Part shown: positions 1-38,497 of the stretch, in pieces
How the letters are laid out: each line of letters starts with the position of its first letter
How positions within the stretch are numbered: the first letter of the stretch is position 1
Origin: a virus
IMG/VR virus record: IMGVR_UViG_3300031251_000061
Coordinates: 1-38,497 of that record
Direction: 5' to 3' (one strand)
DNA: 38,497 nt
Notes under the pieces: generated by a model
Seen by the model: the letters and a program-made list of their open reading frames with translations, nothing else
What the model was told of the DNA's origin: nothing
Databases searched by the model: none
Position numbers and translations under genes: made by a program

Positions 1-127
1 ACACCTCGCTCGAGCGCTCTCCGATCAGCCACGCCTCGCGGTTGTTCTCCTGCAGCGTGATGAGGTTGTCCGAGGACGAATCCTTGAGGGCGTAGAACGA
101 GCCCGGGAACATGATCGTGTACGGCAC
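1..127. repeat. 127-bp terminal identity with 38371-38497 (circular closure)
   Basis: Bases 1-127 are identical to 38371-38497. The gp10-like reading frame crosses the join without a break, so the repeat marks a circular assembly. A length of 127 equals a common maximum assembler k-mer, so it is more likely an assembly overlap than a biological terminal repeat. It fits circularly permuted headful DNA, as in P22. Confidence 0.95.
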
Positions 128-916
128 CGGACCGTTCGTCTGGAACTGCCGGGAGCCGACCTGATTGATCAGCAGCCAGCCTTCGATGAACGCGAGGCGC
201 GAGGGGGCGGACGGTAGGCCGGGGTCAATCAGCCGCCCGAATGCCGCGATGTTCAGCGTGATCAGTTCGGACCCGTTTGAATTCGTCGCCTGTGCCGACA
301 TGGTCAGCGCGGGCGTGTTGAAGTCTACCGAGGCGATGTAGGTGTTTGCCGGGATATACCCGCTGGCATCCGTCAGCGTCGCAGAGGTCGAGACCAGCAG
401 CCCCGGCGGGAGCGTTCCCGGGAGCGTGATCGTGTAGCTGTTGACCGTCACCCCGGCCGTGAATGAATACGTACCGGCCCCGCCGACCCGGTAGTAATAC
501 GTATAGGTCCCATCGACCAGCAGCGCATAGCCGCCAAACCCGAGGATCAGCGGGCCGTTATCGCGGATGATCACCGGGCCGGTCGCCGTGAGTAGCGTGC
601 CGACCAGCGTCATGGAGAACTGCGCGATCGAGGACTGCGTGGCTGGGGACGTGACCGCCATCAGGTAGCAATTCGCCGCGACGACGACCAGCGCCTGCGT
701 GTTCCCGGGGAGTACCCAGCAGCCGCGAGCCTGCCCCGCCACTGTGCTTACGATGGCGTTGAGGCCGGGACAGCCGAGCAGGGCCAGCGGCTTCTTGCTG
801 TTCTCGTTCTGGCTTACCTCGACAAACCAGTTAATCAGCCGCTGCGCATCTTGCAGCGTCATCGGGGCCTCGTAACTGCCTCCGACGAACGGAATGTCTG
901 CGATTGCGGCGGTCAC
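1..916 (-). CDS. DNA stabilisation / tail hub protein, P22 gp10-like, N-terminal part (continues at 38370)
   Basis: This is the first 305 codons of a 586-aa protein. The window ends cut it, and it continues in frame at 37526-38370. In P22-type phages gp10 sits in the tail hub below gp4 and plugs the DNA channel after packaging. The start is GTG at 916, which overlaps the gp4-like stop as GTGA. The N-terminus (IPFVGGSYEAP, then DAQRLINWFVE) and the later SRLAFIEGWLLINQ and FPGSFYAL segments are typical of this family. It is longer than P22 gp10 (472 aa). Roughly residues 150-225 are a Ser/Thr-rich beta stretch that looks like an insertion. Family assignment is from recalled motifs and from its place just after the gp4-like gene. 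Confidence 0.85.
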   Translation of the reverse strand, partial: MTAAIADIPFVGGSYEAPMTLQDAQRLINWFVEVSQNENSKKPLALLGCPGLNAIVSTVAGQARGCWVLPGNTQALVVVAANCYLMAVTSPATQSSIAQFSMTLVGTLLTATGPVIIRDNGPLILGFGGYALLVDGTYTYYYRVGGAGTYSFTAGVTVNSYTITLPGTLPPGLLVSTSATLTDASGYIPANTYIASVDFNTPALTMSAQATNSNGSELITLNIAAFGRLIDPGLPSAPSRLAFIEGWLLINQVGSRQFQTNGPVPYTIMFPGSFYALKDSSSDNLITLQENNREAWLIGERSSEV

Positions 917-2064
917 ATGAACCCGCCATGAATGATCCACCCAGCGTCATGGTCCTGCGACCGCGAGATCGATGAATCGTACGTCAGCGGCTCAACCGGG
1001 GCGGCATTCAGCGCCTTGATCATGGCTCTGGCCTCGTTCGCCTGCGCCCTCAGTTCGCGGGTGACGGGCTTCATCAGGATCGGCGCGAACTCGAGTGCCA
1101 GCAGCTTCTTGAACGCCCGGGTATAGCCCTGCGGCATGTTGAACTGCGTGGTCGGGTTCGCCGCATCCGCGAGGATCACGTCGGTAAAGAGGTGTGCGGT
1201 GTAGGACGCTCCAGGGGCCGGGTACACGAACAACTGCCCGAGAGGATAGTCGGGCCGGTAGGCCGCAATGTACGGCCACGGGCCGGGCAGGTTCTTCAGA
1301 AGCTCCCGCTTGTACTCCTCGTAGGATTTGAACTCGAAGAAGTAGTCCAGATTCGAGTTACCGCTCGTCGTCGCCCGGGTGTAGCCGTTGCGAAACCGAA
1401 GGGGGCGCGCGATCGGGATGTCGCCGGGGACGGTGAATGTGAAGGACGCGCCCGCGTTCGTCCCGGTCGGGGGATTGCTCAAGAGCGCCATGCCCGAGAC
1501 GGTCGCCGCGGCCGTAACACCACCGGTCAGCCCAATCGTCCACGTCGCCGTGCTGGCGCCGCTGGTCAACGTCACTGCGCGGACCTCGCCGTCCGAGAAC
1601 GTCACGTTCGACGTGGTCGTCGGGTAGGTCCAGTTCGCCGACAGGGTGGCGCTCGTCGCTCCGCCCACTAGGGAGCCCGTGAACGTGATCGCGACCCCAA
1701 GCTGGGTGATCGTGGAGGTCGAGGGCAGGAGCCCGCCTGAGTCCGCTACGGAGCTTCCGACGATGATGTCAGAGGGGAACTGAGCCGCCTGAATGGCCAG
1801 AACCCCGTTCGTCAGGGCGCCGGTAAAGGTGTTCTGCGAGGTGTAGTTGCCGACCGAATACTGGTACTTGCCGTTGGTCCAGTTGAATACCGTCTCATTC
1901 TGCGACCAGACGAAGTCACGATCGGTGGAATAGGAGTCGAACAGGTCGTTCAGCAGCTGTAGCCCGACGTTCGTGATGTACGGGTCCAGCGGCTCGCCGG
2001 GGGCGTAGGAATTCAGGTTCAAAAGTGAACCGGTAATAATATCCAGAACGGTCGAACTAGCCAT
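913..2064 (-). CDS. Tail accessory factor, P22 gp4-like (head completion)
   Basis: 383 aa. In P22, gp4 binds the portal first and seals the head for tail assembly. The two ends look like the family: an N-terminal helical part (LQLLNDLFDSYSTDRDFVW, then GKYQYSVGNYT) and a C-terminal part (IPIARPLRFRNGYTR, YPLGQLFVYPAP, QFNMPQGYTRAFKKLLALE). P22 gp4 is only 166 aa. The extra length is a Gly/Ser/Thr-rich beta region at about residues 80-212, probably an inserted surface domain. The start at 2064 has a strong GGAGG seven bases upstream. It lies directly before the gp10-like gene, as in P22. Confidence 0.85.
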   Translation of the reverse strand: MASSTVLDIITGSLLNLNSYAPGEPLDPYITNVGLQLLNDLFDSYSTDRDFVWSQNETVFNWTNGKYQYSVGNYTSQNTFTGALTNGVLAIQAAQFPSDIIVGSSVADSGGLLPSTSTITQLGVAITFTGSLVGGATSATLSANWTYPTTTSNVTFSDGEVRAVTLTSGASTATWTIGLTGGVTAAATVSGMALLSNPPTGTNAGASFTFTVPGDIPIARPLRFRNGYTRATTSGNSNLDYFFEFKSYEEYKRELLKNLPGPWPYIAAYRPDYPLGQLFVYPAPGASYTAHLFTDVILADAANPTTQFNMPQGYTRAFKKLLALEFAPILMKPVTRELRAQANEARAMIKALNAAPVEPLTYDSSISRSQDHDAGWIIHGGFM

Positions 2065-2134
2065 CTAAATGCCTCCAGCGCCTACGGAGTCGAAGGATAG
2101 CGGCAGCATCATCATCAAGCACCGTGCCAGCCAT
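2057..2134 (-). CDS. Possible 25-aa mini-gene between two virion genes
   Basis: The frame starts at 2134, overlapping the previous stop as TGATG, with AGGAGAG four bases upstream. It ends at 2057 inside the start of the gp4-like gene. The product would be acidic in the middle and Arg-rich at the end (LRLRRRWRHLDG). The ribosome binding site and both overlaps suggest it is translated, either as a real peptide or only to couple translation of the gp4-like gene. There is no recognised family. Confidence 0.4.
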   Translation of the reverse strand: MAGTVLDDDAAAILRLRRRWRHLDG

Positions 2135-2409
2135 CAATCTCTCCTAAAAGGCCGAAAACGAATCTCTAGGTACATCGACTTAACGGTGTCCTTCGGGTCG
2201 CCAGGATGTCCCGGCAGCGGCGGCATCGCGGTGAAGCGGTAGCCGAAGTCGGCCTCGACGCGCTCGCTCACGTCGAACGAGAAGCCCGCGCCCGCTGAGT
2301 AGCGCGGCTCCATGTGCATCTTGTCGCCGTAGCCGTCCTTGGGGTCGGGCTGCCAGTCGAACGAGCCTGACGTGCTGAGGTAGAACGCTGCGAGGAGATT
2401 TTCAAACAT
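2134..2409 (-). CDS. Small virion-operon protein with beta-barrel-like pattern
   Basis: 91 aa. The alternating pattern PRYSAGAGFSFDVSERVEAD, then FGYRF, and the C-terminal strand MYLEIRFRPF resemble the last strands of an outer-membrane barrel, but there is no signal peptide and the length is far below that of a complete barrel. It lies between a LamG-like protein and the gp4-like hub gene. Function is unknown; a tail or head decoration role is only inferred from position. The ribosome binding site is weak. Confidence 0.6.
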   Translation of the reverse strand: MFENLLAAFYLSTSGSFDWQPDPKDGYGDKMHMEPRYSAGAGFSFDVSERVEADFGYRFTAMPPLPGHPGDPKDTVKSMYLEIRFRPFRRD

Positions 2410-2412
2410 GGG

Positions 2413-3489
2413 CTAGTACGCCTGTGCCTTAGAATTCATCCACGCCTCAGTCGCCGCTATTTCAGCGGCGGTGCTGCTCGCGCCTCGGACCACTAACCCA
2501 TACAAGTTGCCGTTAAAGAACAGCGAGGTGCCTGCGCGAGCGCCGATGTAGAGTGGGTAGTTGCCGTATGTCCCCGTGCCCTGCGATGTTACCGTATTCT
2601 GTAGCTGCGTTCCGTTCTCACGATGAATTAGCGACGGCGCAGAAATGTCACCCAGCATCGTTGCGACGTTTGTTGCTGGCGCGGGGAACTGATTAGCTAT
2701 CGAGGCCGATACTAAAGACGTTCCCCCCGCAAAGAACGAGTAAGAGTTAACACCCCCAGTGAGCGGGGCGAAGAACGCAAACGCGCCGGCATTTGAAGAA
2801 ACGGTAGCCGATAGCTCTGCCGCAATAGCCGAGGCCGCATCACTCAGCTTCGTCACCCCCGCGAACACGCTCATCTGCGCCAAGGTAAACGGAATGCTCG
2901 CCGTCGCCATCGAGCTCGACGTGCCGTTGAAGGCGAGGTACGGGAGGAAGCCCGCGGCGTCATAGTTCGTGCCCGTCACCACGTTCTGGTACGCGGGCAT
3001 AGATGCCGAGGTGCTGTTCAGGCGAATGTCGGCGTTGTTGACCGCTCCCGCTACCGTGCAGGTCAGCGTGCCTGCCGTTGCGACGAACGTGTTCGTGCCA
3101 GCACTGAATACGCCGCTGCCCGTGCCTGACAGCGTGACCGTGCCCGCGCCTGAGAAGCTGATTCGGTACGTCGCAGCAAGCGTGGTGATGCTCTGCGTCG
3201 AGAGCGTCGCCGTCGCGAGCAACTGGTTATACCGCGCCCGATACGTGGGCCGGTTGCCGGCGGTCGCTTGCGTGGCGTGGTTGCCCCGTCCCGACTTGTC
3301 CAACACCTTGCCGACCGGCTGCTCCACCGCAGTCACCGGGGTCGTCCCCGCGCTGTCTTGGAACAGCGTCGAGATGTCGGACGGGTCGAACCAAGCGCCC
3401 TGGATACCGCCCGCAAACAGGTTCAGCGGAGTAAACGACTGCACCGGATGGTGACGCCGTGTAGGGCCTCCCAAGTGGTGCAGCGCCAT
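2413..3489 (-). CDS. LamG/concanavalin-like virion protein, possible tail or receptor-binding component
   Basis: 358 aa. The N-terminal stretch GAWFDPSDISTLFQDSAGTT followed by VLDKSGRGNHATQAT is a hallmark of phage proteins with a LamG-like jelly-roll. A beta-rich middle follows (to about residue 190), then a second jelly-roll-like half with LAFNGTSSSMATASIPFTLA and a C-terminal helix (STAAEIAATEAWMNSKA). Such proteins usually sit on the virion surface and may bind glycans. The start overlaps the upstream stop and has GAGGG six bases before ATG. The precise role is not visible. Confidence 0.75.
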   Translation of the reverse strand: MALHHLGGPTRRHHPVQSFTPLNLFAGGIQGAWFDPSDISTLFQDSAGTTPVTAVEQPVGKVLDKSGRGNHATQATAGNRPTYRARYNQLLATATLSTQSITTLAATYRISFSGAGTVTLSGTGSGVFSAGTNTFVATAGTLTCTVAGAVNNADIRLNSTSASMPAYQNVVTGTNYDAAGFLPYLAFNGTSSSMATASIPFTLAQMSVFAGVTKLSDAASAIAAELSATVSSNAGAFAFFAPLTGGVNSYSFFAGGTSLVSASIANQFPAPATNVATMLGDISAPSLIHRENGTQLQNTVTSQGTGTYGNYPLYIGARAGTSLFFNGNLYGLVVRGASSTAAEIAATEAWMNSKAQAY

Positions 3490-3845
3490 TACATTCCCTC
3501 GCCGCGGGTGAAGATCACGGTCCCGGCAGCAGTGCCCATGATCACGCTCGCCGAGTTGACCTCAGGAGATACCGAGAACACCTCAACCGACCCCGGCGCG
3601 ATGGGGAGCCCAGTCGCGACCGTAGCCGCCGCGAGGTTCGAGTTCAGTCCGAAGTTGATATATCCCCATGAGGTTGAGGTATTCGACACGCGGATCTGCA
3701 CGAACTGGTTTTGAGCCGATCCTGGAAACGGCGCTGAGGCCGTCGCCGAGGCGGTGATGCCCGATACCGATACCGAGGCAAAGAGCGTGCCCTGACCGGC
3801 CCCTGTCGTCGGGCCGTACAGGGGACAAAACGGTCTGGTTTCCAT
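3489..3845 (-). CDS. Small beta-rich virion-operon protein
   Basis: 118 aa, hydrophobic and Ser/Thr/Ala-rich with alternating beta pattern (QFVQIRVSNTSTSWGYINFG, then PGSVEVFSVSPEVNSASVI). Proteins of this build are common among phage capsid or tail decoration genes. The start at 3845 has AAGGA upstream, and the stop overlaps the next start. No signal peptide or catalytic motif is seen. A decoration or tail-fibre accessory role is inferred from context only. Confidence 0.65.
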   Translation of the reverse strand: METRPFCPLYGPTTGAGQGTLFASVSVSGITASATASAPFPGSAQNQFVQIRVSNTSTSWGYINFGLNSNLAAATVATGLPIAPGSVEVFSVSPEVNSASVIMGTAAGTVIFTRGEGM

Positions 3846-3854
3846 GTCGGTTCC

Positions 3855-4217
3855 TTAGACGATCGCGTTCGGGAGCGGCGACAGCGGGCTGTAGTTCTGC
3901 GAGCGGGCCACGTTGACGATGTACGCAATGGCTGTCGTCTGCGTTGCCGCGGCGCCAGTGATGCCCGAAAACGCCACCGTCAGCACGTTGGCCGCAGCAC
4001 ACCATGCCGAGTCGGGCGTCAGGTTAATGGCAGGCTGTGAGGCCGGCCACAGGTACTGCTGCGGGATGACCTGGAGGGCATCGCCAATCACAAGACCTGG
4101 GACCGACACCGTGACGATGGTGCAGGTGTTGGTGGCGACCGTACCGGCCGCGATGTTGACGCCGAGGATCATCTCGAGGTCGATGTTCCCACGCGAGATA
4201 GCTGATGGACCGGGCAT
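3855..4217 (-). CDS. Hypothetical virion-operon protein
   Basis: 120 aa. The start at 4217 overlaps the glycosyltransferase stop as TAATG, with AAGGAG upstream. The chain is beta-rich (TCTIVTVSVPGLVIGDALQV, then ANVLTVAFSGITGAAATQTT) and ends in IVNVARSQNYSPLSPLPNAIV. Small proteins with this opening (function of a solvent or value by time) occur beside capsid genes of many phages, but I do not recognise the family. A role on the virion is inferred from neighbours. Confidence 0.65.
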   Translation of the reverse strand: MPGPSAISRGNIDLEMILGVNIAAGTVATNTCTIVTVSVPGLVIGDALQVIPQQYLWPASQPAINLTPDSAWCAAANVLTVAFSGITGAAATQTTAIAYIVNVARSQNYSPLSPLPNAIV

Positions 4218-4891
4218 TACGGATTCTCCTTCAAAACGACTTGTTTGGTATCGACTAGGTGCTGCAGGCAGTTGCCCTTGAATGGATGCGAGCCGCGGTG
4301 GGTGAAGTCCACGTTGGCATCGATCCACACAGAGTTCCCCATGTTTGCCCACAGGCGGCAAAAGAAGATGTCCTCTCCAAGGAAGTCCCCATCGACCACC
4401 GCGCACTGAAAGTACGGGGTCGGCTCGGTCGGGTCCTTGAACACGGACTTGAGTTCGGGATAGGCCGCGTCGATCTTCTCGAACACGCTGCGCCTGATCC
4501 GCATGAATGCTGTTGGCGCTTCCTTGCACTCGAATGCGCCGTCCTTGAACGCATTGGTCGCCTTGCCGATGTGGAACTCCACCTCAGGCTTACGCTTCGG
4601 CGGAATCCCGACCATGATCTCGTGCGGCGATTCCATGAACCGCGGGATGACGAGCGGGTCAAACCCGATGTCGGCGTCCACAAAGAACAGGTCAGTGCAG
4701 TCCGACTCAAGGAAAGAGGCGACGAGCTTGTTTCTCGCTCGGTCCACGAAGCAGGACCCGCCGATCGTGGCGACCCTCGAATCGTGCTTTCCGTTGGCCA
4801 GGATCTGGCAGGCATTGACGATTGCACCGTGATGTTCGATGGACACCATGCAATCGTAGGTCGGCGTGGCGAAAAAGACTGAATGCGTCAA
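4217..4891 (-). CDS. GT-A-type glycosyltransferase-like protein (first after the capsid terminator)
   Basis: 224 aa. The fold is suggested by an N-terminal strand (VFFATPTYDCMVS), a DAD motif at residues 72-74 (LFFVDADIGFDP), which in GT-A enzymes binds the metal and sugar nucleotide, and a late acidic segment GEDIFFCRLWANMG near residue 176. It starts with TTG at 4891, with GGAGGAG just upstream; no ATG fits better. The gene lies between capsid and tail genes, so glycosylation of a virion protein or of the host surface are both possible. The sugar and target are unknown. Confidence 0.75.
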   Translation of the reverse strand: MTHSVFFATPTYDCMVSIEHHGAIVNACQILANGKHDSRVATIGGSCFVDRARNKLVASFLESDCTDLFFVDADIGFDPLVIPRFMESPHEIMVGIPPKRKPEVEFHIGKATNAFKDGAFECKEAPTAFMRIRRSVFEKIDAAYPELKSVFKDPTEPTPYFQCAVVDGDFLGEDIFFCRLWANMGNSVWIDANVDFTHRGSHPFKGNCLQHLVDTKQVVLKENP

Positions 4892-4904
4892 GGCTCCTCC
4901 TTGG

Positions 4905-4933
4905 AAAAGGGGAGCGGCCCAATGCCGCCCCCC
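4905..4933 (-). terminator. Rho-independent terminator downstream of capsid region
   Basis: On the minus strand a 10-bp stem (one G-U pair), formed by 4924-4933 and 4909-4918, closes a 5-base loop and is followed by TTTT (4908-4905). It begins 8 bases after the stop of the 155-aa gene, between the head genes and the tail genes. It probably lowers expression of the tail genes relative to the coat gene. Confidence 0.85.
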
Positions 4934-4940
4934 AGAACTA

Positions 4941-5408
4941 CTACACGCTCAGATCATAGCCGTAGACGAGGACATCCACCGGGCCCGAGGCCGTGGTGGT
5001 GTTCACGTTGACGTAGATGTTCTGATCGGTCGTCATCGTCGTGGTGTTGGCCGAGGCCGTGTACACCAGCACCGTCGCCGAGAGGCCCGTGAGGACCGTC
5101 GTCGCAAGCACCGTGTACGCCGCCGCGGCCGGGTTCGTGAACACACCCACATACGCCGTTGCCGGAGTCTGCGTTGCGCCCGCCGAACTGACCACCGTCA
5201 CCGAGGTCGGAACCCAGCGGCTCGAGTTGATGACCTTGGTATAGGCGCGATCGCCCGTACCCGAGATATCGACGCTGGACAGTTTCGCCAGAAGGCGAAT
5301 CTGGTTCGATTCCTGCGGGAGCGGGTTGTTGCCCGTGTTGCTCGGCGCCAGCGCCGCCTCGGTGTTGCTCGTCGAGGTGGTTGCCGGTCCAGGATTGACT
5401 GAAGGCAT
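4941..5408 (-). CDS. Probable capsid decoration or accessory protein
   Basis: 155 aa, directly downstream of the coat gene and before the terminator. It is Thr/Ala/Val-rich and beta-like (PTSVTVVSSAGATQTPATAY, then NTTTMTTDQNIYVNVNTT). The start at 5408 has an excellent AAAGGAG eight bases upstream, so high expression is likely, fitting a stoichiometric virion part. No known family is recognised. Decoration is inferred from position and predicted expression, not from a domain. Confidence 0.7.
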   Translation of the reverse strand: MPSVNPGPATTSTSNTEAALAPSNTGNNPLPQESNQIRLLAKLSSVDISGTGDRAYTKVINSSRWVPTSVTVVSSAGATQTPATAYVGVFTNPAAAAYTVLATTVLTGLSATVLVYTASANTTTMTTDQNIYVNVNTTTASGPVDVLVYGYDLSV

Positions 5409-5429
5409 GATGTTTTCTCCTTTCCCGGG

Positions 5430-6824
5430 TTAGCCGGCGATCCGAATGCCAAGGGAACGATACAGCGACCCCGGTCCGTACAGCACGTCGGCGCGCGTCG
5501 GTTCCGAGTCATTGTTGATCGTGTACTGCGTCACGAGCCGGATGCTCATGCCCACATCCTCGTCATCGTACGCGCGGGCCGCGAACTCGACGCCCTGCGG
5601 GAGCGGCAAGTCAGCGAACGCGAGTGCGTAGGCGTATTTGTGGAACACGAGGCCCTGCGGGGACACGACCGACTGCGTGGTGGTCAGGGTGCTGGCATAC
5701 GGGATGCCGTTGATCTGAACCTGCGCCGTGGTGGTCGGGGCCGCCGTGACATTCTGGAACTGGCCGCCCGAGATGATGCACTCGCCGATGGTCACGGACA
5801 CGAAGCCCGAGCCGTCAGTCGAGTACAGGCCCGTGACCGGGTTGAACGACCCGAACGCGAGCGTACCGTTGCCATAGGTGAGACCGGGAGCCGCGGCACC
5901 GCTCGGAGGCGTGATGAACCCGCCCGGGGGCAGGATCACGAACTGCTTGAGCGCCTTGCCGTACTGCAGGCGGTTCTGCGGGTTGACCGGGTACACGCCC
6001 GCGATCTGGATGGTGTCACCCACCGACAGGGCCGCAGTCGAGTTCTTGCCGCCCGCGAGGTTGAGGGTGCCCGAGGACGCCCAGCCGGCCGTCATCAGCG
6101 CCGTCTGGCCCGCCGCCGCCGTGGTCTTCAGGGACCAGCCCGTCGCCGCGCTCTGGACCTGCTGCGTGCCGGTCGTGAACGACGGGATGTTCTGGTCTTC
6201 CCACCAGTCGAGGCCCGCGAACTGACGCGCAATCAGGCCCTTCTCGACCCACTCGCCCAACTGGGCCTGCGGGTTGAACAGACCCTTGATCGCGTCCGTC
6301 GCCGCCGACATGGTGATCGGGTCAAGGACGCAGTTCTTCTCACCCTCGGTCGGGCACGCCTCGGCTGCAAGATACGCCCGGGCATCCGAGAAGATCTTGT
6401 AGGACGCCGGCTGCACGCCAAAAGCGCCGACGGTGGTGGCGGTGTTCAGGAACGCGAACTGCGCCGTGTCCGAGTCGATGCGGTTCGCAACCGCCGCGAC
6501 CTGCGGACGCAGAACCCGCTTCTTGAACATATCCATCGACAGGGCCAGATCCTGCGTCGTGAACTGCACGTCCACATGGAACTGGTAGTTGAGCGCGATC
6601 TGCACGTACGTCTCGAGCGTGTCTTCCACGTTCAGCGCGGGACCGTACGTACCGATGTAGCGCGGCGGGCGGCGGATGGACGCCGTGTTGCCGATCTTCG
6701 CACCCGTCTGCGCGTACTCGTTCGAATACTGACGCTCGACGCGATTTGCAATGACCAGTTCGTTTTCCAGCACGACGAGGGCCTCGTTCGTGATGTACGA
6801 CATGGTCAGCAGCTGGTTAGCCAT
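5430..6824 (-). CDS. Major capsid (coat) protein, P22 gp5-like
   Basis: 464 aa. The N-terminal region (MSYITNEALVVLENELVIAN, then QTGAKIGNTASIRRPPRY) and the following NYQFHVDVQFTTQDLALSMD are typical of the P22 coat family, an HK97-fold protein that assembles around scaffold into a T=7 shell. A Gly/Thr-rich stretch at about 205-370 matches the region where this family has its inserted domain. The start at 6824 has AGGAG eight bases upstream, but that site lies in a hairpin (6833-6857). Scaffold and portal genes precede it in the usual order. Confidence 0.92.
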   Translation of the reverse strand: MANQLLTMSYITNEALVVLENELVIANRVERQYSNEYAQTGAKIGNTASIRRPPRYIGTYGPALNVEDTLETYVQIALNYQFHVDVQFTTQDLALSMDMFKKRVLRPQVAAVANRIDSDTAQFAFLNTATTVGAFGVQPASYKIFSDARAYLAAEACPTEGEKNCVLDPITMSAATDAIKGLFNPQAQLGEWVEKGLIARQFAGLDWWEDQNIPSFTTGTQQVQSAATGWSLKTTAAAGQTALMTAGWASSGTLNLAGGKNSTAALSVGDTIQIAGVYPVNPQNRLQYGKALKQFVILPPGGFITPPSGAAAPGLTYGNGTLAFGSFNPVTGLYSTDGSGFVSVTIGECIISGGQFQNVTAAPTTTAQVQINGIPYASTLTTTQSVVSPQGLVFHKYAYALAFADLPLPQGVEFAARAYDDEDVGMSIRLVTQYTINNDSEPTRADVLYGPGSLYRSLGIRIAG

Positions 6825-6832
6825 TGACTTTA

Positions 6833-6857
6833 CTCCTGAATTTTAAGGGTTCAGGAG
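6833..6857 (-). promoter_or_regulatory. Hairpin sequestering the coat-gene ribosome binding site
   Basis: CTCCTGAA (6857-6850 on the minus strand) pairs perfectly with TTCAGGAG (6840-6833) around a 9-base loop. The 3' arm contains the AGGAG that serves the coat start at 6824. The 5' arm starts only 7 bases after the scaffold stop (6864), so a ribosome finishing scaffold would open the stem. This suggests translational coupling of coat to scaffold. Confidence 0.6.
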
Positions 6858-6863
6858 CCCCGC

Positions 6864-7886
6864 TCAGTGTCGCTTTGCAGCTCTCTGACGCTCGAATCGA
6901 CGCAACTCCTGGAACGACATCTTGGATGGGTCGATGTTGACCGAACCCGAGGATGACGTATCAAGAGGCGTGATCGGCGGTGGGGCTCCACCAGACTTCG
7001 GAGTCGCCTTGATCTCGGGTGCTTTTGCACTGCTCGAAACGGGCTTCTCAAAGGTCTTTGCGAGCGCTCCGATCTCGGCCACGGCCGCGGTTGCGCTCAT
7101 CGAGTTGATCTGGCGCAGGAACTCCGGATTCTTAGCGAGATGGTAGGCAATCTGCCCGGGAACCTTGCTGTCGAAGAACACGTAGTCCAGCACCGCACGG
7201 TGGGTGTGGATGTCGGCTGTCGGGACCACCTGATCATAGTCAGGGTGGACCTTCTTGGCCTCCTCTACGCGCGCCTCGTAGGCAATTTTAGCCTGCGCTG
7301 CCGCCCTCTCGTTCGCTTCCTTCTGCTGTTCCTGCTGGAACTTGCTCACCGCCTGCTTCGCGGAGTAATCCGCGGTGTCACGGGTGTAAGTGACCCAGTC
7401 AAACTCGCCCTTGTCGTTCCGGTACTTCGGATCATTCTGGTCGGGCGCCTTTTCCTCAGCTTTTACCGGCTCTGGGACCGGGGCGGGCTGTACCGCTTGA
7501 GCCTCGCGGAGGGCCTTTTCAGCCATCATCGCGCGGTTGTATTGCTGCTCGGCGAGGCGTTCTAGCTCTGCAGCCTCCTCCTTCGCCGTCATCATCTCGA
7601 AATGCTTCTTGCCGATGACCTTCTTGATGCGCTCGGGCATCGGGAGGTCAGCGTGCTTGTTCCAGTCGTCATCAAGCTCGATATCGCGCTCCGGGGCCTC
7701 ACCGGAGGCTACGGGAGCCTCGACGGGGGCCGGGGGAGGCGTTACCTCAGCGGGCTGTGCGGCCTGCTTGTTCGGGTTGGCATGCGTCCCCGTGGGCTGC
7801 TTGCGAGCAATCGTGCTCGTCGGCTCCCCCGTGGACACGAATTCGTTCAGACCCTGACTCGTTATTACCTTGGGCATTTGCATCAT
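6864..7886 (-). CDS. Scaffolding protein, P22 gp8-like by position and composition
   Basis: 340 aa, highly charged and helix-rich, rich in Ala, Glu and Lys, with a long coiled-coil region at about 90-230 (KEEAAELERLAEQQYNRAMM onward) and a basic C-terminus (ELRRFERQRAAKRH). A basic C-terminal helix is the coat-binding element of P22 scaffold. It sits between portal and coat, as in P22. ATG at 7886 has AAGG upstream; ATG at 7877 is also possible, with GAGG nine bases before it. Sequence identity to gp8 is not claimed. Confidence 0.8.
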   Translation of the reverse strand: MMQMPKVITSQGLNEFVSTGEPTSTIARKQPTGTHANPNKQAAQPAEVTPPPAPVEAPVASGEAPERDIELDDDWNKHADLPMPERIKKVIGKKHFEMMTAKEEAAELERLAEQQYNRAMMAEKALREAQAVQPAPVPEPVKAEEKAPDQNDPKYRNDKGEFDWVTYTRDTADYSAKQAVSKFQQEQQKEANERAAAQAKIAYEARVEEAKKVHPDYDQVVPTADIHTHRAVLDYVFFDSKVPGQIAYHLAKNPEFLRQINSMSATAAVAEIGALAKTFEKPVSSSAKAPEIKATPKSGGAPPPITPLDTSSSGSVNIDPSKMSFQELRRFERQRAAKRH

Positions 7887-7936
7887 CCTCGGCCTTGGGC
7901 CGTCTGCTCGCGGAACCCCCGCGCAGGGTCAAAATC

Positions 7937-10138
7937 TCACGCATTGTTGTGTTCTGCCTTGTCGGCGTCGGCGATCATTTCCCTCGCCGCGAGCCTGTTG
8001 TGGGCCTGCTCCACGTGCGTGTTCATCATCTGGCCGGCCGCGCCGATCTCGGCGACCGCAATGCTGGTGTGCGCCCGGGTGTGGGTGTCCACGAGGTCGG
8101 TATGCGCACGGGTCATGGTGTCCTCGCGCGTCGTCTGGGCGCGAAGCTCGGTATCGTGGACCTTCGTCCCTGCGGCGATGTGGGCACGCTCTGTCGCCCC
8201 CTTCTCGCGAGCCTCGGCCACGTCCATACGGGCCTTCTTCTCCATCGTGAGTTGTTCGATGACCTTCTGCGCGTGCTGGAGGTTCTGGTACAGCGATGTG
8301 ACCACCCCGCGTGCGTCCTGGGGAAGGGTCTCCAACTTCGCCTTCATGCCCTCGTCGGACATCGGCATCACGCGATCCGCGAGAGCATCAGCACCCGGGA
8401 AGTCCAGATTGCGGAGAATGAGGTCAGCCCCGACCTTCGCGGCCATCTCGCCGAGCGGGGTCTTCATCAGGTCGATCATCGACTCAGCCGCTTCCATGCG
8501 CTTCGTTTCGTAGCCCGGTCCTGTATCCATGACCACGTCATAGCGGCCGACGGTCATGTCGTTCTTGACCTTGGAGACGGCCGGATCTGTCTGAGGACCC
8601 TGCTGCTGGCCCTGCGGCTGCTGGTTAATCGTCACCATGCTCGGGACGCCGTCCTCGCCGATGATCCGCTGGAGCCGTTCGGTCGAGTAGTAGTGCGGGA
8701 TCAGCGATAGGAGGATGGTCCCGGTATGGCTGATCGATCGGGTCTGGTTATCGTAGAACTGGAAGTGGCCAATATCGGACAGCGACGCCCTCTCGCGTAG
8801 GGCTTTCCCTGAGATCACGCTGCCAGGATTGTCGGCTCGAGGTTCGTGCGGCATACCCGCGGTGGACATCAGGTCTTGCATGGCGCCCTGAGCGGCCTGC
8901 ACAAACCCAGCTGGCACCTGAGGCCCGGCGATCTGCTGGGGAGGCGGGACGGGCGTCAGGGAGCCGTCAGGCTGCTCGATCGTCACGACCTTATAGGTCA
9001 GTTCCGAGTGGGGCGCGGTGTTGGCGGTCGCCCATTCGGGGTGGCCGTCCGTCTGGCCCTCGGCGGTCAGCCACGGGGACTTGGTCGCCAGAGCAATCTG
9101 CTCGGTCTCGCAGGTCCGCCAGTAGTTGTACATGCGGGCCGGGTCCATCAGGTCCGGGGTCATGCCCTTCCTGATCACGCGGCCATTGATCTCGAGGACA
9201 TTGCCCTCGCAGCGCACCACGGGGATGTACTTGTCCGGCAGCGGGTCCTTGTCGATCGTGCGTCGGTCTACGATCTCGGTCCCGTTCAGGCGATACCACT
9301 CGACCCGCTGGCGATAGCTCTTGCGGGACTGGACGCTGACAATCTCTTGCGAATCAAGCTGTTCCTTGAACTTCCTGATGTCGCTTCCGAACAGCGTCAT
9401 GCCGTTCGACATGCGGTGCAGGGTGTCGGGGACCTTCTTGATCCGGTAGTACTCAGCGAGGCGAATCTCGGTGTTGGTCTCCCAGTCCGCGAGGTCATCC
9501 CCGGGGGCGCCCGAGGTGAAGGCGTGTAGCTGGATCTTGGGGTACTTCCGCTTGAACTCCTGCCGGTCCATCTTCTCCGTGATGATGCACCACTGAGCGT
9601 CCGACCCTGCCGGGTCTACAGCTGCTGGGTCCATGTACACGGTGAACGGGTTACGGATAGGCCCGATGCGTAGTTCCTGGTCAAAGGAGCCCTCATCAGC
9701 CCATTCGCTATAGACGCGCCAGTAGCCCCAGCCCATCCGGACAGCGCTCTCGCCGGCCGTGTCATAGGCGATGGAGGCGTTCGAGCGGGTCTCGATATGG
9801 CGAATGGTCCCTGCCACAACCTCGGCCACGTCCTTCGTCGCGCCATCCCCGACGGCGTGGACTTTGATCCTCGGCCGCTGCAGGCGCATGTTGTTGACGA
9901 CGCGCTTGATGAACGTGTTCGTGTGATTGATCGTGAGCGAGGGGCGCTTGTCGATCTTGCGGCGGTTGTACAGGTCATCCGGCCACTGACGGCCGTTGCC
10001 GAACTCGAGCGATTCGATCGCCAGCGCCCGGTTCTCGCTCTCGGCCTCCATCGCGATCTTGAGGCGGGCCGCACACTCGGCGACGATCTCAGCGTCCGTG
10101 ACAGCAGGTTCGTCCAGCGATGAGGGGGTGACGGGCAT
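7937..10138 (-). CDS. Portal protein, P22 gp1-like
   Basis: 733 aa, close to P22 portal (725 aa). Family segments include PSLTINHTNTFIKRVVNNMR near residue 60, NPFTVYMDPAAVDP near 160 and DAQWCIITEKMDRQEFKRKY after it. The last ~110 residues are a long Ala-, Glu- and His-rich helix, matching the extended barrel at the C-terminus of P22 portal that reaches into the capsid. The dodecamer is the DNA entry and exit channel and binds the gp4-like protein. The start lies 2 bases after the previous stop. Confidence 0.92.
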   Translation of the reverse strand: MPVTPSSLDEPAVTDAEIVAECAARLKIAMEAESENRALAIESLEFGNGRQWPDDLYNRRKIDKRPSLTINHTNTFIKRVVNNMRLQRPRIKVHAVGDGATKDVAEVVAGTIRHIETRSNASIAYDTAGESAVRMGWGYWRVYSEWADEGSFDQELRIGPIRNPFTVYMDPAAVDPAGSDAQWCIITEKMDRQEFKRKYPKIQLHAFTSGAPGDDLADWETNTEIRLAEYYRIKKVPDTLHRMSNGMTLFGSDIRKFKEQLDSQEIVSVQSRKSYRQRVEWYRLNGTEIVDRRTIDKDPLPDKYIPVVRCEGNVLEINGRVIRKGMTPDLMDPARMYNYWRTCETEQIALATKSPWLTAEGQTDGHPEWATANTAPHSELTYKVVTIEQPDGSLTPVPPPQQIAGPQVPAGFVQAAQGAMQDLMSTAGMPHEPRADNPGSVISGKALRERASLSDIGHFQFYDNQTRSISHTGTILLSLIPHYYSTERLQRIIGEDGVPSMVTINQQPQGQQQGPQTDPAVSKVKNDMTVGRYDVVMDTGPGYETKRMEAAESMIDLMKTPLGEMAAKVGADLILRNLDFPGADALADRVMPMSDEGMKAKLETLPQDARGVVTSLYQNLQHAQKVIEQLTMEKKARMDVAEAREKGATERAHIAAGTKVHDTELRAQTTREDTMTRAHTDLVDTHTRAHTSIAVAEIGAAGQMMNTHVEQAHNRLAAREMIADADKAEHNNA

Positions 10139-10139
10139 G

Positions 10140-10340
10140 TCAGTTCACGTTCGCGAGGTTTTCGAGCCGCGGGGCTCCGAATGGGGACAGGATGGCCGAT
10201 TGCCGCACTGTCGGACCCTTCCCACCCGCCACCGTCTGCTGCTGCCCACCACTACGGAGACAGGCCCCGTCTGCGGTGAAATCAGTGCGATCGGCGGTAA
10301 TCATGGTGTTATCGGCACTCGGATAGGGTAACGGGCTCAT
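10140..10340 (-). CDS. Small hypothetical protein before portal
   Basis: 66 aa. The start at 10340 overlaps the methyltransferase stop (ATGA) and the stop precedes the portal start by one base, so it belongs to the chain. It is polar, with QQQ and Gly/Ser-rich parts (RSGGQQQTVAGGKGPTVRQS), ending FGAPRLENLANVN. No family is recognised and it is probably partly disordered. A structural accessory role is possible. Confidence 0.55.
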   Translation of the reverse strand: MSPLPYPSADNTMITADRTDFTADGACLRSGGQQQTVAGGKGPTVRQSAILSPFGAPRLENLANVN

Positions 10341-10900
10341 TTCTTGACCAGCGTCGCAAAGGTGTCTTGCGCCGCTTCCTTCCAAAACTGCATGGCGTGC
10401 TGCTGGTATTCCTGATTCCGCGCCTGGATCGACGGATGGAGCGAATAGCCCCACGTCGCGTCGAAGTCACAGGTGTATCCGGCCGGGTTGTGGGCCGAAT
10501 CCGTGTGCGGGGCGTTGCCCTCGCGCCATGCTTTCGACAGGTAGTAGAACCACATTTCAGAAACTGGGGGCCACTGGTGCGTCAGGTCTCCATAAGCTCG
10601 GTTCGAGGCCCAGTGCGGGACGATAACGGACGCTTTGGCGCCCTTCTTCATCACCCGATACAGCTCGTTGACGAAATGGATGCGCTCGGGGGCGGTCAGA
10701 TGCTCGACGAAGTGGGAGGAATGCGCTTCCTCTACCGAATCATCGTCAAACGGCCACCTTACGGACCCCGCGTTCATCACATGATCGACTTTGCCGTCAA
10801 AAGGCAGCACGTCGATGCCGATGAAACCCGCTTTCTTGTTCGGTCCACAGCCGATATCGATGCGGATCGGCTCGGCGATGGTTTCAGCGACTGCGTTCAT
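10337..10900 (-). CDS. Class I SAM-dependent methyltransferase
   Basis: 187 aa. Motif I is DIGCGPNK (residues 15-22), followed by IGIDVLPF (acidic residue for the ribose), WPFDDDSVEEAHSSHFVEHL and a post-motif segment ELYRVMKKGAKASVIVPHW, the layout of the Methyltransf_11 type. ATG at 10900 follows the glycosyltransferase stop by two bases, which is preferred over a longer upstream extension. It lies in a pair with the glycosyltransferase between fibre and portal, which hints that it acts on the same glycan, but the substrate is unknown. Confidence 0.8.
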   Translation of the reverse strand: MNAVAETIAEPIRIDIGCGPNKKAGFIGIDVLPFDGKVDHVMNAGSVRWPFDDDSVEEAHSSHFVEHLTAPERIHFVNELYRVMKKGAKASVIVPHWASNRAYGDLTHQWPPVSEMWFYYLSKAWREGNAPHTDSAHNPAGYTCDFDATWGYSLHPSIQARNQEYQQHAMQFWKEAAQDTFATLVKK

Positions 10901-10902
10901 GC

Positions 10903-11637
10903 TCACCACATTGTGTCCTGGGGTCCAAATGCGACTTCGAGGTCGTGATGACCCACCTTCACGCTGCAATCAATGGCGCATCGATAGCCATACTTGCGGG
11001 CTTCGGACCAGAACGTCAGATCCTGGGTACCTACGCCCTCGCCGTTCAGCCCCTTGTAGGTCCTGAACCACGGTTTCTTGATGCGATCGTCTTTGAACAT
11101 CGACATGCGCCACAGGTTGAATCCCATGCCCGTCCCGCAGCACTCGACCAGCCCGTCAGCGGGAGGCTGAGGTCGGAAGTTGAGGACTGGGTCCTTCGGG
11201 TCGCCCCATATCTGGGCCACTCCGCCATAACCTTTCGTGAAGTACAGCCCACCAATGCAGGCGTATTCCGGATGCGCCTCCATCTGCTCTACCAGCTTCA
11301 CCACGCCATCCCCAGGCGGAGCGTTGTCATGCTCGAGCGTCAGGATGTACTCCCACTGGCTGAGGTTAGGATCGGCCAGCACGCCCTCGATAGCGACGCT
11401 GTAGGCGTCCCCGACCTCCATGCCCTGCGCGAGAATCTTGACCACGCCGTTATTGGGCGGGAACGCGAGGTTCCACCAACTCAGCATGCACTTAGCGCTG
11501 ACCTTCTCGGCGGCGGGCAGGATCACGATGATGCGCTGCTTCTTCCAAGACCCGCCCTTGAGGATGCGGGTGCGGGTTGCGTCCAAGTCCTTGTTATGTT
11601 CGCCGCCGAAGTCGGTCAGGACCAACTGAGGCTTCAT
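10903..11637 (-). CDS. GT-A-type glycosyltransferase-like protein
   Basis: 244 aa. The central EYILTLEHDNAPPGDGVVKL (EHDN at 102-105) looks like the metal-binding acidic motif of GT-A enzymes. Downstream come CCGTGMGFNLWRMSMFKD and a late acidic segment EGVGTQDLTFWSEARKYGYR followed by VKVGHHD, as in family 2-like glycosyltransferases. It lies between a repeat fibre gene and a methyltransferase, overlapping the former. Activity and sugar are not predictable. It differs clearly from the second glycosyltransferase at 4217-4891. Confidence 0.75.
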   Translation of the reverse strand: MKPQLVLTDFGGEHNKDLDATRTRILKGGSWKKQRIIVILPAAEKVSAKCMLSWWNLAFPPNNGVVKILAQGMEVGDAYSVAIEGVLADPNLSQWEYILTLEHDNAPPGDGVVKLVEQMEAHPEYACIGGLYFTKGYGGVAQIWGDPKDPVLNFRPQPPADGLVECCGTGMGFNLWRMSMFKDDRIKKPWFRTYKGLNGEGVGTQDLTFWSEARKYGYRCAIDCSVKVGHHDLEVAFGPQDTMW

Positions 11638-13442
11638 ATCGCGCCCATCTTGACGTAGGGCGAAATGTTGTTGCTCTGCACAATCTGTGACATTCCGAAG
11701 CTCGCCGGAAATGCCGCCGTGGAAGCGCTATAGAACCCGTTATCCACGTATCCAATGCTGCTATTGGTCGCCGCGCCGAACCCAAGCCCTGCGCCTGCAT
11801 TCAGCGGGGCGTCCACGATCTGAAGGTATGACCTGATCGCCGCAGAGGCGCCGACGCTCGAGGTACTGACCAGGAACGCAAAGGCATAGAGCCCGGTATC
11901 CCAGATGGTATTCATGTTGAACGTCACCAGACGGATGCCGGACATCTGGCTGGTCATGTTCGTATTGGCTGAGGCCGTCGTGAACTGCTGTCCTGACACT
12001 CCCCCGTCTACCGTGAACGCGAGGCTGTTGCTGCTGCTCACGAACCCGGTGATGCCCATCGAGGTGGACCAGACCGTATCGAACCGACTGGTGTTGGTTC
12101 CAGTCACCTTGTAGAGCGCAAGCTGATGGGTTACTCCCACCGAGCCTGTATTGCTGGTCGATACGCCCGACATACTGATCATCTGCATGATCGTGGACGC
12201 GCTGACCGGAGCCGCCAACCGCATCGGCACGATGAACATGCTGTTCTGTGGCGCACCAATCGTGATCGATGCGCCCAGTTGACGGTTCTGGTACGTCAGG
12301 GCCGTGTATGCCGCACCGCCAGCGGCTGCGACAGATGCCGTGACCGTCGATCCGTTCAGCCCGAAGCTCACGCCGTTCGAGTTGCTGAATACGATCGTCT
12401 GCAGGTTGCCGCTGGTCGAGCCTGCGCTGACGTTGATCGCCCCACCACCGCCAGGAGTTGGAGCCGAGAGGGACAGGACCAGACCCGCACTGTTCAGGGT
12501 CATGGAGCCCGATACGTTCGTGCCCCCGAATGTCGTGCCGACGCCCGCTATGTTCCCGGATGCCACGGTCTGGTTGGTCTGTGCCGCGTAGGTCGTGATC
12601 CAGTTCGGCACGCCGAGGCTGAGGCCGTTCGTATCGTGCGTTCCGACCAGCGATACGCCCACCGTCGTCGTCGTGCTGAATCCGGTCCTTGGGATGTTCC
12701 CTGATGCCTGCGTCTGGACCGTCTGTGCGACGTACGTGGTGATCCAGTTCGGAATCCCCATGCTCAGGCCGGCGCTGTTGTGCGTCGCAACAGGGACCAC
12801 GCCCCCGGTCGTCGTGGAGGTGAATCCAGAGCCTGCGATGGCGCCTGATGCCTGAGTCTGTACGGTCTGCGTGGTCAGGTAGAGCGGGACGCCGAGGGAC
12901 AGCCCCGCGGTGTTGTTCGTCCCGACGATGGCCGTGCCGGCCGTGGTCGTGCTGCTGAACCCGGTCCCGGCGATGTTGCCGCTGGCAACCGTTTGATTGG
13001 TCTGCGCGGCATAGGTCGTGATGTAGGCAGGAACCGCGAGCTTGAGGCCGTTGGTGTCCTGGGTGCCTCCGACCGTAGACCCCGCAATGGTGGTCGTCGT
13101 GAACCCGGTCCCAGCGATGCCACCGGACGCGACCGTCTGGTTGCTCTGCGAGGCGCTGGCCGTGATGACCGAGCTATTGGACATCCCGAACGTGACGTTG
13201 TTCGAGTTTGAGAACACCACGGTGCCACTGGTCGCCGTCTGCGTGCCGGCCGCATTCGCGATCCCGCCACCACCGCCCGCAACCACCGAGGCCGTGACCA
13301 CCCCGCCGGCATTCATCCCGAACGTCACGCCGTTCGAGTTCGAGAATACGACCGTCCCGGCGGTGCTGAGATTGGTTCCGGCAGAGATCCCGACGCCTGT
13401 ACCGACCGAAATGGCTTGCGGCGGGTATACGTCAAAAGACAC
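11634..13442 (-). CDS. Repeat-rich fibre-like virion protein
   Basis: 602 aa, nearly all small polar residues. Residues ~95-340 hold five tandem units of about 45-48 residues, each opening with (N/V)QT(V/Q)ASG-I-(A/P)-TGF and closing with GLSLGVP-W-TT. A second short motif, FSNSNGVTFGM followed by TAS, occurs three times (around residues 32, 72 and 355). The C-terminal ~230 residues are a different beta-rich domain, perhaps the tip. Such repeats build trimeric beta shafts in phage fibres. Its place between terminase and portal is unusual. No enzymatic motif is seen. Confidence 0.75.
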   Translation of the reverse strand: MSFDVYPPQAISVGTGVGISAGTNLSTAGTVVFSNSNGVTFGMNAGGVVTASVVAGGGGGIANAAGTQTATSGTVVFSNSNNVTFGMSNSSVITASASQSNQTVASGGIAGTGFTTTTIAGSTVGGTQDTNGLKLAVPAYITTYAAQTNQTVASGNIAGTGFSSTTTAGTAIVGTNNTAGLSLGVPLYLTTQTVQTQASGAIAGSGFTSTTTGGVVPVATHNSAGLSMGIPNWITTYVAQTVQTQASGNIPRTGFSTTTTVGVSLVGTHDTNGLSLGVPNWITTYAAQTNQTVASGNIAGVGTTFGGTNVSGSMTLNSAGLVLSLSAPTPGGGGAINVSAGSTSGNLQTIVFSNSNGVSFGLNGSTVTASVAAAGGAAYTALTYQNRQLGASITIGAPQNSMFIVPMRLAAPVSASTIMQMISMSGVSTSNTGSVGVTHQLALYKVTGTNTSRFDTVWSTSMGITGFVSSSNSLAFTVDGGVSGQQFTTASANTNMTSQMSGIRLVTFNMNTIWDTGLYAFAFLVSTSSVGASAAIRSYLQIVDAPLNAGAGLGFGAATNSSIGYVDNGFYSASTAAFPASFGMSQIVQSNNISPYVKMGAI

Positions 13443-13777
13443 TAGACCGCCTCCCCGCCTGAGATCGTGATCGTCACGCCCGTATTCCCGGCGGATGCCT
13501 GGATGGTCGCGCCGACGCTAAGAATCTGTGTTCCGGTCCACTGGACCGTCGATTTGGCCGGGATGGACGCGTCATACAGGATCGCGTTTCCAGTCCCCGC
13601 CGAGCCTGCATTCGGCACCAAATGCACCCGGACCGTGATGGCCCCGGATGTGGTGTTGCAGATGTCCATGTCCTTTACGAACGTCCTCGTCGCCGCCGGG
13701 ACGGTGTACAGGGTTCCGATCGTCACCGCCAAAGCCGCTTGCGCCAGCTGGTTCGGGGTGATCGTTGAGAACGCCAT
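13442..13777 (-). CDS. Small beta-rich structural protein
   Basis: 111 aa. It opens with FSTITPNQLAQAALAVTIGT and LYTVPAATRTFVKDMDICNT, and continues as alternating beta strands to VTITISGGEAV. Proteins of this build are common in phage tail-fibre and decoration regions. It overlaps both neighbours at the start and stop codons (13777 and 13442), tying it to the fibre gene that follows. The exact function is unknown. Confidence 0.65.
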   Translation of the reverse strand: MAFSTITPNQLAQAALAVTIGTLYTVPAATRTFVKDMDICNTTSGAITVRVHLVPNAGSAGTGNAILYDASIPAKSTVQWTGTQILSVGATIQASAGNTGVTITISGGEAV

Positions 13778-13944
13778 TACATGTCCAGCCAGACCAGAAC
13801 GTCGTTATTGCTTCCACCCGGGCCTACAGAGCCTGAATTGATCGCATCGATAGCGGCATTCACCTTGGCAAACGCTACCGGCAGCGGGTCGCCCGTCTCG
13901 TCATTCGGGAGCGTGCCGATGTTGATCGGGACCAGAGTCGTCAT
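13777..13944 (-). CDS. Short fibre-associated protein with PIN(I/V)GT-ND-TGDPL motif
   Basis: 55 aa. The start at 13944 overlaps the terminase stop as ATGA. The stretch VPINIGTLPNDETGDPLPVA and FAKVNAAIDAIN is the same motif that opens many phage structural proteins and may be a virion-binding element. Here it stands as a separate small gene followed by two beta-rich genes. Confidence 0.65.
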   Translation of the reverse strand: MTTLVPINIGTLPNDETGDPLPVAFAKVNAAIDAINSGSVGPGGSNNDVLVWLDM

Positions 13945-15299
13945 CCCATCCACCCTTGGGCGCCGGCCCTCTGGCTCATAAATACGGGTTTGGGCGTCTC
14001 CACCCTTTCCGCAGTCCTCGTCTGGCACAGCTTCGGCAAGAGAGCCGAGACCGCCCAGATCATCGCGTCCGCCCGGTTAGGGCTCCGGTCTCCCACATAC
14101 CCGTGGGTCGTAAACGCACAAAGCTCGTCTTCAAGCGGGGTCATGCGGCCTACGATCCTGACCTTGCCGGTCTCGCAGAGGGCCGCTACCGGGTCAGCCC
14201 GTACCGCCTTGCCCCTGGAGGCTGTGACCTTCTGGAACGGCGTGCCGGGCCTTGAGGTGCGGATGACGTGGGCAACCATCGCCCCGCCGTAGTTGACCTC
14301 ACCGACGATCGTATTGGCGTCGTGACGCTCGAAAGCATCTGTGGCCACCCGTCCCCATGTCGCAGGGCCGGCCTTGCAGGTCAGGTCCTCGAGGACGTAA
14401 CACACCCCGTCGATACCGAGCCCGGCCACCGTGATGCCGATCTCATCGGCGTCCACGTTGTCCTCGTCATCAGCACCGGAGGGGTCTACCGCCACCACCA
14501 CCCGGAGCATTTCCGGGAGTTCCGCGGTCATCACCCGCCAGCGGTCTAGCATCTCGTCGGTAAACAGGGCGTTGGGAGCCGCGTCCCTGAACTCACCCAG
14601 CAAGAACCGCTTCTGATACCGCCCGCTCAGCTGCCTGAGGGTATCCAGGTATCCGTCGCCGAGGTTATCGACGTTGTCCGCCGGGTTCAGCCTCATGTGG
14701 GCGTACAGGTACTGGTTCGGTAGCCCCTCCCGACTTTCGGGATCGCGGCATTCGATGAACATCCGGTAGGTCCAATGACCCTTATCCGGGGGGTTCTCGT
14801 CGTAATAGGCTTTCAGGGGGAGAGGGGACCGCACGTCGTCTACGATCTGGTCAACCTTCTGGGCTAGCCGGGTGATCGCTACGTTCCGGGAGTTGAACGG
14901 GATCTGGCTGCACTCGTTGAAGTAGATCGTCGCGTACTCGTTGCCGAGAATGCGCTCCGTGCGGTCCTTATCGTCCAACCCTCCAAACCACACCTCAGAC
15001 CCGTTCGGCATCACCGCGTACAGGTCTGACTTGTTCAGTTCGTACTTGTAGCCCGGGAAGCAGACCCGCATCACCCTCGGGAACGTGTCCATCACGATGG
15101 AGGACTTGATGTGCGCGAGCCTGAACCGAAGAATGATGTGCCTGGACATCGGAGCCTTCAGGGCCCGCATGATGACCCAGCGCACGAATAGGAACGTCTT
15201 CCCAGACCTCGAGCCGCCATACAGCAGGATGTGCTGGGCGGGACTCGCTAGAAGCTCACCGGCCTCTATCTGCTTCGGCGTCCACTTAACCTCGGACAT
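13941..15299 (-). CDS. terL: Terminase large subunit
   Basis: 452 aa. The packaging motor ATPase and nuclease. Walker A is GGSRSGKT (28-35) and Walker B ends in ATIYFNE (E129). The nuclease half shows VVAVDPSGAD (D272), VGEVNYGG (E334) and RSPNRADAMIWAVSAL (D411), the three acidic positions of the RNase H-like fold. Length and motifs are complete. The start at 15299 overlaps the small subunit by 14 bases. The P22-like context suggests headful packaging, which fits a circularly permuted assembly. Confidence 0.95.
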   Translation of the reverse strand: MSEVKWTPKQIEAGELLASPAQHILLYGGSRSGKTFLFVRWVIMRALKAPMSRHIILRFRLAHIKSSIVMDTFPRVMRVCFPGYKYELNKSDLYAVMPNGSEVWFGGLDDKDRTERILGNEYATIYFNECSQIPFNSRNVAITRLAQKVDQIVDDVRSPLPLKAYYDENPPDKGHWTYRMFIECRDPESREGLPNQYLYAHMRLNPADNVDNLGDGYLDTLRQLSGRYQKRFLLGEFRDAAPNALFTDEMLDRWRVMTAELPEMLRVVVAVDPSGADDEDNVDADEIGITVAGLGIDGVCYVLEDLTCKAGPATWGRVATDAFERHDANTIVGEVNYGGAMVAHVIRTSRPGTPFQKVTASRGKAVRADPVAALCETGKVRIVGRMTPLEDELCAFTTHGYVGDRSPNRADAMIWAVSALLPKLCQTRTAERVETPKPVFMSQRAGAQGWMG

Positions 15300-15669
15300 C
15301 GACGGCTGTGACCTTCAGGGGCGGCATCTCGTCACTGCCTCCCAGCGCCAGCTTGTCGCCGTACTTCTTTGGCTTCAGCTTGCTGGCTATCCATTTGCGC
15401 ACGTCAACCTGCAGTCTCGAGCGGTTCACGTCTGCGTCCGGGTCATCAGCAAACTCGAGCATTTCCTCTACCAGAGCGTCTGACCTTGCGGCCGTCGCAA
15501 TCTCGTATTGGTTCCTAAATGTAGGATTCGTGTGTAACCACCTGAAAATAGTGGTCTTTGCTGGCATGTCCTCGCCGGCGCATACGGTACGCAGGGACTT
15601 GCCGGCCGCGATCTCGGCGCAGACAGCCTCTATCAGTTCGTCGGTGCAGATTGATGGCCGGCCACTCAT
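15286..15669 (-). CDS. terS: Terminase small subunit
   Basis: 127 aa from ATG at 15669, two bases after the previous stop; a GTG at 15678 that overlaps that stop is an alternative. The N-terminal part (SICTDELIEAVCAEIAAGKS, then MPAKTTIFRWLHTNP) is the helix-turn-helix region typical of phage small terminases that recognise pac. The C-terminal half is helical and ends near WIASKLKPKKYGDKL. It is followed directly by the large subunit. Confidence 0.88.
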   Translation of the reverse strand: MSGRPSICTDELIEAVCAEIAAGKSLRTVCAGEDMPAKTTIFRWLHTNPTFRNQYEIATAARSDALVEEMLEFADDPDADVNRSRLQVDVRKWIASKLKPKKYGDKLALGGSDEMPPLKVTAVDVRG

Positions 15670-15670
15670 C

Positions 15671-15871
15671 TCAGCCACTAGAGACCGGATGATTGGGGAG
15701 GATGCAGACCACGGCATCGTTCATGTCGTATTCGTGCCACTGGGTCGTGCCGTCGGGCTTTGCGAGGATCACGCGCAGGCAGGAGTTCTGGCGGGGGAGG
15801 ATGGTGCTGTCGCCATAGACGAAGCCGTGGGTCGTGAGGGTGCTGTCCATCTCTTTGGCTGATGCGCTCAT
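15671..15871 (-). CDS. Small hypothetical protein upstream of terminase
   Basis: 66 aa. The start overlaps the GroES-like stop as ATGA. The sequence (DSTILPRQNSCLRVILAKPD, then WHEYDMNDAVVCILP) looks like a small beta fold, with no recognised motif. Its position in the chain supports translation. Confidence 0.6.
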   Translation of the reverse strand: MSASAKEMDSTLTTHGFVYGDSTILPRQNSCLRVILAKPDGTTQWHEYDMNDAVVCILPNHPVSSG

Positions 15872-16284
15872 GCTCTGACTCCGGCTACGTCCTGCTCGCG
15901 GGCGATAATGTGGGTCACGGCTCCAATGACGACGCTCTGGAACAGGTATCCGGCGATCTCCAGCCCACCCAGTTCCACCACGTCTCCGGGCTTGACCTCG
16001 GTCGGGGTGAAATGCTTCGACTGCTTGACGGTGTGGTAGTCCTTGCCGTCAACCTTGCCGCGCTTGTGGATGTTCAGGTACGCGCCGGGGCCCACGGCCA
16101 CGACCACTCCCCTGACGGGGGCGCCATGCCATTGGGCGAGGATGGTGTCCGATTCGATGGCCTCGAGCGGCCTGACCAGGATCTGGTCCCGCAGCATCCT
16201 GACCTTTGCGTCAGCTGGCAGGAACGTAGGTGACTTGTCCGTCATCCGCTTGCCGTCTACCCGGACTGGCTGCTCGTAGTTCAT
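15868..16284 (-). CDS. GroES-like co-chaperonin
   Basis: 138 aa. After a ~25-residue extension comes the Cpn10 pattern: MLRDQILVRPLEAIESDTIL, then RGVVVAVGPGAY, KPGDVVELGG and a C-terminal VIGAVTHIIAREQDVAGV, matching the GroES beta-barrel order. The mobile loop would lie at about 45-55 (ILAQWHGAPV), shorter or different from bacterial GroES. Such phage proteins can replace host GroES to fold large capsid proteins in GroEL. It sits just upstream of the terminase and head genes. ATG at 16245 is an alternative start. Confidence 0.8.
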   Translation of the reverse strand: MNYEQPVRVDGKRMTDKSPTFLPADAKVRMLRDQILVRPLEAIESDTILAQWHGAPVRGVVVAVGPGAYLNIHKRGKVDGKDYHTVKQSKHFTPTEVKPGDVVELGGLEIAGYLFQSVVIGAVTHIIAREQDVAGVRA

Positions 16285-16562
16285 TCGACCACCGACAGTT
16301 CAGGCTTCTTGATCCGGTCCATGTCGTGGTTCGGCTGGAACACATGCCCCAAACGGAAGTGGTCCGGCTCTGTCCGCCCACCGCATTTGGCGTGCTTCTG
16401 GAACCAGCCGTTCAGCGTCTTGTGCGGTGCGTCAGCGTCGTAATAGCCCACCAGCGTGCGGGAGGCGAGCCTCACACCGTGGTCGGGCTTGCCGGCGTTG
16501 AAGCACGGGCTGCAGACGAGGAACAGGGCGTTACCGCCTGGATTGGGGACGGGCTCACTCAT
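16281..16562 (-). CDS. Small hypothetical protein with Cys/His pairs
   Basis: 93 aa. The N-terminal CSPCFNAGKPDHGVR and a later KHAKCGGRTEPDHF could form a metal site, but the spacing fits no family I know. The start and stop overlap both neighbours by 4 bases, so it is a member of the gene chain. Confidence 0.6.
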   Translation of the reverse strand: MSEPVPNPGGNALFLVCSPCFNAGKPDHGVRLASRTLVGYYDADAPHKTLNGWFQKHAKCGGRTEPDHFRLGHVFQPNHDMDRIKKPELSVVE

Positions 16563-16696
16563 TTGGCCTTGCGCTTCCTGTGCTTGGAGTAAGAGATCGC
16601 ACGCTGGGGCTTCGGGAAATCCTTACGGGCCTCCCCAGCCCCCACGAATCGCCCGAGATAGGCGTTCATGGATTCGTGCTGCGCCGGTTCAGGCAT
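16559..16696 (-). CDS. Small basic protein (45 aa)
   Basis: 45 aa starting at 16696 inside the end of the zinc-binding gene, ending ATGA-coupled at 16559. The C-terminus is strongly basic (RAISYSKHRKRKAK), suggesting nucleic-acid contact. A second ATG (residue 10, NAYLGRFVG) is possible. No family is recognised. Confidence 0.5.
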   Translation of the reverse strand: MPEPAQHESMNAYLGRFVGAGEARKDFPKPQRAISYSKHRKRKAK

Positions 16697-16847
16697 CGTG
16701 TTCCGGCCCAGCCTCGGGGGCGCCCTCCGGGGTCTCCAGAACGACGTGCTGGCTCTCGAGGGTGAACCCGCATTCCTTGCACATGAAATCGTCGGTGGTG
16801 ACGCGATAGTTCATCGTGTCGCCGTGACGGGGGCAGGGAGGGTTCAT
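16689..16847 (-). CDS. Small zinc-ribbon-like protein with APEAGP tail
   Basis: 52 aa. C5 and H8 (CPRHGD) with C23 and C26 (MCKECG) could bind one zinc. The C-terminus carries EGAPEAGPEHDA, the same short tag found at the ends of two otherwise unrelated genes (19832-20371 and 26204-26542). The start at 16847 overlaps the previous stop as ATGA. Confidence 0.6.
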   Translation of the reverse strand: MNPPCPRHGDTMNYRVTTDDFMCKECGFTLESQHVVLETPEGAPEAGPEHDA

Positions 16848-17020
16848 CGTGCCCACTTCGCGTGGTTCTTGTCCTCGATTCGGAACTTGATCTGTTCCGC
16901 GCCCGGGTCATGCTCCTTGCGCATCACCTTGCCGACCAGCTTCGCCCCATCGTCCTTGTGGTACGGCTCAGGCATGGGGGCGCCGCTGGGGCGGTTATAC
17001 CGAGGGTCGAACTTCGGCAT
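16844..17020 (-). CDS. Small hypothetical protein (58 aa)
   Basis: 58 aa. It is charged, with a Pro-rich start (MPKFDPRYNRPSGAPMPEPY) and a basic end (FRIEDKNHAKWAR). The start follows the previous stop by one base and the stop overlaps the next start, so the gene is supported by context, not by family. Confidence 0.55.
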   Translation of the reverse strand: MPKFDPRYNRPSGAPMPEPYHKDDGAKLVGKVMRKEHDPGAEQIKFRIEDKNHAKWAR

Positions 17021-17021
17021 T

Positions 17022-17237
17022 TTACTTCTCCGGGGTGTGCATCACGCTCTTGTCGGGATGCTCGGGGACCTTGAAGCGAATGCCATCGCCATGGTTGCCC
17101 TCATGCCCGGGGTGGGTGCCAACGTGTTCCTCGTTGCGGATCGTGCCCGAGCCTGCGCCGTGCGCGCGGCGACCCTCGCCCTTCTCGCTCGCCTTGTTCT
17201 CACGCTCGCCGGACGAAAACTTGTGGGACTTGCCCAT
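17022..17237 (-). CDS. Small very charged hypothetical protein
   Basis: 71 aa from ATG at 17237, seven bases after GAGGA. It is Gly-, His-, Lys- and Glu-rich (KSHKFSSGERENKASEKGEG, then HVGTHPGHEGNHGDG) and likely disordered. Internal His-rich repeats might bind metal. It lies between an HNH endonuclease and other small genes. No family is recognised. Confidence 0.5.
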   Translation of the reverse strand: MGKSHKFSSGERENKASEKGEGRRAHGAGSGTIRNEEHVGTHPGHEGNHGDGIRFKVPEHPDKSVMHTPEK

Positions 17238-17284
17238 TTCGGCATCCTCAGATGGTGGTTTAGATGCGCGCACGTAGTTGCACA

Positions 17285-17911
17285 CTACACCGTTTTATCA
17301 TGGTGGGTCTGTTCGGTCAAGCCCATAAGCTTTCTTCCTTTGGACAGATTTTCTTTGGCCGAGATAATTCGGAGGTTTCCCGGGACATGTAGACCGCTCA
17401 CTGCCTTGCCGGCGATCGGAACGATATGATCGACGTGCCACCGTATTTCGCCAGCGGCTTGGTTTCTGCGCCGGCATTCCCGATAAATTGACCGAACCTC
17501 GTCTCTATCGGCCCATCGAACCTGCGCATACAGCATCCTGGCGCGCCTCATATTGAGACCGCGCAGCTGGGCGGTTTCGATGATGGCCCGTGTTCTGCTG
17601 AATTCCTCGTCTTTCCTGATTGCCTTTTCGAGCCTAAGTTGCAGGAAAGTGATTGGATGCGGGTTTGCTAGATTGGGTGGGTGCTCAAGATTCATGCCCA
17701 GCCATGCCATGAACTTTTGAGGGGCCATCGTCAAATCTGGCTGGGGCATTTTTATCGCGTAGACGGTTTCCCACGCTGAGACCAGCCCCGACTTCACGAA
17801 CCACGAAAAATAGCGCCCATTCTCCTTGCGTCTTTCCGATAGGATCAGCCGCTCCCGATGCGCTTTTTCTGCTTCGATCTGCTGCGACGTCAGCCTTCTT
17901 CGGTTGAGCAT
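17285..17911 (-). CDS. HNH endonuclease
   Basis: 208 aa. The C-terminal part has WHVDHIVPIAGKAVSGLHVP with GNLRIISAKENLSKGRK, giving D161-H162, N179 and N188, the HNH core. The N-terminal 140 residues are helical and basic, probably for DNA binding. The gene is visibly richer in A and T than its neighbours, especially near its 3' end, which suggests later arrival as a homing-type element. It directly follows the possible late regulator. A packaging-associated HNH is less likely, because it is far from the terminase. Confidence 0.85.
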   Translation of the reverse strand: MLNRRRLTSQQIEAEKAHRERLILSERRKENGRYFSWFVKSGLVSAWETVYAIKMPQPDLTMAPQKFMAWLGMNLEHPPNLANPHPITFLQLRLEKAIRKDEEFSRTRAIIETAQLRGLNMRRARMLYAQVRWADRDEVRSIYRECRRRNQAAGEIRWHVDHIVPIAGKAVSGLHVPGNLRIISAKENLSKGRKLMGLTEQTHHDKTV

Positions 17912-17913
17912 GG

Positions 17914-18255
17914 CTATTCAGTCAGCCTCACGTGGACAGCCCATTGAGCTTCCTCAAGTTCGTCGTAGTACCGCCGGCTGTTGATCCCGAGCCGCGCCAG
18001 CAGTTCTCGCACTGCACAATCCCGCTGGTAGTGGACGATCAGCCGCCGCTGGAGGTGCCGCTCCCCGTCATGCGCCAACCTCGCTATCGCCCCGTCTACG
18101 GCCATTACGCCCTCTGGGGGCTCTCCCCTGCCACTGATGCGCATCTCCATGTTCCATGCCGTTGGATAGCCTCCTACGCGGTGCAGGGACCATCTTCCCC
18201 ATACGTTGAGCGTGGCCTGCGTGTATGCGAACGAGTAGGGGACGACTTGCGTCAC
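17914..18255 (-). CDS. Possible late-gene regulator (antiterminator Q-like or sigma-region-4-like)
   Basis: 113 aa. The C-terminal half (RRLIVHYQRDCAVRELLARL then GINSRRYYDELEEAQWAVHV) resembles the helix-turn-helix end of small phage antitermination or ArpU-type regulators. The N-terminal half has WSLHRVGGYPTAWNMEMRIS. In lambdoid genomes such a gene sits at the end of the early rightward arm, before the late genes, and here it is in that place. No zinc site is visible. The role is inferred from motif shape and position. Confidence 0.55.
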   Translation of the reverse strand: MTQVVPYSFAYTQATLNVWGRWSLHRVGGYPTAWNMEMRISGRGEPPEGVMAVDGAIARLAHDGERHLQRRLIVHYQRDCAVRELLARLGINSRRYYDELEEAQWAVHVRLTE

Positions 18256-18752
18256 TTCCGCGCCTCGAGGATGAACACGAACGTCCCGCCCTCGATCCTC
18301 GCCATGAGCGGCTTGAAGTCTGCCCGGTAGATGTGCCGGTAGTCGGTCATCACAGCGGTCTGGCGCACATATTCACCCTGATCCAGGTACGTGAGGGATT
18401 CCAAGCTGATCTGGCGCGTGTGCCCCGGGTCGCCCCACACCCACGGGGAGGTGGAGGCCGGGACGGTCGCGAATAGCCTACCGCCCGGTTTAAGAATCCG
18501 CCATATCTCGCTGAAATGCTCAAAGAAAGACACGTAGTCCCCCTGCCGTCCCAGATGCTCCAGCACCTCGTAGGCGTGGACCTCGTCGTACGCGTTATCC
18601 GCAATGGGCCACGGGGTGAGATTCAGGTCCCAGAGGATATCGGGCTCGCAGTCGGGGTAGAGGTCTAGCGTCGTGAGGGCTGACCATTCCGGCGGTCCGA
18701 GGGCGACCCGCTTCTCCCGAGACCGGCCACAGCCTAGAAGTAGCTCACTCAC
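18252..18752 (-). CDS. Class I SAM-dependent methyltransferase (early arm)
   Basis: 166 aa from GTG at 18752, overlapping the lipoprotein stop; this gives motif I (LLLGCGRS) close to the N-terminus. It continues with LDLYPDCEPDILWDLNLTPW, AYDEVHAYEVLEHLG and IWRILKPGGRLFATVP, a Methyltransf_11-like layout. It is unrelated in detail to the methyltransferase at 10337-10900. The substrate is unknown; small molecule, glycan or protein are all possible. Confidence 0.75.
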   Translation of the reverse strand: MSELLLGCGRSREKRVALGPPEWSALTTLDLYPDCEPDILWDLNLTPWPIADNAYDEVHAYEVLEHLGRQGDYVSFFEHFSEIWRILKPGGRLFATVPASTSPWVWGDPGHTRQISLESLTYLDQGEYVRQTAVMTDYRHIYRADFKPLMARIEGGTFVFILEARK

Positions 18753-18924
18753 GGGGGCGCACCGGGCCACCGTGGCGGGGGGCGGGGTAATGGCGCTCCT
18801 CGAGCGTTCTGGACGCCTCGTAGCCCACCACGATGGCTGTCCCGACGCAAAGCACCGGATGCTCACGGCAGGCCGCACAGCCGGTCAGGGAAAGCACTAG
18901 AAACAGGGCGCTAACGGTTTTCAT
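18745..18924 (-). CDS. Small lipoprotein
   Basis: 59 aa from ATG at 18924, with AGGAAGGA upstream. A short basic start and hydrophobic stretch end in the lipobox LTGC (C16), followed by CAACREHPVLC and a hydrophobic segment. The tail is charged and Pro-rich. It could act at the outer membrane like an Rz1 spanin or in exclusion of other phages, but it is far from the lysis genes and lacks a partner. Confidence 0.7.
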   Translation of the reverse strand: MKTVSALFLVLSLTGCAACREHPVLCVGTAIVVGYEASRTLEERHYPAPRHGGPVRPRE

Positions 18925-19105
18925 CTGAATATCCTTCCTGGTCGTGTGGCGGGACGTACTCGTCATGGTCGTCCCGGAAAATCTTCAACTCGATCGGCGC
19001 GTCTATCGCAACGCGCACAGAACTCCCCCGAATCCGACTGATCCTGATCCAGATGTCGGGGCCGATCTGGATGGCCTCACCCTCCTTTCGCGTGATGACT
19101 AGCAC
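18911..19105 (-). CDS. csrA: CsrA/RsmA-family RNA-binding regulator
   Basis: 64 aa starting with GTG at 19105. It aligns without a gap to bacterial CsrA over the first 44 residues: MLVITRKEGEAIQIG, then VRVAIDAPIELKIFRDD, keeping L2, T5, R6, G9, E10 and the key RNA-binding R44. The acidic tail (YVPPHDQEGYSDENR) differs from E. coli CsrA. CsrA dimers bind GGA motifs near ribosome binding sites and block or stabilise mRNAs. The phage copy could retune host carbon, biofilm and motility regulation or act on phage mRNAs. It overlaps the genes on both sides. Confidence 0.92.
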   Translation of the reverse strand: MLVITRKEGEAIQIGPDIWIRISRIRGSSVRVAIDAPIELKIFRDDHDEYVPPHDQEGYSDENR

Positions 19106-19380
19106 TTAGCCCACCAGCAGCTATTCCCCTCCCGCTCATGCTCGCGGCTGATCTTGCCGATGTCCTTCAGGTCCGAGAGCCGACGGCGCACCTGATACTC
19201 GCCGAGGCGCGTGACCACCATCAGTTCGGGGGCTGTGATCCCGGGATGGGCCTTTACAGCCGCCAGGACCATTTCGGCATGGGATACCCGCGGGCCTCGA
19301 TTCATCCGCGCCTCGGCCTTCCTGGAGGTTTCAGGGTCACGTCTGTGCGAGACCGGCGGGAACAGGCTTTCCTGGATCAT
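19099..19380 (-). CDS. Winged-helix DNA-binding protein
   Basis: 93 aa from ATG at 19380 (AAAGGA six bases upstream); a GTG at 19395 is less likely because it overlaps that site. The opening (IQESLFPPVSHRRDPETSRK) is common to small phage proteins, followed by HPGITAPELMVVTRLGEYQV and RRRLSDLKDIGKI, a helix-turn-helix with wing. It overlaps the csrA-like gene, so both are probably translated together. Its target is unknown. Confidence 0.75.
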   Translation of the reverse strand: MIQESLFPPVSHRRDPETSRKAEARMNRGPRVSHAEMVLAAVKAHPGITAPELMVVTRLGEYQVRRRLSDLKDIGKISREHEREGNSCWWAKC

Positions 19381-19447
19381 GGTTTTTCCTTTCACTGGAA
19401 TTTAGATTCTATGTTGGTTCCCGCACGGATGCGGTTTCGGGTTAGAC

Positions 19448-19570
19448 CTATGGTTTGTGCGTGAACAGCCAGACCAAGTACCCGCAGAGCGCAATGATTG
19501 CCACCCCGCAGGCGAATATCCCCGCCTCCTCCAGACGGTCCATCTGCCTCTCACAAGGATCATCGTCCAT
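19448..19570 (-). CDS. Small membrane protein (40 aa)
   Basis: 40 aa from ATG at 19570, inside the end of the nuclease gene. An acidic N-terminus is followed by one transmembrane helix (AGIFACGVAIIALCGYLVWL) and a short basic tail. It is followed by a 67-base gap that holds a small CCGCA-TGCGG hairpin and a TAGAAT box, a weak promoter candidate for the downstream genes. Confidence 0.6.
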   Translation of the reverse strand: MDDDPCERQMDRLEEAGIFACGVAIIALCGYLVWLFTHKP

Positions 19571-19835
19571 GCATGCTCCAAATCGTCAGCTGGTTCCTGA
19601 CATCTTCGGCGGTCCTGAGGTATGGGACGTTGAACCGGGCACAAAACTCGTTCTGCTCCCGCTGGTCACTCCGCAGTCGCCTCCCCGGCGTCTTGCATTC
19701 AGCCATCCACCAGTGTCCTGCATAAAATACCAGCAGATCGACGGGTTTATGCATTCTGAGTACGTAGGCCCCGGATGCTTCCAGCGCTTCGACGACGATG
19801 GGTTCTGATTCGTCACGTTTTGCAGCGCGCCTCAC
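19560..19835 (-). CDS. VRR-NUC / PD-(D/E)xK nuclease
   Basis: 91 aa. The core is VDLLVFYAGHWWMAECKTPG (D33, E46, K48) followed by RLRSDQREQNEFCARF, matching the D...ExK plus Gln pattern of phage VRR-type nucleases. These are thought to act on branched DNA in replication, recombination or packaging. E11 may complete the site. It lies in the replication-side cluster, overlapping its neighbours. Confidence 0.85.
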   Translation of the reverse strand: MRRAAKRDESEPIVVEALEASGAYVLRMHKPVDLLVFYAGHWWMAECKTPGRRLRSDQREQNEFCARFNVPYLRTAEDVRNQLTIWSMHGR

Positions 19836-20371
19836 GGCCCCGCCTCGGGCGCAGCTACAGCCGCATACTTCTCGTTGCGCCCCATGTCGCAGCCGCTATC
19901 AGGCTCCCAGCACTCGTCGGTGTGCTGATGCTCGGGCGCAGCGTCACGGCGCAGGATGTCGCCCATGCTCTCGCCCTTGGCGGGCGCAGCGTAGAGCTTC
20001 CGGGTCAACGTGGCGATATGGTCCGCGTGGCTATTCGCTACGTGCTTCCATTCGTCACGCTCCGCCAGCGCCTCGTTAGCCTGCCGCTCGTACTCTGCGC
20101 AACGCTTCATCAGCGCCACGGTGCGCTGATTGTTCGCCCATACGCTGAACCGATTCTCGCCGTCTAGCTCTGCTCGCGCCAAGTCGAGTTGGGCGCGGAG
20201 GGCATCGCACTCCATCACTCGTTCGCATAGCTGGCGGTTCTGTAGCGCCTTATCGCGCTGATGCGTCATCGCGGCCAACTCCGCACGCGCATTGGACAGA
20301 GTATTGTAAAGCCTACCGACAATCTCGGCATATTCCATCGCCTGCTTCCAGCCTTCCTCGGCGTAATTCAT
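19832..20371 (-). CDS. Coiled-coil protein with APEAGP tail
   Basis: 179 aa. A long helical coiled-coil region (~20-125; SNARAELAAMTHQRDKALQN and similar) precedes a Cys/His stretch (EHQHTDECWEPDSGCDMGR) and the C-terminal YAAVAAPEAGP. The last 20 bases of this tag (19836-19855) occur again, on the opposite strand, at the end of 26204-26542. The start at 20371 is ATGA-coupled with AGGAGGG. The function is unknown. Confidence 0.7.
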   Translation of the reverse strand: MNYAEEGWKQAMEYAEIVGRLYNTLSNARAELAAMTHQRDKALQNRQLCERVMECDALRAQLDLARAELDGENRFSVWANNQRTVALMKRCAEYERQANEALAERDEWKHVANSHADHIATLTRKLYAAPAKGESMGDILRRDAAPEHQHTDECWEPDSGCDMGRNEKYAAVAAPEAGP

Positions 20372-20651
20372 CTCACCCTCCTGGATATCACCCTACACCC
20401 CGTCGCACGCTTCAGGTCTGCGTACTTGGCATACTCTCGCCAGATGATCTCGTCGAGTTCTGCACCCGTAACGTACGTACGTCTTCGTGGAGCCACTGCG
20501 GCCACTGGTCTTTCGGGGTCGCCTTGCACCACTCCCGCCACGTCTTCAGGTACGCGGAGTTCTTCGGCAAATAGCGCGGGCTGATGATCTGGCCGTGCGG
20601 GTCTCTTGGCAGGCATCTATCCTCCGAGGATCGGGCTTCAAGCGTTCTCAT
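20368..20651 (-). pseudogene. Small gene apparently frameshifted at an ACGT repeat
   Basis: One frame (20412-20651) begins ATGA-coupled to the upstream gene and reads YLKTWREWCKATPKDQWPQW to LHEDVRT. A second frame takes over at the tandem ACGT repeat (20471-20482) and reads TYVTGAELDEIIWREYAKYA to RRVR, ending ATGA-coupled to the next gene. Adding one ACGT unit joins them into about 95 aa. Either the genome or read assembly lost one repeat, or the shift is a real phase switch. No family is recognised. Confidence 0.6.
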
Positions 20652-20787
20652 GGCTTTTCCTAGAATTCTGGTCCTCGGTCGCTCTGCGCTGGCTCTCGTG
20701 TACCGCGATGATGAAGGTTAGCCATGAACCCCCGACAGCCAAAACAGCCACCAACAGAAGCATTAAGACCGCTACCGGGGCGCTCAT
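20638..20787 (-). CDS. Small membrane protein (49 aa)
   Basis: 49 aa from ATG at 20787, with AAGGATTAGGGG directly upstream. One transmembrane helix (VLMLLLVAVLAVGGSWLTFI) is followed by a charged, probably cytoplasmic tail (HESQRRATEDQNSRKS). The stop overlaps the start of the next gene. The function is unknown. Confidence 0.6.
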   Translation of the reverse strand: MSAPVAVLMLLLVAVLAVGGSWLTFIIAVHESQRRATEDQNSRKSHENA

Positions 20788-20790
20788 CCC

Positions 20791-20916
20791 CTAATCCTTG
20801 ATCGCGTTGACGATCGCCGCGGTGCAGCCGACGAGTAATACCCCGATCCCGTCAGCCAGCCAGTATGCGACGCAGAGCGCGGCAATACCCGCAATGAACT
20901 TCAGAGCTTGTTTCAT
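20791..20916 (-). CDS. Small membrane protein (41 aa)
   Basis: 41 aa starting at 20916 as ATGA with the replication gene stop. It is almost wholly hydrophobic with two short segments (FIAGIAALCVAYWLADGIGV and LLVGCTAAIVNAIKD). No family is recognised. Tight coupling to the replication gene supports translation. Confidence 0.6.
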   Translation of the reverse strand: MKQALKFIAGIAALCVAYWLADGIGVLLVGCTAAIVNAIKD

Positions 20917-21503
20917 GACTTGAGTTTCATCCTGTCTGCGGTTTTTCCGACCAACCGATGTAAATCGTCCGTCGTCCCCGTAGAACGAAGAGAAGACGAA
21001 GAACCGTTATGTGACGGTGGGGAGGGAGATCCGGAGTTTGCGTATGTGTTTGTGTCTGCGTCTGAGGGCGGGATACGGCGGGACTCGTCGGGACATGTCG
21101 GGACATTCCCCTCTTTGGCTGATTCCCGCTCCCTGCGCTTTCGGGCTGCATCTGCCCCGGATGCGGTCCTTTCGATGTCGTATGCGGCCTTTCTGGCCCG
21201 GTTCCGGTATTTCTCGAAATTGACGATTCTCCATCCCCACGGCCGATCCGGGTCGATGTTGACCAGCCGCCTACCTTCCATAGACTTGCTTCTGCTATAC
21301 GGGTCTGGAGCGCAAAGACGCTCAATACAATCAATGACTTCGATTAGCGGAAGACCGGTGATCCCGGCGATGTAGTTCGGGGTCACATCGATCTCCCCGT
21401 ACTTGTTCGCCATGGATAGGAGGATCGGCCAAAGCCCGATATCCGGCCACTTCCCACTAAGCGTGCCGGTGGTCAGGGTGTCAAAAAGTGGCGTGTATCC
21501 CAT
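20913..21503 (-). CDS. Replication protein, winged-helix O-like initiator
   Basis: 196 aa. The N-terminal ~90 residues (MGYTPLFDTLTTGTLSGKWP, SMANKYGEIDVTPNYIAGIT, then GRRLVNIDPDRPWGWRIVNF) match a widespread phage replication-protein N-domain that binds DNA. The rest is a disordered, Ser/Pro-rich linker. In place it matches lambda O: first gene after cro, with repeats in its own coding sequence at 21069-21104. I see no helicase, so the host helicase is probably loaded. A short basic C-terminus may bind a partner. Confidence 0.75.
   Translation of the reverse strand: MGYTPLFDTLTTGTLSGKWPDIGLWPILLSMANKYGEIDVTPNYIAGITGLPLIEVIDCIERLCAPDPYSRSKSMEGRRLVNIDPDRPWGWRIVNFEKYRNRARKAAYDIERTASGADAARKRRERESAKEGNVPTCPDESRRIPPSDADTNTYANSGSPSPPSHNGSSSSLRSTGTTDDLHRLVGKTADRMKLKS
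21069..21104. repeat. Four 10-bp iterons (CGGGAC) inside the replication gene
   Basis: CGGGAT at 21069 and CGGGAC at 21079, 21089 and 21099 are spaced exactly 10 bp apart, one DNA turn. They lie in the low-complexity linker region of the replication gene, as the lambda origin iterons lie in O. This is a candidate origin of replication. Confidence 0.65.
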
Positions 21504-21507
21504 TTAT

Positions 21508-21534
21508 CGGGACTCCGGTGGGACATGGCGGGAC
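21508..21534. repeat. Three iteron-like repeats just upstream of the replication gene
   Basis: CGGGAC at 21508, TGGGAC at 21519 and CGGGAC at 21529 have spacings of 11 and 10 bp. They share the core with the repeats inside the gene. They cover the ribosome binding site region of the start at 21503, so binding could also repress the gene. Confidence 0.6.
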
Positions 21535-21548
21535 AAATAGGTATACTC

Positions 21549-21634
21549 ACGCATAGCGGCAGAGCCCTACACCCAATATGCGTCAATGGGGCTCGAACAA
21601 GGCACCCGGGCCGTGTAGGCCAACGAGACCCGGG
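21549..21634 (-). other. Structured intergenic leader between cro-like and replication genes
   Basis: This 137-base gap (21504-21640) holds three inverted repeats: ACGCATA/TATGCGT (21549-21555 and 21577-21583), GAGCCC/GGGCTC (21562-21567 and 21589-21594) and CCCGGG/CCCGGG (21605-21610 and 21629-21634). The first two interleave, so in RNA they are a pseudoknot or mutually exclusive. It may be an antitermination, attenuation or operator region. Confidence 0.5.
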
Positions 21635-21640
21635 ATGCTT

Positions 21641-21811
21641 TCACTTGACCACCTTGAACTTGCCCCTTGTCAGTAGGGCAATCTGGTATTGCCGCATCTT
21701 CGGCACCTTCCCTGCGGCCAGCCACTGGTAAATAGCCTTGTTGGTCACGCCCAGCTCCTTGCGAGCGGCCTCGACCGATCCCCAGTGTTCAACAATCGTT
21801 TTTGGGTCCAT
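21641..21811 (-). CDS. cro: Cro-like repressor
   Basis: 56 aa. MDPKTIVEHWGSVEAARKEL with GVTNKAIYQWLAAGKVPKMR is a Cro-type helix-turn-helix with the wing-like end ALLTRGKFKVVK. It resembles P22 and lambda-type Cro in size and order. It is the first gene of the minus arm. There is no Shine-Dalgarno before ATG at 21811, and the -10 box ends seven bases upstream, so the mRNA may be leaderless. It probably binds the inverted repeats at 21816-21859. Confidence 0.88.
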   Translation of the reverse strand: MDPKTIVEHWGSVEAARKELGVTNKAIYQWLAAGKVPKMRQYQIALLTRGKFKVVK

Positions 21812-21815
21812 GTGG

Positions 21816-21834
21816 CTAGAATATTCTTTTCTAG
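21816..21834. promoter_or_regulatory. Inverted repeat operator candidate 1
   Basis: CTAGAA (21816-21821) and TTCTAG (21829-21834) form a 19-bp inverted repeat over the minus-arm -10 box. An 8-bp palindrome TTCTAGAA (21829-21836) overlaps its end. The likely ligand is the Cro-like protein. Confidence 0.6.
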
Positions 21835-21846
21835 AACGCTTGACAA
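21818..21846 (-). promoter_or_regulatory. Minus-arm promoter (P-R-like)
   Basis: TTGTCA (+ strand 21841-21846) lies 17 bases from TATTCT (+ strand 21818-21823) in minus orientation. The predicted start is about seven bases beyond the -10 box, at or next to the cro-like ATG (21811). This drives cro-like and replication genes. Confidence 0.7.
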
Positions 21847-21859
21847 GGGATTCAAGCGT
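21836..21859. promoter_or_regulatory. Inverted repeat operator candidate 2
   Basis: ACGCTTGA (21836-21843) and TCAAGCGT (21852-21859) are perfect 8-bp arms around an 8-base spacer. The repeat covers both -35 boxes, so one bound dimer could close both promoters. Its arms differ from operator candidate 1, which hints at a second regulator or a second site class. Confidence 0.6.
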
Positions 21860-21867
21860 GCTTTAAA
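21840..21867 (+). promoter_or_regulatory. Plus-arm promoter (P-L-like)
   Basis: TTGACA at 21840-21845 is a consensus -35. TTTAAA at 21862-21867 follows at 16 bases (or TTAAAG at 17). The first plus-arm gene starts at 21895, about 28 bases on, with its own GAGGAGA ribosome binding site. The -35 overlaps that of the minus promoter by 5 bases. Confidence 0.75.
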
Positions 21868-21894
21868 GTCACCTCACCTACCGAGGAGACCGCG

Positions 21895-22053
21895 ATGACT
21901 GACCCCATCTACATCGACAAGCACGGCCGGCGTTACATTCGCGTCGCAGAGACCAAGGGCGGCCTTTACGCTTGGTTTCGTCCCGAGGCGCACGCTGACG
22001 ACAGTTACTACGATGTCAGCCGCAAGGTTGCTGATATGCAGGTGGCGGCATGA
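21895..22053 (+). CDS. First plus-arm protein, small hypothetical (52 aa)
   Basis: 52 aa from ATG at 21895 with GAGGAGA five bases upstream. It is mixed and soluble (YIDKHGRRYIRVAETKGGLY, then AWFRPEAHADDSYYDV) and may be a small beta-hairpin fold. As the first gene from the divergent promoter it is a candidate early regulator or takeover protein. No family is recognised. Confidence 0.6.
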   Translation: MTDPIYIDKHGRRYIRVAETKGGLYAWFRPEAHADDSYYDVSRKVADMQVAA

Positions 22054-22160
22054 ACCCGACCATCCCAGAGCAGATCGAGAACGGCATCGCCTATGCCGGC
22101 CTGATCGGTTCAGGCTTCCTGATCACCATCAGCCTGCTGCTCGCGTGGGGCGTGCTGTGA
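22050..22160 (+). CDS. Small membrane protein (36 aa)
   Basis: 36 aa, ATGA-coupled at 22050. An amphipathic start (MNPTIPEQIENGIAYAG) runs into one transmembrane helix (LIGSGFLITISLLLAWGVL). The stop is overlapped by the next GTG start. The function is unknown. Confidence 0.55.
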   Translation: MNPTIPEQIENGIAYAGLIGSGFLITISLLLAWGVL

Positions 22161-22318
22161 GCGACCCTAAGCTCACCCCTGAGGAGATTGAGGCCCTAGA
22201 CGAGGCCCTGCGCATGGACCGCGCCAGAGAGGCGTACGAGGCGTCCCGCGCAGAGGCTTACCGCGAGCGAATGAACGATCGCGACAACGACACAATGATG
22301 TGGAGGAGAGACCAATGA
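22157..22318 (+). CDS. Small acidic helical protein (53 aa)
   Basis: 53 aa from GTG at 22157, GTGA-coupled to the previous stop. It is a charged helix (LTPEEIEALDEALRMDRARE, then YEASRAEAYRERMNDRDND). It has no recognised family and could be a small regulator. The stop overlaps the next ATG. Confidence 0.5.
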   Translation: MSDPKLTPEEIEALDEALRMDRAREAYEASRAEAYRERMNDRDNDTMMWRRDQ

Positions 22319-22539
22319 TCTGGTTACACCCGGCCATGACGGCCGATCAGATAGCCGACTGGTGCGAGAAGAATCGCATGGTCGTCACCATCGAATACAC
22401 CTATGACGCAGAGGGCAAGGTCACGCCGCTGATCTCGGCCCGCGAGGATCACCTAGACCCGTCGGTGCCGCTCTACCTGCGAGCCGATCGGTTCCAGGAT
22501 CAGCCGCTCCCGTCCTTGCTTCTTCGCCAAGCGGAGTGA
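22315..22539 (+). CDS. Small hypothetical protein (74 aa)
   Basis: 74 aa from ATG at 22315, with GGAGGAGAG upstream; an in-frame GTG at 22300 lies before that site and is less likely. The sequence (MTADQIADWCEKNRMVVTIE, then YTYDAEGKVTPLISARED) looks like a small alpha/beta fold. No family is recognised. Confidence 0.6.
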   Translation: MIWLHPAMTADQIADWCEKNRMVVTIEYTYDAEGKVTPLISAREDHLDPSVPLYLRADRFQDQPLPSLLLRQAE

Positions 22540-22541
22540 CC

Positions 22542-22772
22542 ATGAACATCGCATTGTTCAAAAACCTGCGCTGGGACTTTGAGACTGCCTTTGGCCCAAC
22601 CGCCCCCACAGATGCCGAGTACGTGCGGGTTAGCGAGTGGGTTGATGTGGAATTCCCGCCCCGGGCCGAGATGGCTATTCAATCGGATATAGCCACTAAG
22701 GCTGACGCCATAAATGATGAATTTGATACCCGCAAGCGACAGGCCCTTGAGCGTATTGGAATCAAGCCATGA
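22542..22772 (+). CDS. Small hypothetical protein (76 aa)
   Basis: 76 aa from ATG at 22542, with GGAG five bases upstream. It has an aromatic N-terminus (NIALFKNLRWDFETAFG), VSEWVDVEFPPRAEM in the middle and a helical C-terminus (KRQALERIGIKP). It is coupled by ATGA to the next gene. No family is recognised. Confidence 0.6.
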   Translation: MNIALFKNLRWDFETAFGPTAPTDAEYVRVSEWVDVEFPPRAEMAIQSDIATKADAINDEFDTRKRQALERIGIKP

Positions 22773-22924
22773 GCCGCATCAAGGAATGGGCGATGGAGCA
22801 GCCCGACACGTCAGAGGATGACGCTGCGTGCGTAATGCAGCAGCCGGAATGGCAGGCCGAATACGAACTATGGCTGGATCAGGTGGAGGAGCAGAGCGAT
22901 GGAATCTCAAACGAACATGCGTAA
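22769..22924 (+). CDS. Small acidic protein (51 aa)
   Basis: 51 aa, strongly acidic (MEQPDTSEDDAACVMQQPEW, then YELWLDQVEEQSDG). It overlaps the start of the ERF gene by 26 bases. Acidic small proteins before recombinases can be DNA mimics or inhibitors of host nucleases, but nothing specific supports that here. Confidence 0.5.
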   Translation: MSRIKEWAMEQPDTSEDDAACVMQQPEWQAEYELWLDQVEEQSDGISNEHA

Positions 22925-23633
22925 TCCGCTAGGCGGACAAACCGCAGCGGACTTCGCGGCCAAGGCCCCGCCGACAGCGTCATCCTCTCCGTGCGTCTAC
23001 GGCGCGATTGTCGAGGTCATCACCGGCCTCGGCAAAGAGGGCATCACGAAGGACCGCAAGAACACCCAGCAGAACTACGCTTTCCGCGGCATTGACGACG
23101 TGTACAACGCGCTGTCGGGCCAGCTGAGCAAGGCCGGTCTTTGCATCCTTCCCCGCGTACTGGCTCGGACTGTGACCGAACACGCGAGCAAGAGCGGCGG
23201 GGTGCTGTTCTACGTCACGCTGGACGTGGAGTTTGACCTTGTGGCCGCACGCGATGGCAGCAAGCACACGATCCGGGCGTTTGGCGAGGCGATGGATTCC
23301 GGGGACAAGGCCACGAACAAAGCTATGTCAGCCGCCTATAAGTACGCCTGCATGCAGACCTTCTGCATCCCGACCGAGGGCGATAACGACGCCGACCAGA
23401 CCACCCATCAGGTCGTTGGCAAGACCCCGCTGGCCGTCAACGTGGTGGACGAATACCTCAAGGCGTTCCGCGACCGGCTGGTGAAGAAGAACCACGCGGG
23501 GGTGTTGGCCTGCCACGATGACCTGATGGCTGAGGGCCAGGAATCGTACTCGCAGGTGTGGCGCCAGCTGGGCCCCGGCGAGCGCGCAGCGATCAAGGAC
23601 GCCATCGCGCTGGCGAGGGATGAAAAGCGATGA
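22899..23633 (+). CDS. erf: ERF-family single-strand annealing recombinase
   Basis: 244 aa. The N-terminal half (YGAIVEVITGLGKEGITKDR, NYAFRGIDDVYNALSGQLSK, then GEAMDSGDKATNKAMSAAYK with YACMQTFCIPTEGDNDAD) is the ERF domain. ERF proteins form rings that anneal complementary single strands and circularise phage DNA after injection, as in P22. The start at 22899 has GGAGGAG seven bases upstream, the best in this arm. The C-terminus is a separate helical domain (DEYLKAFRDRLVKK). Confidence 0.93.
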   Translation: MESQTNMRNPLGGQTAADFAAKAPPTASSSPCVYGAIVEVITGLGKEGITKDRKNTQQNYAFRGIDDVYNALSGQLSKAGLCILPRVLARTVTEHASKSGGVLFYVTLDVEFDLVAARDGSKHTIRAFGEAMDSGDKATNKAMSAAYKYACMQTFCIPTEGDNDADQTTHQVVGKTPLAVNVVDEYLKAFRDRLVKKNHAGVLACHDDLMAEGQESYSQVWRQLGPGERAAIKDAIALARDEKR

Positions 23634-23860
23634 GCATGGACCGCTGCGGTAAGTGCGGGGACCTCGTAGACACCGACGACGACCCGGATGCGTACATCGA
23701 TGACGAATGCATGTGCGAGGCGTGCCGGGAGCGGCTGTACGTCCCCTGCGATACCTGCGGGGATCTGGTGCGCAAAAGCCACATCGCGTCTGTCAGGGGC
23801 GAGCCGGTTGAACGGGGCGGCAGGGACGAGTATTACTCTCTGTGCGGGAGGTGCCGGTGA
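23630..23860 (+). CDS. Zinc-ribbon-like protein
   Basis: 76 aa with four Cys pairs: CGKCGD, CMCEACRE, CDTCGD and CGRC. These could form two zinc ribbons. The start overlaps the ERF stop as ATGA. A small zinc protein beside a recombinase may bind single-stranded DNA or assist annealing, an inference from position. Confidence 0.7.
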   Translation: MSMDRCGKCGDLVDTDDDPDAYIDDECMCEACRERLYVPCDTCGDLVRKSHIASVRGEPVERGGRDEYYSLCGRCR

Positions 23861-24186
23861 GCAATCCAATCATCACTGAACAGCAGCTGGAGAACGCGCT
23901 GCTGTTCCTTGCCGAATCCGATCACGAATACGCCAACGAGAAGGCGCAGTTGGAGCGGTCGAACATCCTGTGCAAGCGGGTTCGGTCGAGGATATTCCTC
24001 GCGGCGACCGGGACCGTGGCCGAAAGGTCTGCACGGGCCGAGATCGAGGCAGAGACCGAACAGGCCGATGACGACTACTGCAAAACCATCGCCAAGTTCG
24101 AGACGTTGAAGGCGAGGCGCGAGCGTGCTGAGATCGTGGTCCGCGTGTACCAGACGCTGGAAGCGACGCGAAGGACTCGGGTATGA
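23857..24186 (+). CDS. Coiled-coil protein beside the recombinase genes
   Basis: 109 aa from GTG at 23857 (GTGA overlap, GGGAGG upstream). It is a single long helical region (ENALLFLAESDHEYANEKAQ, LERSNILCKRVRSRIFL, then EIEAETEQADDDYCKTIAKF) of the kind found next to ERF-type recombinases in other phages. A partner or accessory role in annealing is inferred. The function is not known. Confidence 0.65.
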   Translation: MSNPIITEQQLENALLFLAESDHEYANEKAQLERSNILCKRVRSRIFLAATGTVAERSARAEIEAETEQADDDYCKTIAKFETLKARRERAEIVVRVYQTLEATRRTRV

Positions 24187-24458
24187 ACCTGCGTAATAAC
24201 GCCCGCGATCAGCCGTGCATGGTCCGGGTTCCTGGAGTCTGCAATGGGAATCAGCAGACGGTCGTACTGGCTCACTACAGGCTTGCTGGGGTGTCGGGGA
24301 TGGGCATCAAGGGTCCGGATGTTATCGGCGCTTACGCGTGTTCTGCTTGCCACGCACATATCGACTCGCACCACGACGATGCGACGAAAGTAATGCACCT
24401 AGAGGGCATGGTCAGAACGATCAATCTGCTGGTTAAGGCGGGGCACCTGAGATGGTAG
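24183..24458 (+). CDS. YbcO-like (DUF1364) nuclease
   Basis: 91 aa. [20 protein letters not shown], then [20 protein letters not shown] and [12 protein letters not shown] carry the Cys/His pattern of the DUF1364/YbcO family, thought to be a single-strand-directed nuclease of the lambdoid nin region. The N-terminal NxRN and the CxxCH segment are both present. It is ATGA-coupled to the coiled-coil gene. Confidence 0.85.
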
Positions 24459-24568
24459 ACAAAGACAAACAGGAACGCGAGAACGAACGCCTCGCCGCAT
24501 TCATCGGATTCGGATGCCTTATGGCTGCGCTCGCGCTGATCTGCAAGCTCTTTGGGTGGGCGCCGTGA
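24452..24568 (+). CDS. Small membrane protein (38 aa)
   Basis: 38 aa from ATG at 24452 inside the end of the nuclease gene. A very charged N-terminus ([14 protein letters not shown]) precedes one transmembrane helix ([20 protein letters not shown]). The stop is overlapped by a GTG start. The function is unknown. Confidence 0.55.
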
Positions 24569-25149
24569 GAGCAGTAAAGACCGAGAACGTCATGAGAAAG
24601 CCTGTCGTGGCTTTGGACGACCCGCAGGGCGCCATCGACCGAATTAAGTCATTCGTCTGTGTGAGCGATTCTGGCTGTTGGGAGATGACCAAAAAGATTA
24701 ACAAGTTCGGGTACGCGCAGATAAGCTATCAGAACGAGCTTTACATGGCTCACCGGCTGATGGCGATCGCCACGTTCGGCCCGTTCGATCCGGTCCTCCA
24801 GGTATGCCACAAGTGCGACAACCGCAAGTGCGTGAACCCGGACCACCTGTTTATCGGCACGCGGTCGGATAACGTGCGCGACTCAGTAGCGAAGCGTCGT
24901 CACCACCTGTCCCGCAAGACGCATTGCGTCCGTGGGCACGAACTGTCGGGCGATAACGTTCGATACCACAAAAGCGACTGCAACGGAGTTCGCCGCATGT
25001 GCGTTACCTGCGCCCGCATTACGCAGCGCCTAAAAGCAGGTTGGCCCAAGGACAAAGCCGAGTCAATGCCGATTACCCCGATGGGGCATAGGCCGGTCAA
25101 CGGGAACTTTCATCGCCCTCGCCCGTCGTCAACGAGTCTGCCGAAATGA
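24565..25149 (+). CDS. HNH homing endonuclease-like protein
   Basis: 194 aa from GTG at 24565 (GTGA-coupled); ATG at 24592 is an alternative. H63-R64 and [20 protein letters not shown] at 80-99 form an HNH_3-type site, followed by [14 protein letters not shown]-terminal zinc-like part ([12 protein letters not shown], then [10 protein letters not shown]) is common in these proteins. It breaks a row of small genes and is likely a mobile homing gene. Confidence 0.85.
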
Positions 25150-25766
25150 GGGTCCGCATCATTTGCGAGTTTTCAGGACGGGTCCGTCAGGCATTCCGCG
25201 AGCGTGGGCATGACGCCCGGAGCAACGATCTACTGGAAGCCGAGGACGGTAGCCCGTTCCATGACGTGGGCGACGTGCGGCGGCTTAGATCTGACTACTG
25301 GAAGGGTGTTGACCTGGTGATAGCCCATCCACCTTGCACGCACCTGGCCGTCTCAGGGGCTAGGCATTTCTACAGAAAGGCCAAAGAGCAGGCCGAAGCG
25401 TTGGAGTTCGTGCAGTGGCTGATGGACCTGCCGGTGCCATGTATCGCCATCGAGAATCCCATCAGCATCATCAGCAGCCGCATCAGGAAGCCGGATCAGA
25501 TCATCCAGCCGCACATGTTTGGGCACCCAGAGTTCAAGGCTACGTGCCTATGGCTGAAGGGCCTGCCAAAACTCACGCCAACCTACCAGATTGAAGTGCC
25601 ATCCAAGGGTACGGACGAATGGAAGCGATGGAACAAGGTCCACCGGATGCCGCCAGGGCCTGACCGCTGGAAGGAGCGCAGCCGTACGTTCATCGGGATA
25701 GCCGAAGCGATGGCGGCGCAGTGGGGAGCAGAGGTAGCGCGATCACATAGTCCGGAGGGAACATGA
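25146..25766 (+). CDS. C5-cytosine methyltransferase-like DNA modification protein
   Basis: 206 aa. The opening [20 protein letters not shown] (SAM-binding-like), then [20 protein letters not shown] (PPC at 62-64) and CIAIENPIS (ENP at 103-105) are the motifs of C5-cytosine methylases, in a small phage family that lacks the usual target-recognition domain. It could modify phage DNA against restriction or have lost activity. It overlaps the HNH gene by 4 bases. Confidence 0.75.
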
Positions 25767-25906
25767 TACTTAAAGCTGTGTTGGCCTTTTTCTCGCTGAT
25801 GTTCGCGGCCGGTGGTGGCGCGCTTATCGAGGAAGGCAAGACCAGATCAGGATTCTTCGGGCTGTTTCTGGCTCTCTGCGGAATAGCCGCGGCGATTTTT
25901 TCGTGA
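25763..25906 (+). CDS. Small membrane protein (47 aa)
   Basis: 47 aa, ATGA-coupled with GGAGG upstream. Two hydrophobic helices ([20 protein letters not shown] and GFFGLFLALCGIAAAIFS) are joined by a charged EEGKTRS turn. The function is unknown. Confidence 0.6.
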   Translation: MILKAVLAFFSLMFAAGGGALIEEGKTRSGFFGLFLALCGIAAAIFS

Positions 25907-25937
25907 GAGCATTTCACAGCGCAGAAGGTGGTCTGAA

Positions 25938-26207
25938 ATGAAGTCATACCGCGTGTATCTGAAGGGCCACAACACCTTCATATTCGGTGAGTGCGTGTAC
26001 TACATTCGGGATCTGCCGTCGCAGATTCTCACCTTTTACAACAACGATGGCGAAGTGCTGGCGTGCGTGGCTGACTGGTCTGCCTTCTACATCAACGACG
26101 AGCCAGATGAGCCAGAGGCGCCCGCCTCTGCCGTGAAAGAACGCTGGTGGAGACGCTTGGCCATGAGACTAGGTGTGGCCGCGACACCTGCGCGGGAGGA
26201 CAAATGA
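25938..26207 (+). CDS. Hypothetical protein with ATP tail
   Basis: 89 aa. The N-terminal half is beta-rich (SYRVYLKGHNTFIFGECVYY, then RDLPSQILTFYNNDGEVLAC). The basic, Trp-rich part KERWWRRLAMRLG precedes VAATPAREDK, whose coding bases (26179-26190) match a short part of the 21-base repeat that ends the two later genes. No family is recognised. Confidence 0.65.
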   Translation: MKSYRVYLKGHNTFIFGECVYYIRDLPSQILTFYNNDGEVLACVADWSAFYINDEPDEPEAPASAVKERWWRRLAMRLGVAATPAREDK

Positions 26208-26542
26208 GCGAGAAACGCAGGACCCTGGACGATGTGCGCGCAGATCATGAGCGTGGATACACCCTGTCATTTGGTGAGGTGCGGCTACTGTTTGAGCGGC
26301 TCGACGAGGCGCGTGCGGAGTTGGCGAAGGTGACGGTCGAGCTTGCCGACGTGGCTACTATCGCTGAGTCACGCAAGGTGAAGTACGAACACCTTCGGTT
26401 CCTGATCGAGAGCCACAACGCGACGTGCCGCATGGCCTGCAACGGTTCGGACTTCCTGATACGGATGCCAGACAGCTTTGATCTAAGCGGAAACGGTAAT
26501 CACGCTTACGCCGCTGCGCCCGAGGCGGGGCCTAAGCCATGA
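26204..26542 (+). CDS. Coiled-coil protein with APEAGP tail
   Basis: 112 aa from ATG at 26204, ATGA-coupled with GGGAGG. A basic helical start (SEKRRTLDDVRADHERGYT) leads into a coiled coil (LFERLDEARAELAKVTVELA). The end reads YAAAPEAGPKP, encoded by a 20-base stretch (26513-26532) also found at the end of 19832-20371. The function is unknown. Confidence 0.65.
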   Translation: MSEKRRTLDDVRADHERGYTLSFGEVRLLFERLDEARAELAKVTVELADVATIAESRKVKYEHLRFLIESHNATCRMACNGSDFLIRMPDSFDLSGNGNHAYAAAPEAGPKP

Positions 26543-26862
26543 ACGACAAAGAGGCACGCCACGAACTATGCAACGCGCTGGCGCTAATTATCCAGAACAC
26601 AGAGCTGTATTTAGGTAGGGGCAGCGTTCAAGGGCACTTCTGCGACTTTCGCCGAGAGGTGCAGTCAATCCACGACCGGGCGAAGCACGACTACAAACGG
26701 TGCGTGGATAGAGCATCTTTACAGCAGTCTGATGCTCCCTGCGCCCATCAGCGGCTGACGTTCGTTGATGATGACGGCACCGAATACTGCGTGGACTGCG
26801 CTACGAAATTGAGCGCCTCCGCCAAGCCCGCGACACCTGCGCAACCGGAGGAAGGGAAGTGA
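26539..26862 (+). CDS. Hypothetical protein with Cys/His motifs and KPATP tail
   Basis: 107 aa. A helical first half (ARHELCNALALIIQNTELYL, RREVQSIHDRAKHDYKRCVD) precedes PCAHQRLTFVDDDGTEYCVD and C, a possible zinc site with four Cys/His. The last residues KPATPAQPEEGK are encoded by a 21-base stretch (26819-26839) repeated exactly at 27106-27126. Confidence 0.65.
   Translation: MNDKEARHELCNALALIIQNTELYLGRGSVQGHFCDFRREVQSIHDRAKHDYKRCVDRASLQQSDAPCAHQRLTFVDDDGTEYCVDCATKLSASAKPATPAQPEEGK
26819..26839 (+). repeat. 21-bp direct repeat at gene 3' ends (pair with 27106-27126)
   Basis: Bases 26819-26839 are identical to 27106-27126 and both encode the AKPATP segment near the C-terminus of otherwise different proteins. 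A 12-base part also occurs at 26179-26190 at the end of a third gene. The repeat lies just before each downstream ribosome binding site. Confidence 0.9.
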
Positions 26863-27146
26863 GCATCTACTGGACGCGAACCGAGGATGCTAACGCGCCA
26901 TCGAACAAGATGCTTGTGCTGGCGTTCCCTAGTCCCTACTCGCACAGCGGGCTGGAGTACGCCATTGGGTCATTCGCCTCTGATGGAATTGATTCACCCG
27001 ACGGAGCGCCGGGCTGGTTCGATAGCGACGGGTACAGGCTAGACATAGACCCGGTGTATTGGTGCGCTGTCACGCTACCGCGTGGGTGGCTCGCGCTCCG
27101 CGCCGCCGCCAAGCCCGCGACACCTGAGAAAGAGGGCGAGACATGA
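26859..27146 (+). CDS. Hypothetical protein with KPATP tail
   Basis: 95 aa from GTG at 26859 (GTGA-coupled, GGAGGAAGG upstream). The body (MLVLAFPSPYSHSGLEYAIG, then DSDGYRLDIDPVYWCAVTLP) has a compact alpha/beta look and ends in LPRGWLALRAAAKPATPEKE. The last part is the repeat-encoded tail. The function is unknown. Confidence 0.65.
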   Translation: MSIYWTRTEDANAPSNKMLVLAFPSPYSHSGLEYAIGSFASDGIDSPDGAPGWFDSDGYRLDIDPVYWCAVTLPRGWLALRAAAKPATPEKEGET

Positions 27147-27295
27147 GCTACATAGGGGACGGAATCGCAGCGGCGATGGTCGCGACGATGTGGTTTCTGG
27201 TTGCGCTCGGAGTGGCGATCGGATGGATAGCGTTCATCGGTTTGCCGTGGGCATGGCACGCGCTGCGCCCTCTGATTCACCAGTGGACGGGCTGA
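27143..27295 (+). CDS. Small membrane protein (50 aa)
   Basis: 50 aa, ATGA-coupled at 27143. A long hydrophobic region (IAAAMVATMWFLVALGVAIG, then WIAFIGLPWAWHALRPL) could cross the membrane twice. The function is unknown. Confidence 0.6.
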   Translation: MSYIGDGIAAAMVATMWFLVALGVAIGWIAFIGLPWAWHALRPLIHQWTG

Positions 27296-27345
27296 CCATG
27301 CGAGCAGTTGTCCAGCCATCAGATCAACCGAAATGACGCAACCCC

Positions 27346-27546
27346 ATGACGCATAACCCTTTCGGCCCTCACGACTATGGCGGGCCGTCATACTGGTTAA
27401 GACCCCAGGATACGGAGATGGAGCGCAAGCACCTCGCGTTGCTCAACGAGGCCGAACGTCTCGAGCGACTATCAGCGGCCCTGCTTCGGGGTCAGCGCGC
27501 GGATCGCCTTGCCGAGCCAAAACCCGGCGGTCTCGATATCGTCTGA
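27346..27546 (+). CDS. Last plus-arm protein (66 aa)
   Basis: 66 aa. It opens NPFGPHDYGGPSYWLRPQDT and continues as a helix (ERKHLALLNEAERLERLSAA). It is preceded by about 50 bases without a gene and its last 75 bases overlap the end of the minus-strand gene at 27472-27696, tail to tail. The overlap region would allow antisense interaction. Confidence 0.55.
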   Translation: MTHNPFGPHDYGGPSYWLRPQDTEMERKHLALLNEAERLERLSAALLRGQRADRLAEPKPGGLDIV

Positions 27547-27696
27547 CGCCTTCAGGAGCGAGCGCTTGGCGTCCAGTGTCTCCAGCGTCTCGGCCATATC
27601 GACGGAGTTCTGGATCTCCTCGACCAGCAGGGTTAGTTTGCGCAGTTCTTCCTTCGTGCGTGCGAACTGATCTGACGGTATCGGCGTTGGCTTCAC
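27472..27696 (-). CDS. Small helical protein at the end of the lysis region
   Basis: 74 aa from GTG at 27696, GTGA-coupled to the previous stop, with GGAAGGA upstream; this fits better than an ATG at 27753. It is a coiled helix (RTKEELRKLTLLVEEIQNSV, then DMAETLETLDAKRSLLKASD). No membrane segment or family is seen. It is the last gene of the minus arm. Confidence 0.6.
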   Translation of the reverse strand: MKPTPIPSDQFARTKEELRKLTLLVEEIQNSVDMAETLETLDAKRSLLKASDDIETAGFWLGKAIRALTPKQGR

Positions 27697-28046
27697 TTCG
27701 AGATCCTTCCCAGTAGTGCCGCCAGGATCAGCAGCAAGGCTTTCCCTACCCACCCCATTATTTTAGCTCTGCTGCTCTCGCGTTTGGCGTGGTGATCCTC
27801 CAGCACCTTGATCTTCTCAGCCAGTGTTGCGACGGCGGTATGCCGGGCAGAGCGGGCCTTCAGGTCGTTCAGGGCGATCGTCAGAGCGCTGACCTTCTCC
27901 TCGAGCTTCTTACCCGCTCTGAGGCTTTCCAGCACGACGCGCTTCCATTCGTGCCAGTCCTCGTCATATCCTTTGGAGCGCAGCCGATCAATGCCGACGA
28001 ACGTACGGGCGAACGTGTCGTCCTCGTCTGGGGTCGGCAATGGCAC
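27693..28046 (-). CDS. Tail-anchored coiled-coil protein, possible lysis factor
   Basis: 117 aa. A soluble coiled-coil region (LEEKVSALTIALNDLKARSA, then TLAEKIKVLEDHHAKRESSR) is followed by one C-terminal transmembrane helix (IMGWVGKALLLILAALLG) and a basic end. It lies directly after the holin-like gene. A spanin or antiholin role is possible but is not shown by a motif. Confidence 0.6.
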   Translation of the reverse strand: MPLPTPDEDDTFARTFVGIDRLRSKGYDEDWHEWKRVVLESLRAGKKLEEKVSALTIALNDLKARSARHTAVATLAEKIKVLEDHHAKRESSRAKIMGWVGKALLLILAALLGRISK

Positions 28047-28060
28047 ATCCCTCCCCCTCG

Positions 28061-28597
28061 CTACGTTTTCGGCGTCGAGTTATAGAGCATCTCGTCCTTG
28101 CTACGGCTCCCGGCGCTCGATCCGAAGTAGTAGGCCAGCACCTGCTTCGCTTCGGAGAACACGTACCCGATCACCGTTCCGACGAGGGTGGCCTGCGTCG
28201 GGTCCTTGGTGATCTGGCCTGTTACTGCCGCAGCCCCCAGCGCGACGCTTGCCGAGACGACGGTCCACGCGAGGGCCGGGGTCGTGATGTCCTTGACCGA
28301 CATTTCCCGCTTGCGCGCCGAATCCGTGTCGGCGAAGCGCAGGGATTCCTCGCTGATGTCCAGTTCCTTCATCCTGGACTGGAGCGTGAGTTCAGCCTGC
28401 TTCAGCTGGAGGATCTGGTCTCCGGTCATCTGGAGCGCCGATAGATGCTCTGTCACGCTGTCGGCCGTGGGCGATGCGATGCCGAACACCTTTCCGATCG
28501 CCTCTACCGCAAGTCCGGCGCCGGGGCCTCCGAACATGGAGGCGACGGTTGGCGCGAAGGGGGCGATTTTCTTGATGAGTTCGGATAGCTGGCTCAT
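28061..28597 (-). CDS. Holin-like protein (3TM-type)
   Basis: 178 aa, ATGA-coupled to the endolysin. The C-terminal part has TPALAWTVVSASVALGAAAV and ATLVGTVIGYVFSEAKQVLA with YYFGSSAGSRSKDEML, the end pattern of 3TM-type phage holins. The N-terminus has MFGGPGAGLAVEAIGKVFG. A middle coiled coil (QMTGDQILQLKQAELTLQSR) precedes the membrane part. It would open the inner membrane for the endolysin. Confidence 0.75.
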   Translation of the reverse strand: MSQLSELIKKIAPFAPTVASMFGGPGAGLAVEAIGKVFGIASPTADSVTEHLSALQMTGDQILQLKQAELTLQSRMKELDISEESLRFADTDSARKREMSVKDITTPALAWTVVSASVALGAAAVTGQITKDPTQATLVGTVIGYVFSEAKQVLAYYFGSSAGSRSKDEMLYNSTPKT

Positions 28598-28944
28598 TTG
28601 ATTCCACCCCAAGACAAACTGAAATGGTTCCCATCCGTGCGCGTCGTGAAGTCACCACCCCACGCGCACGCTGGGTCCAGCATCTTCCAGTAGTCGCCTA
28701 GCGGCTTGTACAGGGCCGAGTCGGTCAGGTACACGCCGTCCTTGAACAGCTGCAGATCGACCGCTAGACGCAGCGTGTGCAGGGAGTTCGCGATTCCGGT
28801 CCCGTGCTGTGCGTTGAGGGCCGCCTGCTCGGGGGAGCGATACATCTCTCCTGCCGTCAGTTCGTAGCCCTGCTCGTAGGCGTACGCGATGAGCTTTGCA
28901 ACGAGGGGGAGGAACCGACGCTGGTGCTGGCCTAGGGTTTCCAT
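28594..28944 (-). CDS. Endolysin, M15-family peptidase (L-Ala-D-Glu type)
   Basis: 116 aa. The zinc ligands are seen in SLHTLRLAVDL (H56, D63) and DGNHFSL (H107), with MYRSPEQA before them, matching peptidase M15 phage endolysins that cut the peptide stem of peptidoglycan. There is no signal peptide, so release should depend on the holin-like protein that follows. The start at 28944 overlaps the previous stop. Confidence 0.9.
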   Translation of the reverse strand: METLGQHQRRFLPLVAKLIAYAYEQGYELTAGEMYRSPEQAALNAQHGTGIANSLHTLRLAVDLQLFKDGVYLTDSALYKPLGDYWKMLDPACAWGGDFTTRTDGNHFSLSWGGIK

Positions 28945-29096
28945 CAGAGCTTCTTGGCGTCCGCCTTGACGGCGTTGACGGCATCCGCGAGAGCTTGACC
29001 GGCCGCTTCAGCCTTGGCTGCGTTCTTACGGAAGACGAGCGCGCCCGCGATGAATCCGACAACGAGGCCGACGAGGGAAACGATGACGATATTCAT
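28944..29096 (-). CDS. Small membrane protein in lysis region (50 aa)
   Basis: 50 aa from ATG at 29096 with AGGAG five bases upstream. One N-terminal membrane helix (MNIVIVSLVGLVVGFIAGAL) is followed by an Ala/Lys-rich cytoplasmic or periplasmic helix (AEAAGQALADAVNAVKADAK). It may be an antiholin or spanin-like factor. The role is inferred from place. Confidence 0.65.
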   Translation of the reverse strand: MNIVIVSLVGLVVGFIAGALVFRKNAAKAEAAGQALADAVNAVKADAKKL

Positions 29097-29104
29097 AGAG
29101 GCTC

Positions 29105-29356
29105 CTATTTGAGCAACCAAAGACTTAACGGCCACACGCACGACACCAGCGCCTTGCCGACGCATATCTGCACGGACTCGGCTTCCTTGAAGTAGTCCAC
29201 GACCTTCTTGGCCGCGCTGATCGCGAACACGATGGCGAGCGCGACGAGCTTCGACGTGAACGGCAGGCACAGCATCCCGAGCGCGCCGCCGTAGATGACG
29301 TGGTTCGCCCAGTCCTGCGGGACCTGGGGGACGCGGTCGAGGGGGTTAGTCCACAT
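29105..29356 (-). CDS. Small membrane protein, possible holin
   Basis: 83 aa, TAATG-coupled to the tailspike. It has two hydrophobic stretches (HVIYGGALGMLCLPFTSKLV and ALAIVFAISAAKKVV, then VGKALVSCVWPLSLWLL). With two to three membrane helices and a place directly before the endolysin it is a second holin candidate. Confidence 0.65.
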   Translation of the reverse strand: MWTNPLDRVPQVPQDWANHVIYGGALGMLCLPFTSKLVALAIVFAISAAKKVVDYFKEAESVQICVGKALVSCVWPLSLWLLK

Positions 29357-31062
29357 TAGTTTGGTACGTCCGATGGTGTGCGGCCTACTTCGATCCAGTT
29401 GGTCCCGTCGAACGTGAAGTCCACAGACCTGCTGAACCCATTAGCTGGATTCGTAAACGCCGCCATCTTGAACGTCGCGCCCCACGTCACGACGCCCATC
29501 GCGCCACCAGACGTGTTGCTGAATTGAACGGTGATCCGCTGTCCGGCGGTTCCGTTAGTCGGGGAATTGAGCGTGACCGCAGAGCCGCCGGTCATGTTGA
29601 TGACGAACTCGTTCCCAAGGGAGGCGTCAAGGTTCATCGTCCCGTTGAAGGTGATGAGCTTGCGCCCTTGGATGAACTTCCCGCCGAGCTGAATTCCCTG
29701 AAACGAACCCGTCGAAATATTGCCAGCGATCTGCACGTTGTACTGCGGGCTGGTGTCGTTGATCGTCCCTTGGTTGGTAAGGAATACGATGCTGCGGCCG
29801 GCGCAGTCACACAGATTCGTGGACGGCGATCCAGCATCATTGACGGCGATCAGGCAGTTGCTAGTCCACTGGGAGCCGGTGCGATTGATATAGATCTTGC
29901 CCGCGCCAGCCGCACCACCGCCTTGCAGGATATTCCCCTGAATTATGGCGAAACTCGCAGATAGTGCGTTGTCCGAACGCATTTCGATCAGGTTGCCGCC
30001 CGTGTAGTTCTCGAACTCGCAGTCGATGACGCGATAGTAGGTGTCAAGGATTGTGAGCGGCGTCGTTGCTGCGCCAGTTTGCTGAAAATCGCAATGCTCA
30101 AATGACCAATTAGTTGCGCGCTCAGTTCCGGTCGGAAGAACAGCGACGATGGTCGCGATATTTACGCCTGTGATCCGCATCCGAGAGACCCGGTTAGCGT
30201 TGCACTGTTGCCCAGTCCCAGAGCCTGGTACGCACGAGAACACCGTTCCGTTCGCGCTCATATCGCAGTTGCAATCATCCCATCTGCACAACTGAGCGTT
30301 CAGCAGTTTGTAGCCGACCGACCAGTTGGCAAGTTCGAGATGTCTGAACGATCCGGTGAACACGAACGTCACTGTCGATGGAGTTGTGTCGATGGCCGGC
30401 AATCCACCAGCGGAGGCTCCGTTCAGGTACATCCGCTCGAGCGTGAACCCGGAATATCCCTGACCCGCAAAGAGGAACGCAGAGCAGGAATTGCAGTTGA
30501 TCTGCGTGGCGTCCCCGTCGCCCCAGATGATCCCTCGATTGTGGAATCCAGGGACCGAGATCGCTGAGGTGATCTTGTACTGCCCGGCCGGGATGTGGAC
30601 GTTCCCGCCGTTTGCTGGCATTGCCGTGACGGCCGCCTGAATCGCCGCCGTATCGTCCGTGGTGCCGTCGCCAACCGCGCCGAAGTCCTTCACCGAGACG
30701 GACTCTTGATTCTTTGCGGTCTGAGTACGAGTGACAGCCCCAGCGCCGCCCTCGTTGTACGTTACTGAACTTGACGAAATTGGAAGGCCATACGGGCTTG
30801 TGACGTTATCCTCGGACCAGATCAGAGCGCCGTACTGATCGGTCAGGACGAACTTGTACGACAGGGACGGATTGAGCCATACGCTCATCTCGCCGCGCGA
30901 GTTCGCGACGACGGGGTTTGCGTTCGGGGTCCCTCCTGTGGAATCCGTGTACGTCGCAATGGGGGTCGTGGTCCCCGCAACGTAGGTGTAGAGAAGTCCG
31001 CCGACGAGCGCATTCCCGTTGTTGTCCACGAACCGCTGCGTCAGGAGTGGGGCTAGGTTCAT
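29356..31062 (-). CDS. Tailspike / receptor-binding protein with beta-helix
   Basis: 568 aa. Residues 1-90 (ALVGGLLYTYVAGTTTPIAT, then YTDSTGGTPNANPVVANSRG) are a virion-attachment domain shared with the preceding gene. Then comes SVSVKDFGAVGDGTTDDTAA and IQAAVTAMP, the opening of a pectate-lyase-type right-handed beta-helix, which runs to about residue 475. The tip ends in WIEVGRTPSD. Such spikes bind and often cut host surface polysaccharide. Catalytic residues cannot be assigned by eye. Confidence 0.88.
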   Translation of the reverse strand: MNLAPLLTQRFVDNNGNALVGGLLYTYVAGTTTPIATYTDSTGGTPNANPVVANSRGEMSVWLNPSLSYKFVLTDQYGALIWSEDNVTSPYGLPISSSSVTYNEGGAGAVTRTQTAKNQESVSVKDFGAVGDGTTDDTAAIQAAVTAMPANGGNVHIPAGQYKITSAISVPGFHNRGIIWGDGDATQINCNSCSAFLFAGQGYSGFTLERMYLNGASAGGLPAIDTTPSTVTFVFTGSFRHLELANWSVGYKLLNAQLCRWDDCNCDMSANGTVFSCVPGSGTGQQCNANRVSRMRITGVNIATIVAVLPTGTERATNWSFEHCDFQQTGAATTPLTILDTYYRVIDCEFENYTGGNLIEMRSDNALSASFAIIQGNILQGGGAAGAGKIYINRTGSQWTSNCLIAVNDAGSPSTNLCDCAGRSIVFLTNQGTINDTSPQYNVQIAGNISTGSFQGIQLGGKFIQGRKLITFNGTMNLDASLGNEFVINMTGGSAVTLNSPTNGTAGQRITVQFSNTSGGAMGVVTWGATFKMAAFTNPANGFSRSVDFTFDGTNWIEVGRTPSDVPN

Positions 31063-31065
31063 GGG

Positions 31066-32079
31066 TTAACTCAGGCGGGTGATTTTGAGGTAGGACCCTG
31101 CGGCCATGTAGACGGGCTGCGCCATATTTACATTTGGCCCCCACGAAAGTGAAACCGTACCGGATGACAGCGCGATGAGAGTGCCGGTTGCATACGCGGA
31201 ATTAGTGCCAATTCCACCAGCAGAGAGCAGCGTTCCTGCAGATGCTGCGTTAACCCTGTTGGATACATCAGAAAACACGTTATTGAAAACGCCCCTGCCG
31301 ATGTATTGGCTTCCGCCAAACGCGGTGATGGAGCCAGAAAACGAGATCCCGTAATTGATTTGCTGTACCACCGCATCCAGGAGGTACGCATCAATGTAGA
31401 ACTCGACCTGATAGGTCCCCGCGGTCGGGATGACGTACTGGAGATCCGGGTCCGCTGTATATGCCGTCGTATTCGCGCGAGAGGTCAGGGCGGTCTTGAC
31501 CTTCGTGACCAGCTGGCTGATCGGCGATACGTTACCCAATACCCACTGACCGGCCTTGTACAAGATGTAGGTCGGGGTATTGGCGATGATCTCATTGGCT
31601 ACCAGCGGGGTCCCGTCTACGTTTACGATCGCGATATTGCCAAGGCCGTTGACGTTGATCTGGCTCGCGCCCGTGTTCGTGTTGGACGGATACCAGATGA
31701 TGTAGATGCCATCGGTCAGGGCCGTGAAGTTGCTGGCGAAGTTGATGGCGTAGCTATTCGCGGAGCCGGTATCCACGCCGCCATAGAGCGTCAGCAGCTG
31801 CGACAGGAAGACGTTGTCCTCTGACCAGATGATCGCGCCGTACTGGTCGGTCAGCACGAACTTGTATCCCACGTTCGGCTTCAGCCAGATATCGGCCTCA
31901 CCTCTAGCGTTCAGCACGACGGGATTTGCATTCGGCGTCCCTGCGGTCGAGTCCGTATACGTCGCGATCGGCGTTGTCGTGCCGGCGGCATAGGTGTAGA
32001 CGAGACCACCGACGAGCGCGGCTCCGGCGTTGTTGACACCGCGGAACTTGCCGATCTGGGTCAGGTATGCGGTGGTCAT
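31066..32079 (-). CDS. Second receptor-binding/tail fibre protein with the same attachment domain
   Basis: 337 aa. The first ~90 residues (GAALVGGLVYTYAAGTTTPI, LTDQYGAIIWSEDNV) are closely related to those of the tailspike next door. The remainder is a different beta-rich region (DGIYIIWYPSNTNTGASQIN, then GTYQVEFYIDAYLLDAVVQQ, SISFSG-like core) ending YMAAGSYLKITRLS. No beta-helix motif is seen. It may be a second fibre or a connector carrying the spike. The start overlaps the ejection gene stop as ATGA. Confidence 0.8.
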   Translation of the reverse strand: MTTAYLTQIGKFRGVNNAGAALVGGLVYTYAAGTTTPIATYTDSTAGTPNANPVVLNARGEADIWLKPNVGYKFVLTDQYGAIIWSEDNVFLSQLLTLYGGVDTGSANSYAINFASNFTALTDGIYIIWYPSNTNTGASQINVNGLGNIAIVNVDGTPLVANEIIANTPTYILYKAGQWVLGNVSPISQLVTKVKTALTSRANTTAYTADPDLQYVIPTAGTYQVEFYIDAYLLDAVVQQINYGISFSGSITAFGGSQYIGRGVFNNVFSDVSNRVNAASAGTLLSAGGIGTNSAYATGTLIALSSGTVSLSWGPNVNMAQPVYMAAGSYLKITRLS

Positions 32080-34100
32080 GGGTTACTCCCCGGGGGCGGC
32101 TCATAGGAGATTCCGGCGCCCGGCTTTGTGGCTTCCTGCGCGTACTTCAGTTTCGCTTGCGCCTGAGACTGTTTGATCGCGGCCTCCTTGGCGCCCCGGA
32201 ACCGGCCCTCGATATACTGTTTCGCGAGTACGCCCGCGGGTCCTGCGACCTTGCCAGCCGCCATCGTGCCGACGTGGCTTGCGACCTCGGACATGAGGCT
32301 GGGATCAGCCCCGTACATGGCGCCGTGCCGAATGAGCGCCAGAGCGGTGCCGGATCGGTTTGCCACCGTCCCGGCCGGCGCATCCTTGACGTATCCAGCC
32401 ACCCGGCCCAGCTGCTCTACGTGGCCTTGAACCTCGGGACGCATCAGCAGGTCTGACTTCGTTTTGAGGTTCGCGAGTGCCCGCTCATAGCCTGCGTTCT
32501 TGAAACCTCGAGCGGCCTCCCCGCCCTCGTCAACGCCCGCCGCATCGCGAAGCGTGTTCAGGGTTCCGGCTTCGATGTGCTGCGAGAACTCGGGATTCCC
32601 CCGCATCAGCGCCTGCATTCTCTCAACGTACGCGCGGGAGGCGGTTTTTCCGGTCCCGGTCATGTACTGCTTGAGATAGCTCTCGGAGAGTGGGGAGCGG
32701 GCGTTGAGGTCGTGCAGGCCGTTCTGCATCGGGACGTTATCCTCCACCACCGCCTTGTAGGCCGGGACGTTCTCGATATCGTCCATCCTGGCCTTGTAGG
32801 CGGTCTTGGCGTCATTCAGCATCCCGCGCAGGCCAGCGGCCTCGGGAGCCAGCGGCATGTTCTCGTACTGGTCGCGGATGATCCCGGCAGCCCGGGCCTC
32901 TGACCCGCCTCGACGCTGGACCTCGGATAGGGCTTTTGTGCCGCTCTCCCAGTCCTCGAACGTCATGGGCTCTCCAGAGCGCAAGCGCTCCATGATCGGA
33001 CCCAAGACGGGATGGTCATCGGTCAGCTTCGACAGGTAGTTCTTTTTCAGGGACGAATCCGCAGTAGTCGCGGCCTCGCCCATATCGACCGGCATGTTTC
33101 CGCCGTTCGCATCGGCAACCGCCTTGTACTTCCCGCGAATGTCGGTCAGGCGGGAGTTGTCCAGTTCCTTGACAGATCGGATCGCGGACTGGGCGTGTTC
33201 GTCGGTTGCCATGTGGACGATGTCCGGATTGGCGCGACGCTGGATCTCGCCCATAGACCCGGCGAGCTTGCGGTCCTCGCCCACGATGGCGTTCTTGAGC
33301 AGGCCCTCGGTATCGGGGTCGCCCTGCATGTTGTATTCGTCCCCATGCCCCTGCGCCTCGCCCAAGGCCGAGGAACGCCTTAGGTGAAGGGGGCTCTCAC
33401 CCTCAGGCATGGGCAGGGTCGTCGCGTCCAACTGCCGCTCGAGCGCCCGCTGATTGACCGGGCCTTTTTGCTGCGCCGCGACAATCTCGGCGTGAAGCTC
33501 GGGGGGCGCCTTGGATAGGTCGATGGCGGCGCCAGAGGCTCCCGCGGCCGGGCCGTGGGTCAGGGGGGCAATCGCCTCCCGCTCCAATGCAGGAGCCGCC
33601 CGGGAGACGAGACCTGCCCCAGCCTTCGCCACGCCTCCTATGAGGCTCGGCACGCCCGCCACGTTCTCTGCCCCACGCAGGACAGCGCCACCGCGCCCCT
33701 CGGCCTCCTGGGGCGTCTTAGGGGCTGTATCCATGCCCGGGATGGGGACATGCGCCTGCTCCATCCAGTCAACCATCGCCCCACGGGCGGTGTCGTACGG
33801 GTGACGGATGGCATCGCCGATCTTCTTGAGGTCGACCGGGGGAGTCGGGTGCATTCCGTGATAGATCTCGCGGACGCCCGGGGTCAGTTCGATGGCAAGC
33901 GCCTTCGCCTGACTCAGCCCCTCCTTGTAGGCGCCCTTGGCGGCATAGCCGAACTGTTCGGCCGTCGTCAGGGGAGGGGATGTAGAGGTCTCGTCAGCAC
34001 CGAAAGCGGCATTGACCTCAGGGTCGTACTGGTGCGCCGCGGCAGCGGCGGGGGCGGCATTGCCGAATGCCGCCTCCACCTCGGGGTCATAGCTGCCCAT
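32076..34100 (-). CDS. Ejection (injection) protein, position of P22 gp16
   Basis: 674 aa. Ala/Gly-rich and helical. The start (SYDPEVEAAFGNAAPAAAAA) leads into a hydrophobic segment (GAVLRGAENVAGVPSLIGGV, then AKAGAGLVSRAAPALERE) and a long helical body. The end is FRGAKEAAIKQSQAQAKLKY. In P22 the three ejection proteins gp7, gp20 and gp16 leave the virion with DNA and form a channel through the envelope. It is the third and largest of three consecutive genes, as gp16 is. Confidence 0.75.
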   Translation of the reverse strand: MGSYDPEVEAAFGNAAPAAAAAHQYDPEVNAAFGADETSTSPPLTTAEQFGYAAKGAYKEGLSQAKALAIELTPGVREIYHGMHPTPPVDLKKIGDAIRHPYDTARGAMVDWMEQAHVPIPGMDTAPKTPQEAEGRGGAVLRGAENVAGVPSLIGGVAKAGAGLVSRAAPALEREAIAPLTHGPAAGASGAAIDLSKAPPELHAEIVAAQQKGPVNQRALERQLDATTLPMPEGESPLHLRRSSALGEAQGHGDEYNMQGDPDTEGLLKNAIVGEDRKLAGSMGEIQRRANPDIVHMATDEHAQSAIRSVKELDNSRLTDIRGKYKAVADANGGNMPVDMGEAATTADSSLKKNYLSKLTDDHPVLGPIMERLRSGEPMTFEDWESGTKALSEVQRRGGSEARAAGIIRDQYENMPLAPEAAGLRGMLNDAKTAYKARMDDIENVPAYKAVVEDNVPMQNGLHDLNARSPLSESYLKQYMTGTGKTASRAYVERMQALMRGNPEFSQHIEAGTLNTLRDAAGVDEGGEAARGFKNAGYERALANLKTKSDLLMRPEVQGHVEQLGRVAGYVKDAPAGTVANRSGTALALIRHGAMYGADPSLMSEVASHVGTMAAGKVAGPAGVLAKQYIEGRFRGAKEAAIKQSQAQAKLKYAQEATKPGAGISYEPPPGSNP

Positions 34101-35473
34101 TAGTCGAATACCTTTGAGTGCTGCTTCAGGGCCTTCGTTTCATCCAGGAACGCCTGCGCGGCATCCTTGCTCGAGAAGTTGCGCTTGAGGAACCCGGCGC
34201 GCTTTTCGGGCGGCAGCGAGAGGTATTCATGCTGTAGCGGGTTAGTCTGGTTTGAAATGACGTTATCCGACGCCTGAAACCCACGCAGACCCTGCGGGTC
34301 AGCCTGCTGCGCGCGCATCAGGTTCTTGCCGCGATTCAGGTTCTGGCGTGCGGTGCCCCGGATGTAGTCCATAGCCGCGTGGATGGTCGTCGGAGGGGTG
34401 GTGTCGTCGGGGTAGCCCTCGAGGATCGTGGCCGCCCGAGCGTCAGACCCGGACTTCGCAATCGCGAGTCCCTTGACCTGTCCCAAGTCCTTCTTGAGTT
34501 GGGTGCGGGCGGCATCGATATCGCTGAATCCGAGGTGCCGCAATCCCTGCGTGACGCTTCCGGCGATCTTGCTGGCGCTGATCTCGTCGGCCAGTTCGTC
34601 GATGCGGCTTGTGAGCGGGATAGCCGCCGAAGATGCCTGCTGCATACCAGACACCTCGTTGCTGCGATCCACATCCGCGTTGCCGGTCTGGACCTGACGC
34701 GCCTGCTGGCCTGCCAGTACGGGAGCCGGGATGTTGTGGCGCTGGGCATCGGGTGACATCGGCGGACCTGGAGCGCGGGGCGCCTCGCCGCCTGCGGTAA
34801 CTTGGCCGGTGCGCGGGTCCTTGAACCCCATCGTGCCGTCCGGGAGCGTGACGGGCTGCAGGGCAGACGCGGGGATCTGGCTGAGGGCTGAGGTCCCCAA
34901 CAGGGACTGCGCCTTCACCGCATCGCCCAGCTGGCCCTTCGGAGCGTGCTTGACGACTTGCCCGAACGTATCCGCAATGCGCTTGTTCTGTGGCGATAGA
35001 CTGCCAAAGTTGGCGTAGTAGTCCATGACCATGCCGCGGCCCTTGTCGGTGTCGTTCAGCACATCAGGATCGGTCGAAAGAGTACCGAGCCCGTCAGCCA
35101 TGTCGGACAGAGTTCCACGGTCCAGCGTCGCGAGAGACTGTTTCGCCTGTAGCTGCTTTTGCTTGATGTTCTGCAGAGTTTCAATTGCAGCGGGTTTGGC
35201 GATATCGAGCTTGTCGAAGTCGTCGCTGCCCATCACCGAGCCGAGGTCGATGGTCCCGTCGCTGCTGAGGTGCTCGCCGAACTTGATGTTCTTGAAAAAG
35301 CCCTGCAATTGCTGCTGTTTCTGCGTCTCGATCTGCTGCTGCGCAAGGTTCTGCTGGCCGATCTGGAGCGCCTGACGGGACTTCTGCAAGTCCAACATGC
35401 CGCTCATCATGTTCAGCGACTTCATCATGTCGGGCGGCTGGATCGTGTTCGCGACGGGTGCTGGGAGGTCCAT
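34100..35473 (-). CDS. Ejection (injection) protein, position of P22 gp20
   Basis: 457 aa, close to P22 gp20 (471 aa). It has a Gln-rich helical N-terminus (LDLQKSRQALQIGQQNLAQQ, then QIETQKQQQLQGFFKN) and a helical C-terminal region (KDLGQVKGLAIAKSGSDARA). It lies second among three helical proteins before the receptor-binding genes. The role is assigned from position, size and composition. Confidence 0.75.
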   Translation of the reverse strand: MDLPAPVANTIQPPDMMKSLNMMSGMLDLQKSRQALQIGQQNLAQQQIETQKQQQLQGFFKNIKFGEHLSSDGTIDLGSVMGSDDFDKLDIAKPAAIETLQNIKQKQLQAKQSLATLDRGTLSDMADGLGTLSTDPDVLNDTDKGRGMVMDYYANFGSLSPQNKRIADTFGQVVKHAPKGQLGDAVKAQSLLGTSALSQIPASALQPVTLPDGTMGFKDPRTGQVTAGGEAPRAPGPPMSPDAQRHNIPAPVLAGQQARQVQTGNADVDRSNEVSGMQQASSAAIPLTSRIDELADEISASKIAGSVTQGLRHLGFSDIDAARTQLKKDLGQVKGLAIAKSGSDARAATILEGYPDDTTPPTTIHAAMDYIRGTARQNLNRGKNLMRAQQADPQGLRGFQASDNVISNQTNPLQHEYLSLPPEKRAGFLKRNFSSKDAAQAFLDETKALKQHSKVFD

Positions 35474-35479
35474 GATCTA

Positions 35480-36406
35480 TTAACCTCCCATGGATGCTGT
35501 GTTGTTCTGAGACATCAGCCACGGCACCATATTGCTAGCGGCACTCGAGTAGGCATTTGCGACGCCCACCTGACCAGCTGCATTAGCCGCTCCCTGCGAT
35601 GCCAGAAGTTGCGACTGGTTTCCTGCGATCGTCGTGCCCTGAGTGCCTAGATTCGCTGCTGCATTCTGGCCGAGCGTACTGACGCCCATCAGGCGATTGT
35701 AGGTGTTGCCCTGCTGCGTGTTGTACTGGTTGAAGGCATTGTTGAACGCGGTGTTTGCAAGGTTCTGGTTATAGCCCATCAGATCCTTCATCGCGGCGCC
35801 CGACTCTGATCCGGTATTGGCGCTAGACTGGTTCAGCACGCCCTGTCCGCCCTGCTGTAGCTGGAACTGATAGGCCGGGCTGTACTGCTTCATCATGTCC
35901 GCGGTGAACGGGGCATTCAGGGAGCCATAGCCACCCGGAACAGCTTGTCCTGCGGGGGGCTGTCCAGCCTGAGTAGACGCCTGCGCTCCGCTCTGCTGTG
36001 CGGCAACCTGAGTGCCGGCACCAGAGGGCATGACCTGCAAGCCACCACCAGGGGACCACCCGGTCTGATAGCCGGGGCCATTGCCGGGACGGTTTCCGCC
36101 GCCGCCGATCGTGTTACCGCCAGCGGTCCCCCCATACGACGGACCCGTCTGCGATACCTGCGGCTGCTGGCCCGGGATACCCATCAGGTAGTTCAACTGA
36201 TTCAGCGCGCCGTAGCCGCCCTGGATGAACGGCTGCTCCTGAGCCGTGATCGTATTGAATTCGTTCTGTTGTACCTGCTGTCCGGCCGTAAGCGCAGCAG
36301 ATTGTGTATTAGCGGCTGACTTTGCCCCGTTGGCGCTGATTGCGGAACCAGCTAAACCGACGACTGCGGCATCTAATAGATACGATCCTGAAAAGTACGC
36401 AGACAT
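35480..36406 (-). CDS. Ejection (injection) protein, position of P22 gp7
   Basis: 308 aa. The N-terminus (SYLLDAAVVGLAGSAISANG, then AKSAANTQSAALTAGQQVQQ with AQEQPFIQGGYGALNQLNYL) is typical of phage internal virion or DNA-transfer proteins. A Gly/Ser/Pro-rich middle is disordered. The C-terminal Asn/Gln-rich part (FNNAFNQYNTQQGNTYNRLM) is common in this class. The start at 36406 has GGAGA upstream. Confidence 0.75.
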   Translation of the reverse strand: MSAYFSGSYLLDAAVVGLAGSAISANGAKSAANTQSAALTAGQQVQQNEFNTITAQEQPFIQGGYGALNQLNYLMGIPGQQPQVSQTGPSYGGTAGGNTIGGGGNRPGNGPGYQTGWSPGGGLQVMPSGAGTQVAAQQSGAQASTQAGQPPAGQAVPGGYGSLNAPFTADMMKQYSPAYQFQLQQGGQGVLNQSSANTGSESGAAMKDLMGYNQNLANTAFNNAFNQYNTQQGNTYNRLMGVSTLGQNAAANLGTQGTTIAGNQSQLLASQGAANAAGQVGVANAYSSAASNMVPWLMSQNNTASMGG

Positions 36407-36408
36407 CT

Positions 36409-37218
36409 TTATTCTCCAGACAGCGCCGGATTGACCTTCATGGACTCTCGGTAGTCGATGACGATCTCCTCGTTAATGTGAATTCTGCGGGTCGCTACGC
36501 AGTGCAGATCGTCATCGACCTTGACAGGCTTCGCGTTTGGGTCCGCAGAGTGATTCGTGAACCTACCGGCAGGGGTACGGTGTCCGTTAACCCTACCCGG
36601 ACAGATGTATTCGCGTTCTTCAAATACGCGCGTGGCAAACATACCGATGCCGTCGATGGAAGATTTCCTGAACTCGACCCCGTAATACGGCATCATTTCG
36701 ATGATGTCGTGCGTTATGGATTCGTATTCCATCATCGCCTCATCAGTGAGGCTGAATTCATTCAGGAAACGTACGTAGTCCTCTCTATCCCGGTCGATGC
36801 GGGCCTGCCGGCGGGTAGAGCCGAGCCCTTTCTCTGGAACGATCAACAGGCGTTCCTCGAGAACGGTAATGTCGGTGCAATCGTCCGGGTTCTGGTAGAC
36901 ATCGACCCAATGAACCCACTCATTGAACACCCGCCCAACGCGCCTCATGCCGGCTGGAACGTCAAACTCAGCAGGAGCAGTCAGGATGATAATCCCACGG
37001 TCAGTATTGACCGCAATCTTTCCAGCCTCTAGCCGAACCCGATAGGCTGTTTTGTGTTCCACACCCGTGAGGACCGTCCACGGTGGGATGATGATCTTGC
37101 GTTCGTAGATACCAGGCAGGAATGTGTGAATTGTCTCGATATCCGCCTGCGGGAGAGACAGCAGGACCGCATCCAGACGGTCTATCTTCTCCCCGAATAA
37201 CGGCGCGATATCGTTCAC
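36409..37218 (-). CDS. Cupin-SET fusion protein (possible protein lysine methyltransferase)
   Basis: 269 aa from GTG at 37218 (GTGA overlap, GGAGG upstream). Residues ~35-125 look like a cupin barrel (IIIPPWTVLTGVEHKTAYRV, then APAEFDVPAGMRRVG). Residues ~180-260 carry the SET motifs: GIGMFA (190-195), NHSADPN (222-228) and EEIVIDY (250-256). Only about 26 residues separate the first two, so the SET-I insert is very short. SET proteins transfer methyl to lysine. It sits in the tail/ejection operon, so a virion protein or an injected host-modifying effector are both possible. Confidence 0.85.
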   Translation of the reverse strand: MNDIAPLFGEKIDRLDAVLLSLPQADIETIHTFLPGIYERKIIIPPWTVLTGVEHKTAYRVRLEAGKIAVNTDRGIIILTAPAEFDVPAGMRRVGRVFNEWVHWVDVYQNPDDCTDITVLEERLLIVPEKGLGSTRRQARIDRDREDYVRFLNEFSLTDEAMMEYESITHDIIEMMPYYGVEFRKSSIDGIGMFATRVFEEREYICPGRVNGHRTPAGRFTNHSADPNAKPVKVDDDLHCVATRRIHINEEIVIDYRESMKVNPALSGE

Positions 37219-37526
37219 CCGATCCTCCAGTTAGTACCGTCATAGAACACTGGCACGAACGTAGTCCCGCCACCCGCGACGATGGAATAGAACGTCGATG
37301 CCGTCGCGTCTGTCACGAACCCCCTGCCGCCAGCGGTGACTTGCGCCGGGAGGTTGGCGAATGTGCAGGGCTCATATTCGTCGGCATCGTTGTTGTTCTG
37401 GAAGAACCGATACCAGACGCGGTTCATGTACGCCTTGCCGTCCCGGATATCCGCAATGGGGACCTCATAGACGGGGACGGAGTGGACGTTTGCGTCGCCT
37501 CCGTACGGGTTGAACTGCGTCGGCAT
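37215..37526 (-). CDS. Small virion-operon protein after the gp10-like gene
   Basis: 103 aa from ATG at 37526, TAATG-coupled to the gp10-like stop. It reads PYGGDANVHSVPVYEVPIAD, then KAYMNRVWYRFFQN and ends FVPVFYDGTNWRIG, a compact beta pattern seen in small phage tail genes. In P22 gp26, the tail needle, follows gp10; this protein is too short and lacks the needle coiled coil, so the needle may be another gene. Confidence 0.7.
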   Translation of the reverse strand: MPTQFNPYGGDANVHSVPVYEVPIADIRDGKAYMNRVWYRFFQNNNDADEYEPCTFANLPAQVTAGGRGFVTDATASTFYSIVAGGGTTFVPVFYDGTNWRIG

Positions 37527-38497
37527 TATTCTTCCTCGGCCTCGGCGATCAGGGTGGCGCCGATGATGTCGCGGGCGGTTGGGTCGCTGTAGCACAGTTC
37601 CCACACCCGATCACGCGCGGAGCCCAAGAGGCGCCAGATCGCACGGTTCTTCGTGATACCGGCAAGGCCAATCCCGATCCAATGCTCACTCGACCACGTA
37701 AACCCGCCGTCATCCGACCATCGCAGCATGGCGAGAGGGTTGGACCCCTGTCCCGTCTGCAGCCCGACGCCTGGGGTGAATTCCACCTGTACCTGCGAGA
37801 AGAACAGGCGCGAGCGCTTATCGACGTTCCAGACGTGCGGAGTCCGTCTAGCACACCGAAGCACGTTCCCGGCATCCGTGTAGATGGAGCGGGACATCTG
37901 GTGGATCTGGCCCGAGGAATAATCGCCGACCATCCGCACGTCGGCGAAGTTCATGAAGCAGTTACCGCGGAAACGATGGTACTGCCCCGCCACGGAGTCC
38001 CATGCCGCGCGCTGATGCCACGCAACACCGGGTCCTGCTGCCAGCATCGTCGTCAGATCCAGGCACCACGTCGCGTCTGCCGTCGGGAACGTGAGGACGT
38101 AGAACAGGTGTCCTTCCTCCTCATACGCAAACCCGATCGCATCGCTGACCTGCGGGTAGCCTGAGATCGCATGTTCGACGCCGTGGGTGGATACGCGCTT
38201 CCAGCCGTAGCCCTCCTGCATCACGACGAAGTTTTCGCCCTGCTCGTTGCGTCCGAGCCAGATCAGGCTTTGACCTGCTCTTGTGATCGAATGCTGGGCC
38301 GCACAGCCGATCTGAGGGCCGACGCCCGGGATACGGGCAAAGGCGAAGTTCGTGCCGCCCTGATTGACCCACACCTCGCTCGAGCGCTCTCCGATCAGCC
38401 ACGCCTCGCGGTTGTTCTCCTGCAGCGTGATGAGGTTGTCCGAGGACGAATCCTTGAGGGCGTAGAACGAGCCCGGGAACATGATCGTGTACGGCAC
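37526..38497 (-). CDS. DNA stabilisation / tail hub protein, P22 gp10-like, C-terminal part
   Basis: This holds codons 264-586 of the gene that starts at 916; bases 38371-38497 repeat 1-127. It shows the core of the gp10 family: FPGSFYALKDSSSDNLITLQ, then REAWLIGERSSEVWVNQGGT, and later LTFPTADATWCLDLTTMLAA, FSQVQVEFTPGVGLQTGQGS and TKNRAIWRLLGSARDRVWEL. The alternating beta pattern suits a beta-propeller-like hub. The stop overlaps the next start as TAATG. Confidence 0.88.
   Translation of the reverse strand: MPYTIMFPGSFYALKDSSSDNLITLQENNREAWLIGERSSEVWVNQGGTNFAFARIPGVGPQIGCAAQHSITRAGQSLIWLGRNEQGENFVVMQEGYGWKRVSTHGVEHAISGYPQVSDAIGFAYEEEGHLFYVLTFPTADATWCLDLTTMLAAGPGVAWHQRAAWDSVAGQYHRFRGNCFMNFADVRMVGDYSSGQIHQMSRSIYTDAGNVLRCARRTPHVWNVDKRSRLFFSQVQVEFTPGVGLQTGQGSNPLAMLRWSDDGGFTWSSEHWIGIGLAGITKNRAIWRLLGSARDRVWELCYSDPTARDIIGATLIAEAEEE

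What the first reader, a model, noticed from the sequence alone, without database searches (positions are those of the whole stretch)
21811..21897. Compact bidirectional switch with a probably leaderless Cro-like gene and no CI gene
Two promoters point away from each other and share most of their -35 boxes (TTGACA at 21840-21845 and TTGTCA as 21841-21846 in the minus sense). The minus -10 ends seven bases before the cro-like ATG and there is no Shine-Dalgarno, so transcription should start at or next to the ATG. Two different inverted repeats (CTAGAA..TTCTAG and ACGCTTGA..TCAAGCGT) cover both. Bound protein would close both arms of the whole phage at once. No CI-like or integrase gene is seen, so the logic differs from the lambda switch, where cro and cI compete.
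Basis: partly seen in the sequence, partly recalled or inferred. Interest (0 to 1): 0.75.

Follow-up and report, generated by a model that had tools for sequence, protein, structure and literature searches.

The report
Leaderless N15-type Cro switch without CI
A phage genome that has lost the genes for dormancy keeps only the Cro half of the classic lambda-type switch: one tiny repressor, probably made from an mRNA that begins at its own start codon, with two matching binding sites placed so that it can turn down both halves of the genome.

Summary
The anatomy is real and the reading is partly right. The window has a perfect 127-bp end repeat, so the genome is complete (38,370 bp) and absences count: no integrase, resolvase, HTH_3 or S24 hit. 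All well-supported genes run outward from the 83-bp gap 21812-21894. The 56-aa protein is a P22_Cro member, closest to N15 Cro. Its promoter ends 6 nt before the ATG with no Shine-Dalgarno. This is a family habit: 20 of 36 P22_Cro-family genes have such a promoter against 1.8 expected, and PY54 cro is leaderless by RACE (PMC4488713). The two 'different' inverted repeats were mis-parsed. The gap holds two tandem copies of one 16-18-bp operator, O1 21828-21845 and O2 21850-21867, centres 22 bp apart (p=0.0013). Scanning the whole genome with the proven N15/phiKO2 Cro operator gives its best hit at O2. O1 covers both -35 boxes; O2 the rightward spacer and -10. Best reading: the Cro half of a P22/N15-type immunity region without cI, turning down both arms. 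A complete distant relative has the same design with its own operators; the closest relative keeps a CI-like gene. Known parts, new variant. No binding or RNA data exist.

The parts
21641..21811 (-). cro-like gene, 56 aa, N15/P22-type Cro
   Evidence: Pfam P22_Cro E=3.8e-16, 59 bits; PDB N15 Cro 2hin E=2e-10, P22 Cro 1rzs E=6e-5; 47% identity to N15/phiKO2 Cro
21841..21846 (-). cro promoter -35 (TTGTCA)
   Evidence: sequence
21818..21823 (-). cro promoter -10 (TATTCT), 6 nt before the ATG; predicted +1 = A of ATG at 21811
   Evidence: promoter 5-9 nt before ATG p=0.002
21840..21845 (+). rightward early promoter -35 (TTGACA)
21864..21869 (+). rightward early promoter -10 (TAAAGT)
21828..21845 (.). 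operator O1, TTTCTAGAACGCTTGACA (16-bp core 21829-21844); covers both -35 boxes (all but one base of the leftward one) and part of the cro spacer
   Evidence: operator pair p=0.0013; 9/14 to N15 OR3, second best in the gap
21850..21867 (.). operator O2, ATTCAAGCGTGCTTTAAA (16-bp core 21851-21866); covers the rightward spacer and start of its -10
   Evidence: best match to N15/phiKO2 OR3 in the whole window, 11/14; exact match to TTNNAGCNNGCTNNAA
21883..21888 (+). Shine-Dalgarno GAGGAG of the first rightward gene
   Evidence: sequence
21895..22053 (+). first rightward gene, 52 aa, not a recognisable regulator
   Evidence: no PHROG or significant Pfam hit
21895..27546 (+). rightward (PL-like) arm, includes ERF recombinase 22899-23633
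1..21811 (-). leftward (PR-like) arm: cro, early genes, terminase, portal, capsid; continues across the circle join to 38497 and down to about 27693 (tail, lysis)
1..127 (.). terminal direct repeat, identical to 38371-38497: complete, circularly assembled genome

Best explanation
This is the Cro half of a P22/N15-type phage immunity region from which the CI half is absent. Shown by sequence: one divergence point serves the whole genome; the cro gene heads the arm that carries late and lysis genes, and the opposite arm carries the ERF recombination gene, as PL does in P22; two similar N15-type operators sit between the promoters. Inferred mechanism: on infection both promoters fire at once. The cro mRNA begins with AUG and is translated without a leader. 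The 56-aa protein dimerises, binds O2 first (closer to the N15 consensus) and shuts the rightward arm, and at higher level binds O1, which covers both -35 boxes, so it also limits its own arm. With no CI there is no lysogenic state to choose. The circuit is a delayed negative feedback that caps early transcription during lytic growth.
For: Complete genome with no integrase, resolvase, HTH_3, S24, ParA or protelomerase. P22_Cro/N15 Cro identity. Leaderless geometry p=0.002 and 20/36 in the family versus 9/192 control ORFs; PY54 cro RNA starts at AUG (PMC4488713), and its -10 lies about 6 nt before the ATG. Operator pair p=0.0013, with N15 itself as positive control returning its known OR3. N15 OR3, which the phiKO2 Cro was shown to bind (PMC4997575), finds O2 as the best site in 38.5 kb and O1 as second best in the gap. 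Complete distant relative L029 (123-bp end repeat) has a lone P22-type cro with -10 7 nt from ATG, no integrase or HTH_3, and three copies of its own operator-like motif AGGYNNRCCT, one at the cro -10 and two on the divergent promoter. P22 carries erf in its left operon.
Against: No binding, RNA or phenotype data. phiKO2 and PY54 Cro bind only OR3 and apparently do not repress their own gene (PMC4488713, PMC4997575), so self-repression here may not hold. O1 is a weaker match (9/14). The centre bases of O1/O2 (AC, GT) differ from the TG/TA tolerated by phiKO2 Cro. TAAAGT is a 4/6 -10. Close relatives share structural genes but not this switch, so the operators themselves could not be checked by conservation. 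Promoters inside the arms are not excluded.
Confidence: 0.68

Rival explanations
1. Cro here controls only the rightward arm through O2, as phiKO2 and PY54 Cro control only the divergent cI gene through OR3; it does not repress its own promoter.
For: In phiKO2 and PY54 Cro binds only OR3 and not its own promoter (PMC4997575, PMC4488713). O2 is the better N15 match (11/14 against 9/14) and lies on the divergent promoter, as OR3 does.
Against: O1 is part of a significant pair and overlaps the cro -35. In L029 an operator-like copy abuts the cro -10.
Confidence: 0.2
2. The 56-aa protein is the lysogeny repressor itself (leaderless like lambda cI), and the phage is temperate without an integrase, for example as a plasmid.
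For: Lambda cI and PaaR2 are leaderless (PMC8630535); an integrase-less podophage with a single HTH regulator at the divergence has been proposed to be temperate (VvAW1, PMC3558961).
Against: The gene heads the arm with late and lysis genes, so it could not be made in a quiet lysogen without a terminator behind it, and no convincing terminator is seen. No ParA-type or protelomerase gene found. Family is Cro, not CI.
Confidence: 0.07
3. CI and integrase functions exist but are too diverged to be recognised.
For: Many small unknown proteins in the rightward arm give no hit.
Against: Relatives' CI-like and integrase genes are readily found by the same profiles; no rightward gene next to the switch looks like a DNA-binding protein.
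Confidence: 0.05

Closest known systems
immB switch of telomere phages N15, phiKO2 and PY54
   Same: Cro of the same family (47% identity to N15/phiKO2 Cro); 16-bp operators of the same consensus (TTNNAGCNNGCTNNAA); leaderless cro proven in PY54; divergent arrangement
   Different: No CB/CI gene and no protelomerase found; divergent partner is the recombination arm; operators 22 bp apart (26 in N15) and one lies on the cro promoter
P22 immC (c2-cro, PL/PR)
   Same: Cro family; cro heads one arm and erf sits in the opposite arm; podovirus with P22-like packaging and tail genes
   Different: P22 cro has a leader with Shine-Dalgarno and keeps c2 and gene 24 between PL and PR
Lone-cro phages: L029 contig (IMGVR_UViG_3300011445_000012) and Pseudomonas phage AH02
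   Same: Cro-like gene alone at the divergence point; no CI or integrase found (L029 tested by profile; AH02 by annotation only)
   Different: Operators differ in sequence; AH02 cro has a leader with Shine-Dalgarno; Cro identity only 30-39%
Closest relative L003 (TerL 83%, MCP 93%)
   Same: Same structural arm and a homologue of the 196-aa protein behind cro
   Different: Carries a divergent HTH_3 CI-like gene and an unrelated XRE-type cro at the same place: the immunity module has been swapped

Membership tests
P22_Cro (PF14549) | profile score over the curated cut-off | tested here: met
   59 bits against 30.2
N15-type all-alpha dimeric Cro | sequence relation to N15 Cro | tested here: met
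   phmmer E=2e-10 to 2hin
N15-type all-alpha dimeric Cro | strong dimer in solution | not testable with these tools
   needs purified protein
N15/phiKO2/PY54 immB switch | divergent prophage repressor gene (CI/CB) | tested here: not met
   no HTH_3 or S24 hit in the complete genome; first divergent gene has no regulator hit
N15/phiKO2/PY54 immB switch | 16-bp OR3-type operator | tested here: met
   best site in the genome is 21851-21866, 11/14
N15/phiKO2/PY54 immB switch | leaderless cro mRNA | tested here: inconclusive
   geometry fits (-10 ends 6 nt before ATG, no SD, p=0.002); no RNA data
Lambda/P22 bistable switch | competing CI and Cro at shared operators | tested here: not met
   no CI gene
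Lambda/P22 early-arm control by Cro | Cro operators over both early promoters | tested here: inconclusive
   O1 and O2 lie over both promoters; binding itself not shown
Temperate phage | integrase or plasmid maintenance gene | tested here: not met
   other relatives have PF00589 hits

The most novel reading that the evidence does not exclude
A stable Cro-only design: in phages related to P22/N15-type temperate phages that lack CI and integrase, a leaderless Cro with two operators packed between two overlapping promoters is the only switch-type repressor at the divergence point and times the shut-off of both arms (rightward first, then its own). Leaderless translation would be a conserved feature of much of the P22_Cro family, letting the regulator be made under conditions in which ordinary initiation is disturbed.
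Probability: 0.35. Interest if true: 0.62.

Novelty: new variant of a known kind. Interest (0 to 1): 0.45.

Why it matters
Cro is almost always studied as the rival of CI. A complete genome that keeps a Cro with its own operators but no CI isolates Cro's lytic job (capping early transcription) as a unit that selection can retain by itself, and an 83-bp two-operator module is small enough to test fully. The family survey adds that leaderless start sites, proven among the relatives I found only for PY54, look widespread in P22_Cro-type regulators.

Tried and rejected
Single-protein searches for close homologues of this Cro in viral contigs gave one distant hit; a profile from eight Cro proteins was too diverse for the locus finder. 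IR1 (CTAGAA..TTCTAG) as the main operator: its position over the -10 fits a loose family trend (12 of 19 leaderless promoters have a palindrome arm of 5 or more in the last 40 nt, 5.3 expected), but the string is not unusual by itself and has no second copy; kept only as a minor possibility. A hairpin right behind cro (21605-21634) as a terminator: no T-run, folding z = -1.5. Rfam: no hit. A 3.3-kb query around the switch found only ERF-gene fragments among sequenced phages. AP-20-A (PMC13299392) turned out not to be about Cro.

Full report
Setting. The window is one virus record of 38,497 bases. Bases 1-127 equal 38371-38497 exactly, so the record closes on itself; the tail-protein reading frame also runs on through the join. 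The genome is therefore complete at 38,370 bp and statements about missing genes can be tested. From 21811 all well-supported genes run leftward through terminase, portal and capsid, across the join, and down to about 27693 (endolysin-like 28594-28944; phrog_1544 protein 28061-28612); from 21895 to 27546 they run rightward, including an ERF recombinase. The plus-strand ORFs at 27789-28588 lie opposite an ORF with a strong profile hit and are probably not genes. So 21812-21894 is the only divergence point.

The protein. The 56-aa product of 21641-21811 (minus) scores 59 bits against Pfam P22_Cro (cut-off 30.2). Nearest solved structures are N15 Cro (2hin, E=2e-10) and, more distantly, P22 Cro (1rzs). 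Nearest named phage proteins are those of N15 and phiKO2 (47% identity).

The start. TTGTCA-17-TATTCT is followed by six bases and the ATG, so RNA polymerase would start on the A of ATG; no Shine-Dalgarno is present, in contrast to the rightward gene at 21895 (GAGGAG). I asked whether this is chance. In 36 non-redundant P22_Cro-family genes taken from phages, viral contigs and bacterial genomes, 20 have a sigma-70 promoter ending 5-9 nt before the start codon at p<=0.05 against shuffles of their own upstream DNA (1.8 expected); long control ORFs from related loci give 9 of 192. The window is among the best (p=0.002). PY54 cro, from the N15 group, was shown by RACE to start at its AUG (PMC4488713), and its sequence has CATAAT six bases before the ATG. 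P22 cro itself has a leader. Leaderless initiation is thus the likely state here and common, not universal, in the family. Sampling was by availability and start codons were chosen by profile position, so the fraction is approximate.

The operators. The first type occurs in 18% of shuffles of the gap, the second in 1.2%. A search for pairs of similar palindromic sites found instead two tandem copies of one site: O1 TTTCTAGAACGCTTGACA (21828-21845) and O2 ATTCAAGCGTGCTTTAAA (21850-21867), centres 22 bp apart, p=0.0013 over all site shapes tried. The same method applied to N15 returned TTATAGCTGGCTATAA, its OR3 within the annotated operator region, and a second site 26 bp away (p=0.003, the floor for that run), and on the L029 contig two copies 24 bp apart (p=0.003). 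As an independent test I scanned the whole window with N15 OR3, identical in phiKO2 and shown by gel shift to bind phiKO2 Cro (PMC4997575): the single best hit in 38.5 kb is O2 (11 of 14 half-site bases), and O1 is second best within the gap (9 of 14). The chance that the top hit falls in this 83-bp gap is about 0.002. The pattern TTNWAGCNNGCTWNAA, written after this comparison, is found among all fetched loci only here, in the N15 group and once elsewhere. O1 covers the rightward -35 box and all but one base of the leftward one; O2 covers the rightward spacer and the first bases of its -10.

Relatives. The terminase has more than 200 relatives in viral contigs and relatives in bacterial genomes such as Dyella, Paraburkholderia, Novosphingobium and Sphingomonas. 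Several of the longer contigs carry an HTH_3 CI-like gene and a tyrosine integrase. The closest one, L003 (TerL 83%, capsid 93%), has a CI-like gene and an XRE-type Cro at this very place, so the immunity module has been exchanged. The L029 contig (39,695 bp, 123-bp end repeat) shares the present design: lone P22-type cro, -10 seven bases from the ATG, no integrase, HTH_3, S24 or resolvase, and three copies of AGGYNNRCCT, one at the cro -10 and two on the divergent promoter; the motif occurs nowhere else in the 12.2 kb read. Pseudomonas phage AH02, P22-like and complete, is annotated with a lone Cro at its divergence point and no integrase or CI.

How it works, by inference. Both promoters fire on infection; Cro is translated from a leaderless mRNA, binds O2 and closes the rightward arm, then O1 and limits its own arm. 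The order rests only on similarity to the N15 site. Against self-repression: phiKO2 and PY54 Cro apparently do not control their own gene. Without CI there is no bistable choice; this is the lytic half of lambda/P22 logic, described in the P22 record as turning off early gene expression during lytic growth.

Verdict. A genuine, compact Cro-only switch; parts known, combination a new variant.

Noticed in passing
window 18911-19105 (-): CsrA-like RNA-binding regulator (Pfam CsrA 58.9 bits) in the leftward arm. A leaderless cro without a GGA-containing Shine-Dalgarno might escape it, while the rightward leader GAGGAG might not; untested idea.
   Followed up: no
window 36409-37218 (-): Protein with a SET domain (36.2 bits, cut-off 22.4) in a phage structural arm; lysine methyltransferase-like domains are unusual in phages.
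   Followed up: no
window 1-127 and 38371-38497: Perfect 127-bp end repeat; the record is a complete genome.
   Followed up: yes
L156 (EBPR podovirus 1) 223-564: Annotated start of gp55 (Cro) is probably 33 codons too early: homology and a TTGACA-17-TACATT promoter 7 nt before ATG 322 point to a leaderless start there.
   Followed up: partly
L029 5849-5928: Three copies of AGGYNNRCCT at the two divergent promoters of a second CI-less phage, one abutting each -10.
   Followed up: yes
L003 4871-5583: Closest relative carries an unrelated CI/Cro pair at the same spot although structural genes are 83-93% identical: immunity module exchange.
   Followed up: partly
window 21605-21634 (-): GC-rich hairpin CCCGGG...CCCGGG just behind the cro stop codon, no T-run; could be an attenuator or antitermination site.
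   Followed up: partly
window 25146-25766 (+): DNA methyltransferase family protein (phrog_757, E=5e-68) with no restriction partner noticed.
   Followed up: no
window 19099-19395 (-): 98-aa winged-helix-like protein (weak FaeA/MarR hits), a possible second regulator in the leftward arm.
   Followed up: no
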